This document shows positions 1-64,000 of a stretch of 64,000 bases of DNA, piece after piece. The position numbers were made by a program, and so were the translations under genes. The notes beneath the pieces are model-generated. The model had not been told where the DNA came from and searched no databases. It was given only the letters and a program-made list of their open reading frames with translations. Position 1 is the first letter of the stretch. Every line of letters starts with the position of its first letter. Source of the DNA: Planctomycetota bacterium (GTDB taxonomy: Bacteria; Planctomycetota; UBA1135; JACQFD01); contig JAEUHX010000058.1 in assembly GCA_016792805.1 (NCBI GenBank), forward strand, positions 326,228 to 390,227. The letters are read 5' to 3'.

Positions 1-200
1 GCTCCGGGCGCGCAGTTGGTGATGCAGTTGCCCTGTCCCTGCAGATTGATGGGCGGGAACGCGGGCAGAACGGGGACGACCGACACGCAGCAGGCGCCGG
101 GCAACGAGAGCCCGTCGTTGGGATTGCACTGCGCGAGCGCCGGGGCCGCTGCGGTGGCCGTGGCCAGCAACGCGGCGGAAAGGCATCGAAGGAAAGACAT
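1..200 (-). CDS. Secreted Cys-rich hypothetical protein, partial (N-terminus only)
   Basis: The gene runs off the left edge. Reverse-strand translation from the ATG at 198-200 gives 66 residues: a signal peptide (MSFLRCLSAALLATATAAAP, then ALAQ) followed by a mature start rich in Cys and Pro. The ATG is preceded by AAGAGG at good spacing. The mature start closely matches the next gene on the same strand (571-1809): both share a Cys-Cys pair, PAFPPI, then GQGNC and TNC. The two are therefore tandem paralogues of an exported protein. Function is unknown; I recognise no catalytic family. Confidence 0.75.
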   Translation of the reverse strand, partial: MSFLRCLSAALLATATAAAPALAQCNPNDGLSLPGACCVSVVPVLPAFPPINLQGQGNCITNCAPG

Positions 201-570
201 GGAACCTCTTCGGGAAACGGGGTTTGACGCGTGCGCTCCGCACGGCGGCTCGCCGATGACCTCTCGACGAATGGACGCCTCGGTGAGCCGAAGCCAAACA
301 CACTGCTCCGGAGCCCGCCGCTGCGCCCGCCGCGGGGACGCACGCGACTCGGGGAATGTAGCAATCGTGAGACGGGGCCTCCCAAAGAAAAGTTCCCTCC
401 TCGAGGCCTCGCACGCCGCCGCAGCAATTCTCGTCCGGGCAATAACAATACGACGGCGCGCGGATGCTCATCCACGCACCGTCGTGCGGCGAAGGAGGTT
501 CGGCTGGCGGACCTTCGCAGCGGCAAACTTCAACTCATCACAGATTCGCGACGATCGCGATCTGAGGTCA
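201..570. other. Gap between tandem paralogues
   Basis: About 370 bases lie between the stop of the 571-1809 gene and the start of its truncated paralogue. The short open frames here have no recognisable domain. The stretch should contain the promoter of the left paralogue, but I could not identify a convincing -35/-10 pair. A small inverted repeat lies just after the upstream stop and is listed separately. Confidence 0.5.
541..564 (-). terminator. Hairpin just after the 571-1809 gene, possible terminator
   Basis: CAGATTCGCGA and TCGCGATCTG pair around a CGA loop, with one bulged base. On the reverse strand the hairpin begins about seven bases beyond the stop codon. No long T run follows, so intrinsic termination is only a guess; it could instead be an mRNA-end hairpin. 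Confidence 0.3.
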
Positions 571-1809
571 TCACAAATTCAAGGCCCAAGTTTGCGATGC
601 GAGCGAAAGCCCTCCAAAGCCGATCGCAACAAAAGGAGGTCCGCCCACGAGCACGAGCGTGTTCTCCAGATCGAGGAACACCGAACTCGTGATCACCGTG
701 CCGTTGGGGTCGATGATCTGCCCGAGCGGCCCGTCGGTCATGACGCCCGTCACGATGTGGAACGGCAGATTATTGGTGCAATTGTCGGGCGCCACAGAAA
801 GCCCGAATTCGCTCCAAACGCGCCGCTGTCCCGGGAAGACATTCGGCGGCAGAACCCACGCCCCAAGCGGGAACGCTTGCAATCCCGTGGGCGTGTTCGG
901 GGGGAGCGGAATCGGCGCGTAGTTCACCGGGGGCACGCCCACGAGGCACGAATAGCTGAAATTCAGATTCTGCTGCCACGTCGGGTTGGGCCCAAGCGGC
1001 CCGCTGGAGCACGGGCAGAATGGCCCGAGCGTCTGCAGCGTCCCGCCGATCACCTGCTCCTCGTTCACGCAATCCCACAGAAGCGGCGTCGAAACCAAGT
1101 TGTACCGTGTGGTGCGCGCCGAGTCGGCTGTCAGCAATCCAGCCGGCGGAGGCGGAGCGCCCCACACGAACGGCACCGGCCCCACAAACGCGTACATCGT
1201 CGTCGGATTGATCGGCGTCCCAAAGGGCTTGGGGCTCCAAGTCGCGTGCTCGAATTGCGCACACAGATGCGTCATCTGCACCATGCTGCGGAACTGGTTG
1301 GTTCCGCAATCGAGCGAGTAGTCGATCGAGCCCGAAAAGTGCACCGTCTGCCCGGCAAGGGCCGACTGCGGGAATGGGCAGGGCGCTACAGACGCGGTAT
1401 TGGTCGTATAGGTGAGATCGCCTGAGACGAAGAATCGCCACACCTGCTCGACCGTGCCCGCGGTGCTTGCCTCGGCCCATGTGCGCGCATACTTCGCGAC
1501 GAGCAGACCTGAAACCGGAGTCGGCCCTGTGATCTGAATATTCATCACGAAGATATCACAGAAAAGCTGCGCCGGAGGCGTGATGAAAATATTTACATTC
1601 CAGGGCGCGCCGGGCGTGCAATTCGTGAAGCAGTTGCCCTGTCCCTGGAATTGGATCGGTGGAAATGCCGGGAGCGTCGGAACGACAGTCAGGCAGCAGC
1701 TTCCGGGCGCCGACATATTGTCGGGCGTACACTGAGCCATCGCCGCAGGAGCGGCGGCGCTCGCCATCGATGCGAGCGCGAGCGCAGAAAGAAGTCGGGA
1801 GATCGACAT
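571..1809 (-). CDS. Secreted Cys-rich hypothetical protein
   Basis: The product is 412 residues from the ATG at 1807-1809. I prefer this start to the longer open frame because it begins directly with a signal peptide (MSISRLLSALALASMASAAA, then a cleavable AMAQ) and has an ACGAGG ribosome site just upstream. The mature protein is rich in Cys, Pro, Asn and Thr, with several CxC/CC elements, consistent with a disulfide-stabilised exported or surface protein. It is a paralogue of the truncated gene to its left. No enzyme motif was seen. It is divergent from the DUF1080 lipoprotein gene, with 183 bases between the starts that must carry both promoters. Function unknown. Confidence 0.7.
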   Translation of the reverse strand: MSISRLLSALALASMASAAAPAAMAQCTPDNMSAPGSCCLTVVPTLPAFPPIQFQGQGNCFTNCTPGAPWNVNIFITPPAQLFCDIFVMNIQITGPTPVSGLLVAKYARTWAEASTAGTVEQVWRFFVSGDLTYTTNTASVAPCPFPQSALAGQTVHFSGSIDYSLDCGTNQFRSMVQMTHLCAQFEHATWSPKPFGTPINPTTMYAFVGPVPFVWGAPPPPAGLLTADSARTTRYNLVSTPLLWDCVNEEQVIGGTLQTLGPFCPCSSGPLGPNPTWQQNLNFSYSCLVGVPPVNYAPIPLPPNTPTGLQAFPLGAWVLPPNVFPGQRRVWSEFGLSVAPDNCTNNLPFHIVTGVMTDGPLGQIIDPNGTVITSSVFLDLENTLVLVGGPPFVAIGFGGLSLASQTWALNL

Positions 1810-1992
1810 GGGGCCTCGTCGTGAAGCAGAACGGGGGTTCGCCGAAATGGCGCGAGAGCGCCGGGTCGCGGCTTCGAAAGCGAAACCGGCGCCCTGACAG
1901 AGTACCCTCGCGGCGCCTCCGTGGGACGTCGGAAGCCGCCGTCCAGGTTCCATCTCGGATTCGCTCTATTCGACCGCCATTCATCGACGCGA

Positions 1993-2721
1993 ATGAAATC
2001 CTCTCTCGGAAATCGTCCTTTCTATTCGCGCTATTCACGTTCCGCCGCGCTCCTATTCGCCGCCGCGTCGATGACGGCCATCGGCGGCTGCTGCGCCTGC
2101 CCGAAGAAGCCGACAAGCGCCGACTGCGAGTCGGGCTTCGTGCCGATCTTTAATGGCATCGACACGACCGGTTGGGTCTACGGCACCCACAACGGCAAGC
2201 CCCACCGCTCGGGCGCCGGCTATGGCGTGCGTGATGGAGTGCTTTTTTGCACCGAGAAGGACGGCGGAAACCTCTTCACCGAGCGGGAATACGGCGATTT
2301 CGCCTTCCGCTTCGAGTTCCGCCTCACGGAGAACGCCAACAACGGGATCGGCATTCGGGCGCCGCTCGAGGGCGACGCCGCCTTTGTTGGCCTCGAGGTC
2401 CAAGTGCTCGATGATTCGGGCAGCGAGTACCGCAACCTCAAACCGTGGCAGTACCACGGCTCGGTCTACGGCGTGGTGGCGTCGCGCCGCGGTGCGCAGC
2501 GCCCGGTCGGCGAATGGAACGAAGAGGAGATCTCGATCGTCGGCTCCAAGATCCGCGTGACGTTGAACGGCCAAGTAATTGTCGACGCCGACCTCGCCAG
2601 CGTGCGCGATCCCGAGATTCTGAAGGCGCACCCCGGCCTCGAGCGCCGGCGCGGCCACATCGGATTCCTCGGCCACGGTACGCGCGTCGAGTTTCGAAAC
2701 ATGCGCGTGCGCGAGCTGTAA
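1993..2721 (+). CDS. DUF1080 (3-keto-disaccharide hydrolase family) lipoprotein
   Basis: The product is 242 residues from ATG 1993. The N-terminus is a basic stretch, a hydrophobic segment (SAALLFAAASMTAIGG) and then CCAC, a plausible lipobox and lipidation cysteine. The rest is the concanavalin-like beta-sandwich of the DUF1080 family: a FNGIDTTGW opening, a DGVLFC strand, GDFAFRFEFRLTENANNGIGIRAP in the middle (residues about 100-125) and a closing strand HIGFLGHGTRVEFRNMRVREL. The family is greatly expanded in Planctomycetota and includes enzymes hydrolysing 3-keto-glycosides; substrate cannot be told from sequence. A longer in-frame start at 1921 exists but would put 24 uncharacteristic residues before the signal. 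Confidence 0.85.
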   Translation: MKSSLGNRPFYSRYSRSAALLFAAASMTAIGGCCACPKKPTSADCESGFVPIFNGIDTTGWVYGTHNGKPHRSGAGYGVRDGVLFCTEKDGGNLFTEREYGDFAFRFEFRLTENANNGIGIRAPLEGDAAFVGLEVQVLDDSGSEYRNLKPWQYHGSVYGVVASRRGAQRPVGEWNEEEISIVGSKIRVTLNGQVIVDADLASVRDPEILKAHPGLERRRGHIGFLGHGTRVEFRNMRVREL

Positions 2722-2733
2722 CATCCGCGCGCT

Positions 2734-3255
2734 TTGATTCGTACACTCTCACAGCTCGCATTTTTTTATGCGCTTTGGTTCGCGTGCGTCCTGGGCGCGG
2801 CCCACGCCATGCCGTGGCTTGGTCCGGCGGCGGTGATCGCGGGCGTAGCCCTTCATTTGAAGTTTCTCGCGCGCGAGCGGCGCCGCGAAATCTCGACGAT
2901 CGTACTCGGCGTCCTGCTCGGTGCCGTGATCGACTCGCTGTTCGCCGCCGCTCATGTGGTGAAATATCAATGCGCCCTCGCGCCGAATCTCGCGCCGCCG
3001 TGGATTCTTGCACTTTGGGCCGCATTCGCCACGACGTTCGCCCACGGCCTTTCGTGGCTTCGCGGGCGTCCTTGGCTCGCGATGCTGGCGGGCGCCCTTG
3101 CTGGGCCGCCAAGCTATCTCGCGGGTGAGTCGCTCGGCGCGCTCACTGTGCTCGAGCCGAGATGGGTGAGCTTCCCCGCGGTGGCCGCCGGATTCGCATT
3201 GGCCGTGCCGCTGCTCGCGGGGGCGCGCACACCGCGCCCTGAGCGAGATCACTAA
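2734..3255 (+). CDS. DUF2878-like small integral membrane protein
   Basis: The product is 173 residues from a TTG start 12 bases after the DUF1080 stop, so it is probably cotranscribed with it. About five hydrophobic segments are visible. The C-terminal half contains GALAGPPSYLAGESLGAL, similar to the conserved GPxSYLAG stretch I associate with DUF2878 proteins. Function is unknown. It ends four bases into the convergent amidohydrolase-like gene, so the two 3' ends overlap. Confidence 0.65.
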   Translation: MIRTLSQLAFFYALWFACVLGAAHAMPWLGPAAVIAGVALHLKFLARERRREISTIVLGVLLGAVIDSLFAAAHVVKYQCALAPNLAPPWILALWAAFATTFAHGLSWLRGRPWLAMLAGALAGPPSYLAGESLGALTVLEPRWVSFPAVAAGFALAVPLLAGARTPRPERDH

Positions 3256-4214
3256 AGCGAAGCAACGATTCGAGCGACGTCGCGGGCGATCGCTTCGCGG
3301 TCGGCGCCCAAGACTTCGTGGCGCTTCACGACGGGCTGTCCGCCCACGGCGGCAGCCTCAAGGCTCCACGCGCCAAACGCTTCCAACAAAAAGGCGGGGA
3401 GATTCTCCGCGGTGAGCTCGGCGGGAACTTCATAATCGAGGAACGCCACATCGAACCACGAGCCGCGGGCGAACGCACCAAACGGCGCGCGGAACGCGGC
3501 GGCGAGCGGCTCGAACGTGGATGCGAGACAGCGCAGACCGAGCCCGGGTTCGCGCGCCTCGAGCGCCCGAAGCAGCGCCCAGCCGTCGGGTGCAGCGCCT
3601 CGCGCCGAGAGCGCAGCTCCGGGCGCCGCCACATTTCCGCGAGCGACCTCGGCCAAAGTGATCTGTGAGGCTGGAGATTTCACGATTCGAGCCAACGGGT
3701 GCTCCGCAAGCTCCCGAACGAGAGCGGCCGCGTCCGGATCGTCCGCGCTCGGATCCCACTCGATGCCACCGCGCAGACCCACCTCGGCGCACGCTTCGAC
3801 GACGGCGCGCACACGCGCAGCGCGCGCTCCGCGAAGATCGACAATTGGATGCAGGACTCCGGCAGATGCGCACTCCACAAATGCTTGTGTTGCGATGGTT
3901 TTATGAACATCCGCGTCGGCCTGCTCGAGCGCGACGCGCGCTGTGGAGCGACGGCCCGGATGCACTGCACGCAACGCCATTGCGATCGGATCGACGCCCG
4001 CGAGCGCGAGCCCGGGGACGACGAGCTTTCCCCACACTTCCAGCACCTCCTCGCCGCGCTCGACGGCGCTGGCTGGCCCCGTCCACGCGATGCGCCCTTG
4101 CACGGCTCGCAGATGCCCACGGTGCACGCCGAGCGGTGCCAGCGAGACGAAGCAGCCGTCTTTCAGATGGATGCGCTTGGCGGCGCGAATCGTGTGAATC
4201 GGGTCGAGCGGCAC
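3252..4214 (-). CDS. Amidohydrolase-like protein lacking the metal site
   Basis: The product is 320 residues from a GTG start eight bases after the stop of the DUF1634 gene, with AGGA just upstream. The opening (DPIHTIRAAKRIHLKDGCFVS, then a strand and GRIAWTGP) and the end (a strand with DYEVPAELTAENLP, then AVGGQPVVKRHEVL) match the composite beta-sandwich of SsnA-like aminohydrolases that frames the catalytic barrel. The middle is short: I find no HxH pair and no His/Asp metal ligands. It is likely a degenerate or repurposed family member, not an active deaminase. It is last in the seven-gene leftward run. Confidence 0.5.
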   Translation of the reverse strand: MPLDPIHTIRAAKRIHLKDGCFVSLAPLGVHRGHLRAVQGRIAWTGPASAVERGEEVLEVWGKLVVPGLALAGVDPIAMALRAVHPGRRSTARVALEQADADVHKTIATQAFVECASAGVLHPIVDLRGARAARVRAVVEACAEVGLRGGIEWDPSADDPDAAALVRELAEHPLARIVKSPASQITLAEVARGNVAAPGAALSARGAAPDGWALLRALEAREPGLGLRCLASTFEPLAAAFRAPFGAFARGSWFDVAFLDYEVPAELTAENLPAFLLEAFGAWSLEAAAVGGQPVVKRHEVLGADREAIARDVARIVASL

Positions 4215-4222
4215 GGAGTTTC

Positions 4223-4615
4223 CTAGAGTGGTCCGCTCAAGGGGCGCCAAGCGATGGCGATGGCGGCGATCAATACAGCAACAATCAGGAATGCAACGAT
4301 CGCAAGCGAGCGCCGTCCGACGCGGGCGGTCCAGAGCGCGAGAAGAACGACGCGCAGCACCGGCGTGATCGCCAAGATCATGCAGCCGATTGCAGCCCAC
4401 GCCATTGGGTCGAGATGGATGAACGAATCCACTTGGCGCAGCGGGTCGTGAAGAATCTTCGGCCCCACATCGGGGCGCACGGGCATCAAGAGCAGCGCCC
4501 CCGCCATGAGCGTCGCGGCGCTGACGACGCCCGCCAAGGTCACATAAGCGCCGAGCGGACTCTCATCGCGCGAGAATCGCCGTCGCGAGGGCGCCGCTTC
4601 GGGTTGCCGGCTCAC
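4223..4615 (-). CDS. DUF1634 membrane protein
   Basis: The product is 130 residues with three predicted membrane segments: about 22-45, 68-90 and 105-125. The pattern of a short N-tail, a first helix, a loop carrying Gly-Pro and then two close helices fits DUF1634. Genes of this family are commonly found beside TauE/SafE exporters. Here its ATG overlaps the stop of the TauE/SafE gene by four bases (ATGA), so the pair is translationally coupled. It is probably an accessory subunit of the exporter; the function is not established. Confidence 0.75.
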   Translation of the reverse strand: MSRQPEAAPSRRRFSRDESPLGAYVTLAGVVSAATLMAGALLLMPVRPDVGPKILHDPLRQVDSFIHLDPMAWAAIGCMILAITPVLRVVLLALWTARVGRRSLAIVAFLIVAVLIAAIAIAWRPLSGPL

Positions 4616-5448
4616 GAGAGCGCCTTCTGACCCATCTGCCAGGCAAGCGCGATGAGTAAGAACGAGAAGGAGCGCCGCAGCGCCGTCCCGCCAATCCGCG
4701 CAGAAATGGCGGATCCCACAAATGCGCCAGCGAGGACACCGAGGAGCACAGCGGCCGTCTCGAGCGGTCGCACGTGGCCGCGTCCGAAGTAGACCGGTAG
4801 CGAGGCCGCCGCCGTCATGCCAAGAATGAGGTTGCTCGTCGCAGCCGCTGCGCGAATCGGCACGCGCGCCAACAACGTCATCGCCGGCACCTGGAACACC
4901 CCGCCTCCGACGCCGAGGAGCCCCGAGATCGCGCCCGCCAAACCGGAGATCCCCAGGATCCCCTTTAAGTAACGGACGCGATAGATGACGCGCTCACCCG
5001 ACTTCGGGTCGACATAGGAGCCATCGAAGAGCCCTACCTCCGCCTCCTCCTCATCGTGCTCCTCGCCATCTCGTTCGTCGGGGTCTTGACCGCGCCACAT
5101 CAGCAGAGAGGTCGTCAGGAGCACGGCCGCGAAAAGGCCATAGAGAAACGTAACATTCACTCTGCTCGTCACGAGGGCGTTGACGAGCGCGATCACTACG
5201 GTGGGAAGCGCAAGCACGAGCGCCAAGCGCTGATTCACAAATCGCTCGCGCCCCGTCGCTACGGCCACACCGCCCGACGTCGCGATCACCGCGAGCAAGC
5301 TCGTCGCGCGCGCGTGCTCGAAATCCCAGCCGTAATATTGAGTGAGAAGCGGAATGATGATCATTCCGCCTCCGACGCCTACCATCGACCCGACGGTCCC
5401 CGCGGCCACGCCCGCAGTGATCAATAAAAGCGTCGTGGTGAGGTCCAT
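4612..5448 (-). CDS. TauE/SafE family sulfite/organic anion exporter
   Basis: The product is 278 residues. It shows two repeats of the TauE/SafE signature: GTVGSMVGVGGGMIIIPLLT near the N-terminus and GLLGVGGGVFQVPAMTLLA near residue 180, each within paired hydrophobic helices. About eight transmembrane segments are visible, split by a charged loop rich in Asp/Glu (residues about 122-150). The family exports sulfite, sulfoacetate or related small anions; substrate is not deducible. The gene is followed by its usual DUF1634 partner and lies downstream of the heptose genes, probably in the same transcript. Confidence 0.88.
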   Translation of the reverse strand: MDLTTTLLLITAGVAAGTVGSMVGVGGGMIIIPLLTQYYGWDFEHARATSLLAVIATSGGVAVATGRERFVNQRLALVLALPTVVIALVNALVTSRVNVTFLYGLFAAVLLTTSLLMWRGQDPDERDGEEHDEEEAEVGLFDGSYVDPKSGERVIYRVRYLKGILGISGLAGAISGLLGVGGGVFQVPAMTLLARVPIRAAAATSNLILGMTAAASLPVYFGRGHVRPLETAAVLLGVLAGAFVGSAISARIGGTALRRSFSFLLIALAWQMGQKALS

Positions 5449-5491
5449 GTCGCGTGAGATCAGCTCGGCGTCGGCGCGCCGCGGGCGCGAC

Positions 5492-6073
5492 TCAGTGGCC
5501 TGCGCGAGCGGGCGCCTGCGCGCGCTTGCGCGGCGCCGCGGGCTTCATCGCTTTCTTGCTCGGCGCAGCCTCCGGCTTGGCCGGAGCGCTCTTCGCCGCC
5601 GGAGCCTTTGCCGCGCGCTCGAGAATTTGTTGAATCGATCGCGGCTTCGGGTCGCCCGCAATCACCACTTTTGCACCGACCTCCGCCGCAGCCGTAGCCT
5701 CCGGCGGCGCCATCTCTGCGTAGTCGGAGCCGCGCACGACAACATGCGGCTTCAGCTTTCGCACGATGGCGCTCGGATCGTCTTCCTCGAAAAACACCAC
5801 ATAATGAATGCCCTGGATCTCCGCCAGGATCTCGGCACGCTCCGCGGCCGGCTGCACCGGCCGCAGCGCACCTTTAGTGCGCCGCACGGCGGCGTCGCCT
5901 TGAATGGCGACGATGAGATAGTCGCCTCGGCTGCGCGCATCGGTGAGATATCGAATATGGCCCACGTGCAGGAGATCGAACGCTCCCGGCGCCAACACCA
6001 CAGTTTTCCCCTGCGAGCGAAAGCCAGCTACCACTTGAGCGAGCACGTCCGTATCTTTCTGAACCTTATCCAT
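5492..6073 (-). CDS. Stand-alone RfaE2-like cytidylyl/adenylyltransferase
   Basis: The product is 193 residues. Residues about 25-45 carry the nucleotidyltransferase HxGH signature (GAFDLLHVGHIRYL) and the domain continues to about residue 145 (DAAVRRTKGALRPVQPAAERAEILA). It resembles the C-terminal domain of the adjacent HldE. The tail from about 150 is a low-complexity Ala/Lys/Pro segment, probably disordered. It follows hldE by 13 bases, so both are cotranscribed. It could supply a second NDP-sugar activation step or be a duplicated heptose adenylyltransferase; the substrate is unknown. Confidence 0.75.
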   Translation of the reverse strand: MDKVQKDTDVLAQVVAGFRSQGKTVVLAPGAFDLLHVGHIRYLTDARSRGDYLIVAIQGDAAVRRTKGALRPVQPAAERAEILAEIQGIHYVVFFEEDDPSAIVRKLKPHVVVRGSDYAEMAPPEATAAAEVGAKVVIAGDPKPRSIQQILERAAKAPAAKSAPAKPEAAPSKKAMKPAAPRKRAQAPARAGH

Positions 6074-6086
6074 CAGTAGCCCTCCA

Positions 6087-7580
6087 TCACTTCGTTGCGG
6101 GACTGTACGCGTCGAGGACTTTTTGGATTACGTTCGTCGTCGAGCGGCCGGCGACGAGCTTCATGAGCAGCACGCGGCCTCCGTGAGCCTCGACCCATTC
6201 TCGGCCCACGACGCCTTTGTCTGCCCAATCCTCACCTTTCACGAGCACATTCGGAGTGATTCGTTGGATGAGTGCAAGCGGCGTGTCTTCGCTGAACGCG
6301 ATGACGGCGTTCACAACTTCCAGACCCGCCAGCAACTCCATGCGGTCTTCCACCGAGTTTACCGGTCGCTTGGGGCCTTTGATGCGGCGGACGCTCGCAT
6401 CATCGTTGACACCAACGATGAGGAAGTCGCCGCTCGCGCGCGCCTCGCGAAGATATTTGAGGTGACCCGCATGAAGGATATCGAACACGCCGTTGGTGAA
6501 CACCACGGCGCGCCCATTCGCTTTGAGCTCGGTCACGAGCCGATCGAGCTCGTCGAGGGAGCGAAGCAGCTTCCCGCTCCGCTGTTCGCGCAGCGAGAGC
6601 GCATCGATCAGCTCCTCGCGCCGCACGGTGGCGGTTCCGAGCTTCGCCACCACAATTCCGGCCGCCGCATTGGCGAGGCGCACGGCTTCCTCGAGGGAGG
6701 CGCCCGCCGCAAGGTGCAAACCCAGATGCGCGATCACGGTATCGCCCGCACCTGTAACATCATACACTTGCCGCGCCTGGGTCGGGATCAGGTGATCCAC
6801 GCGATCGGTCCGCGACATGAAGAATACGCCGTCCTTTCCGAGCGTGATCACGGCGGCCTCAAGATCACACATCTCTAGCAGCTTCTCTCCCGCCGCAATC
6901 AGATCGGCGCGGTTCGGCACTCCCGACGGGCCGTTGCGAATCGGCACGCCGATCGCCTGCTCCGCCTCTCCGCGATTGGGAGTCACAATGGAAGCACCCT
7001 TGTAGCGCGAGTAGTCGGAGCCCTTCGGATCCACGAGCACATGCTTGCCCGCGCCGCGCGCGATCGCGATGAACTCCTGGACCAGCTCGCGCGAAAGGAC
7101 ACCTTTCCCGTAGTCGGAGAGGATCACGAGCTCGAACTGTGATATGTGATCTCTCAAGAATGCGATCCCGCGTTCGATCACCTCGCGCTCAAGCGGCGCA
7201 CGCTCCTCGCGGTCGACGCGCAGCATTTGTTGCGGTCCCGCCATGTGGCGCGACTTGATCGTGGTGGGCCGCCGCGCCGTCAGAACCGGCTCCGTATCAA
7301 TTCCGGCGCGCCGCAGGAGCTCGACGAGGCGCGCGCCTGACGCATCGGCGCCGATGGCGCCCAGCACGCTCGCGCGGCCGCCCATCGACACGACGTTGGC
7401 GGCGACGTTGCCGGCGCCGCCGAGCTTTAGCTCTTCGCGCTTGACGTCGAGCACGGGAATCGGCGCCTCGGGTGAAATCCGCGCGACGTCCCCGATGACG
7501 TATTCGTCAAGGATGAGATCGCCGGCGATCAGGATGCGGGGCGAACCGAGCGCCTGGATTCGCTCCGAGAGAGAGGTCAT
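6087..7580 (-). CDS. hldE: Bifunctional heptose-7-phosphate kinase / heptose-1-phosphate adenylyltransferase
   Basis: The product is 497 residues, the usual length of HldE. Residues 1-330 are a PfkB-type sugar kinase with GGAGNVA near 54-60, DPKGSDYSRY near 184-193, and the catalytic/anion-hole DVTGAGDT at 274-281. Residues 355-497 are a nucleotidyltransferase with FTNGVFDILHAGHLKYL at 361-377 and RIKGPKRPVN following. It catalyses two steps of ADP-L-glycero-D-manno-heptose synthesis for the lipopolysaccharide inner core. The gene begins ten bases after lpxK ends. Together they indicate that the organism makes an LPS-type outer membrane. Confidence 0.95.
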   Translation of the reverse strand: MTSLSERIQALGSPRILIAGDLILDEYVIGDVARISPEAPIPVLDVKREELKLGGAGNVAANVVSMGGRASVLGAIGADASGARLVELLRRAGIDTEPVLTARRPTTIKSRHMAGPQQMLRVDREERAPLEREVIERGIAFLRDHISQFELVILSDYGKGVLSRELVQEFIAIARGAGKHVLVDPKGSDYSRYKGASIVTPNRGEAEQAIGVPIRNGPSGVPNRADLIAAGEKLLEMCDLEAAVITLGKDGVFFMSRTDRVDHLIPTQARQVYDVTGAGDTVIAHLGLHLAAGASLEEAVRLANAAAGIVVAKLGTATVRREELIDALSLREQRSGKLLRSLDELDRLVTELKANGRAVVFTNGVFDILHAGHLKYLREARASGDFLIVGVNDDASVRRIKGPKRPVNSVEDRMELLAGLEVVNAVIAFSEDTPLALIQRITPNVLVKGEDWADKGVVGREWVEAHGGRVLLMKLVAGRSTTNVIQKVLDAYSPATK

Positions 7581-7590
7581 GCGAGTTGGG

Positions 7591-8661
7591 TCATTGTGAC
7601 ATCGCAGCGCCCCTTTTCGAGAGCCACGGCGCCAAGCGGGCGCGCAACTCCGCCTCGCCGCGGAGCCACCGCAGCTCGACGCGCAGGACCCAGCCGTCGA
7701 TCACGCCTAGCCGGCGGAGCTTCGGGGCGTCCTTTTCGGTCGTGAGCCAGATCGTCCCGTCGGTGCCGTCGCGGAGGTCGGGAAGGTCGGCCGGGAGGTA
7801 GCGGTGGTGGTCCGGGAAGGCGCGCTCCTCGCGGATCGCAGCGCCGAGGCGCGCGACCGTCGAGGCGAAGGCCGCCGGATGGGCGATCGACGAGAGCAGG
7901 CGTACCGGTCGGCCGCGCAGCTCGTCGAGGGCCAACGAGCGATGGGGCACGCCGAGGCTCTCGAGGGAGATCGGGCCATGGGCCGCGTCGATGCGCGGGC
8001 CGCCGTAGCCGAAGGCCCCGAGCTGGCGCCAGAGGGCATCGCGTGACGGCTCGTCGACGAGGTCGCTACGCGTAGCCACCACCAGATCGGCGCGGGCGAG
8101 TCCCCGGGCGGGCTCCCGCAGGAGGCCGCGCGGCAAGCAGGCGCCGCCACCCAGTGGATCGGTGGCATCTACAAGCACGCAATCAAGATCGCGCTGCACG
8201 CGGCGGTGCTGGAAGCCGTCGTCGAGAATCCACAGATCGACTTCCGGGTGCTGCTCGCGCACGCGCCGCGCCGCCTCGATGCGGTCGGCGCCGACACCGA
8301 CGGCCAACCCCGGATAGCGATCGGTGAGCATCGCCACCTCGTCGTTTCCGGAGAAATCGCCTCCGTAGCCGCGCGCCAAAACCGCCGGCTCGACGCCCGA
8401 TGCCCGGGCCATCTCGAGGAGCCAGGCCGTGAACGGAGTCTTGCCGGTTCCGCCGGTCGTGAGGTTGCCGACGGAGATCGTCGGGCGGTCGAGGGTGTGG
8501 CTCGAGAGCAGCCCCGCGCGGTACGCGGCGAGCCGAGTGCGCGCCACGCCACCATAGGCGCAGCCGAGCGGCGCGAGTGCTAGACGCGCGGCGGCCGCGA
8601 GCGGTCCGCCGCCTCCGCGGAGCCAAGGCGGACCCGGAAGTCGCGGGGGAGCGGCGCTCAC
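7591..8661 (-). CDS. lpxK: Tetraacyldisaccharide 4'-kinase
   Basis: The product is 356 residues from a GTG at 8659-8661 that overlaps the protease stop as GTGA. The open frame extends further upstream, but that part lies inside the protease gene in another frame. The LpxK P-loop is clear at residues about 65-76 (GNLTTGGTGKTP), followed by LARGYGG, the DDGFQH motif near 145-150 (WILDDGFQHRRVQRD), and C-terminal TTEKDAPKL. The enzyme phosphorylates the 4' position of the lipid A disaccharide precursor at the inner membrane. It sits upstream of hldE in the same run, linking lipid A and core biosynthesis. Confidence 0.93.
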   Translation of the reverse strand: MSAAPPRLPGPPWLRGGGGPLAAAARLALAPLGCAYGGVARTRLAAYRAGLLSSHTLDRPTISVGNLTTGGTGKTPFTAWLLEMARASGVEPAVLARGYGGDFSGNDEVAMLTDRYPGLAVGVGADRIEAARRVREQHPEVDLWILDDGFQHRRVQRDLDCVLVDATDPLGGGACLPRGLLREPARGLARADLVVATRSDLVDEPSRDALWRQLGAFGYGGPRIDAAHGPISLESLGVPHRSLALDELRGRPVRLLSSIAHPAAFASTVARLGAAIREERAFPDHHRYLPADLPDLRDGTDGTIWLTTEKDAPKLRRLGVIDGWVLRVELRWLRGEAELRARLAPWLSKRGAAMSQ

Positions 8662-10157
8662 CGCCCCGAGGCGCGCTTCTCCGCCGGCTCGCGCGGGACG
8701 AGCGGCGGTGCACTCGCCGGCGCCCCGGAAGGCCGCGACGCGGGGGCGCTTTGCGGCGGCTCGCTCGAATCGCTCCACCGCCCGCCGCGCCGCGTGAGGA
8801 ACCGGGCCGAGTCCCAAGCGCGATCGACCGTCAGCAGCAGTAGCCGCGTCGCCGAATCAAAGCTTGCCGGCCGCCGCACGAGCAGAGAGAGGCGGTCGCC
8901 ATGCCTCGCCTGCTCGAAAACACGCCACAGTTGGGCCGCATCGGCGATCGGCCTTCCGCCGATGGCGAGGATGAGATCGTCGCGCTGCAGGTCGGCGGCC
9001 TCGGCCGCCGAGCCGGGCGTGACATGGGAGACGAGAGCGCCGCGGCGCGCGAGATCGGTCCGCGCGCGCACTTCATAAGAAACGTCGTGGAAGGCGGCAC
9101 CACAAAAGAGCGCGATGCGATCCACGCCCTCTTTGTGAAGATCACTTACTTCGAGATCGACGGCGCCGAGCACGTCGTTTCGATAGAAACGAATCGTTAC
9201 TTTTTTCCCGACGCTCATGTCGAGCGCGTGCTCGATGGCGCGCGGGTCGTCGGCGAGAACGCCCGCAATCGAGACGACGGCGTCGCCGGGTTGGAGCGTC
9301 GCGGAGGCCGGCGTGTCGGGGACGACACCCTCCACGATCGAAAGGATCGCCGCCGCCCCCGGCTCGACCGCCAGCTCGCGACCCGCCTGGAGCGCGAGCC
9401 CGCGCGCCGCGTCGCCGGACACGGCGCCCGCAGCGACGGCCTCCGCGAGGTCGATTTGTCGCATTCGCAATCCCACAGTTCCGCGCGGCGGAATCATCCC
9501 CGACCGGAGCGTGGCGAGCGCATCGGCCAGATACTCCGCAGGGAGCGCGTAGGAATTGTGGTCGTCGTGGGCGGTCTGGAGGCCTACGGCTCGCCCGCGC
9601 GCGTCGAGCACGGGCGAGCCCGAGGAGCCGCCGACGGAGGCGATGCTCGTCTGCATGTAGGCTACGCCCGGATCCTGGTCCCACCATGCGGCGAGATTGG
9701 AGACCGTTCCGGGGAGAACCGTGGCCGCAAGTCCACCGTTATTCCCAATCATCCGCACTTCGGCGCCCATGGCGGGCTCCTCGTGGTCGAGCGGAATCTC
9801 AAGAATGTCCGGAGGCGCCGCCTTAGGCTCGAACCTCAAGAATGCGAAGTCGTGAAGCGGATCGGCGTAGAGACGCTCGGCCGGGACGGCGGTGCCGTCG
9901 AAGAACCGCACCTCGAGATCGGCGACGACGCCCTCGCCAGCGACGTGCCGATTCGTGGCAATCAGTCCGCGCTCGCGGTCCACCACAAATCCGCTCCCTT
10001 CAAACGGGCCGGCCTCGTCGCGGCCGACGGAGTAACGAATCCGGGAGCGAATGCTCACCACCCCGCGGAGAGCCGAGGAGACGACCTCGGCCCACGGGGC
10101 TGGGGCGTCCTGGGCTTGGAGGAGGAGCAGCGCCGGGAGTAGGGCAATCGACGCCAT
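8658..10157 (-). CDS. HtrA-like secreted serine protease with two PDZ domains
   Basis: The product is 499 residues from ATG 10157, which starts a signal peptide (MASIALLPALLLLQAQ). Residues 30-200 form a trypsin-like domain: catalytic His in TNRHVA (about H71), Asp in LHDFAFL (about D103) and Ser in GGSSGSPV (about S179). Two PDZ domains follow, near 270-330 and 370-435 (each with an LQxxD/LQPGD element). The C-terminal 60 residues are Pro/Ser/Ala-rich. It is probably a periplasmic or surface quality-control protease. It is first in the lpxK-hldE run and divergent from the glycosyltransferase gene, with only 82 bases between starts. Confidence 0.85.
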   Translation of the reverse strand: MASIALLPALLLLQAQDAPAPWAEVVSSALRGVVSIRSRIRYSVGRDEAGPFEGSGFVVDRERGLIATNRHVAGEGVVADLEVRFFDGTAVPAERLYADPLHDFAFLRFEPKAAPPDILEIPLDHEEPAMGAEVRMIGNNGGLAATVLPGTVSNLAAWWDQDPGVAYMQTSIASVGGSSGSPVLDARGRAVGLQTAHDDHNSYALPAEYLADALATLRSGMIPPRGTVGLRMRQIDLAEAVAAGAVSGDAARGLALQAGRELAVEPGAAAILSIVEGVVPDTPASATLQPGDAVVSIAGVLADDPRAIEHALDMSVGKKVTIRFYRNDVLGAVDLEVSDLHKEGVDRIALFCGAAFHDVSYEVRARTDLARRGALVSHVTPGSAAEAADLQRDDLILAIGGRPIADAAQLWRVFEQARHGDRLSLLVRRPASFDSATRLLLLTVDRAWDSARFLTRRGGRWSDSSEPPQSAPASRPSGAPASAPPLVPREPAEKRASGR

Positions 10158-10239
10158 ATCGCGAGGGTACGGCGCGACCGGCGCGAAAGCACCCATTCAA
10201 GGGCGCCGCTCGGGGCGGCCGATCCACTCGCGGAACCCC

Positions 10240-11841
10240 ATGGCGACCCACTCCCCCTCGGGCGCCACGACGACGATCGTCGTCGTGACGTTTCAATCCG
10301 CCGCAACCATCGCCGCCTGCCTCGACACGGTGGCGCACTGCACGTCAGAGCCCCACGAGGTGATCGTGGTCGACAACGCGTCGAGCGACGAAACCTGCGC
10401 GCTCGTGGAGGCGCGCGGCGTGCGGCTGATTCGGAACACACAAAACCGAGGATTCTCGGCGGCGTGCAACCAGGGAATCGCGGCGGCAAGCGCGAGCGCT
10501 ACAACTGTGGTGCTGCTGAACCCCGACACGGCGGTGACGCAGGGCTGGCTCGGCCGGCTGCTGGCGCCGTTCGCGGAGAAGGACGTGGCGGCCGTCGGGC
10601 CGTTGTCGACTTATGTGGCCGGTATGCAGAAATCTTGGGTGCACTGGCCGAACGACGTGCCTCAGTCCGACGACGTGCTGGAGACGGCGCGCGTGCTGGC
10701 AGAGCGGAACGCGGGGCGCACCTACTCGAGTCCGTTTTTAGTGGGATTCTGCATCGCGCTGCGGCGCGATCTGCTGGAGAAGCACGGAGGGCTCGACGAA
10801 ACGCTGGTGCTCGGGAACGACGACCTGGAGCTGAGCCACCGCTACCGGCGGCTCGGATACCGGCTGATGATCGCGCTCGATTGCCTCGTGATTCATGAGG
10901 GTCAACATTCCTTCAGGAGCTTGCCGGATTGGAAGCGCGAGGCGATGACTCTCGCGAGCACCGACGCCCTGGAGCGCAAGCTCGAGGCGGAGTACGGCAA
11001 GGGAAAAGTGCCGACGTCGCGCGAATTGTGGGGTATGGATTGGTTCATTCCGCGGACGAAGGACGCGGTTTCCATTGTGATTCCCGTCTGGAACAATTCG
11101 GCGCTGACGAAGCTCTGCTTGAAGTCGGTGGCAGCCTTCACATCGCATCCCCATGAAGTCATCGTGGTGGACAACGGCTCGACGGACGACACCGAGCAGG
11201 TGCTGGCGGAGTTCCCCCATGTGCGTGTGATCCGCAATAGCACCAATCGAGGGTTCGCCGCAGCGAGCAACCAGGGAATGCGCGCCGCCACGGGCAAGCA
11301 TCTGGTGCTTCTCAATAATGATGTCGTGGTGACGCCGGAGTGGCTCGAAGGGCTTCTCGACCATCCGCGCCTGCACCCCGAGATCGGCATCGTGGGGCCG
11401 CGCACGAATTGTGCAAGCGGCCCGCAGCTCGTGCCGAACGTCGGCTACAAGAGCCTCGATGAGCTCGGCGCCTACGCCGCGCGGTTTCGGCGCGAGGCGC
11501 GCTGCCAGCGCAAGATCTTCCCGCGCGTCACCGGGCTCTGCATGCTCGTGACGGAGCCGTGCTGGAAGGCTGTTGGTCTTCTCGACGAGCGCTTCGGCAT
11601 CGGCAACTATGAGGACGACGATTATTGCGTTCGCGCGAAGCTCGCCGGGTTCGAATGCTGCATCGCTGGCGACGTCTTCGTCCACCACTTCGGCTCCCAG
11701 ACCTTCAAGAAGCTCGACATGAGCTACGCGGGGCTGCTGGAAACCAACAAGAAGAAGTTCTTCGAAAAGTGGGATTGCCTGAAGCGCGGCGAAGACGCGA
11801 TCCGCACGGAAGGCGCGCAGCTTGTGAAGATCGGGGTGTGA
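10240..11841 (+). CDS. Glycosyltransferase with two tandem GT2 domains
   Basis: The product is 533 residues from ATG 10240. Two family-2 glycosyltransferase modules lie in tandem. The first (about 8-240) has TIVVVTFQSAATIAACL, VVDNASSDET and LLNPDTAV. The second (about 285-520) has SIVIPVWNNSALTKLCL, VVDNGSTDDTEQV and LLNNDVVVTPEWLEGL; NPDTA and NNDVV occupy the DxD-like metal/sugar-nucleotide positions. Later conserved elements (DERFGIGNYEDDDYCVRAKLAG) fit rhamnosyl-type inverting transferases. It likely acts on surface polysaccharide at the cytoplasmic face, consistent with the nearby LPS genes. Acceptor and donor are unknown. Confidence 0.88.
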   Translation: MATHSPSGATTTIVVVTFQSAATIAACLDTVAHCTSEPHEVIVVDNASSDETCALVEARGVRLIRNTQNRGFSAACNQGIAAASASATTVVLLNPDTAVTQGWLGRLLAPFAEKDVAAVGPLSTYVAGMQKSWVHWPNDVPQSDDVLETARVLAERNAGRTYSSPFLVGFCIALRRDLLEKHGGLDETLVLGNDDLELSHRYRRLGYRLMIALDCLVIHEGQHSFRSLPDWKREAMTLASTDALERKLEAEYGKGKVPTSRELWGMDWFIPRTKDAVSIVIPVWNNSALTKLCLKSVAAFTSHPHEVIVVDNGSTDDTEQVLAEFPHVRVIRNSTNRGFAAASNQGMRAATGKHLVLLNNDVVVTPEWLEGLLDHPRLHPEIGIVGPRTNCASGPQLVPNVGYKSLDELGAYAARFRREARCQRKIFPRVTGLCMLVTEPCWKAVGLLDERFGIGNYEDDDYCVRAKLAGFECCIAGDVFVHHFGSQTFKKLDMSYAGLLETNKKKFFEKWDCLKRGEDAIRTEGAQLVKIGV

Positions 11842-11868
11842 GTCCCTTGGCGCTCTGAAGCGCTCGGC

Positions 11869-12348
11869 TCACGCCCCCGACCGCGTATTTGGGGCTGGGC
11901 GCTCTTCCGCGATCGGGTGCTTCTTCGCGCAATGGCTGCAATATCCGAAGAGCTTCAACGAATGGGACACCGTCACGAAGCGATGGGCGCGCGCCGCGAC
12001 GTCTTGCAACTCCTCGATTTCCGGCGATTGAAATTCTGTGATCTTCCCGCAGTCGAGGCAGACCATGTGATCGTGGTGCTCGTGCCCGAGGGTGTGCTCA
12101 TACAGAACGCGGCCCTTTCCCACGTCGAGCCCCTGCACCAATCCCCCTTCCACCAGCAAGTTTAGTGATCGGTAGACCGTCGCCACCGATACCGAGTGGC
12201 CGAGCTTCTGCAGATCGCGGTGCAGATCCTCCGCGCTGAAGTGCCGATGGGTTGCGTAGACCGCGTCCAGCAGCGCGATGCGCTGCTTCGTCAGCTTAAG
12301 CCCGTTCCGCTTCAGCAGCGCTTGGAACTTCTCTCGCGCGCGCTTCAT
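11869..12348 (-). CDS. Fur-family metal-responsive repressor
   Basis: The product is 159 residues. The N-terminal winged helix contains LKLTKQRIALLDAVYATHRHFSAEDL and the recognition-helix stretch SVATVYRSLNLLVEGGLV. The dimerisation half has HEHHDHMVCLDCGKI and, near the C-terminus, CSHC, giving the two CxxC pairs of a structural zinc site as well as the His-rich regulatory metal site. Whether it senses iron, zinc, manganese or peroxide (PerR-like) cannot be decided by eye. It lies 14 bases after purD and is probably cotranscribed with it, an unexplained pairing. Confidence 0.9.
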   Translation of the reverse strand: MKRAREKFQALLKRNGLKLTKQRIALLDAVYATHRHFSAEDLHRDLQKLGHSVSVATVYRSLNLLVEGGLVQGLDVGKGRVLYEHTLGHEHHDHMVCLDCGKITEFQSPEIEELQDVAARAHRFVTVSHSLKLFGYCSHCAKKHPIAEERPAPNTRSGA

Positions 12349-12362
12349 CGGCCGCCGGCTCC

Positions 12363-13631
12363 TTACACTTCCTTCAGCGCGATGTCGCGGCGCACTTGCT
12401 TGCCGACGAATTCAATTTTGTCCATCGCGGCGTAGGCCTTGGTGCGCGCCTCTTCGACCGAGGCCCCGAGCGCCGTCACCGCCAGCACGCGCCCGCCGCT
12501 CGTCACGACGTTCTCGCCGGAGCGCTTCGTGCCCGCGTGGAAAATATGCACTCCGTCGGCGCCGGAGGCGGCGTCGAGCCCGCGGATCGGCCGCCCGGTC
12601 TCCGGCTTCTCCGGATAGCCCTCCGACGCGGCCACCACAGATACCGACACGCGCCGATCGAAGCGCGGCCCCTCGAGCTTCTCGAGCGTGCCCTTCGCCG
12701 CCGCCTCGAGATAAGGCAACAGATCGTCTTCGATGCGCGGCAGCACCGCCTGCGTCTCGGGGTCGCCGAAGCGCGCGTTGAACTCGAGCACCACGGGTCC
12801 CTTCGCCGTCATCATGAGCCCAGCATACAGAACGCCCTTGAAGGGCCGCCCCTCGCGATTCATCGCGTGCACGACCGGCAGCAGGATCTGCTGATCCACC
12901 TGCTGGCGCATGCGCGGCGGGAGCGTCACCGGGCAGACGGCACCCATGCCGCCCGTGTTCGGGCCGAGGTCGCCGTCCCTCAGTCTCTTGTGATCCCGCG
13001 CCGGCTCAAGCGGCATGATCGCCTGCCCGTCGGTGATCGCGAGAACCGACACTTCGGGGCCGCGCACGAACTCTTCGAGCACGACCGTCGCCCCCGCTTC
13101 GCCCAGCTTGCGGTGCTTCATGAGGTCTTGCACGACGGTGCGCGCCTGCTCGGCATGCTCACAAATCGTGACCCCCTTGCCGGCGGCAAGCCCCGACGCC
13201 TTCACAACGACGGGGTAATCCTCCAACGTCTCCAGATAGGCGAGCGCGTATTTGGGGTCTTCAAACGTTCGGAATCCGGGAGTCGGCACGCGGTGGCGCC
13301 GCAGGAGATCCTTACAGAAAGCTTTCGAGCCCTCGATGGCGGCAGCCGCCGCCGTCGGCCCGAACGCGGCAATGCCGCGCTCCGTCAGCCGGTCAACGAG
13401 CCCCAGGCAGAGCGGGTCCTCGGGCCCCACGACCACGAGATCGATCCGGCGCGATTGGGCGAGCCCAACGATGCCATCGAGGTCGGTGGCGGCGATCCCG
13501 TGGCACTCGGCGATCTGTGCGATCCCGGCGTTGCCCGGCGCGCAATGGAGCTGCTTCACGCGGGGCGACTGGGCGATCTTCCAGCAGAGCGCGTGCTCGC
13601 GGCCACCGCCGCCGACGACAAGGACTTTCAT
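12363..13631 (-). CDS. purD: Phosphoribosylamine-glycine ligase
   Basis: The product is 422 residues, the usual GARS length. The start is the ATG at 13629-13631, directly giving MKVLVVGGGGREHALCWKIAQS; an upstream in-frame extension is ignored. Family landmarks: LVVVGPEDPLCLGLVD, an ATP-grasp core with VVKASGLAAGKGVTIC, EEFVRGPEVSVLA, and EFNARFGDPETQAVLPR. It catalyses the second step of de novo purine synthesis in the cytoplasm. Confidence 0.95.
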   Translation of the reverse strand: MKVLVVGGGGREHALCWKIAQSPRVKQLHCAPGNAGIAQIAECHGIAATDLDGIVGLAQSRRIDLVVVGPEDPLCLGLVDRLTERGIAAFGPTAAAAAIEGSKAFCKDLLRRHRVPTPGFRTFEDPKYALAYLETLEDYPVVVKASGLAAGKGVTICEHAEQARTVVQDLMKHRKLGEAGATVVLEEFVRGPEVSVLAITDGQAIMPLEPARDHKRLRDGDLGPNTGGMGAVCPVTLPPRMRQQVDQQILLPVVHAMNREGRPFKGVLYAGLMMTAKGPVVLEFNARFGDPETQAVLPRIEDDLLPYLEAAAKGTLEKLEGPRFDRRVSVSVVAASEGYPEKPETGRPIRGLDAASGADGVHIFHAGTKRSGENVVTSGGRVLAVTALGASVEEARTKAYAAMDKIEFVGKQVRRDIALKEV

Positions 13632-13714
13632 GGGGGGCGGGAGAATCCCGCGGCGCGCCCCGGGGGTCAACGGGAGCGATGGCCAGCGAGGGCGGTGCTA
13701 TGATCCGTCGTCCC

Positions 13715-13789
13715 CGGGGCGTAGCTCAGCGGTAGAGCCGTACGTTTGGGACGTCCGTGTCGGGGGTTCGAATCCCCCCGCCCCGACCA
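13715..13789 (+). tRNA. tRNA-Pro (anticodon TGG)
   Basis: The 75-base gene folds into a cloverleaf: acceptor CGGGGCG/CGCCCCG, D-stem GCTC/GAGC, anticodon loop TTTGGGA (anticodon TGG), T-arm GGGGG-TTCGAAT-CCCCC, and an encoded ACCA end. The anticodon stem GTACG/CGTCC has one mismatch (T28 opposite C42); all other stems are intact. The discriminator is A. Confidence 0.88.
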
Positions 13790-13824
13790 ACTGGGCGCCG
13801 ACCGGCCGCCCCGACGCTCGAAAC

Positions 13825-14238
13825 GTGTCTCCAAACGAAGCCCGACTCCTCGAGATCCTCCGCACCGCGCGCACGATCGCCGTGGTGGGGTTTTCGGCAA
13901 AGCCGGAGCGCCCGAGCCATTGGATCGCGGAGTACCTGCAACGGAACGGATACCGCGTCATCCCGGTGAACCCCGGCATCGAGGAGGCGCTCGGCGAGAA
14001 GTGCTATCGGACGCTGGCGGAGGTTCCGGATGCGGTCGACCTCGTCGACATCTTCCGCTCGCCCGAACATGTGCCGGAGGTGGTGGAGCAGGCGATCGCG
14101 AAAGGCGCGAAGGTCGTCTGGATGCAGGAGGGCGCCGAGAACGAGGAGGCCGCCGCGGCGGCGCGACGCGCCGGCCTCGAGGCCGTGGTGGGGCGGTGCA
14201 TCTTCCGCGACCACGCGTCGTGGATCGGCTCGAAGTAG
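13825..14238 (+). CDS. CoA-binding (Rossmann) domain protein
   Basis: The product is 137 residues from a GTG at 13825, chosen because the open frame upstream runs through the tRNA gene. It contains the single-domain CoA-binding fold: TIAVVGFSAKPERPSHWIAEYLQRNGYRVIPVNPG at residues 16-50, then VDLVDIFRSPEHVPEVVEQAI and VVWMQEGAENEEAA, ending in GRCIFRDHA. It matches the small YccU-type CoA-binding proteins in size and order. Function is not well defined in the family; it may be acyl-CoA sensing or modification. It sits between tRNA-Pro and the histidine kinase. Confidence 0.85.
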   Translation: MSPNEARLLEILRTARTIAVVGFSAKPERPSHWIAEYLQRNGYRVIPVNPGIEEALGEKCYRTLAEVPDAVDLVDIFRSPEHVPEVVEQAIAKGAKVVWMQEGAENEEAAAAARRAGLEAVVGRCIFRDHASWIGSK

Positions 14239-14244
14239 GGCGCC

Positions 14245-15414
14245 GTGGCGACTCCGCGCCGCCGGCAATCCACAAAAAAACCGCGGACGGGCGCGCGCCG
14301 CGGCCCCGGCGCGAGGTTCTTTCTCGAGAGCGTCGGCGCCACGCTCGGATCGACGCCGATCTCGCTCGAGGCAATTGTGGAGGCGTCGCCGGACGCGATT
14401 CTTTTCATCGACGGCGACCGGCGGATTCGTTACTGGAGCCACGGGGCGTCGGAAATGTTTGGTTACGCACGCGCCGAGGCGGAGGGCGCCTATTACGATC
14501 TGTTGCTTCCGGAGGACCTCAAGAAAAGCGGCGAGCTGGTGGAGCTGGAGCGCGCCACCGACGCCCAGGGGACGGTGCGAAATCATTTGACGCGGCGCGT
14601 GGGAAAGGACGGCCGCGAGAAGCTGGTGTCGCTCTCGCGCACGGCGCTCCGCGATGAAGCGGGCAACGTGGTGGGCTGGACGGCGATTTTACGCGACGTG
14701 ACGGAGCATTCGCGCGTGGAGGCCGAGCTCTCGCGAGCGCGAAGCCTTGCGATGCTCGGCGAGCTGGCGGCGACGGTCGCACACGAGATCAAGAATCCGC
14801 TGGCGGCGATCTATGGCGCTGCACAAATCCTCGTGGCGGAGACTCCGGTGGAGGATCCGCGGCGGGAGGTGCTTGACCGCATCAGCGATCACATCCGGCG
14901 GCTCGACGCGACGGTTCGCGATTTATTACGTTTCGCGCGGCCGGAAACACCGCGTCTCGTAGCGCGCGATGTGCGCGGCTATGTTGCCGGTCTCGTCGAC
15001 GCGCTCGCGGAGGATTCCCGGTTCCGTGAGGTCGTGATGGTGCTCACCGGCGAGACGAAGCTCGAAGTCGATTGCGACGAGCGGCTGATGGATCAGGTGT
15101 TTCAGAACCTGATCCAGAATGCGTGCGATGCGGTGAATGGGCGGGGAGAAATTGAGATTCACTTTTCCTACGAAGGCGACGACGCGGTGATCACTGTGAG
15201 CGATTCCGGTCCAGGGATTCCCGAGGCGGTGCTGCCGCGAATTTTCGATCCTTTCTACACAACGAAGCTGCGCGGCACCGGCCTTGGGCTCGCCATCTGC
15301 CGGAAGAACGTCGAGGCGCACGGCGGGGCCATTCGCGCCGAGAATCGAGCGGAGAGCGGTGCCCGATTTGTGGTACGCCTTCCGCGGCGCGCGAGCGCGC
15401 ACCGCGCGGGGTAA
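14245..15414 (+). CDS. PAS-domain sensor histidine kinase (NtrB-like)
   Basis: The product is 389 residues from a GTG start six bases after the preceding stop. A basic N-tail precedes one PAS domain (about 40-155, with AIVEASPDAILFIDGDRRIRYWSHGASEMFGY). The phosphoacceptor HisKA helix follows with AATVAHEIKNPLAAIYGAAQ (about 175-195). The HATPase domain has an N box (QNLIQNACDAV), G1 DSGPGIP and G2 GTGLGLAICRKNVEAHGG. No membrane segment is seen, so it is a cytoplasmic sensor. There is no adjacent response regulator. The nearest NtrC-type regulator is at 19368-20882, on the other strand, and is a plausible but unproved partner. Confidence 0.92.
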   Translation: MATPRRRQSTKKPRTGARRGPGARFFLESVGATLGSTPISLEAIVEASPDAILFIDGDRRIRYWSHGASEMFGYARAEAEGAYYDLLLPEDLKKSGELVELERATDAQGTVRNHLTRRVGKDGREKLVSLSRTALRDEAGNVVGWTAILRDVTEHSRVEAELSRARSLAMLGELAATVAHEIKNPLAAIYGAAQILVAETPVEDPRREVLDRISDHIRRLDATVRDLLRFARPETPRLVARDVRGYVAGLVDALAEDSRFREVVMVLTGETKLEVDCDERLMDQVFQNLIQNACDAVNGRGEIEIHFSYEGDDAVITVSDSGPGIPEAVLPRIFDPFYTTKLRGTGLGLAICRKNVEAHGGAIRAENRAESGARFVVRLPRRASAHRAG

Positions 15415-15893
15415 GCCTCCCGAAGGGCCTCGAGGTCGCCGAGTCTCCGGCGGCCGAACTGCCTCCGGGCGAGTGGCGTCCGACGCGACATGGCGATCGG
15501 GCTTCGGCCTCTGATGGCGTTCGTGGCGACCTTCGCGCCCTCTGCGGCGCAAGACGAGGTAGCGGTGCGCACCACGAGCTGCGCCGAAGGATTCGCCAAC
15601 GCGAGACAATGACTGGCGCGCAGTGGTACGCGGCGAGCGCAGGTGGGAGCCTCGAACTGCTTTGCGGAAATTGTGAGAGCACATTTCGAACGCGAGAGCG
15701 TTCACTCGGGCCATTGCGGCCCTCCAGAAGCTGCCGCCCGAGGAGATGCTCGCACGGCGCCAGCCGCGCTGGTCGAGTGTCGTTGGAACGGGGTTCGGCC
15801 GACGCAAGCAGTTCCACCGATTTTCATCCGCGCGCGCATGCGCGCGCGAGATCGTCGCGGGCGATGCCCGCGCCCTACGGCTTTACACATAGA

Positions 15894-15922
15894 AGACGGC
15901 TAGGAATGGGGCGTGGGTCGGT
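15894..15922 (+). repeat. 29-bp direct repeat, copy 1
   Basis: AGACGGCTAGGAATGGGGCG followed by TGGGTCGGT, identical to 16281-16309, 387 bases downstream. This copy is a solo end: no reverse-complement partner lies near it, unlike copy 2, which forms the left end of the inverted-repeat element. Confidence 0.85.
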
Positions 15923-15948
15923 TTGGCGCGCGCAGTTTTCGATCTGTA

Positions 15949-15970
15949 GGGTCGGCGCACGCGCCGACCC
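15949..15970. repeat. 22-bp palindrome GGGTCGGCGC-AC-GCGCCGACCC
   Basis: A perfect 10-bp stem with an AC loop. The core TCGGCGCACGCGCCGA recurs at 16097-16116 and at 24425-24440, always outside genes, so it behaves like a repetitive extragenic palindrome. Four bases downstream lies a second perfect hairpin at 15975-15992 (CGCGGGGC-TT-GCCCCGCG). Confidence 0.8.
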
Positions 15971-16072
15971 ATGGCGCGGGGCTTGCCCCGCGCGATGACG
16001 AAGGGGCAGCGCGGAATTTCATCCACGCGCGAAAGCGCCCGGATGAGAAAGCCGACGCTCCATTCGGTAGGC

Positions 16073-16116
16073 CGCGGGGCCACGGCCCCGCGAGCCGGTC
16101 GGCGCACGCGCCGACC
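16073..16116. repeat. Paired palindromes in reversed order
   Basis: CGCGGGGCC-AC-GGCCCCGCG at 16073-16092 is followed at once by GGTCGGCGC-AC-GCGCCGACC at 16097-16116. These are the same two palindrome types as at 15949-15992 but in opposite order, so 15949-16116 reads A-B...B-A. Confidence 0.75.
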
Positions 16117-16165
16117 CCACTTCTCGATTGGGGAATAGCTCCTACGCGCCGACCCCACTTCTCGA
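16106..16165 (+). repeat. 22-bp direct repeat pair
   Basis: ACGCGCCGACCCCACTTCTC followed by GA occurs at 16106-16127 and again at 16144-16165 without a mismatch. The first copy begins inside the preceding palindrome. Confidence 0.8.
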
Positions 16166-16280
16166 ATGAGTAGTAGCGCGCACGCGCCCTCGGGCGGTGG
16201 CTGCGATTTCTGAGACACAGCCGCGGAATCCTACAGATTCCACATGTCAAATCCCGCGCGCCTTCATCGTCACCGATAAG

Positions 16281-16621
16281 AGACGGCTAGGAATGGGGCG
16301 TGGGTCGGTCTTGGCGCGGCGAGTTCCGCAGATGCGAGGCCAGGGCGCGCGCAGAATCCGATCGGCGCGAAGCGCCGGTCGGATTCTGCGCAGCCATTGG
16401 GCCGCTGAGCGTCGGGAGGTCATGACAGGATTCCTCCGCAGAGCGAGCGCGAGGAATCGGCGCTCAGCGCAAGGCGCGCAGCCGCAGGCGTAGCGAGAAG
16501 CTACGCCGAGGACGCGCAACGCCGCGCTGGGCGCCGAGGCCCGCGCGCAGCTCGGAAGAATCCTGGAATGGCCTCTTGGACTGTCCGCTGCCGAGACAAG
16601 ACCGACCACGCCCCATTCTTC
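16281..16621. repeat. 328-bp inverted-repeat-bounded, multi-hairpin element
   Basis: The left end GAATGGGGCGTGGGTCGGTC with TTG (16291-16313) pairs with the right end at 16597-16618, whose reverse complement differs by a single missing G. Inside are further hairpins: 16349-16368 with 16372-16391 (20-bp stem, one G/T-type mismatch, GAA loop), CGCTGAGCG with CGCTCAGCG, GATTCCTC with GAGGAATC, and GGCGTAGC-GAGAA-GCTACGCC. It has no transposase and no obvious target duplication. It could be a MITE-like element, a structured RNA, or decayed repeat DNA. A 127-codon reverse open frame spans it, but I regard that as incidental. Confidence 0.6.
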
Positions 16622-16723
16622 CCGAGTCACAACCCGCTAACCACGCGCCTTCCCCACGGATCCCTTAAGTAACCTCGCATCCGCGAAGCCCACAGATCCC
16701 AGGACTCCTCGCTCCCGCCAAGA

Positions 16724-18337
16724 TCAATCGCGGATCTGGTTCCACCAATCGGCCATGCGTCGAGCTGCAAACGGATCATGGAGCTGTTCCAGGTAAGGCA
16801 TCGCCTTCTCCAGCTTCACCGTCGAGCTGCTCACCAAGGCCCCCTTCGCATCATGCACGCGGACGTCGAACTCCTCGAGCCACAGAAACGTCTCCAGCAG
16901 CAGCAGCGACATCCGCGCCAGCTCGGCGTGCGTCGACGAGTCGTTCACGCGCCCAATTTTGATCTTCACTTGAAGCTCCAGCCGATCGCCCGCGAGCACC
17001 ACCGTGGCGTCGCCGATTGTCGACTGTCGCTCCACCGCCTTCTTCGCAGCCTCTGCATCGGCCGCCCGCGCGGAACGCGCCGGCTCGCGCACGAGCTTCG
17101 CACGCTTCGGCGCCGACGCCGGCGCCTCCGACGCCTCCGTTGAGATCTCGCCGCTTTTCTCCATCGCATCGTCGCACGCGCGCACGTGGGCGCGCGCCAC
17201 CGCCTCTCGCCCCGTGTCCTGCAGCTGCCGCGCGAGCGTGAGCTGGCGCTGAAACTCCCTCCGTGCGCTCGCGAACTCCTTCGCCGAAAAGTGCAACTCA
17301 CCCATTCCCTCCGCTACGAGCTCCTCGATCGGAAGGGCGCGCCACATGCGGTCCTGCGGATCCTCTCCCTGCTCGACGGGCGCCTCGCGAACGCGCTTCG
17401 CAGCAGCCGCCGCCGCGTCGAGCGCCTTGCGGGCGAGCGGGGTATCGCCGCTTCGCAAATGTGCAAAGCCGATGCGAGCGTGAAGCTCCCCTTCGAGAGC
17501 CAGGTCTTTCGTCTCCGCGGCAAGCGACGCCGCCGCGGTGAATTGCTCGAGCGCTTTTTTGTAATCGGCCAGCTCATAGGACGACGCTCCAACCCAGCGC
17601 ATCGAGTCCGCTTGCGCCGCCTTGTCGCCCACCTGCTTCGCAAGGGCGTGCCATTGCAGGTAAGCCTCCCGCGCCTTCGCTTTATTGCCCTCATACCAAT
17701 ACGAGGCACCAACGGCCGCGAGGCACAGGCCCTCGCGGTGCCGATCCACCACCTCGCGCGCGAGCCCAAGCGCCAGTTCAAACTGCGTGCGCGCCTTCGC
17801 CCAGCGCGACGCGGACGCATGGAGCGATCCCTCCCGATACCGGTGCCGCGCGGCGGCCCGCTTGTCTTGCCGCGCGAGTGCGCGATCGGCCGCGGTCGAC
17901 CGGAACTGGAGCGCCTCCTCGAGGAGCTTCTCGGGCTTCGTAGGCTCCAGCTCGCCGGGCAACAGTGTTACAAAAAACTCGCCGCCGACCTTCTCACGGG
18001 CGCTCGCGACGACGACGCGATATTTGAGCTTCTCATTGGCAATAAAAACGGCGCGTGCATTGGTCTCAAGAAGGCCGTTGTCGTCCTCGCGGGCGAGCTT
18101 GCCGTCGGTCGATTCGACTCTTATGAAAGCGTCGAAATCATAGGACTCGAGCGTCACGGTGAACGTGCCCTGCATGCGCACGGCAATCTCGAAGGTCTGC
18201 GAAGGGCCATGCCCGGTGAGTGGCGTGTCGTCAGCCTTCAGGATCCCCCGGGTGCGCTCCCCCACTTCGAGCGGCGCCTGCGCCGCGGCCGCCGCCGTGA
18301 CGAGGAACCACGCGGCCAGCCGGCCATGCGCGCTCAT
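16724..18337 (-). CDS. Secreted TPR-repeat protein with N-terminal beta-sandwich
   Basis: The product is 537 residues. A signal peptide (MSAHGRLAAWFLVTAAAAA, then QAP) is followed by a PPC-like beta-sandwich at about 22-130 (TFTVTLESYDFDAFIRVES, then a GEFFVTLLPG strand). Residues about 165-390 are helical repeats of tetratricopeptide type with alternating Ala-rich helices. A Lys/Ala-rich linker near 400-440 leads to a C-terminal alpha/beta region ending FAARRMADWWNQIRD. It is probably exported. Its ATG overlaps the galT stop by four bases, so the two are coupled. The function is unknown, perhaps a scaffold. Confidence 0.7.
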   Translation of the reverse strand: MSAHGRLAAWFLVTAAAAAQAPLEVGERTRGILKADDTPLTGHGPSQTFEIAVRMQGTFTVTLESYDFDAFIRVESTDGKLAREDDNGLLETNARAVFIANEKLKYRVVVASAREKVGGEFFVTLLPGELEPTKPEKLLEEALQFRSTAADRALARQDKRAAARHRYREGSLHASASRWAKARTQFELALGLAREVVDRHREGLCLAAVGASYWYEGNKAKAREAYLQWHALAKQVGDKAAQADSMRWVGASSYELADYKKALEQFTAAASLAAETKDLALEGELHARIGFAHLRSGDTPLARKALDAAAAAAKRVREAPVEQGEDPQDRMWRALPIEELVAEGMGELHFSAKEFASARREFQRQLTLARQLQDTGREAVARAHVRACDDAMEKSGEISTEASEAPASAPKRAKLVREPARSARAADAEAAKKAVERQSTIGDATVVLAGDRLELQVKIKIGRVNDSSTHAELARMSLLLLETFLWLEEFDVRVHDAKGALVSSSTVKLEKAMPYLEQLHDPFAARRMADWWNQIRD

Positions 18338-19335
18338 GTGCGATCCCCGTGAAGCACGAAGCGCACGGCATCCTCGGGCATCACCGGATTAATATAAAAA
18401 CCCGATCCCCACTCAAACCCTGCGGTCATCGTAACGCGCGGCATGATCTCCGCATGCCAATGATAATGTTCGAGCGGGCCGTCAACGAAAGGAGATGTAT
18501 GAATCACCAAATTGTACGCGGGCGCACCGAGAGCGCGCTCCAGCCGCGAGAGCGTCGTCAGCAGCGCGTCGGCAAACTGATCGAGCTCCGCCTCCGGCGA
18601 ATCCTCGAAGTGCGAAACGTGGCGCGTCGGCAGCACCCACGTCTCGAACGGAAACCGCGCCGCGTACGGCACGAGCGCCACAAACTCCTTCGTATCGAGG
18701 AGGACGCGCGCGCCCTGCGCACGCTCCTGTCGGACGATATCACAATAAATGCAGCGGCCGCGATAGTCAAAAAAGCGCCGCGCACCCGCCATCTCCTGCT
18801 GCACTGTGATCGGCACCACGGGCGTCGCGATGAGCTGGCTGTGATTGTGCGGCTGCGACGCGCCCGCGCGCCGTCCGACATTCTTGAACACGAGCGCATA
18901 GGCAAGCCGCCGGTCGCGCTTCAGATCGAGCATGCGGATGCGGAACGCGCGCACGGCGGCGCGCACGACCGCGTGGGGCAGCGCCGTCATGCTGGTCGAG
19001 TGCTCGGCCCCTTCCACAAAAACCTCGTGGGCGCCGACGCCATTCATCGAGTCGTAGATTCCGTCGCCCGCCTTCTCGAGGTCGCCCTCGACGCGCAGCG
19101 CCGGATATTTGTTCGGAACGACGCGCACGGACCAGCCCGGCGTATTCGGCGGCGAGCCCATCGATCGCACCGCATACAGTTCCGGCGGCGTCTGCTGCTC
19201 GTTGCCCGTGCAGAACGGACAGCTCGCAACAACAGGGTCGCGATCTTCGGACGCAAAATCCGAAGGCCGGCGACCGCGCTCCTTCGAGAAGATGACCCAG
19301 CGTCCGGTAATGGGGTCGCGGCGTAGCTCGGGCAA
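18334..19335 (-). CDS. galT: Galactose-1-phosphate uridylyltransferase
   Basis: The product is 333 residues. The zinc Cys pair is at CPFC (about 39-42), with a second pair at CIYC (about 200). The active-site stretch is SQPHNHSQLIATP, where the family usually has HPHGQ; the second His is the nucleophile uridylylated in the mechanism. A C-terminal HYHWHAEIMPR supplies the iron/zinc His motif. It moves UMP between UDP-glucose and galactose-1-phosphate (Leloir pathway). The PHNHSQ variant resembles the bacterial/archaeal GalT-like group, so substrate specificity may differ from E. coli GalT. Confidence 0.85.
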   Translation of the reverse strand: MPELRRDPITGRWVIFSKERGRRPSDFASEDRDPVVASCPFCTGNEQQTPPELYAVRSMGSPPNTPGWSVRVVPNKYPALRVEGDLEKAGDGIYDSMNGVGAHEVFVEGAEHSTSMTALPHAVVRAAVRAFRIRMLDLKRDRRLAYALVFKNVGRRAGASQPHNHSQLIATPVVPITVQQEMAGARRFFDYRGRCIYCDIVRQERAQGARVLLDTKEFVALVPYAARFPFETWVLPTRHVSHFEDSPEAELDQFADALLTTLSRLERALGAPAYNLVIHTSPFVDGPLEHYHWHAEIMPRVTMTAGFEWGSGFYINPVMPEDAVRFVLHGDRT

Positions 19336-19367
19336 GTGTGGTCTCTCGTAGCGTTGATATTTGAGGG

Positions 19368-20882
19368 TTACTTTTCGCCTTCGCCGTCGTCGTCTCCCGG
19401 TTCGCCTACGGCGCCCTCGGGAATACCGATTTTCTCGAAGCCAAACTTTTCGATGCGGTAGCGAATCTGATCGCGGTTCATGCCGAGCAGCCGAGCCGCG
19501 CGCGAGCGGTTGCCGCGCGTGCGCTCGAGCGCCTGACGCACATATTCGCGCTCGAGTTCATCGAACGTAACCCCAACGGTCGGCAGCTCGTAGCGCGCCG
19601 GCTCGGGCGCGCGGAGCGCCTGGGCCGCCGCGCCGACGGGAGCCGCTGCGCTGACGGGCGCTGCGCCCGAGCGCGTCTCGAGTGGGAGATCGCTCACGTC
19701 GAGCCACTCGCGGTCTGAGAGCAGCACGGCGCGCTCAATGGCGTTGCGGAGCTGGCGCACATTTCCGGGCCAAGCGTAGGCCGCCATGACGGATCGCGCC
19801 TGCGCGTCAAAACCGTGCACTTGCTTTCGGAACTCGCGGTTGAAATGCGTGACAAAGCGGTCGACCAGCGCGCTCAAGTCTTCGCGGCGCTCACGCAGCG
19901 GCGGAATCCGAATCGGAATCACGTTGAGGCGATAGAACAAATCCTCGCGGAAGCGACCTTCGGCGACCTCTTTTTGAAGATCACGATTCGTCGCGGCGAC
20001 GACGCGGACGCTCACTGTAATATCGCGCGTGCCGCCGACACGGCGGAACGCCTTCGCCTCGAGGAAGCGCAGGAGCTTGCCCTGGAGGCCGGGCGAGAGG
20101 TCGCCGATCTCGTCGAGGAAAAGTGTGCCTCCTTGGGCGAGCTCGACGAGGCCGCGCTTTTGTTGCCTCGCGTCGGTGAAGGCGCCGCGCTCATGTCCGA
20201 AAAGCTCACTTTCGAGGAGCGTCTCAGGCAGGGCCGTACAAGTGATATTCATAAAAGAGCCGGCCGACCGGCGGCTCATGTCGTGGAGCGCGCGCGCCAC
20301 GACCCCTTTCCCGACCCCGCTTTCGCCCAGGAGGAGGATGGTCGATGCCTCCGACTGAGCGACGCGCCGGAGCAGGCGCACGACCTCCTTCATGGCGGGG
20401 CTCTCGGCCACGAGCTCGGGCACGACGGCCGCTCGGCGCGTCTCCTCACGCAGGGCCCGCACCTCCTCGCGCAGCTCCGAGGCTTCGAGCGCGCGGCGCA
20501 CGGCGAGGAGCAGGTCGTCGATCTCGAATGGCTTGCTGCGGTAGTCGTAGGCGCCTTCGCGCATGGCCGAGACAGCCCCTTCAACCGAGCTGAAGGCCGT
20601 GATCAGAATCACCGGCACTTCCGGCGTGAGCCGCCGGACCTCGCGCAGGACTTCGACGCCCGAGCGGTCGGGGAGCTTGAAGTCGAGGAGCACGAGATCG
20701 GGCGTCTCGCGCTCGACGGCCGCCAGCGCCTCAGCCGCCGAAGCCGCCTCCTCCACCGCGTAGCCTGCCTCGGTGAGGGCGCGCGTCAGCGTCCAGCGGA
20801 TCATCTTCTCATCGTCGACGACGAGAACGCGCTCACCCCGCCGGGCGGCCGTGGAGCTATCGGACTTCGGGGAGGTCGGCAT
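19368..20882 (-). CDS. NtrC-family sigma54-dependent response regulator
   Basis: The product is 504 residues from ATG 20880-20882; the open frame upstream runs into tRNA-Arg and is not coding. Receiver domain: LVVDDEKMIRW, phosphoacceptor in LVLLDFKLPD, conserved Thr-like LITAFSS and the Lys in YDYRSKPFE. AAA+ domain: LLLGESGVGKGVVARALH (Walker A), GTLFLDEIGDL (Walker B) and FREDLFYRLNVIPI. The sigma54-contact loop reads GAFTDA, not the usual GAFTGA. The C-terminal Fis-type HTH is ERTRGNRSRAARLLGMNRDQIRYRI. A Ser/Pro/Ala linker and an acidic tail (EPGDDDGEGEK) are unusual. Confidence 0.92.
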   Translation of the reverse strand: MPTSPKSDSSTAARRGERVLVVDDEKMIRWTLTRALTEAGYAVEEAASAAEALAAVERETPDLVLLDFKLPDRSGVEVLREVRRLTPEVPVILITAFSSVEGAVSAMREGAYDYRSKPFEIDDLLLAVRRALEASELREEVRALREETRRAAVVPELVAESPAMKEVVRLLRRVAQSEASTILLLGESGVGKGVVARALHDMSRRSAGSFMNITCTALPETLLESELFGHERGAFTDARQQKRGLVELAQGGTLFLDEIGDLSPGLQGKLLRFLEAKAFRRVGGTRDITVSVRVVAATNRDLQKEVAEGRFREDLFYRLNVIPIRIPPLRERREDLSALVDRFVTHFNREFRKQVHGFDAQARSVMAAYAWPGNVRQLRNAIERAVLLSDREWLDVSDLPLETRSGAAPVSAAAPVGAAAQALRAPEPARYELPTVGVTFDELEREYVRQALERTRGNRSRAARLLGMNRDQIRYRIEKFGFEKIGIPEGAVGEPGDDDGEGEK

Positions 20883-20983
20883 CGCGCAATAGAACGTGAA
20901 TACGCTACGGTACGCGCCCGTGGGACCGAAGGCTCTCGCGCGGCTCCCTGCCGGGCGTGGGACTCGCCGGACCGACGTCGCAA

Positions 20984-21060
20984 GCGCCCGTAGCTCAACT
21001 GGATAGAGCACTGGATTTCTAATCCGGCGGTTGGGGGTTCGATTCCCTCCGGGCGTACCA
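20984..21060 (+). tRNA. tRNA-Arg (anticodon TCT)
   Basis: The 77-base gene folds as a cloverleaf: acceptor GCGCCCG/CGGGCGT, D-stem GCTC/GAGC, anticodon stem CTGGA/TCCGG around TTTCTAA (anticodon TCT), and T-arm GGGGG-TTCGATT-CCCTC with an encoded CCA end. It reads AGA codons, rare in this GC-rich genome. Confidence 0.93.
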
Positions 21061-21232
21061 CCGATGCGACGCGTGCGTCGCCAGGAGGCAGAGGCGCGCG
21101 CGAAGACGGCATGAAGCGAGTGCCTGTTTTTCACGAAGCCCCGCCTTCGCGGCGCGGTTGAACGGCCTCTCAACATGACGCGCGTGATCTCCGCGGCCGG
21201 ACGCGACTCTGGTGCGGAACGCTTGTTCCCCC

Positions 21233-21967
21233 ATGGCCCTCGATAGCCGCGGCTCCGACGCCTCGACGCCCTCGCCCTCGCTGCGAGCGTCGACCGGCGT
21301 GGGCGCGCTGGCGTACGAACTCAAATTCCTGCTGACCGAGGAACAGGCCGCTGCTGTCGAGCGCTCGTTGGCGTCGGCGCTGACGCCCGATCCCCATGGC
21401 GAAGCGGCCCTCGGAGGCGCGTACCGCACGTTGAGCATTTATTGTGACAACGAGCGATGGGAAGTGCTCACGCGCTCCGGCGCGGGCGCGACGACGAAGC
21501 TGCGCGTGCGGCAGTATGGCGAGCGCGGTCCGATCTTCCTCGAGCGCAAGCAGACTCAGAATACACAGGTCACAAAAAGACGCGTCGCCGTGGCGCGGCT
21601 CGATGCGCGAAGCGGGAGCGCCGAGGAAAGCTGGTTTTGGAACGAAGCTATAGATCGTGGGCTAGTGCCGGTCTGTGCCGTTCAGTATGAACGCCGCGCG
21701 TTCACAGGTGGTGACGGCCATGACTGGCGGCTCACGTTCGATCGAAACATTCGATGCGCGAAGGCGAATGGCTGGAGCTTGGGCGTCGCGCCTTTGGCGC
21801 CGGTGCTCTCCGATTGCGTGCTGTGCGAAATGAAATTCCTCGATGTGTTACCTTTGATCTTCAAGCGGACGCTGGAGCAGCACTCGATCGCACCCGTGAG
21901 CGTCTCGAAATATCGCCGCTCGGCGCGCGTGCTCGGTTTGGGCGACGGAGCCGGTCCCGATGCCTGA
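21233..21967 (+). CDS. VTC-domain (polyphosphate polymerase-like) protein
   Basis: The product is 244 residues from ATG 21233 (GTG 21212 is an alternative). After a short N-tail it has the triphosphate tunnel fold of VTC proteins: YELKFLLTEEQAAAVE, YRTLSIYCDNERWEVLTR, KLRVRQYGERGPIFLERKQ, VCAVQYERRAFTG, LRLTFDRNIR-like stretch, and CEMKF. Alternating Lys, Arg and Glu on strands (KLRVR, LERK, EMKF) are typical of the catalytic tunnel. In fungi the domain makes polyphosphate; bacterial versions are poorly characterised. It overlaps the DUF4956 gene by eight bases and is followed by CotH, a grouping seen in many bacteria. Confidence 0.85.
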   Translation: MALDSRGSDASTPSPSLRASTGVGALAYELKFLLTEEQAAAVERSLASALTPDPHGEAALGGAYRTLSIYCDNERWEVLTRSGAGATTKLRVRQYGERGPIFLERKQTQNTQVTKRRVAVARLDARSGSAEESWFWNEAIDRGLVPVCAVQYERRAFTGGDGHDWRLTFDRNIRCAKANGWSLGVAPLAPVLSDCVLCEMKFLDVLPLIFKRTLEQHSIAPVSVSKYRRSARVLGLGDGAGPDA

Positions 21968-22646
21968 GTGGCTCACGGCGGCAAGCAACGACGCGCCGGG
22001 GACACCGGCAGAAATCGCCATTCGACTGATCGTGGCGGTCGTGCTCGGTGGATTTGTGGCCGCGATCTACCGGCAAACGCACGGCCGAAACCGGGCAGAC
22101 TCGCACACGCTCACGACGACACTCGTGCTCCTCACGGTGCTGATCGCCATGGTGTCGATGGTGATCGGGAACAGCGTGGCGCGCGCCTTCAGCCTCGTGG
22201 GCGCGCTCGCGATCGTTCGGTTCCGCACCATTGTGGAGGATACGCGCGACACGGCCTTTGTGATCTTCGCGGTGATTGTTGGAATGGCCGTAGGCTCGGG
22301 ACTTCTGTTGCTTCCCGCCCTCGGGATCCCGATCGTCGGAGCCGCCGCGCTGCTGCTGAGCCGGCTTCAGGAGCCGCCGATGGAAGCGGGCGAGCGCTGC
22401 ACGGTGGTCGTGCGGCTTGCGCTCGGGCGCGAGGCGCAGGCTTCTCTGGGCGAGCCGGTGGCGCGCCTGCTGCGCGCGAGCCGGCTCGTGGCGACCGCGA
22501 CGGCCAAACAGGGCGCCGCGATGGATCTCACCTATGTCGGCGCACTGCGCGACGGTGTGTCGGCGGCGCAAGTTGCCGCGGAGATCAATCGCGTGGAGGG
22601 AGTTCAGAGCGTCGACGTGCGCGTCGGATCCGCGCTCCGCGATTAG
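21960..22646 (+). CDS. DUF4956 membrane protein
   Basis: The product is 228 residues from the ATG at 21960, overlapping the VTC gene by eight bases. Four hydrophobic segments fill residues about 18-135, including the family-typical stretch ALAIVRFRTIVEDTRDTAFVIFAVIVGMAVG near 85-115. A soluble C-terminal domain of about 90 residues follows. DUF4956 proteins regularly accompany VTC and CotH genes, but their activity is unknown; they may channel or anchor the polymer made by the VTC domain. Confidence 0.85.
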   Translation: MPEWLTAASNDAPGTPAEIAIRLIVAVVLGGFVAAIYRQTHGRNRADSHTLTTTLVLLTVLIAMVSMVIGNSVARAFSLVGALAIVRFRTIVEDTRDTAFVIFAVIVGMAVGSGLLLLPALGIPIVGAAALLLSRLQEPPMEAGERCTVVVRLALGREAQASLGEPVARLLRASRLVATATAKQGAAMDLTYVGALRDGVSAAQVAAEINRVEGVQSVDVRVGSALRD

Positions 22647-22694
22647 TTCTTCATCCTCGAGATCTTCGGCGGTCTTTGCCGCGCTTCGAAACCC

Positions 22695-24374
22695 ATGACA
22701 CCAACGCTGTCGATGTTACTTTTCGCCTCTGCCGCCATGATTGCATCCCAGGGGCCGCCGGATGGTCCCCCGCAAGGTCCGCCTCCAGGCGGCGGCTTTG
22801 GCGGACCGCCGGGATTCGGTCCTATGGGCGGCGGCGACCGAGAGATCGTGAAAGAGTTCGACAAGGACGGCAACGGGAGGCTCGATAAGGAGGAGCGGAA
22901 GGCCGCGCGCGCGAGCCTACAGAAAGAACGCGCGCAGGGCGGCGGCGGCCGCGGAGGCCGCGGATTCGGTCCTCCGGGCGGCCCCGGTGGCGGCCCTCCG
23001 GGAATGGAGGGCGAGCGCGTGGAGGCCAAGCCCGGTGTGAAGATCTCCCCGAGCGATGTGAAGCCGGTGGACGGCGGTTTTTATGAGCCTGGCGCGCTCC
23101 GAACACTGTTCCTCGATTTCGAGGGAGCCGACTGGGAAAAGGAGATGTCGGATTTCTATCGAACCGACGTAGAGGTGCCGGCGACGCTGACGGTGGATGG
23201 CAAGACATATCCCAATGTCGGCGTCGGCTTCCGCGGAGCGACATCGTTTATGTTCGTTCCTGAGGGATCGAAGCGATCCTTGAACGTCTCGGTCGACTTC
23301 ACCGACGAGAAGCAGCGGCTCATGGGATATCGCTCGCTGAATCTCCTGAACGCGAACACGGATCCGAGCTTCCTGCGGACGGTTCTGTACTTTCAGATCG
23401 CGCGGCAATGGATCGCCGCACCAAAGGCAAATCTTGTGCGCGTAGTCATCAACGGCGAGAACTGGGGCATTTATGTGAATGCGCAGCAGTTTAATAAAGA
23501 GATGATTGCGGAATGCTTCAAGAGCTCCAAGGGCGCCCGCTGGAAGGTCCCCGGCAGCCCGCGCGGGAGCGGCGGGCTCGAGTACTTCGGAGAGGACGTG
23601 GCGGAGTACCGGCGGAGGTACTCAATCAAGTCGAAGGACTCCGACGAGTCGTGGGCAGCTTTGATTCGGCTCTGCCGAACGCTGAAAGAGACTCCGACGG
23701 AGAAGCTCGAGGAAGCGCTGGCTCCGATGCTCGATATCGATGGCGCGCTCCGATTCTTGGCTATCGACAATGCACTTATCAATAATGACGGGTATTGGGT
23801 TCGCGCGAGCGATTACAGCATCTACCTCGACGAGAAAGGCGTGTTCCATATTCTCCCCCACGATGCCAACGAGACGTTACAGCCCGCATCGATGGGACCC
23901 GGCGGAGGCGGACGCGGAAGGCGCGGCCCCGGCGAAGGGGGGCGCGGTCCGGATTCGCGGCCAGGGGATGAGGCCGGTGCGCCAGGCGGAGCTACGGCGA
24001 GCGCGCCACGCGGAGTCGGTATTGAGCTCGATCCGCTGATCGGGCTCACGGATACGAACAAACCGCTGCGAAGCCGACTGCTGGCAGTGCCGGCGCTCAA
24101 GCGGCGGTATCTCGAATATGTGAAAGCGATCGCCCGTGACGCGCTCGACTGGAGCAAGCTCGGCCCGATGGCAGAGAGCTATCGCAAGCTGATCGAGAAA
24201 GAAGTTGAGCTCGACACGAAGAAGCTCGTGCCATTTGCGGCGTTCCAACAGTCGATCAGCGGCTCCTCGGATGGCGAGGCCGGACGCCGTGGCATGCCGA
24301 GCCTGAAGGAGTTCGCTGAGCGTCGAAGGGCGTATCTGTTGGCACACCCGGAGATTCAGGCGCTGGAAAAGTAA
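22695..24374 (+). CDS. CotH-kinase-like secreted protein with EF-hand-like loop
   Basis: The product is 559 residues. A signal peptide (about 1-19) leads into a Gly/Pro-rich stretch with an EF-hand-like loop DKDGNGRLDKEE at residues 56-67. The CotH domain starts near 115. Typical stretches are VGVGFRGATSFMFVPEGSKRSLNVSVDF (175-202), YRSLNLLNANTDPSFLRTVLYF, and the catalytic region LAIDNALINNDGYWVRASDYSIY followed by HILPHDANETL (about 355-395). CotH proteins are extracellular kinase-like proteins in spore coats and elsewhere. A second Gly/Arg-rich insert lies near 400-430. It forms an operon with the VTC and DUF4956 genes. Confidence 0.88.
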   Translation: MTPTLSMLLFASAAMIASQGPPDGPPQGPPPGGGFGGPPGFGPMGGGDREIVKEFDKDGNGRLDKEERKAARASLQKERAQGGGGRGGRGFGPPGGPGGGPPGMEGERVEAKPGVKISPSDVKPVDGGFYEPGALRTLFLDFEGADWEKEMSDFYRTDVEVPATLTVDGKTYPNVGVGFRGATSFMFVPEGSKRSLNVSVDFTDEKQRLMGYRSLNLLNANTDPSFLRTVLYFQIARQWIAAPKANLVRVVINGENWGIYVNAQQFNKEMIAECFKSSKGARWKVPGSPRGSGGLEYFGEDVAEYRRRYSIKSKDSDESWAALIRLCRTLKETPTEKLEEALAPMLDIDGALRFLAIDNALINNDGYWVRASDYSIYLDEKGVFHILPHDANETLQPASMGPGGGGRGRRGPGEGGRGPDSRPGDEAGAPGGATASAPRGVGIELDPLIGLTDTNKPLRSRLLAVPALKRRYLEYVKAIARDALDWSKLGPMAESYRKLIEKEVELDTKKLVPFAAFQQSISGSSDGEAGRRGMPSLKEFAERRRAYLLAHPEIQALEK

Positions 24375-24424
24375 GGCGCTGCCAACAATCGGTGTGCGCG
24401 CAGGGCACGTCCCGCGGAGACGGT

Positions 24425-24440
24425 TCGGCGCACGCGCCGA
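24425..24440. repeat. Third copy of the TCGGCGC-AC-GCGCCGA palindrome
   Basis: It lies in the 137-base gap between the convergent CotH and cytochrome genes. The core is identical to copies at 15949-15970 and 16097-16116 and is again followed by CCC. It may serve as an mRNA-end hairpin for both genes. Confidence 0.7.
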
Positions 24441-24511
24441 CCCAGCGGTCAGCGATGGAATCGTCCGCCGTAGACCGCGGATGCGCGGCCTACTGCAGCG
24501 GCTGGATTTGC

Positions 24512-27500
24512 TTACTTCCGCGGCTCGTCGGCCATGGAGATCTTGGCCGTCGGCGCGTTCGGGTAACGATCCCAGTTCATCAATAGATCCTTCAGCGCTT
24601 CGATCTGTGTCTCGCGCGGAACGTTAAAGATGTTCTGGAAGTTGCCCGGCATCGGCATGCTCGTGCCCGGATAGATGAGCTGCGGGTTCAAGAGCCAGCG
24701 GCGCACCCAATCGGGGCGCAAGCGATCCTTCACTCGGCTCAGATCCGGCGCCCATGCGGCCTCCTGACCGGAGGGTTTCACCTCTCCGCGGAAATGGCAG
24801 TTGTAGCAATTGCCTGCCGTCGATTGCGAAGCGATCTCCGCAGCCTTGGCGAAATAGCCCGAGTGCATCGCGGTGACTTGCGCAAGGTAAGCCTCATCCC
24901 GCTCCGTCACGTGCTCGAGCACCTTCGGCGGATCCGGAGTCTTCACTTTATCGCGATTCGCATCGACGAACGCCTTCATGCGCTCGAACACATCCGGCGG
25001 AGGCGGCCAGCCCGCCTCGATGGACCTCACTTTTTCCACACCGCCGATCTTGGAGTCCATCGCGAACTTCTCTTGCGTCAAGCCGAGCGAAGCTCGTGCA
25101 TCCAGCGCAAGCCTCCGCGAGTACGACCGCCCGTACTCATAGGGGAAGTACTCCGAGATCGCCGTTGCCTCGGCATCCGAGAGCGCAAAGTTCGGCATGT
25201 GAACTTTGAGCTGAGGACGAACTGTGAACGGCTGCTTCAGGAATCCGACGAGCCACGGCGCGCGCACTTTGTCGCCTTCCGCGATGAAGACTGGCGGGAC
25301 CAGCGCCATCGCCTCCGTGATGCCCTTGTTTTCCTTCTCCTGATAGTAGGACCAGAGCGAAGGCAGGATGCCGCCGCCCTTCATGCGCTCGCGCGAGATG
25401 ATCTGCTTGCGCTCGAACGACGCAATCTGCCCGATCTGGCAAGCTTCGGGGCTCGTCGGATCAAGGTCCGGCGAGGGCTCCCAGAGTTGCATGGTCACAG
25501 AATCCTCGCTCGGGTCATCCACCGTCACGAGACCCGATGCGACCACAGTTCGGCCGTCCACGTTGGCAGTAATCCGCTCCATCTCGAATGCGTGGCATCC
25601 GACACAGTTGTTTTCGCGGATCGCATGCCACCCGTCCTCGCGCGCGCGCCGAGAAGCATCGAGCGACATCACGCGATTCGGCGCCACATCACCCTGCTTC
25701 ACCATGCCGAGGACGAAAACGCTGATCGCGTGGATCTCCTCCTCAGTGAACGCAAAGTAAGGCATCCGCCACTTATCGAGCGGCAGCTTGTCGCGACCGC
25801 GGTCGTACGATCGCGGCGCGCGGAGCTTCTGGGCGAGCCATTCGATGCGGCTCTCGTGATTCAGGCCGTCGGCGGGCTCGCGCCCGGCCGTCGGCGACCC
25901 CGGCAAGTTCATGTAAGGATGCTTGCCGTGTCCGAACTTCTTCGTGATCTCGTAAGTGTGCTCAAGAAGTCCGAAGTCGAGCTTCTCGACCTCCTTCGAG
26001 CCCCACTCGGTCAACTCCGCGCCGATGGCCTGCGCGTCTTCCATGCCTTTGATGGTGTGGCAGGAGAAGCAGCCCTGACGCGAGATCCAGCGCTCGCCGA
26101 GATAGAAGAGCACGGCGTCGGTGCCGGTGAGCGGCTTCTTCGGAAGCAGCGCCGGATTCATCACTTTCGCCAAATCGCCCTTCTGGATATCCGAGAGGAA
26201 GACCTCGGTCTCCGCCGCGGAGAACTTGGAGTTCAAGAAAACGCGGGCCTGCTTCTCGGCGATCTTCGGATCGACGGGGGGCCGCACCGGCTTCCAGGAG
26301 TCGTTCTTCTGCTCCAATAGATACGCGGTGATGTTCGCAGCCTCGTCATCCGCCAGGCGGAGATTCGGCATGCGCGTATCGGGCCACCACGCGTGGGGAT
26401 TCTTGAGCCAATTGTAAAGCCACTTTTCAGTGACCTTCGACCCAATCCCCGAGAGGTTCGGCCCGAACTGGCCGTAGGGATTCTCCTTCCCGACCTTCGA
26501 GTCGCCTTCGCCGAGCTCGTGGCACGCAAGACAACCCGCAAGCTGGAATTGATCCTTACCTTTCGCGGCGTCGCCCTTCACAGGCGGCGCAGCCTGCTCT
26601 ACGGCGTCCGAACGCTCGAAGAGCCACCGCACGATGGACTCGATCGCCACGTCATCCCACACGTTCTCCGTAAAGGCGCGGCTCATGCCGTCGTACTGTG
26701 CCTTCACCTCGGGCGTGCCGTCCTCGGGCTTCACGACCTGCGCATTCTCCAGGTGGAAGATCTGCGGCATTCGAGTGCCAGGACGGAACGACTTCGGATT
26801 TGTGACCCAGCCATACATCCAGTCCTGCGTGACCTTCGACGAGATATTCGTGAGCTGAGGCCCCTGCCGACGCATCTCGCGCCAGCCTTGGAACTTGTGG
26901 CACGAATAACAGCCCGCGTCCTCCGCGAGTCGCCATCCGCGATACAGAGTCGGCGCCGCATCACGGATGATCTCCATGGATCCCCAGTGACACTGTAGGC
27001 AGCTCGCCTCGGTGTAGGACGCCGGCAGCATCGGGTAATCCCAGTGATGCTGCTTGTGCCAGTGATACTCCTTCTCCCACTCCGCGGTGTTCTCTTCCAC
27101 GCGGTGGGCGTTCTTCGCGAACTTCTCGGCCTCCGAAATCGGTTCGAGGAAAATCTCCTTGTGGAACTGTTCGGGAGCGTGATCCACGTGCACAAAATCC
27201 ACAGATTCTCCGGAACCGCGGTGGCACACCGAGCAGCCGAACGTCTCGATCGGGTGCGGCGAAGCCGCCGATAGATACAGATCCAGACGCGGGTGGCTGC
27301 GCAGCGGCTGCGGCAGCTCCACCTCGACTTTCTTGATTTTGACCTCAGCGGCAATCGCGCGCGCCTGATCCGCCGTAATCTTCTTTCCCTTCTCGGCGAG
27401 CTTCGCCGTCGAGCCCTCGACGGCCACGTCGGCCACGGGCTTCATCCCCGTGATCTGCCGCGCGAATTCCAACTGATCCACGCCCTCGGCGCGAACGATC

Positions 27501-28303
27501 GTGTGCGTCTCGTACCCGACCGAGTCGATCGGCAGGTGGCACGTCTGGCACATATCGATGCGCTTCTTGCGCGTGAAGTTGAGATCAAAGAAAAGGTCGT
27601 CGAGAACCGTCTTCTTCACCTCGATCGTTGGCTTCACGAAGTCGAGCATCGGCGCGTTCAGCACCTGCTGCCTCGAGAACGAGGTCAAGTCTGCGAGCCG
27701 GCTGCGCAGCAGATCGATCGACCGCCGCTGCCCTTCGACTTCGCTCTTGCGAGAATTGATACCCGCAAGAATCTTGGCGACCTCGTCTTCACCGACTTTC
27801 GAATCGGCGAGCGCCTTCTCGTATTCGCGCGTCGAGGCCGCCGTCTTGGCGATCGCCTTCTGCAGCTCTTCCTCGCGCCAGGTCCTATCGTTGCGCGCCT
27901 GGCGCTGCTTTTCGACGTCGTACCGGAGGGCGTCCTCTTCGGCCTTCGCGAACTTCTTGCGCTGTTCCTTGTCGAAGAGCACGCCACCCAGTTTTGTGAG
28001 TTCCTCGCGCTTGCGCCGAAGCTCGGCGTTCTCGCGCTCCATGGCCGCCTCTTCCTGAGTGAGCTTCGCCATCTCCGCATCGAGACGCGCGATCTCTCCC
28101 GCCTTGGCCGCCTCGATCGACGCCAGCGAGCCAACGATGCGCTGCTTCTCGATCTCGCGGAACTGCTTCTGATACTGCTTCCAGGGGCGGTCGTAGTCGG
28201 CCCACAGAAGCCACACAAGCGAGAGCAGGAGCGCGACGCTCGACAGAGCGAAGATGAGGTGGAGCGCTTTCATGCTCCATGCAGTTTCGCCGCGGTCAGC
28301 CAT
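24512..28303 (-). CDS. Octahaem c-type cytochrome with coiled-coil stalk
   Basis: The product is 1263 residues. An N-terminal membrane anchor (MKALHLIFALSSVALLLSLVWLLW) is followed by a long charged coiled coil, about residues 40-215. Eight CxxCH haem-attachment motifs follow in order: CQTCH, CSVCH, CLQCH, CYSCH, CLACH, CFSCH, CVGCH and CYNCH. Several lie in repeated cytochrome c modules with the pattern G-P-x-L-S/T (QLTNISSKVTQDWMYGWVTNP, FGPNLSGIGSKVTEKWLYNWLKNP). It faces the periplasm and likely carries electrons from the quinol-oxidising Rieske/cytochrome b subunits. It starts 11 bases after the cytochrome b C-terminal gene. Confidence 0.9.
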   Translation of the reverse strand: MADRGETAWSMKALHLIFALSSVALLLSLVWLLWADYDRPWKQYQKQFREIEKQRIVGSLASIEAAKAGEIARLDAEMAKLTQEEAAMERENAELRRKREELTKLGGVLFDKEQRKKFAKAEEDALRYDVEKQRQARNDRTWREEELQKAIAKTAASTREYEKALADSKVGEDEVAKILAGINSRKSEVEGQRRSIDLLRSRLADLTSFSRQQVLNAPMLDFVKPTIEVKKTVLDDLFFDLNFTRKKRIDMCQTCHLPIDSVGYETHTIVRAEGVDQLEFARQITGMKPVADVAVEGSTAKLAEKGKKITADQARAIAAEVKIKKVEVELPQPLRSHPRLDLYLSAASPHPIETFGCSVCHRGSGESVDFVHVDHAPEQFHKEIFLEPISEAEKFAKNAHRVEENTAEWEKEYHWHKQHHWDYPMLPASYTEASCLQCHWGSMEIIRDAAPTLYRGWRLAEDAGCYSCHKFQGWREMRRQGPQLTNISSKVTQDWMYGWVTNPKSFRPGTRMPQIFHLENAQVVKPEDGTPEVKAQYDGMSRAFTENVWDDVAIESIVRWLFERSDAVEQAAPPVKGDAAKGKDQFQLAGCLACHELGEGDSKVGKENPYGQFGPNLSGIGSKVTEKWLYNWLKNPHAWWPDTRMPNLRLADDEAANITAYLLEQKNDSWKPVRPPVDPKIAEKQARVFLNSKFSAAETEVFLSDIQKGDLAKVMNPALLPKKPLTGTDAVLFYLGERWISRQGCFSCHTIKGMEDAQAIGAELTEWGSKEVEKLDFGLLEHTYEITKKFGHGKHPYMNLPGSPTAGREPADGLNHESRIEWLAQKLRAPRSYDRGRDKLPLDKWRMPYFAFTEEEIHAISVFVLGMVKQGDVAPNRVMSLDASRRAREDGWHAIRENNCVGCHAFEMERITANVDGRTVVASGLVTVDDPSEDSVTMQLWEPSPDLDPTSPEACQIGQIASFERKQIISRERMKGGGILPSLWSYYQEKENKGITEAMALVPPVFIAEGDKVRAPWLVGFLKQPFTVRPQLKVHMPNFALSDAEATAISEYFPYEYGRSYSRRLALDARASLGLTQEKFAMDSKIGGVEKVRSIEAGWPPPPDVFERMKAFVDANRDKVKTPDPPKVLEHVTERDEAYLAQVTAMHSGYFAKAAEIASQSTAGNCYNCHFRGEVKPSGQEAAWAPDLSRVKDRLRPDWVRRWLLNPQLIYPGTSMPMPGNFQNIFNVPRETQIEALKDLLMNWDRYPNAPTAKISMADEPRK

Positions 28304-28314
28304 GATATGTGTGC

Positions 28315-29403
28315 CTAGATGTTAAAGAAGTACTCGGGGAACGCGACGACGTACTTCAGATTGATGGTCCAGCGCAGGACCATCTTGATGGGAAGGCTCA
28401 TCTCCACGAGGAGGAGCATGATGAAGGTGGCATAGCGCGCCGCACCGAGCTCGAGGAAGTAGCTCCGGAAGAGCTTGCTCGTCGAGAGCAGCAGCGGCGG
28501 GACGAGCGCGAAGTACGCCACGATGAGTGCGATTCCAGGCAGCTCTCTCAAAATGGCGTTCGCCGGAAGCGGTGCCCCGAGCCCACGAACCCAGAAATAC
28601 TCTGAGAGGTTCACGTTCACGAGCGGCTCGAGGAAGTGGATGTCCCAGGGCTGGAACGGCCCGAAGAACGACCAGTTCGGTCCGCGGAGGAACGTTCCGA
28701 GGACGACCAGCGACACCCACAGAATCAAGAATCCAAACATGAAGAAGGCGATGGCGAACGGCCGCTCCTCGAAGGTGTAGTAACCATTTCCCTTCGGGTT
28801 GCGGTCGAGGTACGGAATCGCCATCAAGCCCACGATGATGAGGCTCGGCAGCACCACGCCCGCGATCCACGGGTCGTAGTACACGAGCATTTCCTGGAGG
28901 CCGAGGAAGTACCACGGCGCCTTCGACGGGTTCGGCGTTCGCGCCGGTGCGGCGGGCTCTTCGAGCGGCGCGCGCAGGACGATGCTCCAGACGACGAGCG
29001 CCGCTGTACACAGAACCATACAGATGAGTTCTGTGTAGACGAGGTCGGGCCACGTGAAGACGCGGTCCTTCGATTCCTTCGCCTCTAGGTTGGCCTCTCC
29101 GCGCTTCATGAGCTCATCGTTGAGCACGGCGCGGCGCAATCCGAGCCAAGTTAAATAAAGCACGAGCCCGAGCATGATCACGATCGGCACGTTGTCCGGT
29201 TTCGTGACCACCGACCGGAAGGTCGGGTCGAACATCGAGAAGATGAAAAAGGCAACGCTGCCGAGCAGGAACAGCCACGCCGAGATCGGATGCGTGAGCT
29301 GTTTTCTGAACTGCAGATACGCCCAGAGCCCAACGATGGTCAGGAAGAAGTAGACCGTCGGGTTCGAGAGCGCGTTGACGAAGTTTTTGATGGCGTCAAC
29401 CAT
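28315..29403 (-). CDS. Cytochrome b C-terminal half (subunit IV-like)
   Basis: The product is 362 residues with about eight to nine hydrophobic segments. The middle contains PNPSKAPWYFLGLQEMLVYYDPWIAGVVLPSLIIVGLMAIPYLD, the PEWY/Qo-site region and helix F-G type sequence typical of the cytochrome b C-terminal domain; here the Qo motif reads APWY. Two extra N-terminal helices (residues about 15-35 and 45-60) and a C-terminal extension go beyond a standard subunit IV. It sits between the b6-like gene and the octahaem cytochrome c gene in the same operon. Confidence 0.85.
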   Translation of the reverse strand: MVDAIKNFVNALSNPTVYFFLTIVGLWAYLQFRKQLTHPISAWLFLLGSVAFFIFSMFDPTFRSVVTKPDNVPIVIMLGLVLYLTWLGLRRAVLNDELMKRGEANLEAKESKDRVFTWPDLVYTELICMVLCTAALVVWSIVLRAPLEEPAAPARTPNPSKAPWYFLGLQEMLVYYDPWIAGVVLPSLIIVGLMAIPYLDRNPKGNGYYTFEERPFAIAFFMFGFLILWVSLVVLGTFLRGPNWSFFGPFQPWDIHFLEPLVNVNLSEYFWVRGLGAPLPANAILRELPGIALIVAYFALVPPLLLSTSKLFRSYFLELGAARYATFIMLLLVEMSLPIKMVLRWTINLKYVVAFPEYFFNI

Positions 29404-29525
29404 GCGCAGCAGGCGGAGTGTTCAGCTCTTCTCGAAGGATTTGTGTGAAGAAGCGAATGCGGGGGCGCCCGAGGCCGAGCCAGGTACCGCTGGGATCTCC
29501 GGCTTGAGCCGCGGGCGATGCGGAG

Positions 29526-30302
29526 TTACAGCGGACCCGAGATGCCGCCGTCTTTGCGGACGCGCCAGAAGTGCACCGCCATGAGCGTCGCCGCGACGAG
29601 CGGGAAGCCCACGCAATGGAGCACGTAGAAGCGCAGCAGCGTCGCCTCGCCGACGAACCGTCCGGAGAGAAGGGCGAACCGCACGTCGTCGCCCGCGTGC
29701 ACCAGGTTCACGCCGCCGAGCTGCAGCAGCGCGGCGCCAGGACCTTCGTGGCCGAGGAACGGCGTCGCGCGGGCCATATTCGTACCCACGGTGACGGCCC
29801 AGATCGCCAGCTGGTCCCAAGGCAACAGATAGCCCGTGAACGAAAGCAGCAGCGTGAGCACGAGAAGGATCACTCCGACGTTCCAATTGAACTCGCGCGG
29901 CGGCTTGTAGGATCCCGTCAGGAACACGCGATACATGTGCAGCCAAACGGTGATCACCATGGCGTGGGCGCCCCATCGGTGCATTTCGCGCATCAGGCCA
30001 AGCGCCACGTGCTCGCGCAGCGCCATGATGTCCTGGAACGCGAACTCGGCCGTCGGCCGATAATAGAACATCAGCAAAAGACCCGTGATCGTCTCCACGA
30101 GGAACAGGAAGAACGTGAGTCCTCCCATGCACCAGGTGTAAGAAAGACGAATTCCCGACTTGCGCACCTTGACCGGGTGCAAGTGCAAGAAAAAGTTCGT
30201 CAGGACGACCAGCGTGCGGTTACGCGTGGTGTTCGGCGGACCGTGCCGGAAGATGGACTTCCAGACCTGAGTCTTCCGAAGCGAAGTGAGAAGGTCAGGC
30301 AT
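29526..30302 (-). CDS. Cytochrome b N-terminal half (b6-like)
   Basis: The product is 258 residues with four transmembrane helices. Haem ligands are visible as two His pairs: [15 protein letters not shown] (13 residues between the outer His residues) and [16 protein letters not shown] (14 between). The 13/14 spacing is that of cytochrome b6, not mitochondrial cytochrome b (13/13). The Qo-region [19 protein letters not shown] is typical. It is the quinol-oxidising core of a split cytochrome bc complex. Rieske lies upstream and the C-terminal half downstream in one operon. Confidence 0.92.
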
Positions 30303-30434
30303 CGAGGGCTTTGGGGCGGGTTCGCGGCGGAATCTTGAGAATTCGGGAGGCTCGGATTCGTGGCGCTCGAAGCGGACGGGCGTGCCGAGCGCGGGGATCT
30401 GTGAACTTAGCTTTCGGTCAGTCCAGGCGGTTCG

Positions 30435-31055
30435 CTAGACGGAGTAGATCAGGAACGAATCGGGGCTCGCCCACTCGCCCTTCTCCTGTTGGAACTTGCG
30501 GTTCTTGTCCACGAGGATCTGGCCGTCGTCGGCGAGCCGAATCGCAAACCGCTCCAGCGGGCGCGGCGCCGGACCTTCGAAGTTCACTCCGGTCGGCTGA
30601 AAGCCCGAGCCGTGGCACGGACACTTGAACTTGGATTCCGCCAGCAGCCAGTTGGGTGTGCATCCAAGGTGTGTGCAGACCGTCGAGAGCGCATAGAAAC
30701 CCGACTTCTTCGTCGACGGGTCATAGCCCTTCACGATCCAGACGTTGTAGCGAGCCTTGAATCGCTCATCGACTCCGACGGGAAAGTCCGACGGGAAACC
30801 GAGCTTGAACGACTGGGGCGGCTCGTAGCTGACGTTGGGGAAAAGGAACCGGGTGAGTAGGCCGCCGCCGAAGGCGAGAGCGGCCGAGAAGGTCGCCCAG
30901 CCGAATGCCACCAGGCCAACAAACCCGCGCCGCGTCGTCTGGCCCTCATAAAACGCTGCGGGAGGCGCCGGTGCGACCGGCGTCTTCGGCGGCGCCGGCG
31001 CGGCCTTCTTGGAGGCCGCATCCGAAGCGGGCGTCGGGGACTTGGTTTCGCTCAT
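30435..31055 (-). CDS. Rieske iron-sulfur protein of the cytochrome bc complex
   Basis: The product is 206 residues from ATG 31053-31055. After a Pro/Ala/Lys-rich N-tail a twin-arginine-like TTRRGFVG leads into one membrane helix (about 44-66). The 2Fe-2S site is CTHLGC (about 127-132) and CPCHGS (about 145-150), giving the usual two Cys, two His ligands and a disulfide pair. The first gene of the four-gene quinol-oxidising operon. Just before the ATG the DNA is a 16-bp tandem duplication. Confidence 0.93.
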   Translation of the reverse strand: MSETKSPTPASDAASKKAAPAPPKTPVAPAPPAAFYEGQTTRRGFVGLVAFGWATFSAALAFGGGLLTRFLFPNVSYEPPQSFKLGFPSDFPVGVDERFKARYNVWIVKGYDPSTKKSGFYALSTVCTHLGCTPNWLLAESKFKCPCHGSGFQPTGVNFEGPAPRPLERFAIRLADDGQILVDKNRKFQQEKGEWASPDSFLIYSV

Positions 31056-31085
31056 CGTGTTTCCGGGGAATCGTGTTTCCGGGGA
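31054..31085. repeat. 16-bp tandem duplication at the Rieske start
   Basis: ATCGTGTTTCCGGGGA occurs twice head to tail, the first copy overlapping the initiator codon. On the coding strand it places two copies of a GGAAACACGAT leader immediately before the Rieske ATG, so translation initiation strength could depend on copy number. Confidence 0.8.
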
Positions 31086-31488
31086 GCTGTGCGCTGCCGA
31101 GGAACTGTGGCTCCTGCCCGTTGCCGGGCTCCGACCACTTCGCGTCGAGCCGATCGCGAATGCCATACCGCGCTACCGCCGTGGAAACGCCCACGAAACA
31201 ACGACTCCCCCTTCCTTCGCTCGATCCGCGGAGCAGAGCGAGGCGAACGAGGAACGGCGAGCCGAAGTCGTGGAACGGCAGAGAGTTGTGCGATTCGAGG
31301 CTCCCGGGGCGGCAACGCGCGTGTGCCACGATTCGGCATGGCATCACACAACGCGGGGCAGCACCGGGGGTCGCGGTGCGCGCAACGGGCCCACGGTAGG
31401 GCGCGATGGCGCGGGGAGGCTAGGGAAGCCCCCCAGGGTGGTCAAGCAACGACCGCGAACTTCTCCCACCGTGCGCGATGACGGGCGG
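31056..31488. other. 433-base gap upstream of the cytochrome operon
   Basis: Apart from the 16-bp duplication at its left end, I see no gene, no RNA gene and no strong terminator. It probably carries the promoter for the Rieske operon. Overlapping short open frames on both strands have no recognisable domain. Confidence 0.5.
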
Positions 31489-32700
31489 CTAGCTGCCGAG
31501 CTTGGCAAGCGCATCGAGAGCGGCGCTGCGTACGCGTAGGTTCGGGTCGTCCTTACTCATCCGCTCGAGCGCCGCCTTCGCTTCGGTCGCCTTGAGGAGC
31601 AACAGACCGCCGATGACCTGCCGGAGCGCGTCCTCGCGGTACGACTCGGCCGTCTGGAGGCTCGCAGTCGCGAAGAGACCGCTCCCGTAGGTGGAGCGGA
31701 AGAGACGCTCGCCCTCGGGGCGCGACGGCTCCTCGGCGATGCGCTCGAGACCTTCCATGAGTGCCGGCTTCGCGAGCGCCGCCTGGGCCGGGTCGATTTG
31801 GATGCGCTTGGCGAGATTCACTGCGGCAGTCAACCGCACAAAAAACCAGCTCGAGGGCCGAGCGGCTTGGGCACGGGCATCGTCCGAGGGCTTGCCGACT
31901 CCCGCGGCGGAGTTTGCCTGGAGTTCCGCGCCATGGGTTCTTCCGTAATCCTGGATCTCGAGGAGCCCTCGGGTCGCCTCCTTGCTGGAGAGATTCCCGA
32001 AGCCGGCCGCGATCGCCTGCGCGACGCCCGCGTCGGGATCGTTGCGCATCGACTTCCATTGAGCTTGGAAAATGGGAAGCGCGCGCTCGCTGCCGATGCG
32101 TGCCAGAGAAACCAACACCGCCACGCGCCGCTTGCCCCCTTCATCGTTACCGGCGGCGCCCTCGAGATACTTCGAGAGGACATTCACCGTCTCATCGTCG
32201 CCGACGAGGCCGAGCGCCGTGATCAGATAGATGCGCGTGTCCTCGTCCTCGCCCGCCAACTCCAGCGCGCGCTCGAGGCGCGCGAGGTCCTTGCGCGGAA
32301 GCTGTCCGTGGGGAAGCGCCGCCGGATCTTTGGGGTCGCGCGCGAGCCGGCGATTGTTCTCTTCCACCTGCTCGGCCAGCTCCCGAGCGAGCTCGAAGGC
32401 CGCCTGCTTGCGCGCGTTGGCTCCGCCCTTCTGCATCTCCTCGAGGCGCGAATCCAGCGTGCGCGCGTCGCCGCGGCCGAGCAGAAAATTGGCAAACCCG
32501 ACAATGGCGAGAATCGTGAGCGCAATCCCGAGGGGAATCACCACAAAAGGCACGAACCACCGTTCGCGCTCGGGTTCGCCCGTATTGAACTCCTCGCCCT
32601 GAACTTCGAGGGTGGGCGTCGGCTCCGAGCCGGCGTGCTCGCGGTTCTCAGTCGAGGCGGCAGGCTTCGAAGCGGATTCGTCTTCGGTCGGGGGCGGCAC
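31489..32700 (-). CDS. Membrane-anchored HEAT-like helical-repeat protein
   Basis: The product is 403 residues from a GTG at 32698-32700. A hydrophilic, Glu/Pro-rich N-tail (about 1-48) precedes a single membrane helix WFVPFVVIPLGIALTILAIVGFANFLL. The remainder is helical, with repeating pairs that look like HEAT/Armadillo repeats (LITALGLVGDDETVNVLSKYLEG, VLVSLARIGSERALPIF, ALERMSKDDPNLRVRSAALDALAKLG). It lies upstream of the Rieske operon on the same strand, so a role in assembling that complex is conceivable but not shown. Confidence 0.65.
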   Translation of the reverse strand: MPPPTEDESASKPAASTENREHAGSEPTPTLEVQGEEFNTGEPERERWFVPFVVIPLGIALTILAIVGFANFLLGRGDARTLDSRLEEMQKGGANARKQAAFELARELAEQVEENNRRLARDPKDPAALPHGQLPRKDLARLERALELAGEDEDTRIYLITALGLVGDDETVNVLSKYLEGAAGNDEGGKRRVAVLVSLARIGSERALPIFQAQWKSMRNDPDAGVAQAIAAGFGNLSSKEATRGLLEIQDYGRTHGAELQANSAAGVGKPSDDARAQAARPSSWFFVRLTAAVNLAKRIQIDPAQAALAKPALMEGLERIAEEPSRPEGERLFRSTYGSGLFATASLQTAESYREDALRQVIGGLLLLKATEAKAALERMSKDDPNLRVRSAALDALAKLGS

Positions 32701-32715
32701 AGGGATGGCGATCCG

Positions 32716-33984
32716 TTACTTCTTGGCGCCGCCGGAAGGGGCGGCGTCGCTCGTTCCAACAAAGGGCGAGCCAGCCGCAAAGTGGATCCGCCGATCCTCG
32801 AGCCGCGCCGTCTCGGGGAGCTGCCCGACGAGGGGCCGCACATAAGTAAGGAAAGCCGGCGAGACGTCGTTCGTCCCGCTTAGGAACTCCTTCGACATCG
32901 ACCGCGTGTTCTTCGCCACCGTGGAGAGCGGCGTGAGGAAGGTCTCGCAGCAGTATTCCGCACCCTGGCCGATGCGACGGAGAGCGATCGAGGCCGACTC
33001 GGGGGCATGGGGATCGGTCGCCGCTGCGACGGCGGCGTGGCCAACCCTGCGCGCCTCGCTCCGATCGACCTCACTCGAAACTGACGGGAACGAACGCTGC
33101 AGATATCCGAAGGTATCGGCGCGCACGCGCAGCTTCGCGCCGAGGCGCGATTTAATCAGATTTGCCAGCGTGTCTCCGACGGTGCCCGTGCCCGACAGTT
33201 GAACATTCCCGTGGGAGTCGCGCTCGCCGGTAGCGCCGATCTCGACGCCGTCGGCGCGGTGGATCCCCTCGCTGACCGCGATCACGCAGCGGCCGAGCCG
33301 CTTGTAGACCGCGTCGACGTCGGCGAGGAAGCGGTCCTCGTCGAAGGCGTTCTCGGGGCAATACACCAAATGGGGACCGTCGTCGTCGCGCCGTCGCGCG
33401 AGAGCGGAGGCCGCCGTCAGGAAGCCCGCCTTGCGCCCCATGATCACATCAATCTTGATGCCCGGCAGCGAGCGATTGTCGAGATCGTCGCCCATGAATG
33501 CCAACGCAACAAATCGAGCCGCGGAACCATAGCCCGGGCAATGATCGGTAACAAGAAGATCGTTATCGATCGTCTTCGGGACGTGGTATGCGCGGAGTTC
33601 GTAGCCGACCTCGAGCCCCATCTTCTCGACGAGGTACGCCGTCTCCGCGGAATCATTGCCGCCGATGTAGAAAAAGTAACGAACGTTGTGGCGCTGAAAG
33701 ACCTCAAATACGCGCCGGCATTCCTCTTCTGTGGGTTTCTTGCGCGTGCTCCCGAGCGCCGACGACGGCGTCCGCGCCACGACGTCGAGCACGGAGCGCG
33801 GCTGCGCGCGGAGGTCGAGGAAATCCTCCTGGAGGATTCCACTGATGGCGTGGCGCGCCCCGAAGATCCCTTCGATCTCCGGGCGCTGGAGGGCCGCCTC
33901 GACGATACCGACGAGGCTTTCATTGATCACGACGGTGGGGCCGCCGGATTGGCCGATCACGGCGTTCCCGCGAGGCGTTGCCAT
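32716..33984 (-). CDS. 6-phosphofructokinase, probably pyrophosphate-dependent
   Basis: The product is 422 residues from ATG 33982-33984. Key motifs: IGQSGGPTVVINESL, then GGNDS at about 108-112, then PKTIDND (136-142, catalytic Asp/Thr), MGRKAGFL and SEGIHR. ATP enzymes have GGDGS where PPi enzymes have a bulky Asp (GGDDS); here GGNDS keeps that Asp, arguing for PPi dependence, though the preceding Asn is unusual. It acts in glycolysis, and if PPi-linked is reversible. Confidence 0.85.
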   Translation of the reverse strand: MATPRGNAVIGQSGGPTVVINESLVGIVEAALQRPEIEGIFGARHAISGILQEDFLDLRAQPRSVLDVVARTPSSALGSTRKKPTEEECRRVFEVFQRHNVRYFFYIGGNDSAETAYLVEKMGLEVGYELRAYHVPKTIDNDLLVTDHCPGYGSAARFVALAFMGDDLDNRSLPGIKIDVIMGRKAGFLTAASALARRRDDDGPHLVYCPENAFDEDRFLADVDAVYKRLGRCVIAVSEGIHRADGVEIGATGERDSHGNVQLSGTGTVGDTLANLIKSRLGAKLRVRADTFGYLQRSFPSVSSEVDRSEARRVGHAAVAAATDPHAPESASIALRRIGQGAEYCCETFLTPLSTVAKNTRSMSKEFLSGTNDVSPAFLTYVRPLVGQLPETARLEDRRIHFAAGSPFVGTSDAAPSGGAKK

Positions 33985-34017
33985 AGGATGGGCGAAGATT
34001 CTAAGGCGCCCGAGACC

Positions 34018-34572
34018 ATGGCTTCTGCGCGACATCCTTGGCCACATCCTGAAGGGGAGGTTCACATCGACCTCCACGGAGAGGCTCCCGCCGAAGTCGT
34101 GCGCCGCCTTCAGGACGAGCTCGAACGGGCGTTTAAGGCGAAGATCCGCCATGTGGTCTTCATCCACGGGGTGGGGAACCACAGCGGCGGTGCGTCGCCG
34201 GTGGCATCAAAGACGCGCGAGTTCCTTCGATCCCTCGAAGAGACTCCCGATTCGGCCGTGCAGAAGCTCGAACTCGGAGAGCGGCGGCGCGACCTCGGCC
34301 TCAATGCCGGCTGCGTTCGAGTGACGTTGGCGATCCAGCTCCCACAGAGCCAGGTGCGCTACACGGCGGCGCCGTCTTCGAAGACCGCCAAGCGCGTCGA
34401 CCGCAAGCTGGCGGCGCGCCTCGTGAATCCGCCCGACCACGCGCGGATCGACCACCATGTGCGGCGTGCTGAGGACGAGCTCTCGCGCCGCTATGGGAAG
34501 CCCGGCCTCGACAAGCCGTATCGGCCGCCGTCTCCGAAGCGGGGCGAATGGCCGGGGCAGGGTCCTGAGTAG
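34018..34572 (+). CDS. Smr-domain protein
   Basis: The product is 184 residues from ATG 34018. The Smr signature is present: VHIDLHGEAPAEVVRRLQDELERAF (DLHG motif near residue 18) and VVFIHGVGNHSGGASPV (HGxG motif). Smr domains are nicking nucleases or RNA-binding modules. The C-terminal half (strand-rich then Lys/Arg/Pro-rich) is not recognised. It is divergent from the phosphofructokinase gene with 33 bases between starts. Confidence 0.7.
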   Translation: MASARHPWPHPEGEVHIDLHGEAPAEVVRRLQDELERAFKAKIRHVVFIHGVGNHSGGASPVASKTREFLRSLEETPDSAVQKLELGERRRDLGLNAGCVRVTLAIQLPQSQVRYTAAPSSKTAKRVDRKLAARLVNPPDHARIDHHVRRAEDELSRRYGKPGLDKPYRPPSPKRGEWPGQGPE

Positions 34573-34696
34573 CGCGGCGCGACGGGCGCGCTGCGTGATT
34601 CCGGCGCTCGACGCGGGGAATCGGACGCGCTCGGATTGACGCGCCCCCCAACGCGAGGCGAGAGTCTGGGGGTCGCTCGCACTCAAAGCCCTAAGA

Positions 34697-35416
34697 ATGC
34701 CGCCCACGAGAAAGGAAAAGCCCGGAGCCAAGCCATCGAAGGCCGCTTCGTCGAAGGCCTCCAAGAAATCGGAGGAGCCGAGGAAGCCCACGCCGGAAGA
34801 GGTGAAGCCTCTCGAGGAACCGGCCCCCAAGGTCGTGAACCCGATTGCCGCGGCGAAGCCGTCGGCGCCGCTCGCCAAGGGCGCGGAGCTGAAGGAGGAG
34901 GAAGAGGAGGAAGGGGCCGCCGCCGCAGAGACTTCGAAGGGCAAGGCGAAGCCGGGCTCTGAGGAGGAGGACGATTTCGACATGCCGGAGGAGGAGGTCG
35001 ACGCGGTCGCCGCCGGCAATCGCCCGAAGGACGTGGTCGGGCCGCTCGGGTCGATCAAGACGGAAGTGCTGGTGATCGCGCGCGCGAAATACAGCGTTGC
35101 GACCGACCCCGGCAGCGTGGCGGTGAGCCGCCCGCGCAAGCGCGATCCCAAGAACCCGCGCACGTATCGCTTCACCGAGAAAGGGATGGAGCAGGCGCGC
35201 CGACATCTCGCCGGCCGGTCGGTCACGCTCGCCGATGCGACGGAGCTCCTGCGACAAGTGAAAGTCGGAGAGCTCGACGGACTCGAGGGCGAGGCGCGCA
35301 AAGTTGCGACCAAGTTCCTCCTCGTGGCACTCGCGTCGCGCCTCGAGGCCTCGCTGGACAAAGACGGCGACCTCATCCTGGTGCGCGTCCCGTTCAACTC
35401 GGCCGACCTCGCGTAA
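34697..35416 (+). CDS. Hypothetical protein with acidic/Lys-rich N-tail
   Basis: The product is 239 residues. Residues 1-105 are low complexity: Lys/Ser/Pro/Ala-rich, with a Glu run (EEEEEE) near 65 and an acidic EEEDDFDMPEEEVD patch, so likely disordered. Residues about 112-239 look folded, with strand-helix pattern (IKTEVLVIARAKYS, TYRFTEKGMEQARRHLAG, KFLLVALASRLEASL, DLILVRVPF). No family is recognised. It lies 147 bases before an aminotransferase gene on the same strand. Function unknown. Confidence 0.6.
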   Translation: MPPTRKEKPGAKPSKAASSKASKKSEEPRKPTPEEVKPLEEPAPKVVNPIAAAKPSAPLAKGAELKEEEEEEGAAAAETSKGKAKPGSEEEDDFDMPEEEVDAVAAGNRPKDVVGPLGSIKTEVLVIARAKYSVATDPGSVAVSRPRKRDPKNPRTYRFTEKGMEQARRHLAGRSVTLADATELLRQVKVGELDGLEGEARKVATKFLLVALASRLEASLDKDGDLILVRVPFNSADLA

Positions 35417-35563
35417 TCCGCTTCGCGACGGCCGCTCGGCGCACGCCTCCTCGGCGCGCGACGACGAAGTGCACTCCCGCGGAGTGCGCTGCCGGATTGC
35501 GTCTGCGAGCAGCCCGGCCCCAATCTGTCCTATTCACTTTTCCGAACCCCAATCGCTCCCTCC

Positions 35564-36907
35564 ATGAAATCCACGCTCTCGTCCCCCACCGAAATTTCGT
35601 CTCTCTGCGGCAAGGAAGAGGCGGAACGGGGGCTCTCGTCGATGGCGCTCGGGCTCGTCGGCTCGGAGATCCTGAAGATCGCCGCCGAGATCCGCGCGCT
35701 CGCCGCGGCGGGGCAGGATGTGTGCAATCTCACGGTGGGGGATTTCAATGCGGCGCAGTTTCCCATTCCCAAGTATCTGCGCGACGAGACGACTTCGGCG
35801 CTAGCCCGCGGCGAGACCAACTATCCGCCGAGCGACGGCATGCCCGAGCTGCGCAAGGCGATCCAGAAGGAATATGAACATCGTCTCGGGCTCAAGTATC
35901 CGGTCGATTCGGTGCTGATCGCGAGCGGCGCGCGGCCAATCATCTACTCCACGTACCGGGCCGTGCTCGACCCGGGCGAGACGGTGCTCTTCCCGACGCC
36001 CTCGTGGAATAATAACCATTATGTGCATCTGTGCGGCGCCCACGGAGTCGAGGTGCCGGTCGGCGCGGAGACCAATTTTCTCCCGACGGCAGGTCTCCTC
36101 GCTCCCCATCTGCGCGAGGCACGGCTCGTCGTGGTGAACACGCCGCTCAACCCGACGGGAACGGTGATGGCGGAGGCGGAGGTTCGGGCGCTCGGCGAAA
36201 TGTTGGTTTCGGAGAACGCGCGGCGGAAGCGCGAAGGCGGGCGGCCGCTCTATCTGATGTATGACCACGTGTACCGCACGCTCACGTTCCGCGGCTACCA
36301 CCACCACACGCCGGTGCGCCTCGTCCCCGAGTGTGCGCCTTATGTGATCTTTGTCGACGCGATCTCGAAGGCTTTCTGTGCCACGGGATTGCGCGTCGGC
36401 TGGGTGGTGGGCCCCGCGCCCGTCGTGTCGCGCATGCGCGATATTATTGGGCATGTCGGCGCCTGGGCGCCGCGCGCTGAGCAGGTGGCGTCGGCGAAGC
36501 TGCTCGACAATTTCGAGGAGGTCGACCGCTTCCATGAGTCGATGCTCGAGCAGGTGTCGGTGCGTCTCGAAGCGCTCTACCGCGGCCTCGACCGCCTGCG
36601 CGCCGCCGGCGTGCCGATCGAAGTGATCGAGCCCCAAGGCGCCATCTACCTCACGGCGCGCTTCAACTTTATTGGGAAGAAGGCACCGAAAGACGCGCGC
36701 TTCCCCAACACGCCCGACACTTTCCAGACGAACGAACAAATCCGCCGCTTCCTCCTCGAGCGCGCCGGCTTCGGCGTGGTCCCCTTCCAAGCCTTCGGCG
36801 TGAAAGGTGAAAACGGCTGGTTCCGCCTGAGCGTCGGCGCCGTCTCGGTCGCCGACATCGAGCGCGTGATGACGCGGCTCGAAGCTGCGGTCTCCTCGAT
36901 CCGCTAG
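35564..36907 (+). CDS. PLP-dependent class I/II aminotransferase
   Basis: The product is 447 residues. Fold-type I landmarks: NLTVGDFN near the start, YPPSDGMPELRKAI, VVNTPLNPTGTVM, YDHVYRTLTF, and the PLP lysine in VDAISKAFCATGLRVGW; the C-terminal FRLSVGAVS holds the carboxylate-binding Arg. It transaminates an amino acid in the cytoplasm; the substrate is not determined. It is a distant paralogue of the gene at 39723-40919. Confidence 0.85.
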   Translation: MKSTLSSPTEISSLCGKEEAERGLSSMALGLVGSEILKIAAEIRALAAAGQDVCNLTVGDFNAAQFPIPKYLRDETTSALARGETNYPPSDGMPELRKAIQKEYEHRLGLKYPVDSVLIASGARPIIYSTYRAVLDPGETVLFPTPSWNNNHYVHLCGAHGVEVPVGAETNFLPTAGLLAPHLREARLVVVNTPLNPTGTVMAEAEVRALGEMLVSENARRKREGGRPLYLMYDHVYRTLTFRGYHHHTPVRLVPECAPYVIFVDAISKAFCATGLRVGWVVGPAPVVSRMRDIIGHVGAWAPRAEQVASAKLLDNFEEVDRFHESMLEQVSVRLEALYRGLDRLRAAGVPIEVIEPQGAIYLTARFNFIGKKAPKDARFPNTPDTFQTNEQIRRFLLERAGFGVVPFQAFGVKGENGWFRLSVGAVSVADIERVMTRLEAAVSSIR

Positions 36908-37014
36908 ATCGCCACAAAAGGCCACGTCAGCCCAGCGAACCCAAGCGGCCGATCCCACAAAAGCAGCCGCTTGCTCCGCAAAGTCGCTGCATTTGTATTC
37001 CCCCTTTGGGGGAC

Positions 37015-37119
37015 GACGAGAACGGGGTGCGCTTCGCGCACCCCGTTCTCGTCGGGGGGACGATCAGTCCCCCATCGGGGGACGGCGTCCTGCGAAGCGC
37101 GCTCCGCGCGCTTCGCAGG
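37015..37119. repeat. Two strong GC hairpins with GGGGGACGA spacers
   Basis: Perfect 18-bp stem GACGAGAACGGGGTGCGC with TTC loop at 37015-37053, and perfect 14-bp stem CCTGCGAAGCGCGC with TCC loop at 37089-37119. Each is flanked by GGGGGACG-type direct repeats (near 37009, 37054, 37076 and 37125). It lies between the aminotransferase and the tRNA-Leu terminator. Confidence 0.8.
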
Positions 37120-37137
37120 CGCAGGGGGGGACGATCC

Positions 37138-37212
37138 AACCGCCCCATAGAACACAAAGAAAAAGGCCGACGCAGAGCGTCGGCCTTTTTCTTTGTGTTC
37201 TATGGGGCGGTT
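37138..37212. terminator. 36-bp perfect inverted repeat, bidirectional terminator
   Basis: The arm at 37138-37173 is exactly reverse-complementary to 37177-37212, with loop AGA. The core is a classic intrinsic terminator for both strands: AAAAA-GGCCGACGC-AGA-GCGTCGGCC-TTTTT. Its outer arms continue without a mismatch to the CCA end of tRNA-Leu, far longer than a normal terminator stem. It serves the tRNA on the reverse strand and probably the upstream aminotransferase on the forward strand. Confidence 0.85.
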
Positions 37213-37299
37213 GGTGCCCGGGACAGGATTTGAACCTGCACGGCTTTGAGGGCCACCAGCCCCTCAAGCTGGCGTGTCTGCCAATTCCACCACCCGGGC
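37212..37299 (-). tRNA. tRNA-Leu (anticodon GAG)
   Basis: The 88-base reverse-strand gene has acceptor GCCCGGG/CCCGGGC, a D-arm with TGGTGGAATTGGCAGACAC, anticodon stem CCAGC/GCTGG around TTGAGGG (anticodon GAG), a long class II variable arm (TGGCCCTCAAAGCCGT) and T-arm CAGG-TTCAAAT-CCTG, with an encoded ACCA. It is followed at once by the inverted repeat terminator. Confidence 0.93.
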
Positions 37300-37385
37300 A
37301 CTGCTGAGATTGCCGGCCAAGGCCTGCTTTCCCAGTGAGGGGGCGGAGATCCTATCGGCGCGCCTTCGAGGCGCAAGCCCGCCCG

Positions 37386-39503
37386 CTACTCGAGGAGGAG
37401 GTTCATGTAGACCGTCGCGTGCTTCGCCGTGAGCTGAGCGCCCGCGAAGACCGCCGGCACCGCCTTCACCCACGAAAGCACCTCCTGGTAGCGCTTGCGC
37501 AGCTCCGGGGTCGCGCGCGCCTTCGCGTCGCGTTCTCGCTGCTGCATCCGCTGGTCGACCACCGCCTCGACCTCGTCGCGCTCCTTCTGCGGCACGCCCT
37601 GCGGCGTGAACTGCGGGTACTTCTCCCGCAGCACCTGCGCGAAGAGCGCCTCGCGATCGGCCCGCTGCTTGTCCGGGTCGGCGAACGCGTCTCCCTGCAC
37701 CCACGAATCGACATAGCGCTGGAGCGCCTTTGAGAGCTTCGGCCCGTAGGTCCACGCGAGCACGTTCATGTTCTCGCCCGTGGCCTCGTCGACCAGCGCA
37801 CGGAACCCCGGATCCTCGCTGTAGGGCTTGTCCGCCTCCGTCGCCGTGAGGCGCCAGGTAGCGAGCACGTTGTCGAGCATCTTCGCCTGGTTCGAAACCA
37901 ACACTTCCTCGGTCCCGACGGGGAGCATCGCCATCTCGCCCGTTCCGGGCACGAGCGGCGAATAGAACTCCGTGCGCTGGAAGCCGCGGACATCTTTGTT
38001 CCAAACCTCGGTGATTCCGAACTGTTGCTTGTTGTTCAAGAAATACTCGCGCAGGTGTCCGAGCTTCTCCTGCGAGAGTTGGCGCATTGCCACGGCAATC
38101 GCCGCATCGGGGCCGCCGTCGTTCTTAGGATCGCGATCCTCGGCTGGATAGTTATTCTCGCGGGCGATCCAAATCATCCGATCGCCTGTGGCAATCGAGA
38201 GCTCGTCACAGAACGTCTTGAAGGAATCATATTTCCCGGTGCGCCGGAATCCGTCGTCGACCATGCGCCGGTCCTCGACCGACATCGACGCCTCGATCTC
38301 TTTCAACAGATCACCGCCGCCGACGTTCACGACGCCGCCGAGGAACGCCGACTGCGGCACCATGTCGAAAGCGAGCTTCACGTCGCGTTTTTGGAGTGGA
38401 CGCGAGTCGACGAGGCGCTTGCCGAGCACCTCCAGCGACTTGGTATCGAGATCGAAGAAGGCGTCGATCGCAATGCGGCGCGGATTCTTCTCAAACCTCA
38501 CGAGCGCTGACACGTCGAGTGGGATCTGTGTATTAAATACGCTGCGGAGCAGCCGCTCCTCGAACACCGCCGACTTCGGGTTCGGCCACTCGGACGTGTC
38601 GCCGAGGGCGCGCCGAAGGTTCTCGATGCGCAAATAAAGCTGCAGATTGGAGGGCGCCTGGGAGCGCGTGCCCGTCCGCTCCGTCAATTTGTTCCCGATC
38701 TGGTCATTAAACTCGGCGCCCTGCCCGAAGGAGTTCTGTCCGCGCGCCTCGATCAAATCCAACGATTCCTGAATCCACCCTTCATCGGTGGCAATTAGCA
38801 ACAAATCCTGCACGCGCGCCAGCAGGAGCGAGCCGCCGTAGCCGGGAGGAGTAATCTTGAGGATTCCATTGGGCAGCAGCTCCGGACTCATGCCAGCGAA
38901 GATCTTGTCTCGAAATGTTGCGTAGCGCGCGAGCCCCATCCCCGCGCGCACTTTCCAGCTCACGCGCAAATAGAGGCCGAACCGCGACTTCTCAATGCCG
39001 CCGCTCTGAGGAAAGACGCCGGCCAGCACGAACTCGCGGCCCACGAGATCGCGCATGAGATCGATCGGCGCGCCTTCGAGGGATTTCTGTAAGTTCGCGA
39101 CGGTGGATCGCACTTCGGCAATCGCCGCGCGCGGTACGCCGAGGCGCCCTTCCTCGATCGGCTTCCAGAGCGTCGCGTTCTCGTCGAAAGGCGTCAGAAC
39201 AGTCGACGGGAGTGGCAGGTCGTCGGCGAGGCGCACTTTGCGCACGAAGAAGTCGCACGCGCGCGGAACCGCGTTCTGGAACCCGATGACCGAGCCCTCC
39301 AGCGGGTTGAACACGAACGACGTGACGGCGAAGTAAGCCAGGATCAGGAGCACCAGCGCGACCGTCGCGATTTGCGTGCGCCGCCGCTTGCGGCGCTGTC
39401 GCTGCTGTTCCTCGACGAGAGCGCGCATCGCGGCGCCGGGGCCGGCTTCGACGGCGACGGGAGCCTTGGACGGGGACTTCGACCCCTTCGGAGGTTGAGC
39501 CAT
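37386..39503 (-). CDS. Large membrane-anchored hypothetical protein
   Basis: The product is 705 residues. A Lys/Pro/Ala-rich N-tail and a basic patch (RQRRKRRRTQ) precede one membrane helix TQIATVALVLLILAYFAVTSFVF (about 43-65). The rest is a large extracytoplasmic alpha/beta region without recognised motifs, with few Cys residues. Positive-inside topology puts the short N-tail in the cytoplasm. It is monocistronic and divergent from the aspC-like gene (219 bases between starts). Function unknown; I considered a DUF3352-like surface protein but could not confirm it. Confidence 0.6.
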   Translation of the reverse strand: MAQPPKGSKSPSKAPVAVEAGPGAAMRALVEEQQRQRRKRRRTQIATVALVLLILAYFAVTSFVFNPLEGSVIGFQNAVPRACDFFVRKVRLADDLPLPSTVLTPFDENATLWKPIEEGRLGVPRAAIAEVRSTVANLQKSLEGAPIDLMRDLVGREFVLAGVFPQSGGIEKSRFGLYLRVSWKVRAGMGLARYATFRDKIFAGMSPELLPNGILKITPPGYGGSLLLARVQDLLLIATDEGWIQESLDLIEARGQNSFGQGAEFNDQIGNKLTERTGTRSQAPSNLQLYLRIENLRRALGDTSEWPNPKSAVFEERLLRSVFNTQIPLDVSALVRFEKNPRRIAIDAFFDLDTKSLEVLGKRLVDSRPLQKRDVKLAFDMVPQSAFLGGVVNVGGGDLLKEIEASMSVEDRRMVDDGFRRTGKYDSFKTFCDELSIATGDRMIWIARENNYPAEDRDPKNDGGPDAAIAVAMRQLSQEKLGHLREYFLNNKQQFGITEVWNKDVRGFQRTEFYSPLVPGTGEMAMLPVGTEEVLVSNQAKMLDNVLATWRLTATEADKPYSEDPGFRALVDEATGENMNVLAWTYGPKLSKALQRYVDSWVQGDAFADPDKQRADREALFAQVLREKYPQFTPQGVPQKERDEVEAVVDQRMQQRERDAKARATPELRKRYQEVLSWVKAVPAVFAGAQLTAKHATVYMNLLLE

Positions 39504-39722
39504 AGAGAGGGTTTGCGGGCGAAGCTACGGGGGCCGCCTTCCCGTTGAAAGACCGCGAACCGCCGGCCGCATTCCCTCGAAGATCGGTCTTGGATCGATA
39601 CGTGGGAGTAGGGATGACGACGGCGACGCGGGTCGCGGGTCGTCGAGACGCGCCGCCCACGGGTATGCTTGCCGGCCCAGCCCGCCGCCCCCGCCGGGAA
39701 CCGACGTCCGCACCCTCGCCGA

Positions 39723-40919
39723 ATGCAGCTCTCGCAGCGCATCCAACAGCTCACGCCCTCGCTCACCCTCGCCATCGATGCGAAGGCGAAGGAGCTCCAG
39801 CGCCAGGGCGCCGACGTCGTGAACCTCGGTGCGGGAGAGCCCGATTTCGATACGCCGGCTCCAGTGGTTGAAGCGGCGCACCAGGCGGCGCTGGCGGGCA
39901 AAACGAAGTACACGCCCACGGCGGGGATTCCCGAGCTGCGCTCTGCGATCGCGGCGCGCGTGTCGAAAACCCACGGGATCGCCGTGGATGCCGCCGAGAT
40001 TGTGGTGTCGAACGGGGCGAAGCAGGCGCTCTACAACGCGCTTCAGGCCGTCGTGAACCCGGGCGACGACGTGCTCGTGTTCGCGCCCTATTGGGTGAGC
40101 TACCCCGACATGATTGCGCTCGCTGGCGGGCGCATGGTGCCGGTGGCGGTGCACGAAGGGAGCTTCGAGCCGAACCTGGCCGCCTTGGAGGAATCGTGCA
40201 CGGCGCGCACGCGAGGATTGATCCTCAATTCTCCGACAAACCCGACCGGCGCGGTATACTCGCGCGAGACGATCGAGGCGATTGTGGATTTTGCGCGGCG
40301 AAAGGATCTATGGATTCTTTCGGATGAGATGTATGAGCTGCTGGTCTATGACGGCGCCAAGCATGTGTCGCCCTCACAGATCGGTGCCGAAGGCCGAGCG
40401 CGCACGCTCATGGCGAGCGGATTCTCGAAGTCGTTCGCGATGACGGGGTGGCGCTGCGGATATTTGGTGGCTCCCAAGCAGGTCGCGTCCGCGGTGGCGA
40501 CGCTCCAGGGGCAAATGACCACCAATGTGAATACGCCGACGCAGTGGGCTGCGCTTGCGGCGCTCGACCTCGACGACTCTGTGATGGGCGCCATGGTGAA
40601 GGAGTTCGGCGAGCGCCGTCGTCTCCTCGTGCGCGGAATGAGTGAGATTCTGCGGGGGCGCGCGCCGGTGCATGAGCCGCGCGGCGCCTTTTATTTGATG
40701 CAAGACGTGCGGCCGTTCCTCGGCAAGCGTTTCCGCGACCGCCCGCTCCGCGACGACCGCGAGCTCGGCGAAGCACTCCTCGATTCGGCGCTCGTGGCCA
40801 CCGTGCCCGGCTCCGCCTTCGCCGCGCCCGGCTTCATTCGGCTCTCCTATGCGACGAGCCGCGAAAATCTACAGAAAGCTGTGGCGCGGATGGGTGCGTT
40901 CCTGAACGAGCTGGCGTAG
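39723..40919 (+). CDS. AspC-like PLP aminotransferase
   Basis: The product is 398 residues from ATG 39723. It contains LGAGEPDFDTPAPV, KYTPTAGIPELRSAI, NSPTNPTGAVYS, SDEMYELLVYDG and the PLP lysine in GFSKSFAMTGWRCGY, ending in FIRLSYATSRENLQKAVARM. This fits the bacterial aspartate/prephenate aminotransferase subgroup I-gamma. Its last 259 bases (40662-40920) are repeated at 45779-46037 with five substitutions, so the 3' end has taken part in a recombination or integration event. Confidence 0.9.
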   Translation: MQLSQRIQQLTPSLTLAIDAKAKELQRQGADVVNLGAGEPDFDTPAPVVEAAHQAALAGKTKYTPTAGIPELRSAIAARVSKTHGIAVDAAEIVVSNGAKQALYNALQAVVNPGDDVLVFAPYWVSYPDMIALAGGRMVPVAVHEGSFEPNLAALEESCTARTRGLILNSPTNPTGAVYSRETIEAIVDFARRKDLWILSDEMYELLVYDGAKHVSPSQIGAEGRARTLMASGFSKSFAMTGWRCGYLVAPKQVASAVATLQGQMTTNVNTPTQWAALAALDLDDSVMGAMVKEFGERRRLLVRGMSEILRGRAPVHEPRGAFYLMQDVRPFLGKRFRDRPLRDDRELGEALLDSALVATVPGSAFAAPGFIRLSYATSRENLQKAVARMGAFLNELA

Positions 40920-40920
40920 G
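40662..40920 (+). repeat. 259-bp direct repeat, left copy (3' end of aspC-like gene)
   Basis: The two copies are collinear without gaps and differ at five positions (about 98% identical). Identity stops abruptly on both sides. Four of the five changes are synonymous in the aminotransferase frame (CGC/CGA, CGT/CGC, GCA/GCG, TAT/TAC); the fifth changes Gly to Ala. Confidence 0.92.
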
Positions 40921-41188
40921 TACCCGCCCTCGAATAGGAAGAAGGTCGCCTGAAGGGTCACTGGAGCTTCAGCCGAGCAACCGTGCTGAGGCACCTCGGA
41001 GACGCTCGCCTGGCGAATCCCGTGCGAGTTGCCCGAACGTCCTGAATTTCTTCGCTTGCGCCTTTGGGCCACCAGAGGCAGCCTTGTCATCAGCCGCGTC
41101 CCCTCGAGCCCGCATGCTCGGCGGGGAACTTCTTTGCGGCGATGTGAGGAGATTTCTGTGACACATAGACTCCTGTCATGCGCGCCGA

Positions 41189-43129
41189 ATGAGGCGAGAC
41201 GCTCTCTCGCTCTCTCGCTCTCTATTATTGAGTAGCTTCGCAGCAGCTCATGCTGGAGGAGCGGTGGCTCAGGGAACCCCGGCAACCCACGGCCAGTGGA
41301 ACGGCCCCTACGCCAATATTCCGCCGCTCGGGACCCTGCCCACCCACACAGAGCCGATCATCCATGGCGGCATCGCTGGCACTCTTGTCCACGATGAGAT
41401 TGGCCACGCCTGCCTGATTCCTCCCCAAAGCACCGAAGGTCCGCTGCACCCCTACGCTGGGAAGGTCCTGGTCTGGAATCGCCAGGAGTTCGCCTATGTG
41501 GACAGCGCTCAGGTCTTCCACGAGATCCCCGTTACTCGAAAAGTGTGGGTAATCGATCCCAACACGACTCCGCCCGGAGTCACCGAGATTCCCGTGCCCG
41601 ACGGCGCCGTCCCGACCTCGATCTTTTGTTACGGTCAAGCGTTCACCGCCGATGGCAAGCTTCTCTTATCGGGAGCGGACATTACCGCCACGGCCAATAG
41701 CACTTTTCTCTTCGATCCGGCCGCCCCGAGCGGTACGCCGGGAATCGACGGAGCGTTCTTTTCGGGACCAAGCGCGCACCGTGCCCGCTTCTATCCCACA
41801 TTGACTCTGCTCCCCTCAGGACGCTTTGCCATGTTCGGAGGGAGAGAGTATCCCGTAACAGGCAATAAATGGCCCGAGGTGGAGTTCCTCGCGGTCACAG
41901 GCACCACAATTTCCGTCCTGCAGCTGGTGACTCCGTCATTCACCGATCATCTCTGGAATCACCTCTCGCCGCCTCAGACCTACGCCTTCGACTACTACCC
42001 CCGTATGTACTCCATCAATGATCCGGGTCTTGCGGGCGGTGACATGCTCTTTATTGGTAACGACGTCATTGGCGCCTTGACGCCACCACCTAAGCTCTCA
42101 TCGTACACCTATCGCGCATCGGACAATAAGGCCCGCGTTCACGATGGAGTTTGGAACCCCGCTGATCCCGCGCCGTCAGCCGATCGCCGGTATGGCAGCG
42201 CGGCCATCCTCTGCCAGCAGGTTCCTGGTACTAATCCGCTGCTGCAACGAGTCTTCACCATCTGTGGCTCCGACCAGCTTCGAGTAATGACTCCCGGATT
42301 CCCCGCGCTGAATACGATGGATGAATTCGTCGATCTGCAAAATGGCCTGTCCACAACGCGCCTTCCGGGCGGCGGACAGACTCCGGCTCCGCGAATCTGG
42401 CAGAACGCAACGATTCTTCCCGACGAGAGCATCTTCGTGAGCGGCGGCAGCGCCCATGACTCCGAGGCTGCAAAGTACCTCTGCCCTCCGAATACGCTTT
42501 GTAACCAATACGCCTCTCCACAATTGCAGGCTGAGATCTTCTATCCTCCTGCCACCGCGGCAAATCCGTCGCTGACCCTCTCGAGTCTGAAGCCAGCAGC
42601 TAGCGCCGCCCTGAATCGGCTCTACCACTCCACAGCGATTCTGCTTCCAGATGGGCGCGTCCTCTCCATCGGCGGTAGCGACACCCAGCTTTCGGAGTCT
42701 CCAGTGCTACCTGGCACCGAGAGCTCGCCATGGCCAGGCAATAGCGTTGAAATCTACTCCCCTCCTTACAAATTCTCCGGGATCGGCGGCCGCATTTCGA
42801 GCTGTCCGACTACGGTCGATTACGGCTCGACCTTCACCATCGATGTGACCCTTACGGGAACGACCGAGAGCCTCCTCGAGGAAGGCGCGAAGGCAGTGCT
42901 TCTCCGCTGCGGAACCGTTACACATCACCACGACTACGACGCACGCTTGGTCGAACTCTCAATCAATGCCACTCAATCAAGTCAGCTCAGCTCTGGCGCC
43001 TGGCATCTCTCCCTGAATGCCCCGACGCTGCAGAACGTCGGCGCCTGTCCCAAGGGGTGGTACATGCTCTTCGTCATCACCCCGACGAGTCATGTTCCCA
43101 TCGGCAGCCGATTCATCAAGATCCGATGA
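41189..43129 (+). CDS. Secreted galactose/glyoxal oxidase-like copper enzyme
   Basis: The product is 646 residues with a signal peptide ending near AVAQG (28). Kelch-type strand blocks (LPSGRFAMFGG, LPDESIFVSGG, LPDGRVLSIGG) form the beta-propeller and the C-terminal domain is DUF1929-like (THHHDYDARLVEL, WHLSLNAP, GWYMLFVI). All radical-copper ligands of galactose oxidase have candidates: Cys147 (FCYGQAF) for the thioether, Tyr202 (ARFYPTLT), Tyr479-His480 (RLYHSTA) and His579 (VTHHHD). It should oxidise an alcohol or aldehyde, making hydrogen peroxide, outside the cell. The following gene overlaps its stop (ATGA). Confidence 0.85.
   Translation: MRRDALSLSRSLLLSSFAAAHAGGAVAQGTPATHGQWNGPYANIPPLGTLPTHTEPIIHGGIAGTLVHDEIGHACLIPPQSTEGPLHPYAGKVLVWNRQEFAYVDSAQVFHEIPVTRKVWVIDPNTTPPGVTEIPVPDGAVPTSIFCYGQAFTADGKLLLSGADITATANSTFLFDPAAPSGTPGIDGAFFSGPSAHRARFYPTLTLLPSGRFAMFGGREYPVTGNKWPEVEFLAVTGTTISVLQLVTPSFTDHLWNHLSPPQTYAFDYYPRMYSINDPGLAGGDMLFIGNDVIGALTPPPKLSSYTYRASDNKARVHDGVWNPADPAPSADRRYGSAAILCQQVPGTNPLLQRVFTICGSDQLRVMTPGFPALNTMDEFVDLQNGLSTTRLPGGGQTPAPRIWQNATILPDESIFVSGGSAHDSEAAKYLCPPNTLCNQYASPQLQAEIFYPPATAANPSLTLSSLKPAASAALNRLYHSTAILLPDGRVLSIGGSDTQLSESPVLPGTESSPWPGNSVEIYSPPYKFSGIGGRISSCPTTVDYGSTFTIDVTLTGTTESLLEEGAKAVLLRCGTVTHHHDYDARLVELSINATQSSQLSSGAWHLSLNAPTLQNVGACPKGWYMLFVITPTSHVPIGSRFIKIR
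41201..41223 (+). repeat. Octanucleotide microsatellite in the oxidase signal peptide
   Basis: GCTCTCTC is repeated nearly three times from codon 5 of the oxidase. The unit length is not a multiple of three, so loss or gain of one unit would shift the reading frame. Confidence 0.75.
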
Positions 43130-45726
43130 GTACAATTCGACGCTTCCTTGCTGGGCTCCCTCTTCTTCTTTGGCTGGGGACGACAATGGACGCATGGGCG
43201 ACATGCAGCAACGCCCAAGGAGCGAACAGCGACTCGCTGTATCGCAAGCGGCTCGGCGAGTTTGCGGCATTCCAGGAATGCAGTGCCTCCACCGCCGAGG
43301 CCGCCGCTCCACAATGGACCGCTCAGCTCCCTGGAGCGGCTTGTAGTGTAACGCCCACACACATCGCAATTGCGCGAACAGGACGCCAAGCGCTGGGCGA
43401 ACCCGACGAAAGAGAGTGTGTGTTTCTGGAGCTCGAAGGCGCGGCTCCCGACGCGCAGGTGACTCCGCTCGTGCTTCAGCTTGCGAAGGGATCGAGATTC
43501 ACCGGAAGCGAGCCCCTTCGGTGGGCTCCCTCCCAGGCTCGAGCGACCCGCCTGCGCGTGGAGGGCGCCTATCCGGATGTGTCGATTGAGGTGTACTTTC
43601 TCCATGGAAGGCTTGAGTACGATGTAATCACTTCGACACCGAAAGCTCTCGAGGCTGTGAAGATCCGAGTCGAGGGAGCCCGAGCACTGCGAGTTACAGA
43701 AGACGGCTCCCTGTCCGCGGATCTCCCGCTCGGGCCTCTTCTGCAGCGCAAGCCGCGGGCAGCCACCGAGGGCGCGCCGGCAACGACGATTCCGTGCGCG
43801 TATCGCGTCCTCGGCCCCCGCACGTTCGGGTTCGTTGCGGAAGACCACATGGGAGCGCTTCGGATCGATCCGCAGCTCGAGTATGGAACCTATTTGGGAG
43901 GAATCGAGCTCGACGAAGGCTATTCCATTACAACAGATGGAAATGGTGCCTGCTTCGTAACTGGAAACACCGGCTCCTCCGACTTCCCAACCACACCTGG
44001 GAGCTTCAAGACCATTGGCACGCCCTTTGGGGATGCATTTATTACGAAGCTGTCTCCAGATGGATCTCAGGTCGAGTTCTCAACATTTCTCGGGCTCGGC
44101 GACATGCGCGCCGTCGCGCTAAGCCCCAACGGTTCCGTCGTGGCAGCCGGGAAGGGCATCTCGACGGGCATACCCTCGGAGAGCTTCCCAACGACTCCAA
44201 ACGCCATCTATGCGTCCGTCGGCCAAAATTCGATCCCAGCCTTCTGTGTCTTATCACACGATGGCGCTGCCCTTCTCTATGGAACCTATGTCGGTGGCGG
44301 AATTGCTCCCATCGAGGACATCTATGTCGACTCGTTGAATCGTCTCTACGCCTGTGGCGCTGTCACATTCAGCTTTAGCTATCCTTTTCCACTCACACCT
44401 GGTCCGCTCGGGGCACTCAAAGGACTCTACGACTCGATGCTGATGAGGTTCTCGCTCACGAGTCTTGCCATGGAATTCGGCTGTGCTATCGGCGGATCGG
44501 GCACCGAAGGAGCATTTGGGCTGTCGGTGCGATCCGATGGAGCTGCGGCGACCATCAGTCGCACGTCATCTGTTGGCTACCCAGTCACGGCCGGTGTACC
44601 TCAGCCCGTGAACAACAGCCCCCTGCACGACAAGCTTGGCGTGACGGTAGTGAGTCCATCGGGAGCATCACTCGAGTGGAGCACCTTCTGGGGCGGTACA
44701 CTACCGGGATCGGCGTTCGCGTCAAATGCACTTGCCTGCGCCTTTGACTCGACGGGCGCGCTTACAGTCGCGGGGACCACAGCGACTAAGGACTTCCCCA
44801 CGACGCCTGGAGCTTTCAAGCAAATGGGCCAAGGGAGCCCGACAATCGCGAGCGACTGCTTCGTGTCACGTTTCGCACCGGACGGAACAAGCGTACAATT
44901 TTCTACACTTCTTCTGAACGCGGGCGCCAACTTTTTCCGCGATGCCATCGTAGCGCCTGACGGGACGACGCTCGGCACCGGATTTACTACGAGCCCCAAT
45001 TACCCCGTCACGCCAGGCGCTCTCAAGCTTACTCCTGGAGGTGGAGCGTCCGATCCGGCTCTCGCACGATTCAGCGCCGATGGCAGCGCCGTGCTCTATG
45101 GCACTTTTCTTGGGGGAGGCTTCGATACCGCGGAGGAGTCGCACTCGCTGGCCATGGACTCCGTGGGGGCCGTGTACATCACCGGATACACGAACTCCCC
45201 GAACTTCCCCGTAACTCCTGGAGCATTCGACACCATCTACAACAATAATGGGTTCTCACCATTCGACTGCTGGATTCAGAAAATCACCCCACCGGTCAAC
45301 CAGCTCCCGGGCCTGAACGCCTACGGCACCGGCACACCTGGCTGCGCCGGCCCCCACCTTCTCGCGGCGCACTCAACGCCGAAGCTCAACAATCCTCACT
45401 TCGCACTGACCTGCGCCAACGCGCCGCGCGGCGCCAACGGGATCTTGATCTACTCCTCGGCGCCGGAGCCCGTCGGCGTCGATTCCCTCGGAATTGGCGC
45501 CCTCTCCCACATTCAGATCCTCGGCGCCTCGCTGGGGTGGCTCGATCTCAGCGCGCCTCCGCAGGGCACCTCTACGACCAAGCTTCCGATTCCCAACTCT
45601 CCCCACTTTCTCGGCCTCAAGGTCTACGCCCAAGCCTTCTGGCTCTGGCCCGCCTCGCAACCCTGCCCCCAGCTTCCCTTCGGCCTCAGCTCCTCCAACG
45701 GACTCGAAATCGTGATTCAGAATTGA
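43126..45726 (+). CDS. Secreted SBBP beta-propeller repeat protein
   Basis: The product is 866 residues from ATG 43126, four bases inside the oxidase gene. A signal peptide (to about 26) is followed by a region to about 240 that resembles the uncharacterised N-terminal domain of SBBP proteins. Then come about six SBBP units of the pattern YGTYLGG...D...G..YVTG.T.S.DFP.TPGAF. The C-terminal 140 residues start LNAYGTGTPGCAGPHLLA and end GLEIVIQN; I associate this module with secreted proteins of certain planctomycetes. It is probably surface-displayed. Paired with the oxidase as a two-gene operon inside the direct-repeat-bounded cassette. Confidence 0.85.
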   Translation: MSTIRRFLAGLPLLLWLGTTMDAWATCSNAQGANSDSLYRKRLGEFAAFQECSASTAEAAAPQWTAQLPGAACSVTPTHIAIARTGRQALGEPDERECVFLELEGAAPDAQVTPLVLQLAKGSRFTGSEPLRWAPSQARATRLRVEGAYPDVSIEVYFLHGRLEYDVITSTPKALEAVKIRVEGARALRVTEDGSLSADLPLGPLLQRKPRAATEGAPATTIPCAYRVLGPRTFGFVAEDHMGALRIDPQLEYGTYLGGIELDEGYSITTDGNGACFVTGNTGSSDFPTTPGSFKTIGTPFGDAFITKLSPDGSQVEFSTFLGLGDMRAVALSPNGSVVAAGKGISTGIPSESFPTTPNAIYASVGQNSIPAFCVLSHDGAALLYGTYVGGGIAPIEDIYVDSLNRLYACGAVTFSFSYPFPLTPGPLGALKGLYDSMLMRFSLTSLAMEFGCAIGGSGTEGAFGLSVRSDGAAATISRTSSVGYPVTAGVPQPVNNSPLHDKLGVTVVSPSGASLEWSTFWGGTLPGSAFASNALACAFDSTGALTVAGTTATKDFPTTPGAFKQMGQGSPTIASDCFVSRFAPDGTSVQFSTLLLNAGANFFRDAIVAPDGTTLGTGFTTSPNYPVTPGALKLTPGGGASDPALARFSADGSAVLYGTFLGGGFDTAEESHSLAMDSVGAVYITGYTNSPNFPVTPGAFDTIYNNNGFSPFDCWIQKITPPVNQLPGLNAYGTGTPGCAGPHLLAAHSTPKLNNPHFALTCANAPRGANGILIYSSAPEPVGVDSLGIGALSHIQILGASLGWLDLSAPPQGTSTTKLPIPNSPHFLGLKVYAQAFWLWPASQPCPQLPFGLSSSNGLEIVIQN

Positions 45727-45766
45727 GTTATGTTCGGCTCCCCTGTCATCAGAAATCCTATGGGAA

Positions 45767-46036
45767 ATGGATTTCCGAGCGCCGGTGCATGAGCCGCGAG
45801 GCGCCTTTTATTTGATGCAAGACGTGCGGCCGTTCCTCGGCAAGCGCTTCCGCGACCGCCCGCTCCGCGACGACCGCGAGCTCGCCGAAGCGCTCCTCGA
45901 TTCGGCGCTCGTGGCCACCGTGCCCGGCTCCGCCTTCGCCGCGCCCGGCTTCATTCGGCTCTCCTACGCGACGAGCCGCGAAAATCTACAGAAAGCTGTG
46001 GCGCGGATGGGTGCGTTCCTGAACGAGCTGGCGTAG
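45767..46036 (+). pseudogene. Detached 3' fragment of the aspC-like aminotransferase
   Basis: Open frame of 89 codons. From its RAPVHEPRGAFYLMQD stretch to the end it repeats the last 85 residues of the aminotransferase with one difference (Gly to Ala in RELGEALL/RELAEALL). It lacks the whole PLP-binding part, so it cannot be an enzyme. It marks the right end of the 4.86-kb oxidase-SBBP cassette. Confidence 0.9.
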
Positions 46037-46037
46037 G
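45779..46037 (+). repeat. 259-bp direct repeat, right copy
   Basis: Matches 40662-40920 at 254 of 259 bases, same orientation, offset 5117 bases. The intervening 4858 bases hold exactly the oxidase and SBBP genes. No integrase, IS or tRNA is present at either boundary. Confidence 0.92.
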
Positions 46038-46242
46038 CGGGCTGCCCGGCCGCGCGGACGTCACTGGGCCCCACTCGCGGCGCGCGAGAGGCGTCGGGTA
46101 GACTCGCGCGCAATCCGATGAGCCCAGCCTTTTCGAGAAACACGCGTGTGCCTGGCAGGCAGTTCCCAAACGCCGCCTGAGACTTGAGCCCATGGAGAGG
46201 TAGCGATCGCAGTTCAGGAGAAGCAGGGAGGTTGCCTCAACG

Positions 46243-47016
46243 ATGAATGAACACTCGAATGGTCAGGAAGATCCCACAGATGCCGAGCTTGTGCTGCGGC
46301 TCAGAAGTCCCAAGCGCGAGGTCAGAGACCGAGCGATGGATGCGCTGCATGAGCGCTATGCCGAGCGGCTGAAGCGAGTCATCGCTGCGCGCCTCGGTAG
46401 CCAGCTTCGCCGAAAAGTGGGCGTTAGCGACGTTGTTCAGTCTGCGTTCATGGTACTGATGCGGCCATCCCTCAAGCCGCGTGGGGATGATATGTGGAGG
46501 CTACTTGTGCGCATCGCACGCCTAAAGTGCGCGGCGCGGCACGAGCACTACACCGCCGCGAGACGCAGTATGAGGAGAGAGACTCCAATCGAGGACTCGG
46601 AAGCGCTCCGAAATCAAGCGGAGCTGATGATCGGATTCGATCCGCAGCCCCGAATGGTCGCCGCAGGCTCAATTGCCGATTCTACTGAGGAGATCATCGA
46701 AACTGTACTCGGGTTGATGAAGGCAAGTACACGGCTCAAGCCATCTCTCAAGGCATTTCTCGAATTGTACGTGAGATGCGGCGAGCTTCGACTGCCTGAG
46801 ATCGCACAGAAACTATCCATCTCTCAACGTACCGCCGAATCGCACATGATGACGATACGGGGGATCTTCTGCCGCCTGGCAGGACAGTGCCCAAGCTGCC
46901 ACCGCCAAGCTGCTGGAATCCCGCACGGTGAGACTATCTGTTGCGAATCGTGTGGACATCATTGGCCCAAGGAGGTCGAATCGACCGCCAAGTCGATCGC
47001 CATAGAGATATCCTGA
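46243..47016 (+). CDS. ECF-type sigma factor with C-terminal zinc-ribbon-like motif
   Basis: The product is 257 residues. Region 2 spans about 15-85 (ELVLRLRSPKREVRDRAMDALHERYAERLKRVI then VSDVVQSAFMVLM) and region 4 about 165-215 (RLKPSLKAFLELYVRCGELRLPEIAQKLSISQRTAESHM). A tail absent from ordinary ECF factors carries CPSCH and CCESCGHHW (about 216-242), a likely zinc ribbon. It lies 21 bases before the kinase gene on the same strand; such sigma/Ser-Thr-kinase pairs are typical of Planctomycetota, where the kinase is thought to replace an anti-sigma factor. Confidence 0.85.
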   Translation: MNEHSNGQEDPTDAELVLRLRSPKREVRDRAMDALHERYAERLKRVIAARLGSQLRRKVGVSDVVQSAFMVLMRPSLKPRGDDMWRLLVRIARLKCAARHEHYTAARRSMRRETPIEDSEALRNQAELMIGFDPQPRMVAAGSIADSTEEIIETVLGLMKASTRLKPSLKAFLELYVRCGELRLPEIAQKLSISQRTAESHMMTIRGIFCRLAGQCPSCHRQAAGIPHGETICCESCGHHWPKEVESTAKSIAIEIS

Positions 47017-47037
47017 ATACACACAAGGAGAGGAACC

Positions 47038-49785
47038 ATGGACGACAGAGCCGACCACAATTCAGAAATCCCGCATCGCGATCGCCCCCAGCAGTCATCC
47101 AGCGATACCACGCTCGAGGCCGCCTACGACAGGGCCATGGAATCCGCGGCCCGAGTGCTCGAGGAGTTTCTCCAGGAAGAGTTTTGCCGCAGTCCGGAGC
47201 TGGCGGAAAGGCTCCGTGCACGGCACGCTCACCTCAAGAGCGGCGGGATCCTTCCGATCGCACTGCTGGGATATGGAGCTTCGTCCATTCGCTCGAGTCC
47301 GATCGCAGGGCCAGTTCCAAGCCGTCCGAGCGAGTATGTACATCTTTCCGACTCGGAGCTCATGCGATATCTGCGCGGAAAGCCTCGGATCGAAGTGCGC
47401 TACGAGGTGCAAAGGCCTCTGGCTCGCGGTGGAATGGGCCAGATTGTTGAGGCCCGAGATCGTGAGCTGGACCGGCCAATTGCACTCAAGTGCATTTTGA
47501 GTAGCGAGCATTCGTTCGCTTCGGAGCGCTTTCTTCGCGAGGCCCGGATCACGGGCAGCCTCGAGCACCCAGGAATTGTGCCTGTCCATGAGCTCGGGCT
47601 CGATGAGAAAGATCGTCTCACTTTCTCCATGCGCCTCGTCTCAGGCGAGGATCTCGGAAGGATATTTGATCGCCTTTCTGATCCGAATGCAGGCTGGACG
47701 GTGGCGAGGGCGCTTGAGGTGGTGCTGAAGGTCTGCGACACGATGAGCTATGCCCATGAGCAAGGAGTTGTCCACCGCGATCTCAAACCTGCCAATATCA
47801 TGGTCGGGCGATTTGGTGAAGTATATGTAATGGACTGGGGACTCGCGAAAGGCAGGTGCGAGAGCGATGGCCAGAATTACGAAGGTCGATTCGCGGAGAA
47901 GTCTCCTTCGAGTCTCAGTAACGAGCAGATCGTTACAGCCGAGGGTGCGCTCGCCGGGACTCCCTGCTATATGTCTCCGGAGCAGGCTCATGGGGAGAAC
48001 GACAGGGTGGGATTCCATTCCGACATCTACGCCGTCGGCGCCATCCTCTATCACCTGCTGACGAGACGCGCCCCGTACGCAGCGGTCGGCCTGAAGGGCG
48101 AGCAAGTGTCAGCTCCGGCAATCATCGAGAGAGTTCGCGCAGGTCCACCGAAGTCGATTCTTGAGGTATCGCCGGACGCGCCCGCCGAGCTTGTCTCTAT
48201 TTGTAATAAAGCGATGGCGCGCGAGATCAGCGGTCGGTACTCCGACATGCAGGCGCTGGCCCGAGACCTGCGCTCCTATCTCGAGGGCCGTGTTGTGAGC
48301 GCCCACGAGTTTGGAACGATGGCAGAGCTGAAGAAGTGGGTTCGGAGAAACAAGGCGCTCGCTTGGACGAGCAGCATGGTTGTCCTTGTGACGCTGATTG
48401 GCCTTGCCACCACAGTACTTCTCCAGCACAGGCGACTGAACGACATTCTTCTCCGCGACGACGGGCTCCGTCTGCCTCACCTGAAGTCTACAGTTCGAGA
48501 TCTCGGGGCCGCACTTCCTGAAAATACCACAAAGATGGAAAGCTGGATTGCCATGGCAACGGAGCTCACATCGAGACTCCCCGCCCATAAACAGCGGCTT
48601 GCCGAGCTTCGATTGAGTTCTGGGAAGAAGAACGCGGACGGAGGATGGACATTCAACGATCCGAAAGCAGACGGAATGCACTCCGAACTCTCCGGCCTCG
48701 TCGAAGGGATCAGGAAGCTTGGTGACCCAACCGGTACGATCGGAACAATCAAGAACGCCGAGGAACGACTCAGCTTGGCACGCTGTCTCGAGCGGCGGAC
48801 CGTGGATGATCTCGCGCCAGCGTGGCAGCAGATGGCAACAGAAGTCGCGGACTCCTCGCAGCTCCCCATATACAAGGGACTCAGGATCGCTCCACAGATC
48901 GGTCTCGTTCCGATAGGTAGGGACCCCATATCTGGGCTGCATGAGTTCGCACATTTCGCATCGGGTAGCGTTCCAGCACGGGGCTCCGATGGCAGACTGC
49001 TTCTCTCGGAGGAGTCTTCACTTGTCTTCGTGCTCATACCACCTGGCTCTTTTGTGATGGGCGCGGTACCGCCTGCGGGCGCGCACCCCGATGGAGCTTC
49101 CAATGTCGATCCCCTTGCGGCAAGCGATGAAGGACCGCTGCGCGAGCTCAGCGTCGACGCGTTCTTAATCTCGAAGTATGAAATGACTCAAGGCCAGTGG
49201 CTTCGAACAACTCGGGAGAATCCAAGCTATTTCCATCCTGGCGAAACGATGGCGGGGCACCCGGCTACTCTTCTCAACCCTGTCGAGCAGGTGAGCTACA
49301 ACGATTGTCAGGAGGTGCTCCGAATTCTCGACTTGGCGCTTCCCACAGAGCTTCAGTGGGAGTACGCATCGCGCGCTGGCTCAAGTACACCGTGGTGGAG
49401 CGGAAGGGACAAAGCCTCCATCCAGGGCTGCGGAAACATCGCCGACGCCTACGCGAGCAGGCATAGCAAGCAAGGCGGATGGAAATATGAACTCTCAATC
49501 CACGATGGGCACCTTGGGCATGCTCGCGCGGGCTCCTTTCGCGCCAACGCATTCGGACTCCACGACACGATGGGTAACGTATGGGAGTGGTGCCAGGACG
49601 TGCTTGCGTTCTATAGCGATTCGAATGCGGTATCGAAGCGTGCAAGTGGAACGCGACTTTTTGTGCTACGAGGCGGCAGCTACAGCTCCGGCACGTCCGA
49701 CGCTCGGTCGGCTGCACGCTTGGCGGCCCCGCCGGCATTTGTGGATCGCACAGTTGGCGTGCGTCCGGTTCGGCTCATTCGATAG
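47038..49785 (+). CDS. Ser/Thr protein kinase fused to an FGE/sulfatase-modifying-factor domain
   Basis: The product is 915 residues. Kinase domain (about 120-400): glycine loop ARGGMGQIVEA, Lys in IALKCIL, catalytic HRDLKPANIM at 246-255, DWGLAK (DFG equivalent) at 266-271, and GTPCYMSPEQA. A single membrane helix ALAWTSSMVVLVTLIGLATTV (about 440-460) puts the rest outside. After a 200-residue linker, the FGE-sulfatase domain (about 660-915) has FVLIPPGSFVMGAV, RELSVDAFLISKYEMTQGQW, LPTELQWEYASRAG, GLHDTMGNVWEWCQD and LRGGSYSS. Many such fused domains are sensors without oxygenase activity. It is probably the partner of the sigma factor upstream. Confidence 0.92.
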   Translation: MDDRADHNSEIPHRDRPQQSSSDTTLEAAYDRAMESAARVLEEFLQEEFCRSPELAERLRARHAHLKSGGILPIALLGYGASSIRSSPIAGPVPSRPSEYVHLSDSELMRYLRGKPRIEVRYEVQRPLARGGMGQIVEARDRELDRPIALKCILSSEHSFASERFLREARITGSLEHPGIVPVHELGLDEKDRLTFSMRLVSGEDLGRIFDRLSDPNAGWTVARALEVVLKVCDTMSYAHEQGVVHRDLKPANIMVGRFGEVYVMDWGLAKGRCESDGQNYEGRFAEKSPSSLSNEQIVTAEGALAGTPCYMSPEQAHGENDRVGFHSDIYAVGAILYHLLTRRAPYAAVGLKGEQVSAPAIIERVRAGPPKSILEVSPDAPAELVSICNKAMAREISGRYSDMQALARDLRSYLEGRVVSAHEFGTMAELKKWVRRNKALAWTSSMVVLVTLIGLATTVLLQHRRLNDILLRDDGLRLPHLKSTVRDLGAALPENTTKMESWIAMATELTSRLPAHKQRLAELRLSSGKKNADGGWTFNDPKADGMHSELSGLVEGIRKLGDPTGTIGTIKNAEERLSLARCLERRTVDDLAPAWQQMATEVADSSQLPIYKGLRIAPQIGLVPIGRDPISGLHEFAHFASGSVPARGSDGRLLLSEESSLVFVLIPPGSFVMGAVPPAGAHPDGASNVDPLAASDEGPLRELSVDAFLISKYEMTQGQWLRTTRENPSYFHPGETMAGHPATLLNPVEQVSYNDCQEVLRILDLALPTELQWEYASRAGSSTPWWSGRDKASIQGCGNIADAYASRHSKQGGWKYELSIHDGHLGHARAGSFRANAFGLHDTMGNVWEWCQDVLAFYSDSNAVSKRASGTRLFVLRGGSYSSGTSDARSAARLAAPPAFVDRTVGVRPVRLIR

Positions 49786-49912
49786 GCACCTCATGCCGAC
49801 TTAGCGCCGACTCTTCTCGTTCGAGTTCGGCGCCTGGCTGCCTCGGTATCAAGAATGGCGGGCCGGGCGATGAGCCGCACTCGCCCTCGAGCGCCCGACC
49901 CGCACACAGTCG

Positions 49913-51199
49913 CTACTTGCCCTCGTCCGTCCGACGAGGCGCGCGGCCGAGGGTGACACTCGAGACGGCGGACCGCAGCTCCTCCAGCTCGACGCCCTGC
50001 TCACGGATCTGAGCCTGCTGTTGCTTCATGGCTTCGACAAGCACAGCCACGACCTTCGCGTAGTCGAGGCTTCTCGCGTCCTTGCCGTTCTCCTCATAAG
50101 TGACGAGTTCAGGAAGTACCTCGCCAACCTCCTCCGCGATGAAGCCAATGTCGTGCTTCTTCGTCGACTTCCAATCGTACGAAACGCCGCGCAGCCGCTC
50201 GATCTTTCCGAGCGCATCGGAGATCGTCGCCACATTCTCCTTGTAGCGCCGAGAGCTATAGAGCTGCCAGGCATTCGCGAGGCCGACAGAGCCGTCCCCC
50301 ATGGAGCCGATCTGAAACTTCGCCGAAGGATTGACATTATTGATCCCACAGTTTCCCGTGCCGACTTGGATCGTCAGACTCTCGGAGTCGCCGGTCACCA
50401 GGCTGAGCGAGGGTCGCGGATGGGCTGAGCTGCTCGTCGCTCCAATCGCAACACGACCCGTATTATTGTAGTTTCCGTTGATAAATGCCGCGGTCTGCCC
50501 GGAACCGTGGTCCCTGCTGACAGTGAGATCACCATTGTTCACGAGGAGTTTTGCGTTGTAGTCGAGAGCGTTGGACTGTCCGATCGCAACCTGCTGATCG
50601 CCCCTCAGCGTGATTGTGCTTCCTTGCAGGTCGAGCCAGCGATTCTGGTTCGTCGAGAAGTTCCGTGATCGAATCAAACTCCGCTCTTCAGCCGCCACAT
50701 AAGCGAGTGCGAGGCCCTCGCCCGAGGACGGGTTCTCAATGTCGCCGGTTATGAAACACTCCCCCGACATATGAACTTTCGTCTGCGGCAGGACACCGAA
50801 ACCGGTCTTCCCGTCAGGGAGAATCGTCATCCGCTCCGCGTTCGCAGTCCGGTCGTAAAGTGAGAGGCTGCCGAGGGGCGCCGAGGCCGAGTTTGGATCC
50901 CACTCGTAGCGATGGCCACCGGCCCCGCTCGCATCCAGGATGAGCTGGCCGTCCGCGTAGATGTTGCCTCCAATAACAGTGAATCTCTCGACCGGGGTCA
51001 GAGTATTGACTCCCACATTTCCTGCGCTGTCCACGAAGAGAAAATTGCCAAGGGGCAACAGGGAGCCCAGCATCGGCGAGCTTGCCGCTGTGATCCGCCC
51101 GTTCGGAACGCTTTGATCCTTAATCCAGTTGGCCTGAGCAAGACCGGGACTTGTAACAGCGGGAATACCGAGCAGAAGCAGAATGAGCGAGCGGGACAT
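49913..51199 (-). CDS. Secreted fibre-like protein with S74 autochaperone domain
   Basis: The product is 428 residues from ATG 51197-51199, starting a signal peptide ending near LAQ (22). Residues 30-300 look like repetitive beta-structure of a trimeric fibre (NVGVNTLTPVERFTVIGGNIYADGQLILDA, RVAIGATSS). The C-terminus is the Peptidase_S74 intramolecular chaperone: SSRRYKENVATISDALGKIERLRGVSYDWK with the likely catalytic Ser315 and Lys320, then DIGFIAEEVGEVLPELV and a coiled coil. In phages this domain trimerises the tail spike and cuts itself off. Here it is on an exported protein, with no phage genes around. Confidence 0.85.
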   Translation of the reverse strand: MSRSLILLLLGIPAVTSPGLAQANWIKDQSVPNGRITAASSPMLGSLLPLGNFLFVDSAGNVGVNTLTPVERFTVIGGNIYADGQLILDASGAGGHRYEWDPNSASAPLGSLSLYDRTANAERMTILPDGKTGFGVLPQTKVHMSGECFITGDIENPSSGEGLALAYVAAEERSLIRSRNFSTNQNRWLDLQGSTITLRGDQQVAIGQSNALDYNAKLLVNNGDLTVSRDHGSGQTAAFINGNYNNTGRVAIGATSSSAHPRPSLSLVTGDSESLTIQVGTGNCGINNVNPSAKFQIGSMGDGSVGLANAWQLYSSRRYKENVATISDALGKIERLRGVSYDWKSTKKHDIGFIAEEVGEVLPELVTYEENGKDARSLDYAKVVAVLVEAMKQQQAQIREQGVELEELRSAVSSVTLGRAPRRTDEGK

Positions 51200-51376
51200 A
51201 GTGGACGCCTCCGTGGAGAGCTCTGGGCTCGCGGACATCGCGCGCCCGGCTCTGCCCTCCCATCCGAGGACGGGCACCGAACCCGCAAGAAATTCCTGCG
51301 GGTCGCGGCGAACCCCGAACGAGCCGCCGGCCACCGCCTTCGGCGGACGCCGTCGCGGCCGACCGCCGCTCCAGCG

Positions 51377-52036
51377 CTACCCCCGCACTTTCACCGCAAA
51401 CCCAACGCCGTCGCCGAACGACAGAACCTGCGCCAGCAGCTGCGGGTGATTTGTAAAGTAGGGGTTGAATTCGCGGAGCGCGAGCGTCGAGGAACGCTCG
51501 TCCTCGCGGAGCACCTCGCCCGCCACTTGCCCCGACCAAAGCAAATTATCGCACACCACAATTCCGCCGATGCGCAGCTTGGGGAGCGCGAGGTCGAGGT
51601 AGCCGCGGTACTCCTCTTTGATCGCGTCGAGGAAGAGCAGGTCCAAGGGGCCCGCAATCCGCGGAATCGCCTCGAGCCCAGGGGCCAGGACAAACTCGAC
51701 GCGCGCCTCGAGCCGCTCCTCGGCAAGGTACGCCCGCGCCGTCGCCTGGCGCTGCGGATCGACGTCGATCGACAGGACGCGCCCGCCCTCCCCGACGCCC
51801 CGCGCCAGATGCACGGTTGAATACCCGATGGCCGTCCCCACCTCGAGGACGCGTCGCGCGTTCGCCGCGAGGCACGTCTGCTCGAGGAACCGACCCACCT
51901 CGGGATCGACGATCGGAACGCGGTCGCGCGCTGCGAGCCGCTCGAGGGACGCGAGCGCCCCTGTGCGCGGCGGCATCAGCCGCTCGAGGTACTCCGCCTG
52001 GGTGCGATGAAGGATGCCGTCGATCAGGCCTTTCAT
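51377..52036 (-). CDS. SAM-dependent O-methyltransferase (caffeoyl-CoA/catechol type)
   Basis: The product is 219 residues. Motif I is VLEVGTAIGYSTVHLARGV (about 63-81), with SIDVDPQRQ, DLLFLDAIKEEYRGYLDLALPKLRIGGIVVCDN, a metal-binding type Asp/Asn pair typical of family 3 O-methyltransferases. It is cytoplasmic; the substrate is unknown. It is divergent from the secreted MBL gene, with 124 bases between starts, and follows the S74 gene's upstream region. Confidence 0.88.
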   Translation of the reverse strand: MKGLIDGILHRTQAEYLERLMPPRTGALASLERLAARDRVPIVDPEVGRFLEQTCLAANARRVLEVGTAIGYSTVHLARGVGEGGRVLSIDVDPQRQATARAYLAEERLEARVEFVLAPGLEAIPRIAGPLDLLFLDAIKEEYRGYLDLALPKLRIGGIVVCDNLLWSGQVAGEVLREDERSSTLALREFNPYFTNHPQLLAQVLSFGDGVGFAVKVRG

Positions 52037-52160
52037 GGGGGGAACCGATCGTCGCCGCCTCTCGTCGAATTCACCCGAACTTTCTACCCCCCGGGTAGGT
52101 TTCTACCCGCACCTCGATGACTCCCTCGAGGCCGTCCCCCGACGCTTCGGTACACCCCTG

Positions 52161-54044
52161 ATGCGCCTCCCGCTTCGCTCGATCGCTCTTTGCCTGGCCG
52201 TCCAAGCCCTCCTTGCCACGGCCGCCCTCGCCCAAAACCTCCGCGTCTACGCCATCGATGTCGGCCAGGGATCCTCGACGCTCATCGTGAGCCCTACGGG
52301 GAAGACGATGCTGATCGACGGAGGGCCCGATCAGTCGGGCTGGATCACAAGCCCGAACGGGCCGGGGCCGATTGCACAATTGTTGAACACGCTCGGGATC
52401 GCGCAGCTCGATTTCACGCTGCTGACCCATTACCACAGCGACCATTACGAAGGGCTTACGGAGCTCGCCCAGAAGAACTATCTGAAGCCGACGGCGAAGG
52501 CCTACGATCGCGGCAACTCACCGGCGCCGGAGAACGGATTCACATCGCCGATCAATGCTTACATTTCTGCGATGGGTACGAAAAGAACGACGATCGTGCT
52601 CGGCGAGGTCATCGATCTCGGTGGCGGATGCACTTTGAGGTGTCTCGTGAAGGCGGGCGCGATCTTGGGTGGTCCAACTGTCAATACGAGCACGTCGGCC
52701 CAGCAGGAAAATTCCAACTCTATCGGCGTGAAGCTCGAGTACGGGAATTTTGACATGTGGATCGGTGGCGATCTCACGGGTGGCGGCGGCGGCACATCCG
52801 ACGTCGAGGGCCCGGCCGGGCCGTTCGTCGGAAACCTCGATGTGTACGTGGCGGATCACCACGGCTCGTCGACGAGCTCCAATGCCGCGTGGATCGCGGC
52901 GACGCAGCCGGAGCTGGCGATTGCATCATGCGGTCTTCACAATTCTTTTAACCATCCTTCGGGCACATTCCTCAACAATACGAACTCGGCGGCGCGCTCG
53001 ATTCTCGTCTATTCGACGAGCGGCGGCGCCGACAACGACGGCTTCGGCAACAACGGCTTTGTGAACGCGGCCGGCACGATCCGGCTCGACGTGAACGGCA
53101 ACACCTATGACGTGGTGCCGGCAGTGGGCCGGGCGCAGACGCTCGTGTGCGACGAGTTGTCGTCCACCTACGGGACACCACTCTTTGGCGAACTACGCAT
53201 CAGCGAGTACCTGGCCGACCCAATCACGATCCCCGACGCCGACGGCGAGTGGTTTGAAATCACCAATGTGAGCGGCTTCGAGCGGAATCTGAATGGGCTG
53301 CGCGTCTCGCAGATTGATGGCGCAAACCTATTCACGCTTGCATCGACGATACTGTTGAAGCCAGGTGAGAAGTTCGTATTCCACAATAATGGCGACCACC
53401 AACGAAACGGAGGGACGGTGGCGCAATTCTGCGAGCCCTTTGGCGCCTTCGCGCTCGGCAACACGAGCGACTCGATTCGCCTGCGGAATGCCTCGAATGT
53501 GCTCATCGACGACATGAGCTACACCGGCTCGTGGCCCGACGCGACGGGCATCGCCGGAGAGAAGCGCGACCTGCTCGGCTCCAACGTCATCTCCAACTGG
53601 ACCTCGGCGACGGCGAGCTACGGCACCGGCGGCGACAAGGGAACGCCGGGCGCAAAGAACACCTTCGACATCACCAACTACCCGGCGATGTTCGTTTCTT
53701 TGAATACGCCGCAGATCGGCCAGATGTGGAATGTGAACTTCGTGTCGCTGGGTGAACCCGGCGACATCTACGTGGCGGCGCTAGCGCAGTCAACGGGGGC
53801 GCCGCAGTTCAATTTGCTGGGACTGCAGTATCCGTTGACGCTCGATGGGCTGCTGGCCGGAAGCCTCGATCTCCCGGGATTCGTAAACTTCCTCAATGGG
53901 AACGGCTTCGCGAAGACTTCCGTGCTGATTCCCAATGATCCAGTGCTGCACGGCTACTCGTTCTTCGGAGCGGTCGGTGTGTTCGACATGCCGACGATTG
54001 TGCCGGGGAAAGTGTCGACGGCAGTGCCGGTGACGGTCCCGTAG
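52161..54044 (+). CDS. Secreted metallo-beta-lactamase-fold protein with lamin-tail domain
   Basis: The product is 627 residues with a signal peptide ending near ALAQ (25). Residues 27-330 are a ComEC-like MBL fold: YAIDVGQGSSTLIVSPTGKTMLIDGG, metal motif THYHSDHYEG (about 89-98), IGGDLTG, and VADHHGSSTSSN. A lamin-tail-like domain covers about 350-500 (LRISEYLADP, DGEWFEITNVSG, LKPGEKFVFHNN, LRNASNVLIDDMSY, GTPGAKN). The C-terminal 130 residues are unassigned. It is probably an exported nuclease or phosphodiesterase, inferred from the ComEC-like fold. It converges on the STAND gene with an eight-base gap. Confidence 0.85.
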   Translation: MRLPLRSIALCLAVQALLATAALAQNLRVYAIDVGQGSSTLIVSPTGKTMLIDGGPDQSGWITSPNGPGPIAQLLNTLGIAQLDFTLLTHYHSDHYEGLTELAQKNYLKPTAKAYDRGNSPAPENGFTSPINAYISAMGTKRTTIVLGEVIDLGGGCTLRCLVKAGAILGGPTVNTSTSAQQENSNSIGVKLEYGNFDMWIGGDLTGGGGGTSDVEGPAGPFVGNLDVYVADHHGSSTSSNAAWIAATQPELAIASCGLHNSFNHPSGTFLNNTNSAARSILVYSTSGGADNDGFGNNGFVNAAGTIRLDVNGNTYDVVPAVGRAQTLVCDELSSTYGTPLFGELRISEYLADPITIPDADGEWFEITNVSGFERNLNGLRVSQIDGANLFTLASTILLKPGEKFVFHNNGDHQRNGGTVAQFCEPFGAFALGNTSDSIRLRNASNVLIDDMSYTGSWPDATGIAGEKRDLLGSNVISNWTSATASYGTGGDKGTPGAKNTFDITNYPAMFVSLNTPQIGQMWNVNFVSLGEPGDIYVAALAQSTGAPQFNLLGLQYPLTLDGLLAGSLDLPGFVNFLNGNGFAKTSVLIPNDPVLHGYSFFGAVGVFDMPTIVPGKVSTAVPVTVP

Positions 54045-54052
54045 CGGAGACG

Positions 54053-57000
54053 CTACGCGAGATTCTGCTCCGCCATCGCCTGCGGGCGATCGTCATCGCG
54101 CGGGTTGATCCCGCGCGGCGGCGAGGAAACGGCGCGGAGGATGGTGTCGAGAGCGGCTTGAATGTCGCGCTCGGGATTTCCGCCATAGTCCACAAAAACG
54201 GCCGTGTCGTCGCGGAGCATCCTCCAGGGGCGCACCGACTCCAGCTCTTCTGTGACGCCCTCGCGGCCTACGACGACCGGCACGATCGAGAGCGGCGCGC
54301 GCGACTCCCTTCGGCGCAAAGCCTGGTCGACCTCGCGCTCGACATAGCGCGTCTCGCGCATTTGTGCGGGAACGAGGAAGGGAACCAACACGTCGGCGGC
54401 CTCGATGGCCTCTTCCATCTCCCGATCCATGGCCTCCGCTTCGTCTTCCATACGCCGCGATGTGTAACGTTCGCGGACGTCGATGCCGCGCTCGGCCAGC
54501 TGCTCCACGAGCCGAACAGCGAGGGAAACTGTAGCTTCCACGACTTCGTGGCTCAGCACGACGCAGGGGCGCCGCACGAAGTGAAGCTTGCCGTCGGCCG
54601 TGCGTGCGACAAGGCGCCCCGCGCTCTCGACCATCGCAAGAATGGGCGCATGCAGCGGCAACGCGGCGAGCAAAGTACCGTCGGACTCTCGCCACAATTT
54701 GATCCAGCCGTCGAGGGAAGCTGTCGCCAGTGCGCGGTCGTGAGCAAATCGAACCGCTGCAGTGACGGCTTGCCGGTGCGCCGCAACCGACCAATCCTCC
54801 GACTGCCCGCGCCCCACAAGAAGGATCGCTCCATCGCTTCGGCAAACCACAAATCCGGTGGATGGATCGCCAGGAACCACGGCCGTCACGCGCGAACCGG
54901 CGGCGACCTTTCCTTGAACTTCAAGCGTCGGACTCGAAAACACCTCAATTGCGCCGGAGTCGAAGGTCACTCGAAGCCGATCGGGAGTCTCGAACTCACA
55001 GGAGATCGCGCGCGCGGGAAGCTCAATCCTCGCAATGTCGCGCCGCTCTGTAAGGTCATAGACCACGAGGCTCCCGTTTCGCCGTACGACGGCAGCCGCC
55101 AACGCATCGCTCACGGCACATCGATCGCCAGGCCCGATCGGCCCTGTGGCACCCAGATCAAACTCGAAGCGGCCGCGCCGCTCGAGGTCGGACACGAGCA
55201 GCCGATTCATGCTCGAGAGCGCAACGATCATTCGACCATCCGAGGAGGCCGCCTGGTCATACAGAGGCTCTCCATACCAAATGGTCTCCTGCTTGGGCGG
55301 CTCCCCTTCTTTGACAAATCGAAGGACGAGCAATCCAAATCCGTCGCTCGTAGCGATTTGTACTTCACCACCGGCTGACGAAGCTACTCCTCGATATGCG
55401 GGCGGCAGCTCATATGTGGAGCCGCTCTCGCTCTGGGAGCTGAGGAGCCGATAGGCGTTGCCTGGCAGCGAAGCTGCAAGGCCTCCGCCCTGCAACGCCA
55501 GAAGTGAATACTTCTTCGCTGCGCGCGATGAAAGCCACCGTACTCGCGGAGGCGATAGAGCCCACTCCGCCCCCGAGATTCGACGGGCATCTGCGGACGG
55601 CACCTGCTTGATGGCACTCGTCGCTACAAATGCGAGGTGGTCCTCCGTGATGCAGAGAGCGAGGCTGGCGTTCGCATGCATAGCCCCGATGGAATCACTG
55701 TGACTCACGACGTCTCGGGCCATGACTCCATTGGAGGACAGGAAGGCCGAGCGCAGAACGCCGTCGTCACATGCAACCATGAACTCCGCCCCTGCGCGAG
55801 CCAGCTGAACGATGCGCGCATGGGGGAACTTCGAATTCCAGCGGGTTTCGACCACTTCGCTTCCTGGAAATCTCACTCTTCCATCGAGCCCCAGAACTGC
55901 AACCCCGTCCTCCTCGAGGAGCGCGATGGAACGAACAGCAAGATCGCACGCCAAGGCATGGCCTCGGGGGTGAAAGCCATCGAGCGTCCAGTCACCAACG
56001 GTGCCGTCGGCGAAGCCGGCGACCACTCGCTTTTCTGTAGCATCGATCTGAAGGTCGGTCACCGCGGCCTTGCCGCGGAAGGCGAGCGCGAGAGAGCTGT
56101 CGTCCAAGTTCAGCTCCAGAACGACTCCATCCTCTCGGCCGATTAGCAGCGACGCGCCGCCGGGAGTCATCTTCACACAAACGATTCCTTGAGGGACATC
56201 GAGCGCATGATGCGTCGCAAAAAGACCGGAGTGATCCGCGCGCGGATCGAAGCCTGCGAAATCCCAAACGCGAAGCTCATTCTTGGCATCCCAGGTCACC
56301 ACATAAAACCGCTCCTCCCGAAGTGACGCATTGGGACGCTCGTGGGGCTCCGTTACCTCAATTCCCCGCAGCGCCACAGTGCTCGCTGCTCGGCGGAGGA
56401 CTACCGCGCCGGACTCCGCGTCGACCACAGAAAGAGAGCCGTCTCCCCCAGCCACCGCCAGCAGCTTCTCAGGGAGGAATCGGGCCGCCACAATTCCCTT
56501 CGTTCCGGCGAACGCCGTCACGACGCGCGGCGTACCACTCAACAAATCCTCGGCGCCCTCCTCGGGATGTAAGAAAAACATACGGCCGTCCTCCGCCCAA
56601 AGCGCCGCGATGCCGTCGGCCGAGAGTCGCCCACCCACGACGTCGCTCAGCACCAGCGGCTGATTCGACGCGGGCCCGATCTCCACCGTCTTCCAGGGGC
56701 GCAGCAGAGGTCTACCAGGTGGGAAGTCATATTTCGAAAGAATCAAACTCTCGCTTCGGTCCAATTGGGCATTCAGAGCAAAAAGAACCTCCGAGACCGA
56801 GTTACTCTCATGTTGGAGTGATTGCAGCATCTCGTCGAGCTCGAATGCCTTGCCCGGCAACAGCTGAAGCTGATTGCCCGTGTTCGCGATATCTCCGAGG
56901 AACCGGAGACCCTGCTCCTGGGCACGGGACTCAATATAACTGACATCACGCAGAAGTCTTTCTGCACGCTCTCGATCACCGGCTTCCCAGGCATGAAAAA

Positions 57001-59032
57001 GTGCATTCCGAACGGCATATGTCCAGCGCTCCGAATCTCGCTCAGCGGAGGTAGGCCACGAGGCCGCCCCTCCCTCACGAATGACCTCCGCGTGGGCACG
57101 TAGAAGCGCATACTCCCCAATCGCCTGCCGCCCCGCGGCCCTGAGCTCCTCGCTTCGAATTCCGATGCGCCCGCCGAGATCAACAATGAATGGCCGCAGA
57201 ACTCGGCGCACCTCGCCGAACCGCGCCAGCGAACCCTGCCCGCTCTGGGGAATGGCGTTTTGTGCAATGGGACCGTCTTCCCCGAGGAACTCTTGAAAAA
57301 GGATACTCTGCGGAACCAGCTCCCGCTCGGCGATGAGGCGCTGCACCACATCCGCGATCTCCGGCCCTCCGATTCGCGCGAGAAATGCCAGCGCTGCTCG
57401 AAACGCTTCTGTGAGATCTGCTGGCAACATCGCGTCGAATCCAAGCGGACGCAGCTCCGATTGGAGCTTCGCCCAAGTCCACGAGGGGATGCTCTCGCCA
57501 TTTCGCAGCGCGTCACCGCCAAGTGTCTCCCGAATGGCGTTCTCGCGAATTGTGATCGACTCTCGCGTATCGAGATCGACGGGGTGGAAGTAGCGATCGC
57601 TCGCAAGCTCGCTCCGCGACGAGAACGACGCGACACCGACGGCGAGCGCGCCGAGCGGGCAGCGGAAGATCGGCTCCAGCGCCTCCTCGCCGGGAGTTTC
57701 ACAGCCGTCCAGAACGATCAGCAGCGGACCAAGCTTCAGGCGTTCGCCGCTCTCGGCGTATCGAGTCAAGACTCCCAACAATCTTCCCTCCGCAGTGTCC
57801 TCGCTTCCCTCGAACTGTGGAAACGCCCGCTCGATCTGTGCTGCAAGCGAACGCATTGCGATGTCGACGGAGCGCCCATGCGGCATGTCGCGGCGGAAGA
57901 AGTGATAGGCGACGCAGCCTGGACCGCTCGAGAAGCTATCGATGATGTTCACACAAATCGCCGACTTTCCTGTCCCCGCGCTCCCGGTGATGAGATTCCA
58001 CTGCCTGCCGACTGTCGTGCGCTCCAAGTAAGGATTCTTCCCGACGAAGGGCCGGTGCAGATCCATCAGCTCCGTGAAGTCGACGATCTCCCCTCTCAAT
58101 CGCGCGTCCACCGACGGCTGCGACTCGAGCTCGAATCGCTCGCCGAAGATCGTACGCAGCAATACGCGGTCGGCATGCGCCACTTCGACGCGCTGCATGC
58201 CCCACCGCTTTTGTTCGTTCCTCCGCAGCTCCAAACGGCGCACCGTCGAGCCCTCGACGGCCTCCAGCACGAGCGGCGCCGTCCGCGGGACCTCAAGAAT
58301 CGCAAGCGCATCGCGCTCCGTCGCGTCGGTCGCCAGCTCTTCGGGCGAGCCGGCCTCGAGCTGCCCTTCCCGCAGGCGCACCGCAATGCGCTCCCGCGGG
58401 AAGTCCTTGGGCGCCACCCAAGACAGCCATGCCGGAAGCTTTTCGTGATCTTCCGACCGGCGCATCACCCCGTCGAGCCGGAGATGCGCCGCGTCCGCCA
58501 GCATGGGCGCATCCGACTGCTGCGGAAGCCACTTTCCGTGACGCGCCAATAGGCGCGCCGCCCAGTGGGCGAGTCCACTCTGCGGGCCAGCCACCATGGA
58601 AGCGATGACCGACCGCAGGAGCTCCTGAATTTGTGCGCGCGCCTGCGCTTTCGAGCTCTCCTCCGGATTCCTCGCATCGTCGGAAAGCAGCTCGAGATAT
58701 TGCAATTTCTCTTCCGCCTGCTCCGCCGCCGGCAGATGGGCGTGGAGATCTTTTGTGAGCTCCCACGCATCGTCGTACTGCTTGCGCCCCCGCAGCCAGA
58801 GCCGCTCTCGCAGCGCGCTCCCTGCCTCCGGCGAAAAGAGAAACCCGCGGCGATCGGACGCCTCTACCGCCGGACAAAGCCACACATCAGCCTCAACTCC
58901 CGCATCGAGCTCCGGCAGCAAGCGCAGCCGTGCCTCGCGCAGCAGCGTCGGATCGACGCGCGCGGCAAACGAAACCACCTCCGCGAGACGCGTCGCATCG
59001 GCGGAGAGCCCGAAGGCCGCTTTCTTACTCAT
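54053..59032 (-). CDS. STAND-type NTPase with WD40-like repeats and C-terminal TIR domain
   Basis: The product is 1659 residues from ATG 59030-59032 (MSKKAAFGLSADATRLAEVV), overlapping the vWA-like gene by eight bases. Residues about 10-190 form an N-terminal domain (DPTLLREARLRLLPELDAGVEADVWL) resembling one I recall from actinobacterial MoxR-linked proteins. The NTPase follows: P-loop ITGSAGTGKSAICV at 349-362 and Walker B PLLIVLDGCE (436-445). Residues about 780-1485 are WD40-like blades (last: ALATASLDGWIKLWRESDGTLL). The C-terminal TIR (about 1489-1637) starts PCVVLSHEVVEATVSLAVRL, with candidate catalytic Glu1567 in RYVEREV. Likely the sensor/effector of the operon. Confidence 0.85.
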   Translation of the reverse strand: MSKKAAFGLSADATRLAEVVSFAARVDPTLLREARLRLLPELDAGVEADVWLCPAVEASDRRGFLFSPEAGSALRERLWLRGRKQYDDAWELTKDLHAHLPAAEQAEEKLQYLELLSDDARNPEESSKAQARAQIQELLRSVIASMVAGPQSGLAHWAARLLARHGKWLPQQSDAPMLADAAHLRLDGVMRRSEDHEKLPAWLSWVAPKDFPRERIAVRLREGQLEAGSPEELATDATERDALAILEVPRTAPLVLEAVEGSTVRRLELRRNEQKRWGMQRVEVAHADRVLLRTIFGERFELESQPSVDARLRGEIVDFTELMDLHRPFVGKNPYLERTTVGRQWNLITGSAGTGKSAICVNIIDSFSSGPGCVAYHFFRRDMPHGRSVDIAMRSLAAQIERAFPQFEGSEDTAEGRLLGVLTRYAESGERLKLGPLLIVLDGCETPGEEALEPIFRCPLGALAVGVASFSSRSELASDRYFHPVDLDTRESITIRENAIRETLGGDALRNGESIPSWTWAKLQSELRPLGFDAMLPADLTEAFRAALAFLARIGGPEIADVVQRLIAERELVPQSILFQEFLGEDGPIAQNAIPQSGQGSLARFGEVRRVLRPFIVDLGGRIGIRSEELRAAGRQAIGEYALLRAHAEVIREGGAASWPTSAERDSERWTYAVRNALFHAWEAGDRERAERLLRDVSYIESRAQEQGLRFLGDIANTGNQLQLLPGKAFELDEMLQSLQHESNSVSEVLFALNAQLDRSESLILSKYDFPPGRPLLRPWKTVEIGPASNQPLVLSDVVGGRLSADGIAALWAEDGRMFFLHPEEGAEDLLSGTPRVVTAFAGTKGIVAARFLPEKLLAVAGGDGSLSVVDAESGAVVLRRAASTVALRGIEVTEPHERPNASLREERFYVVTWDAKNELRVWDFAGFDPRADHSGLFATHHALDVPQGIVCVKMTPGGASLLIGREDGVVLELNLDDSSLALAFRGKAAVTDLQIDATEKRVVAGFADGTVGDWTLDGFHPRGHALACDLAVRSIALLEEDGVAVLGLDGRVRFPGSEVVETRWNSKFPHARIVQLARAGAEFMVACDDGVLRSAFLSSNGVMARDVVSHSDSIGAMHANASLALCITEDHLAFVATSAIKQVPSADARRISGAEWALSPPRVRWLSSRAAKKYSLLALQGGGLAASLPGNAYRLLSSQSESGSTYELPPAYRGVASSAGGEVQIATSDGFGLLVLRFVKEGEPPKQETIWYGEPLYDQAASSDGRMIVALSSMNRLLVSDLERRGRFEFDLGATGPIGPGDRCAVSDALAAAVVRRNGSLVVYDLTERRDIARIELPARAISCEFETPDRLRVTFDSGAIEVFSSPTLEVQGKVAAGSRVTAVVPGDPSTGFVVCRSDGAILLVGRGQSEDWSVAAHRQAVTAAVRFAHDRALATASLDGWIKLWRESDGTLLAALPLHAPILAMVESAGRLVARTADGKLHFVRRPCVVLSHEVVEATVSLAVRLVEQLAERGIDVRERYTSRRMEDEAEAMDREMEEAIEAADVLVPFLVPAQMRETRYVEREVDQALRRRESRAPLSIVPVVVGREGVTEELESVRPWRMLRDDTAVFVDYGGNPERDIQAALDTILRAVSSPPRGINPRDDDRPQAMAEQNLA

Positions 59033-60020
59033 CGGCGCCGGCCTCTCTGCGCCGCCCCACGCGAAGCGCCTGCGCCACCGCTCCGGCTGTCGTGCTGGGG
59101 CTCCAGGGAATGATGGATATTTTTCCTTCGAGCCCCTTGGGCCATCGCGCCCGCCGGTAGGGCACGAGTGCAACAAATCGGCAGCCATGCTGCTCAACTG
59201 CCGATGCAAGCGCCAGCCACTGCGCCGCGCTCGGCCGCGCATCGCCGCCCGGGCTGCGGCCGATTCCGAGGTCGGTGATACACATCACCGTGGCGCCGCG
59301 CGTGATCGTCTGCTCGAGGCCGACCTCGACGCCCTCCTCGCTTTCCTCCGACACCAGCAGCAGCGATTCCAAGGGAAGGCTCCAAAACGACGCGGCGCGC
59401 GTCAGCTCGCGACCCACCAGATCCCGCGCGTCCTGCTGGATCTGGCGCACATCCTCTCGAAACGGCTCCATGGCGGCGCGCTCGTCGATGAGAAATGTCA
59501 CCCCTCGCGCCAGAGTCCACACAGAACGCCTTGGAATCGACCGAAGCACTTGCCCCTTCGCCACAGCTTCCAGCAGGCGATCGAGTTCCACTTCACCGCG
59601 CGCGGCTGGGGCCGCCGCAGCGAGCCCGAGCACGCCGCGCATTGTAGGCTTTGGAAAAAGTGATGTGCGCAATGGCTTCGTCGCCGACACCGGTGCCCGA
59701 AGCGGCTGCGCCGACGCGAGCCACTCCGGAGCCGCCGACTCACGCCCGAGATCCCTCAGCGTGGCCTTTCGAATCGGCTTCGCCTCCGGCAACGCCGCGC
59801 GCGGAGCCGATGCGGCTCGCCGTTCTGTAACAACACCGGCACTCTCGGCAGGCGCTGCCGGTCGCTCGGAAACTGTGGTCTTCGCAGCAGTTGCGCTCGA
59901 CCCGCGGACGCCCACCTCGATACCCAGCATCCGCCCCACGGCTTTGCACGCGGCATCGTCTGCCGCGCCGAGCGCCGCCAGCGCGCGCAGGTAGTCCCCC
60001 GTCGGCGAGCCGCCGCTCAC
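59025..60020 (-). CDS. Degenerate vWA-like domain protein
   Basis: The product is 331 residues from a GTG at 60018-60020 that overlaps the MoxR stop as GTGA. I prefer it to the longer frame starting at 60077, which lies inside the MoxR gene. Residues 1-140 are Ala/Pro/Arg-rich and probably flexible. Residues about 165-315 have a vWA-like alternation: a first strand with RGVTFLIDERAAMEPFREDV, where the MIDAS DxSxS would be, then LLLVSEESEEGVEV, ATVMCITDLGIG and CRFVALVPYR. The MIDAS serines are replaced (DERAA), so metal binding may be lost. It lies between the ATPase and the STAND gene; it probably couples the two. Confidence 0.65.
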   Translation of the reverse strand: MSGGSPTGDYLRALAALGAADDAACKAVGRMLGIEVGVRGSSATAAKTTVSERPAAPAESAGVVTERRAASAPRAALPEAKPIRKATLRDLGRESAAPEWLASAQPLRAPVSATKPLRTSLFPKPTMRGVLGLAAAAPAARGEVELDRLLEAVAKGQVLRSIPRRSVWTLARGVTFLIDERAAMEPFREDVRQIQQDARDLVGRELTRAASFWSLPLESLLLVSEESEEGVEVGLEQTITRGATVMCITDLGIGRSPGGDARPSAAQWLALASAVEQHGCRFVALVPYRRARWPKGLEGKISIIPWSPSTTAGAVAQALRVGRRREAGADE

Positions 60021-60964
60021 GTCGACTCCCGTCGCGCCTTCGGCTTGAACACCGTGATTTTTGTGAGTGCTTCCCATTCCGCGGAGGTCGGATGGATGCG
60101 GAGGTCGCGCGCAGCCCGAAGCGTATCCACAAATTCGGCGGGGCTCGGAAGCTCAGCGTCGGGCGCGTCCCCCACAAGCGCTTTCAGCAGGCCGTCCACG
60201 TCGAGGGCCGCTGCCACGCCTTTCTGGACGGGGAAGCGCGCCTTGCCGATCTCGAGCAGCCGCCCGCGGTCGGGCTTGGGAAGCTCGAGCTCCACACATC
60301 GCCGTAGGAACGCCTTCGGAAGCACGCGCTCTTCGTTGGTTGTGAGAATCAATAAAGGCGCATTGCCTTCGTTGCAGCGCACCTCGGCGTTCGTCTCGTC
60401 GACGAGGAACCGCAGCGACCCGAGCGGCCCCAGGAGATTATTGGGGACGTCGGGATCCGCCTTATCGATCTCGTCAAGTAACACCACAGCCCGAGCGGCC
60501 TCCTTCCTGCTCAGTCCGGGATCCGCCAACCCGTCATTGATCGTGGCTCCCTCTGGCCGCCCGCGCCGTGCCGCACTCTTGCTGTCGAACGCCCACCAGA
60601 GCACGCCCGGTCTCACGTAGTGCGCGTAGTCGTCGCTGAGCGACTTGCTCTGCGCATCCTGCAGCCGCTGCAATAAATCGACCTCATACAAAAGGTCTCT
60701 CGCTTGCGTGCGCGATGTGATCACCCGTTCGTAGTAGCGCCACTGCAGCACGTCGGCGACGTGCATCGCAAGCGACGACTTCCCCGTCCCCGGCGCGCCG
60801 CGCACCAGCAAGGGCCGCCCCGTCGCCAACGCCACCTTCACCGACAGCACGATGTTGTCATGAAACACATAGACCGACGGATCGTCGGCGGGCCCGGCCG
60901 CCGCGCCGTTCGTCGTCAGCGCGTGCACATGCGGCGGATTGAAAACCCAAGAATTCGTGGTCAT
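60017..60964 (-). CDS. MoxR-type AAA+ ATPase
   Basis: The product is 315 residues. Walker A is VRGAPGTGKSSLAMHVADVL (P-loop at about 56-63), Walker B AVVLLDEIDKAD (about 159-170, with the catalytic Glu in DEID), sensor 1 LLILTTNEE (about 204-212), and an arginine-finger candidate in FLRRCVELELPKPD. Size and the motif set match MoxR-group AAA+ ATPases, which work with vWA proteins. Its ATG overlaps the TIR gene stop by four bases, and its stop overlaps the vWA-like start by four bases. Confidence 0.9.
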   Translation of the reverse strand: MTTNSWVFNPPHVHALTTNGAAAGPADDPSVYVFHDNIVLSVKVALATGRPLLVRGAPGTGKSSLAMHVADVLQWRYYERVITSRTQARDLLYEVDLLQRLQDAQSKSLSDDYAHYVRPGVLWWAFDSKSAARRGRPEGATINDGLADPGLSRKEAARAVVLLDEIDKADPDVPNNLLGPLGSLRFLVDETNAEVRCNEGNAPLLILTTNEERVLPKAFLRRCVELELPKPDRGRLLEIGKARFPVQKGVAAALDVDGLLKALVGDAPDAELPSPAEFVDTLRAARDLRIHPTSAEWEALTKITVFKPKARREST

Positions 60965-62289
60965 GTCAGCTCAGGGATATTGGAAACGTCGAGTTCAAAG
61001 GAATTGGCTGCGCTTCGATAATCTTCGATCGATCGGCGCTCGAGGCTCGCATCCACGTCGGGCGCCAAGTACACCACATCCGTCTCGGCGAGCCCGTCGG
61101 ACTGCGCACTTGCGCGCACAAGGAAGATCCCGACTTCCGGGAACTCCGCGCGGAGCGCGCTCAATAATCCGGCGCTGAGCCCTTCCCGCGGAAGTACCAA
61201 AAAATAGCGAACGTCACTCTTCGCTTTGTCCTTGAGCGCCAGCTTCACGGCTTTCGCCCCAGGACGCTTGGTGGCCTTCTCGAGCGCCGCCAGAGCGCTC
61301 GCACACAAATCCTCGCGCGCCGCCTGCGGATCGCCGCCGCTCGGCACCCACGCCACCGGCATCGCGGTCCACCCTCGGCTCGGCCGCGCCCCGCGCCGAG
61401 CCCACACATAAAAGGCGGGCGTGAACATCGTGCTCGCTTGAGTAGCAATCGTGCGGTGGGCGGGCCCGAGCGAGAAAAGCTTCTCCATCGCGTCGATCGC
61501 GGCCTCATCGACCCAGGCCGACGCCAGCACGCGCAGCAGGTCGCTCCGCGCCTCCTCGGCTTGAATCTCGCCAAAAAGATCATTGAGCACGGGTCGCGCC
61601 CCCTCGAGTCCGAGGATCGCCATTCGCATGGCGAGCATCTGGTACGGATCGGCGTCGAGCGTCCAGCCGTCGGAGACATGCTCGAGCATTTGTGCGCCGG
61701 ATTCCGCGAGCGGCTTCGAGATCGGACCCAGCAGCACCTTGAGCCTCCGCGCCGTCTTCTCGAGCGGCGTCTCCCCTTCAACCCCAATTTTTCCTGCCTT
61801 GCGCTTCGCCTCCAGATCGGCCACGAGCGCCGCCACGGCGCCGTCGATCGCCGCTTTTCGAAGCGCCGCATCGGCAAGCTCGTCGCGCCAGCGAAGCTCC
61901 ACTCCCTGCTCGTCCAGAATTTGTGTTGGCCCGGCGATTCCCGCTTTTTTGATCTCCTCGCTCCCGAGCATCTTGATCGGCGCAATTACAAATCGCGGAC
62001 TCATCCGCTGCCGAAACGCCGCCACGCTCAGCTCGTAATGACACCAAGGCGACCCAAGGAACTTCTCCCAAATGAGCGGAACAAACAAATCGCAGTGGCC
62101 GAGCCAGCCGTTCACCACCTCGCGCCACCGATCGCCCGCTTTCAGCTCATCGCGATCGAGAAACACCTCGAATCCCGCCGCCTCGAGCGCCACCTTCGTC
62201 GCATCGCGCGCCTCCAGCTCCAAGAGCCCCACTCCGCCCGTCGGGTTCTTGTCGCTGCTATGGCTCAGGAATACGCGGGGCTTTCCCAT
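60961..62289 (-). CDS. N-terminal TIR-domain protein
   Basis: The product is 442 residues from ATG 62287-62289; the upstream extension of the frame overlaps the divergent gene's leader. The TIR domain is at about 4-130: PRVFLSHSSDKNP, AAGFEVFLDRDELKAGDRWREVV, CDLFVPLIWEKFLGSPWCHYELS. The catalytic Glu of NAD-cleaving TIR domains would be Glu86 in PWCHYEL. Residues about 160-330 are helical. The last 100 residues hold a short alpha/beta stretch (DVRYFLVLPREGLSAGLLSALRAEFPEVGIFLV) of unknown type. It is the first gene of the four-gene operon. It is probably a NADase-type effector or signal-maker; activity is inferred. Confidence 0.85.
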   Translation of the reverse strand: MGKPRVFLSHSSDKNPTGGVGLLELEARDATKVALEAAGFEVFLDRDELKAGDRWREVVNGWLGHCDLFVPLIWEKFLGSPWCHYELSVAAFRQRMSPRFVIAPIKMLGSEEIKKAGIAGPTQILDEQGVELRWRDELADAALRKAAIDGAVAALVADLEAKRKAGKIGVEGETPLEKTARRLKVLLGPISKPLAESGAQMLEHVSDGWTLDADPYQMLAMRMAILGLEGARPVLNDLFGEIQAEEARSDLLRVLASAWVDEAAIDAMEKLFSLGPAHRTIATQASTMFTPAFYVWARRGARPSRGWTAMPVAWVPSGGDPQAAREDLCASALAALEKATKRPGAKAVKLALKDKAKSDVRYFLVLPREGLSAGLLSALRAEFPEVGIFLVRASAQSDGLAETDVVYLAPDVDASLERRSIEDYRSAANSFELDVSNIPELT

Positions 62290-62353
62290 GGGGAGTTTGC
62301 GCCGCGGGAGTATTGCTGCCGGGGCGCAGCCGCGCCAGCGCGCGCTCGCTACC
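62290..62353. promoter_or_regulatory. 64-bp divergent promoter region
   Basis: All transcription of the four-gene TIR/MoxR/vWA/STAND operon (left) and of the HD phosphohydrolase (right) should start in or near these 64 bases. The inference rests on the divergent starts. I see no clear -35/-10 pair or operator palindrome. Confidence 0.5.
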
Positions 62354-63787
62354 ATGCGCGCCCTTCACCGGACCCCCGTGCCCTCGCGCTACTCCGTTCT
62401 CCGCGACGCCGTCCACGGCGACATCTACCTCACCGAGGAGGAGCTGCGCATCCTCGACACACCGCAGATGCAACGGCTGCGCGGGGTGCGCCAGCTCGGC
62501 ACGGCCTACCTCGTCTACCCGAGCGCGCAGCATTCGCGCTTCGAGCATTCGATCGGCGTGGCCGACATGGCACGCCGGATGATTGAGGCGATCCACCGCA
62601 ACGCCGAGGCCGAGCCCGCGACGCTGCTCGGCATTCCCGAGCGCGAGGCGCGCGTGATTCGCATGGCCGCGCTGTTGCACGATTGCACGCACATCCCCTT
62701 CGGCCACGGCATCGAGGACCAGACGGGACTCTTCCCGCGCCACGATTGCGCCTACCGCTACGAGGAGCGGTTCGCGCAGCGCCACGAGCTCGGACGCGTG
62801 CTGGCCGAGCTCGGCGTGCTTCAAGAAGTGAAGTCCGTTCTACTGAGCGCCCACGACGGCGGTCCGCGCCCCGCCGAGGCGCCGACGGTGCCGCCCTATT
62901 GGTGCCAGATTCTCTCCGACACGATCGACGCCGATATTTTTGACTATCTCAAGCGCGACGCACTCTTCACGGGGCTGCATCTCTACTACGACCCGCGCGT
63001 CATCAGCTACTTCAAGGTCGACCGCCGCAGCGGCCATCTTTTTGTGGATCTTTCGAAGCACGGCATGCTCCGGGAAGACATTCTGTCGGAAATCGTCCGC
63101 GTGCTCGAGGCTCGTTACTATTTCAGCGAGCGCGTTTATTATCATCACGCGAAAGTGGCCGCCATGGCCCTCGTCGCGAAAGCGGTGGAACTCGCCGTCG
63201 GCTCGGGAGCGCTCAAGGAAGAGCACTTCTACGACGCGACGGACGCGACGCTGCTCGACGCCCTCGAGTCGGCCCCCGTGGCGGATCCCGCCGTGCGCGC
63301 GCGCGTGCGCGGCCTTGTGGCGCGCTTCCGCTCGCGGCGCCTGCTGAAGCGCGCCTGCGTGTTCCCGCTCGCACAGAATCGCGCCGTCGCCGACGAGCTG
63401 GTGCGCAAGTATTTCGCTCCCGGATGTCTCCAGGCGCGCGTCGCTCTTGAGCAGCGCATCGCGAAAACTGTGGAAATGGCCACAGGCCGTCGCGACCTGG
63501 AGATCGTCTTCTATTGCCCGCGCCGCTCCATGCAGCTCAAGGAGGCGCACCTGCACGTGCGTTGGCCTGGCGTCGACGGCGTGCGCCCGCTCTCGGAGTT
63601 CTCGACGCACGCGCCGCGCTTGCGCGATCTCGAGGAGAGTTACCGCAATTTATGGAAAGCGTATGTATTCGTTTCGAGCGAAGAGCCGGCGGTCGTGCGC
63701 AAGGTCCGCGAAGTGTGCGCGCTCGAGCTCCCAGGAACTGTGAATACATATCTTCCGTACGGAAGCGATGGAGCCGACGCGATTTGA
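62354..63787 (+). CDS. HD-domain phosphohydrolase (dGTPase/SAMHD1-like)
   Basis: The product is 477 residues from ATG 62354; the long upstream frame is antisense to the TIR gene. Metal site: HSRFEHSIGVADMARR (His65) and ALLHDCTHIPFGHG (His-Asp at 109-110), preceded by the family opening VLRDAVHGDIYLTEEELRILDTPQMQRLRGVRQLG. Later GLHLYYDPRVISYFKVDRRSG and VYYHHAKVAAMALVAKAVELA fit the long HD hydrolases of the dNTPase group. It probably hydrolyses nucleotides. It is divergent from the TIR operon by 64 bases and overlaps the next gene (TTGA). Confidence 0.88.
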   Translation: MRALHRTPVPSRYSVLRDAVHGDIYLTEEELRILDTPQMQRLRGVRQLGTAYLVYPSAQHSRFEHSIGVADMARRMIEAIHRNAEAEPATLLGIPEREARVIRMAALLHDCTHIPFGHGIEDQTGLFPRHDCAYRYEERFAQRHELGRVLAELGVLQEVKSVLLSAHDGGPRPAEAPTVPPYWCQILSDTIDADIFDYLKRDALFTGLHLYYDPRVISYFKVDRRSGHLFVDLSKHGMLREDILSEIVRVLEARYYFSERVYYHHAKVAAMALVAKAVELAVGSGALKEEHFYDATDATLLDALESAPVADPAVRARVRGLVARFRSRRLLKRACVFPLAQNRAVADELVRKYFAPGCLQARVALEQRIAKTVEMATGRRDLEIVFYCPRRSMQLKEAHLHVRWPGVDGVRPLSEFSTHAPRLRDLEESYRNLWKAYVFVSSEEPAVVRKVREVCALELPGTVNTYLPYGSDGADAI

Positions 63788-64000
63788 AGATTGCGTACGA
63801 TTTCACCTCCACGGTGAAGCCCGAGCTCACGGGGATCGGGCGCTACGCGGTGGAGATCCTGCGCGCCATGCTGCGGCAGCTCGCCCCCGAGGACCGCGTG
63901 ATCCTCGGCTACCGGCTGTCGCGCTGGCATCGGCGGAAGTACGCTCCGCAATTCACAGATCCGCGAGTGAGCGTGCGTCCGCTTCAATCGCCGTTTGCAT
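63784..64000 (+). CDS. Glycosyltransferase (GT4-like), partial (N-terminus)
   Basis: Begins with TTG 63784, overlapping the HD gene stop as TTGA, and runs off the right edge after 72 codons. The visible part reads LKIAYDFTSTVKPELTGIGRYAVEI, then helix-turn RAMLRQLAPEDRVILGYRLSRWHRRKY. The GIGRYA element after the first strand is typical of GT4 (group 1) glycosyltransferases. Substrate unknown. Confidence 0.7.
   Translation, partial: MKIAYDFTSTVKPELTGIGRYAVEILRAMLRQLAPEDRVILGYRLSRWHRRKYAPQFTDPRVSVRPLQSPFA

Follow-up and report, generated by a model that had tools for sequence, protein, structure and literature searches.

A two-gene segment between direct repeats of an aminotransferase 3' end in a planctomycete-like genome, most likely a one-off capture

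Cis-mobilizable elements (CIMEs) are stretches of DNA lying between direct repeats at the 3' end of a gene, without an integrase of their own. In Escherichia coli K-12, prophage e14 sits in the icd gene; according to PMC6379469, which cites Hill et al. 1989, it displaces about 163 bp at the end of icd and provides a fresh 3' end in which an amino acid is conservatively replaced. When truncated, re-circularised DNA entered the E. coli chromosome by a single crossover, PCR revealed a partial duplication of lacZ in 56 of 60 clones; the duplications measured 109-950 bp in the 14 that were sequenced (PMC3240628). Homology-facilitated illegitimate recombination (HFIR) is known from S. pneumoniae, A. 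baylyi and P. stutzeri (PMC3240628), and displaced 3' regions have been described at T6SS/Rhs loci (PMC5361080).

The aspC-like locus described here, where a segment that we call X separates two copies of an aminotransferase 3' end, resembles each of these systems in part. As in the lacZ/pJA2 duplications (PMC3240628), foreign DNA lies between direct repeats of a host gene end and one repeat end would be the truncation or ligation point, but those came from a plasmid and a laboratory cross, whereas the aspC locus is natural and its copies are about 2% diverged. With HFIR (PMC3240628) and the T6SS/Rhs cases (PMC5361080) it would share one end anchored by homology and the other joined illegitimately, with the old 3' portion downstream of the newcomer. 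Unlike classical HFIR events, which delete a similar-sized piece of recipient DNA, it is a net duplication with no detectable deletion, and unlike both HFIR and T6SS/Rhs cases the duplicated gene is metabolic. As at e14/icd (PMC6379469), the newcomer restores the 3' end of a protein-coding gene with one conservative amino-acid change, and the original end is left as a fragment; the difference is that the aspC locus has neither integrase nor phage genes and measures 4.9 kb with two cargo genes.

The repeat pair and the genes that it encloses

The window, that is, the whole stretch of 64 kb that was analysed, corresponds to C19:326228-390227, within the 414-kb contig C19 of a 5.74-Mb draft genome in 89 contigs. 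The features of the locus are the following.

39723..40919, + strand, intact class I/II aminotransferase, aspC-like (PF00155, 1e-76); start codon inferred, longest ORF from 39669
40662..40920, + strand, left repeat copy (R), 3' end of the intact aminotransferase through the TAG stop codon plus 1 nt
40921..45778, + strand, inserted segment X, about 4.86 kb, GC 0.60 (window 0.64)
41189..43129, + strand, galactose-oxidase/glyoxal-oxidase-like secreted protein, kelch plus GO-like E-set (PF09118 1e-15, PF13964)
about 43129..45726, + strand, DUF7948 plus SBBP beta-propeller protein (PF25778 7e-20, PF06739); longest ORF from 43057
45779..46037, + strand, right repeat copy (R'), detached 3' end of the aminotransferase, reading frame open from ATG 45767
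46243..49785, + strand, downstream neighbour Y: ECF sigma factor (46243-47016) and Ser/Thr kinase-FGE-sulfatase protein (47038-49785); PF07638, PF00069, PF03781

The two copies (40662-40920 and 45779-46037, offset 5117) are 259 bp long and identical at 254 of 259 positions, with 74 bp as the longest exact run in common; the 262-bp block given by the repeat finder is this repeat plus three flanking bases, one of them mismatched. The similarity is far beyond chance. Actually, this is the sole pair sharing 25-mers in the window, save one 29-bp intergenic pair, and the whole genome holds exactly two copies of the repeat. The initial annotation had described such repeats around exactly two genes, the left copy completing an intact aspC-like gene and the right one a detached fragment, and recomputing coordinates and identity bore this out: both genes were found, R lies in the PF00155 ORF ending at 40919, and R' begins mid-gene, at residue 314 of the 399-residue aminotransferase query, as part of an 89-aa ORF in frame with the ATG at 45767. 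The 5' end of the repeat falls at an arbitrary spot within the gene, with no special feature. At the other end both copies terminate 1 nt past the stop codon and the flanks are unrelated from the second base after it. The prediction that recombination between the copies would excise 5117 bp and leave the aminotransferase intact also held in silico, where joining 39720-40661 to 45779-46037 gave an uninterrupted aminotransferase ORF.

Fusion of X to an aminotransferase fragment by strain variants or a chimeric read is conceivable in a draft of 89 contigs, many of which start or end in repeats. However, the five differing sites leave no exact run above 74 bp, resolvable by ordinary k-mers or reads, and the junction of X with R' has no repeat in common with either side that could cause a false join. 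Repeat-driven misassembly is unlikely for these two reasons, and an assembly artefact of any of these kinds appears very improbable.

X consists of two cargo genes only and has no mobilisation gene. The oxidase matched a GlxA model at 4e-23, under the cut-off of that model, and has three more full-length paralogues in the genome; oxidase paralogues are found on C54, C13 and C19. The oxidase-SBBP pair itself recurs once: the version on contig C84, about 60-75% identical in nucleotides, lacks flanking repeats. Judging from these copies, X belongs to a dispersed paralogue family, its cargo being ordinary secreted-protein paralogues of the lineage. The GC content is slightly under that of the window in X and likewise in Y.

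The C-terminus of the SBBP protein is an unnamed domain of ~129 aa (45340-45726) with no Pfam match, which recurs at the extreme C-terminal end of many long ORFs with the pattern GC.G...P..GN..F...AP...LGL...D...G.DpFgiG..lHVd...AT...LD..sd..G....PIPN...L.G..yyAQ..W.W...C...P..LSsS.GL.i.iQ. There were 114 matches in the source genome, 128 in the same-family genome G001 and fewer or none in the order relatives. It may be a domain for sorting or anchoring that has not been described before. Over their last 328 bp, the two paralogous SBBP genes (window 45399-45727 and C84:127949-128276) are 92% identical, with about 60% upstream, and this similarity stops at the stop codon plus 1 nt; the pattern looks like a gene-conversion-like exchange of the C-terminal domain. 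Contigs C22 and C45 both start with the SBBP C-terminal module, mutually 98% identical over 578 bp.

Comparison with relatives and probable direction of the replacement

The comparison with relatives bore out the arrival of new DNA proposed by the initial annotation: at the aspC locus, X is missing from the orthologous position in G001, the one same-family genome compared, and in the order-level relatives G002 and G004, and X therefore arrived in the source lineage. Y, whose sigma factor matched a Planctomycetaceae-specific subfamily model under the cut-off, is likewise missing beside aspC in the three relatives. The description of the genome as planctomycete-like is based on this sigma-factor match together with the kinase-FGE families. 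Furthermore, G001 has its own unrelated genes downstream of aspC, and the block 51377-64878 is inverted with respect to G001 and G002, which agree on this convergent neighbour block, with one breakpoint just downstream of the aminotransferase region. Because X and Y are missing, G001 carries its own genes there and the block is inverted, the downstream side of the aminotransferase must have been rearranged more than once in the lineage. A GTDB scan with aspC gave distant relatives only, at most 48% identical. Neither a donor with aspC followed by X nor a strain with the empty site was found in the collections searched, which include one same-family genome, and no element at aspC was seen in the relatives examined.

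Farther along the window, at 54053-62355, lies a gene set with TIR, NACHT/AAA and WD40 repeats, which also includes another TIR protein and an AAA ATPase of the bpMoxR type. The two genes on either side of this set are direct neighbours in G001, and the set had no clear PADLOC match; it looks like an inserted conflict or defence-type system.

Of the five differences between R and R', four fall on third positions and are synonymous; the fifth, at 40768, gives Gly in the intact gene and Ala in the detached copy. At this column 26 relatives have Ala (15), Cys (9), Ser (1) or Val (1) and never Gly. The syntenic aminotransferase of G001 (63% amino-acid identity) has the R' state at all three polarisable sites, 40768, 40775 and 40850, the last two being synonymous sites at which saturation is likely at that protein identity. 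It is suggestive only that the functional copy R bears derived states and R' keeps the ancestral ones, since three of three changes on the intact copy have p = 0.125 at equal rates in so small a sample. The trend is the opposite of a pile-up of extra changes in the unconstrained fragment, again from too few sites. Because the detached copy matches the relatives and the intact gene is derived, the comparison favours displacement of the resident end by incoming DNA, which would have supplied the present 3' end.

The same differences bear on a purely local event, in which the last 259 bp of the resident gene were copied past X, here an older neighbour, by template switching or unequal exchange. 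This would need no donor, and the differences are few: their third-position bias has p = 0.045 against a uniform expectation and p = 0.19 against a duplication in which one copy is constrained and the other free, so that the counts are compatible with divergence in situ. However, if the source ran unbroken into X, a copy ending one base past the stop codon would be a coincidence, and the residue change lies in the constrained functional copy with the free fragment ancestral. We consider local duplication unlikely. Duplication followed by deletion, the second option of the initial annotation, is less parsimonious, since the sequence after both copies is unrelated from the second base past the stop.

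Search for mobile-element signs and the origin of the arrangement

A gene 3' end duplicated, with the reading frame restored by the newcomer, is what a site-specific integrative element of the e14/icd type or a CIME leaves, and both features were found here. An integrase acting in the aminotransferase 3' end on an element that brings a replacement end is thus the main mobile-element rival, with X as an integrase-less remnant or cis-mobilizable element between attL and attR; the e14/icd-like anatomy (PMC6379469) and the derived residue in the intact copy speak for it. It fails on the recombinase. The absence of an integrase noted in the initial annotation extends from the segment and its surroundings to the 414-kb contig C19, where neither PF00589 (phage integrase, tyrosine) nor PF00239 (resolvase, serine) was found, the five plus two genes with these domains in the genome being on other contigs. 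X resembles a CIME in having no integrase of its own and in lying between direct repeats at the 3' end of a gene, but no integrase or related integrative element using the aspC site was found in X, in contig C19 or in the relatives examined. Against site-specific integration also stand the lack of a mobilisation gene beside the two cargo genes, the paralogous pair on C84 without flanking repeats, and the absence of a second gene-end duplication of this kind in the 2.49 Mb surveyed (43% of the genome).

X had no match in plasmid and phage collections at megablast sensitivity, nor its oxidase in viral contigs. No structured RNAs were detected near the joints (three tRNAs only, elsewhere), terminators and promoters were at background level, and the three short junction sequences gave at most one chance 22-bp match in any comparison. 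The initial annotation proposed a footprint of integration at the 3' end of a gene, and one half of this proposal we keep: R restores the gene, R' is a displaced piece, X is absent in relatives and the differences favour an incoming 3' end. The mobile-element half was not supported, with no recombinase on the contig, no repeats around the C84 pair, no plasmid, phage or viral match at the sensitivities used and no second case in the 43% of the genome surveyed; nor do these results support a cassette as a moving unit. Site-specific integration is accordingly rather improbable, and it is very doubtful that X is an integrase-less cassette that can still enter and leave the aminotransferase 3' end, whether in trans or through RecA acting on the 259-bp repeats. 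If X were still mobile, the population would switch between forms with and without the oxidase-SBBP pair.

The other local direct repeats in the 2.49 Mb surveyed are intergenic, tandem, or kinase paralogues. The aspC pair alone stands out in these 2.49 Mb, and on this basis a genome-wide mechanism copying 3' ends was rejected. An interspersed intergenic repeat of about 380 bp, partly self-complementary, lies at 16270-16648 of the window (related sequence at 15874-15922) and has about 40 strong full or partial copies genome-wide, mostly at 90-96% identity and many at contig ends; it appears to be a MITE/REP-like family. Upstream of the window a short second copy (133 bp, 86%) repeats the 3' end of a kinase-FGE gene that lies 2.4 kb further downstream (C19:320851-320983 and 323246-323377). 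It could be what is left of a paralogue, or an event of similar shape but greater age.

The reading that we favour, and hold to be somewhat more probable than all the others together, is the scar of a single incoming piece of DNA that recombined with the gene end by a RecA-type process, through either a single crossover of a circularised fragment or HFIR. RecA-type recombination is preferred over site-specific integration because there is no recombinase on the contig, no plasmid or phage match at megablast sensitivity and no second case in the 2.49 Mb surveyed. The locus has homology on one side, ending at the stop codon plus 1 nt, and a non-homologous joint on the other, mid-gene at 40662/45779; such asymmetric ends are to be expected when orthologous loci whose neighbours differ are brought together. 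In the illegitimate joint of HFIR a micro-homology of 3-10 bp is usual and not obligatory. By the first route the fragment would have been circularised by end joining that truncated the incoming aspC copy at 40662, followed by one crossover; by the second, homology would anchor one end and the other would enter the resident aspC mid-gene by an illegitimate joint. Either way, at least part of the 3' end of the intact gene would be of incoming origin, and the resident one would have been shifted 5.1 kb downstream. The model calls for a donor with different sequence downstream of aspC, beginning at the second base past the stop codon. From the structure of the locus we infer the donor, which 3' end replaced which, and how recombination took place.

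The aspC-X arrangement is thus most likely a one-off capture scar, produced by a known kind of event and with no sign of a dedicated mobile element. In this planctomycete-like lineage, for which sampling is poor, it would be a clear single-locus case of genes captured at the end of another gene with no mobile element in sight. The resident end of the aminotransferase gene would persist as a fossil, and the oxidase-SBBP pair could be lost by one crossover with the aminotransferase unharmed. The case also suggests that, unless a recombinase or an empty site accompanies them, directly repeated 3' ends of genes are better not labelled as footprints of integration.
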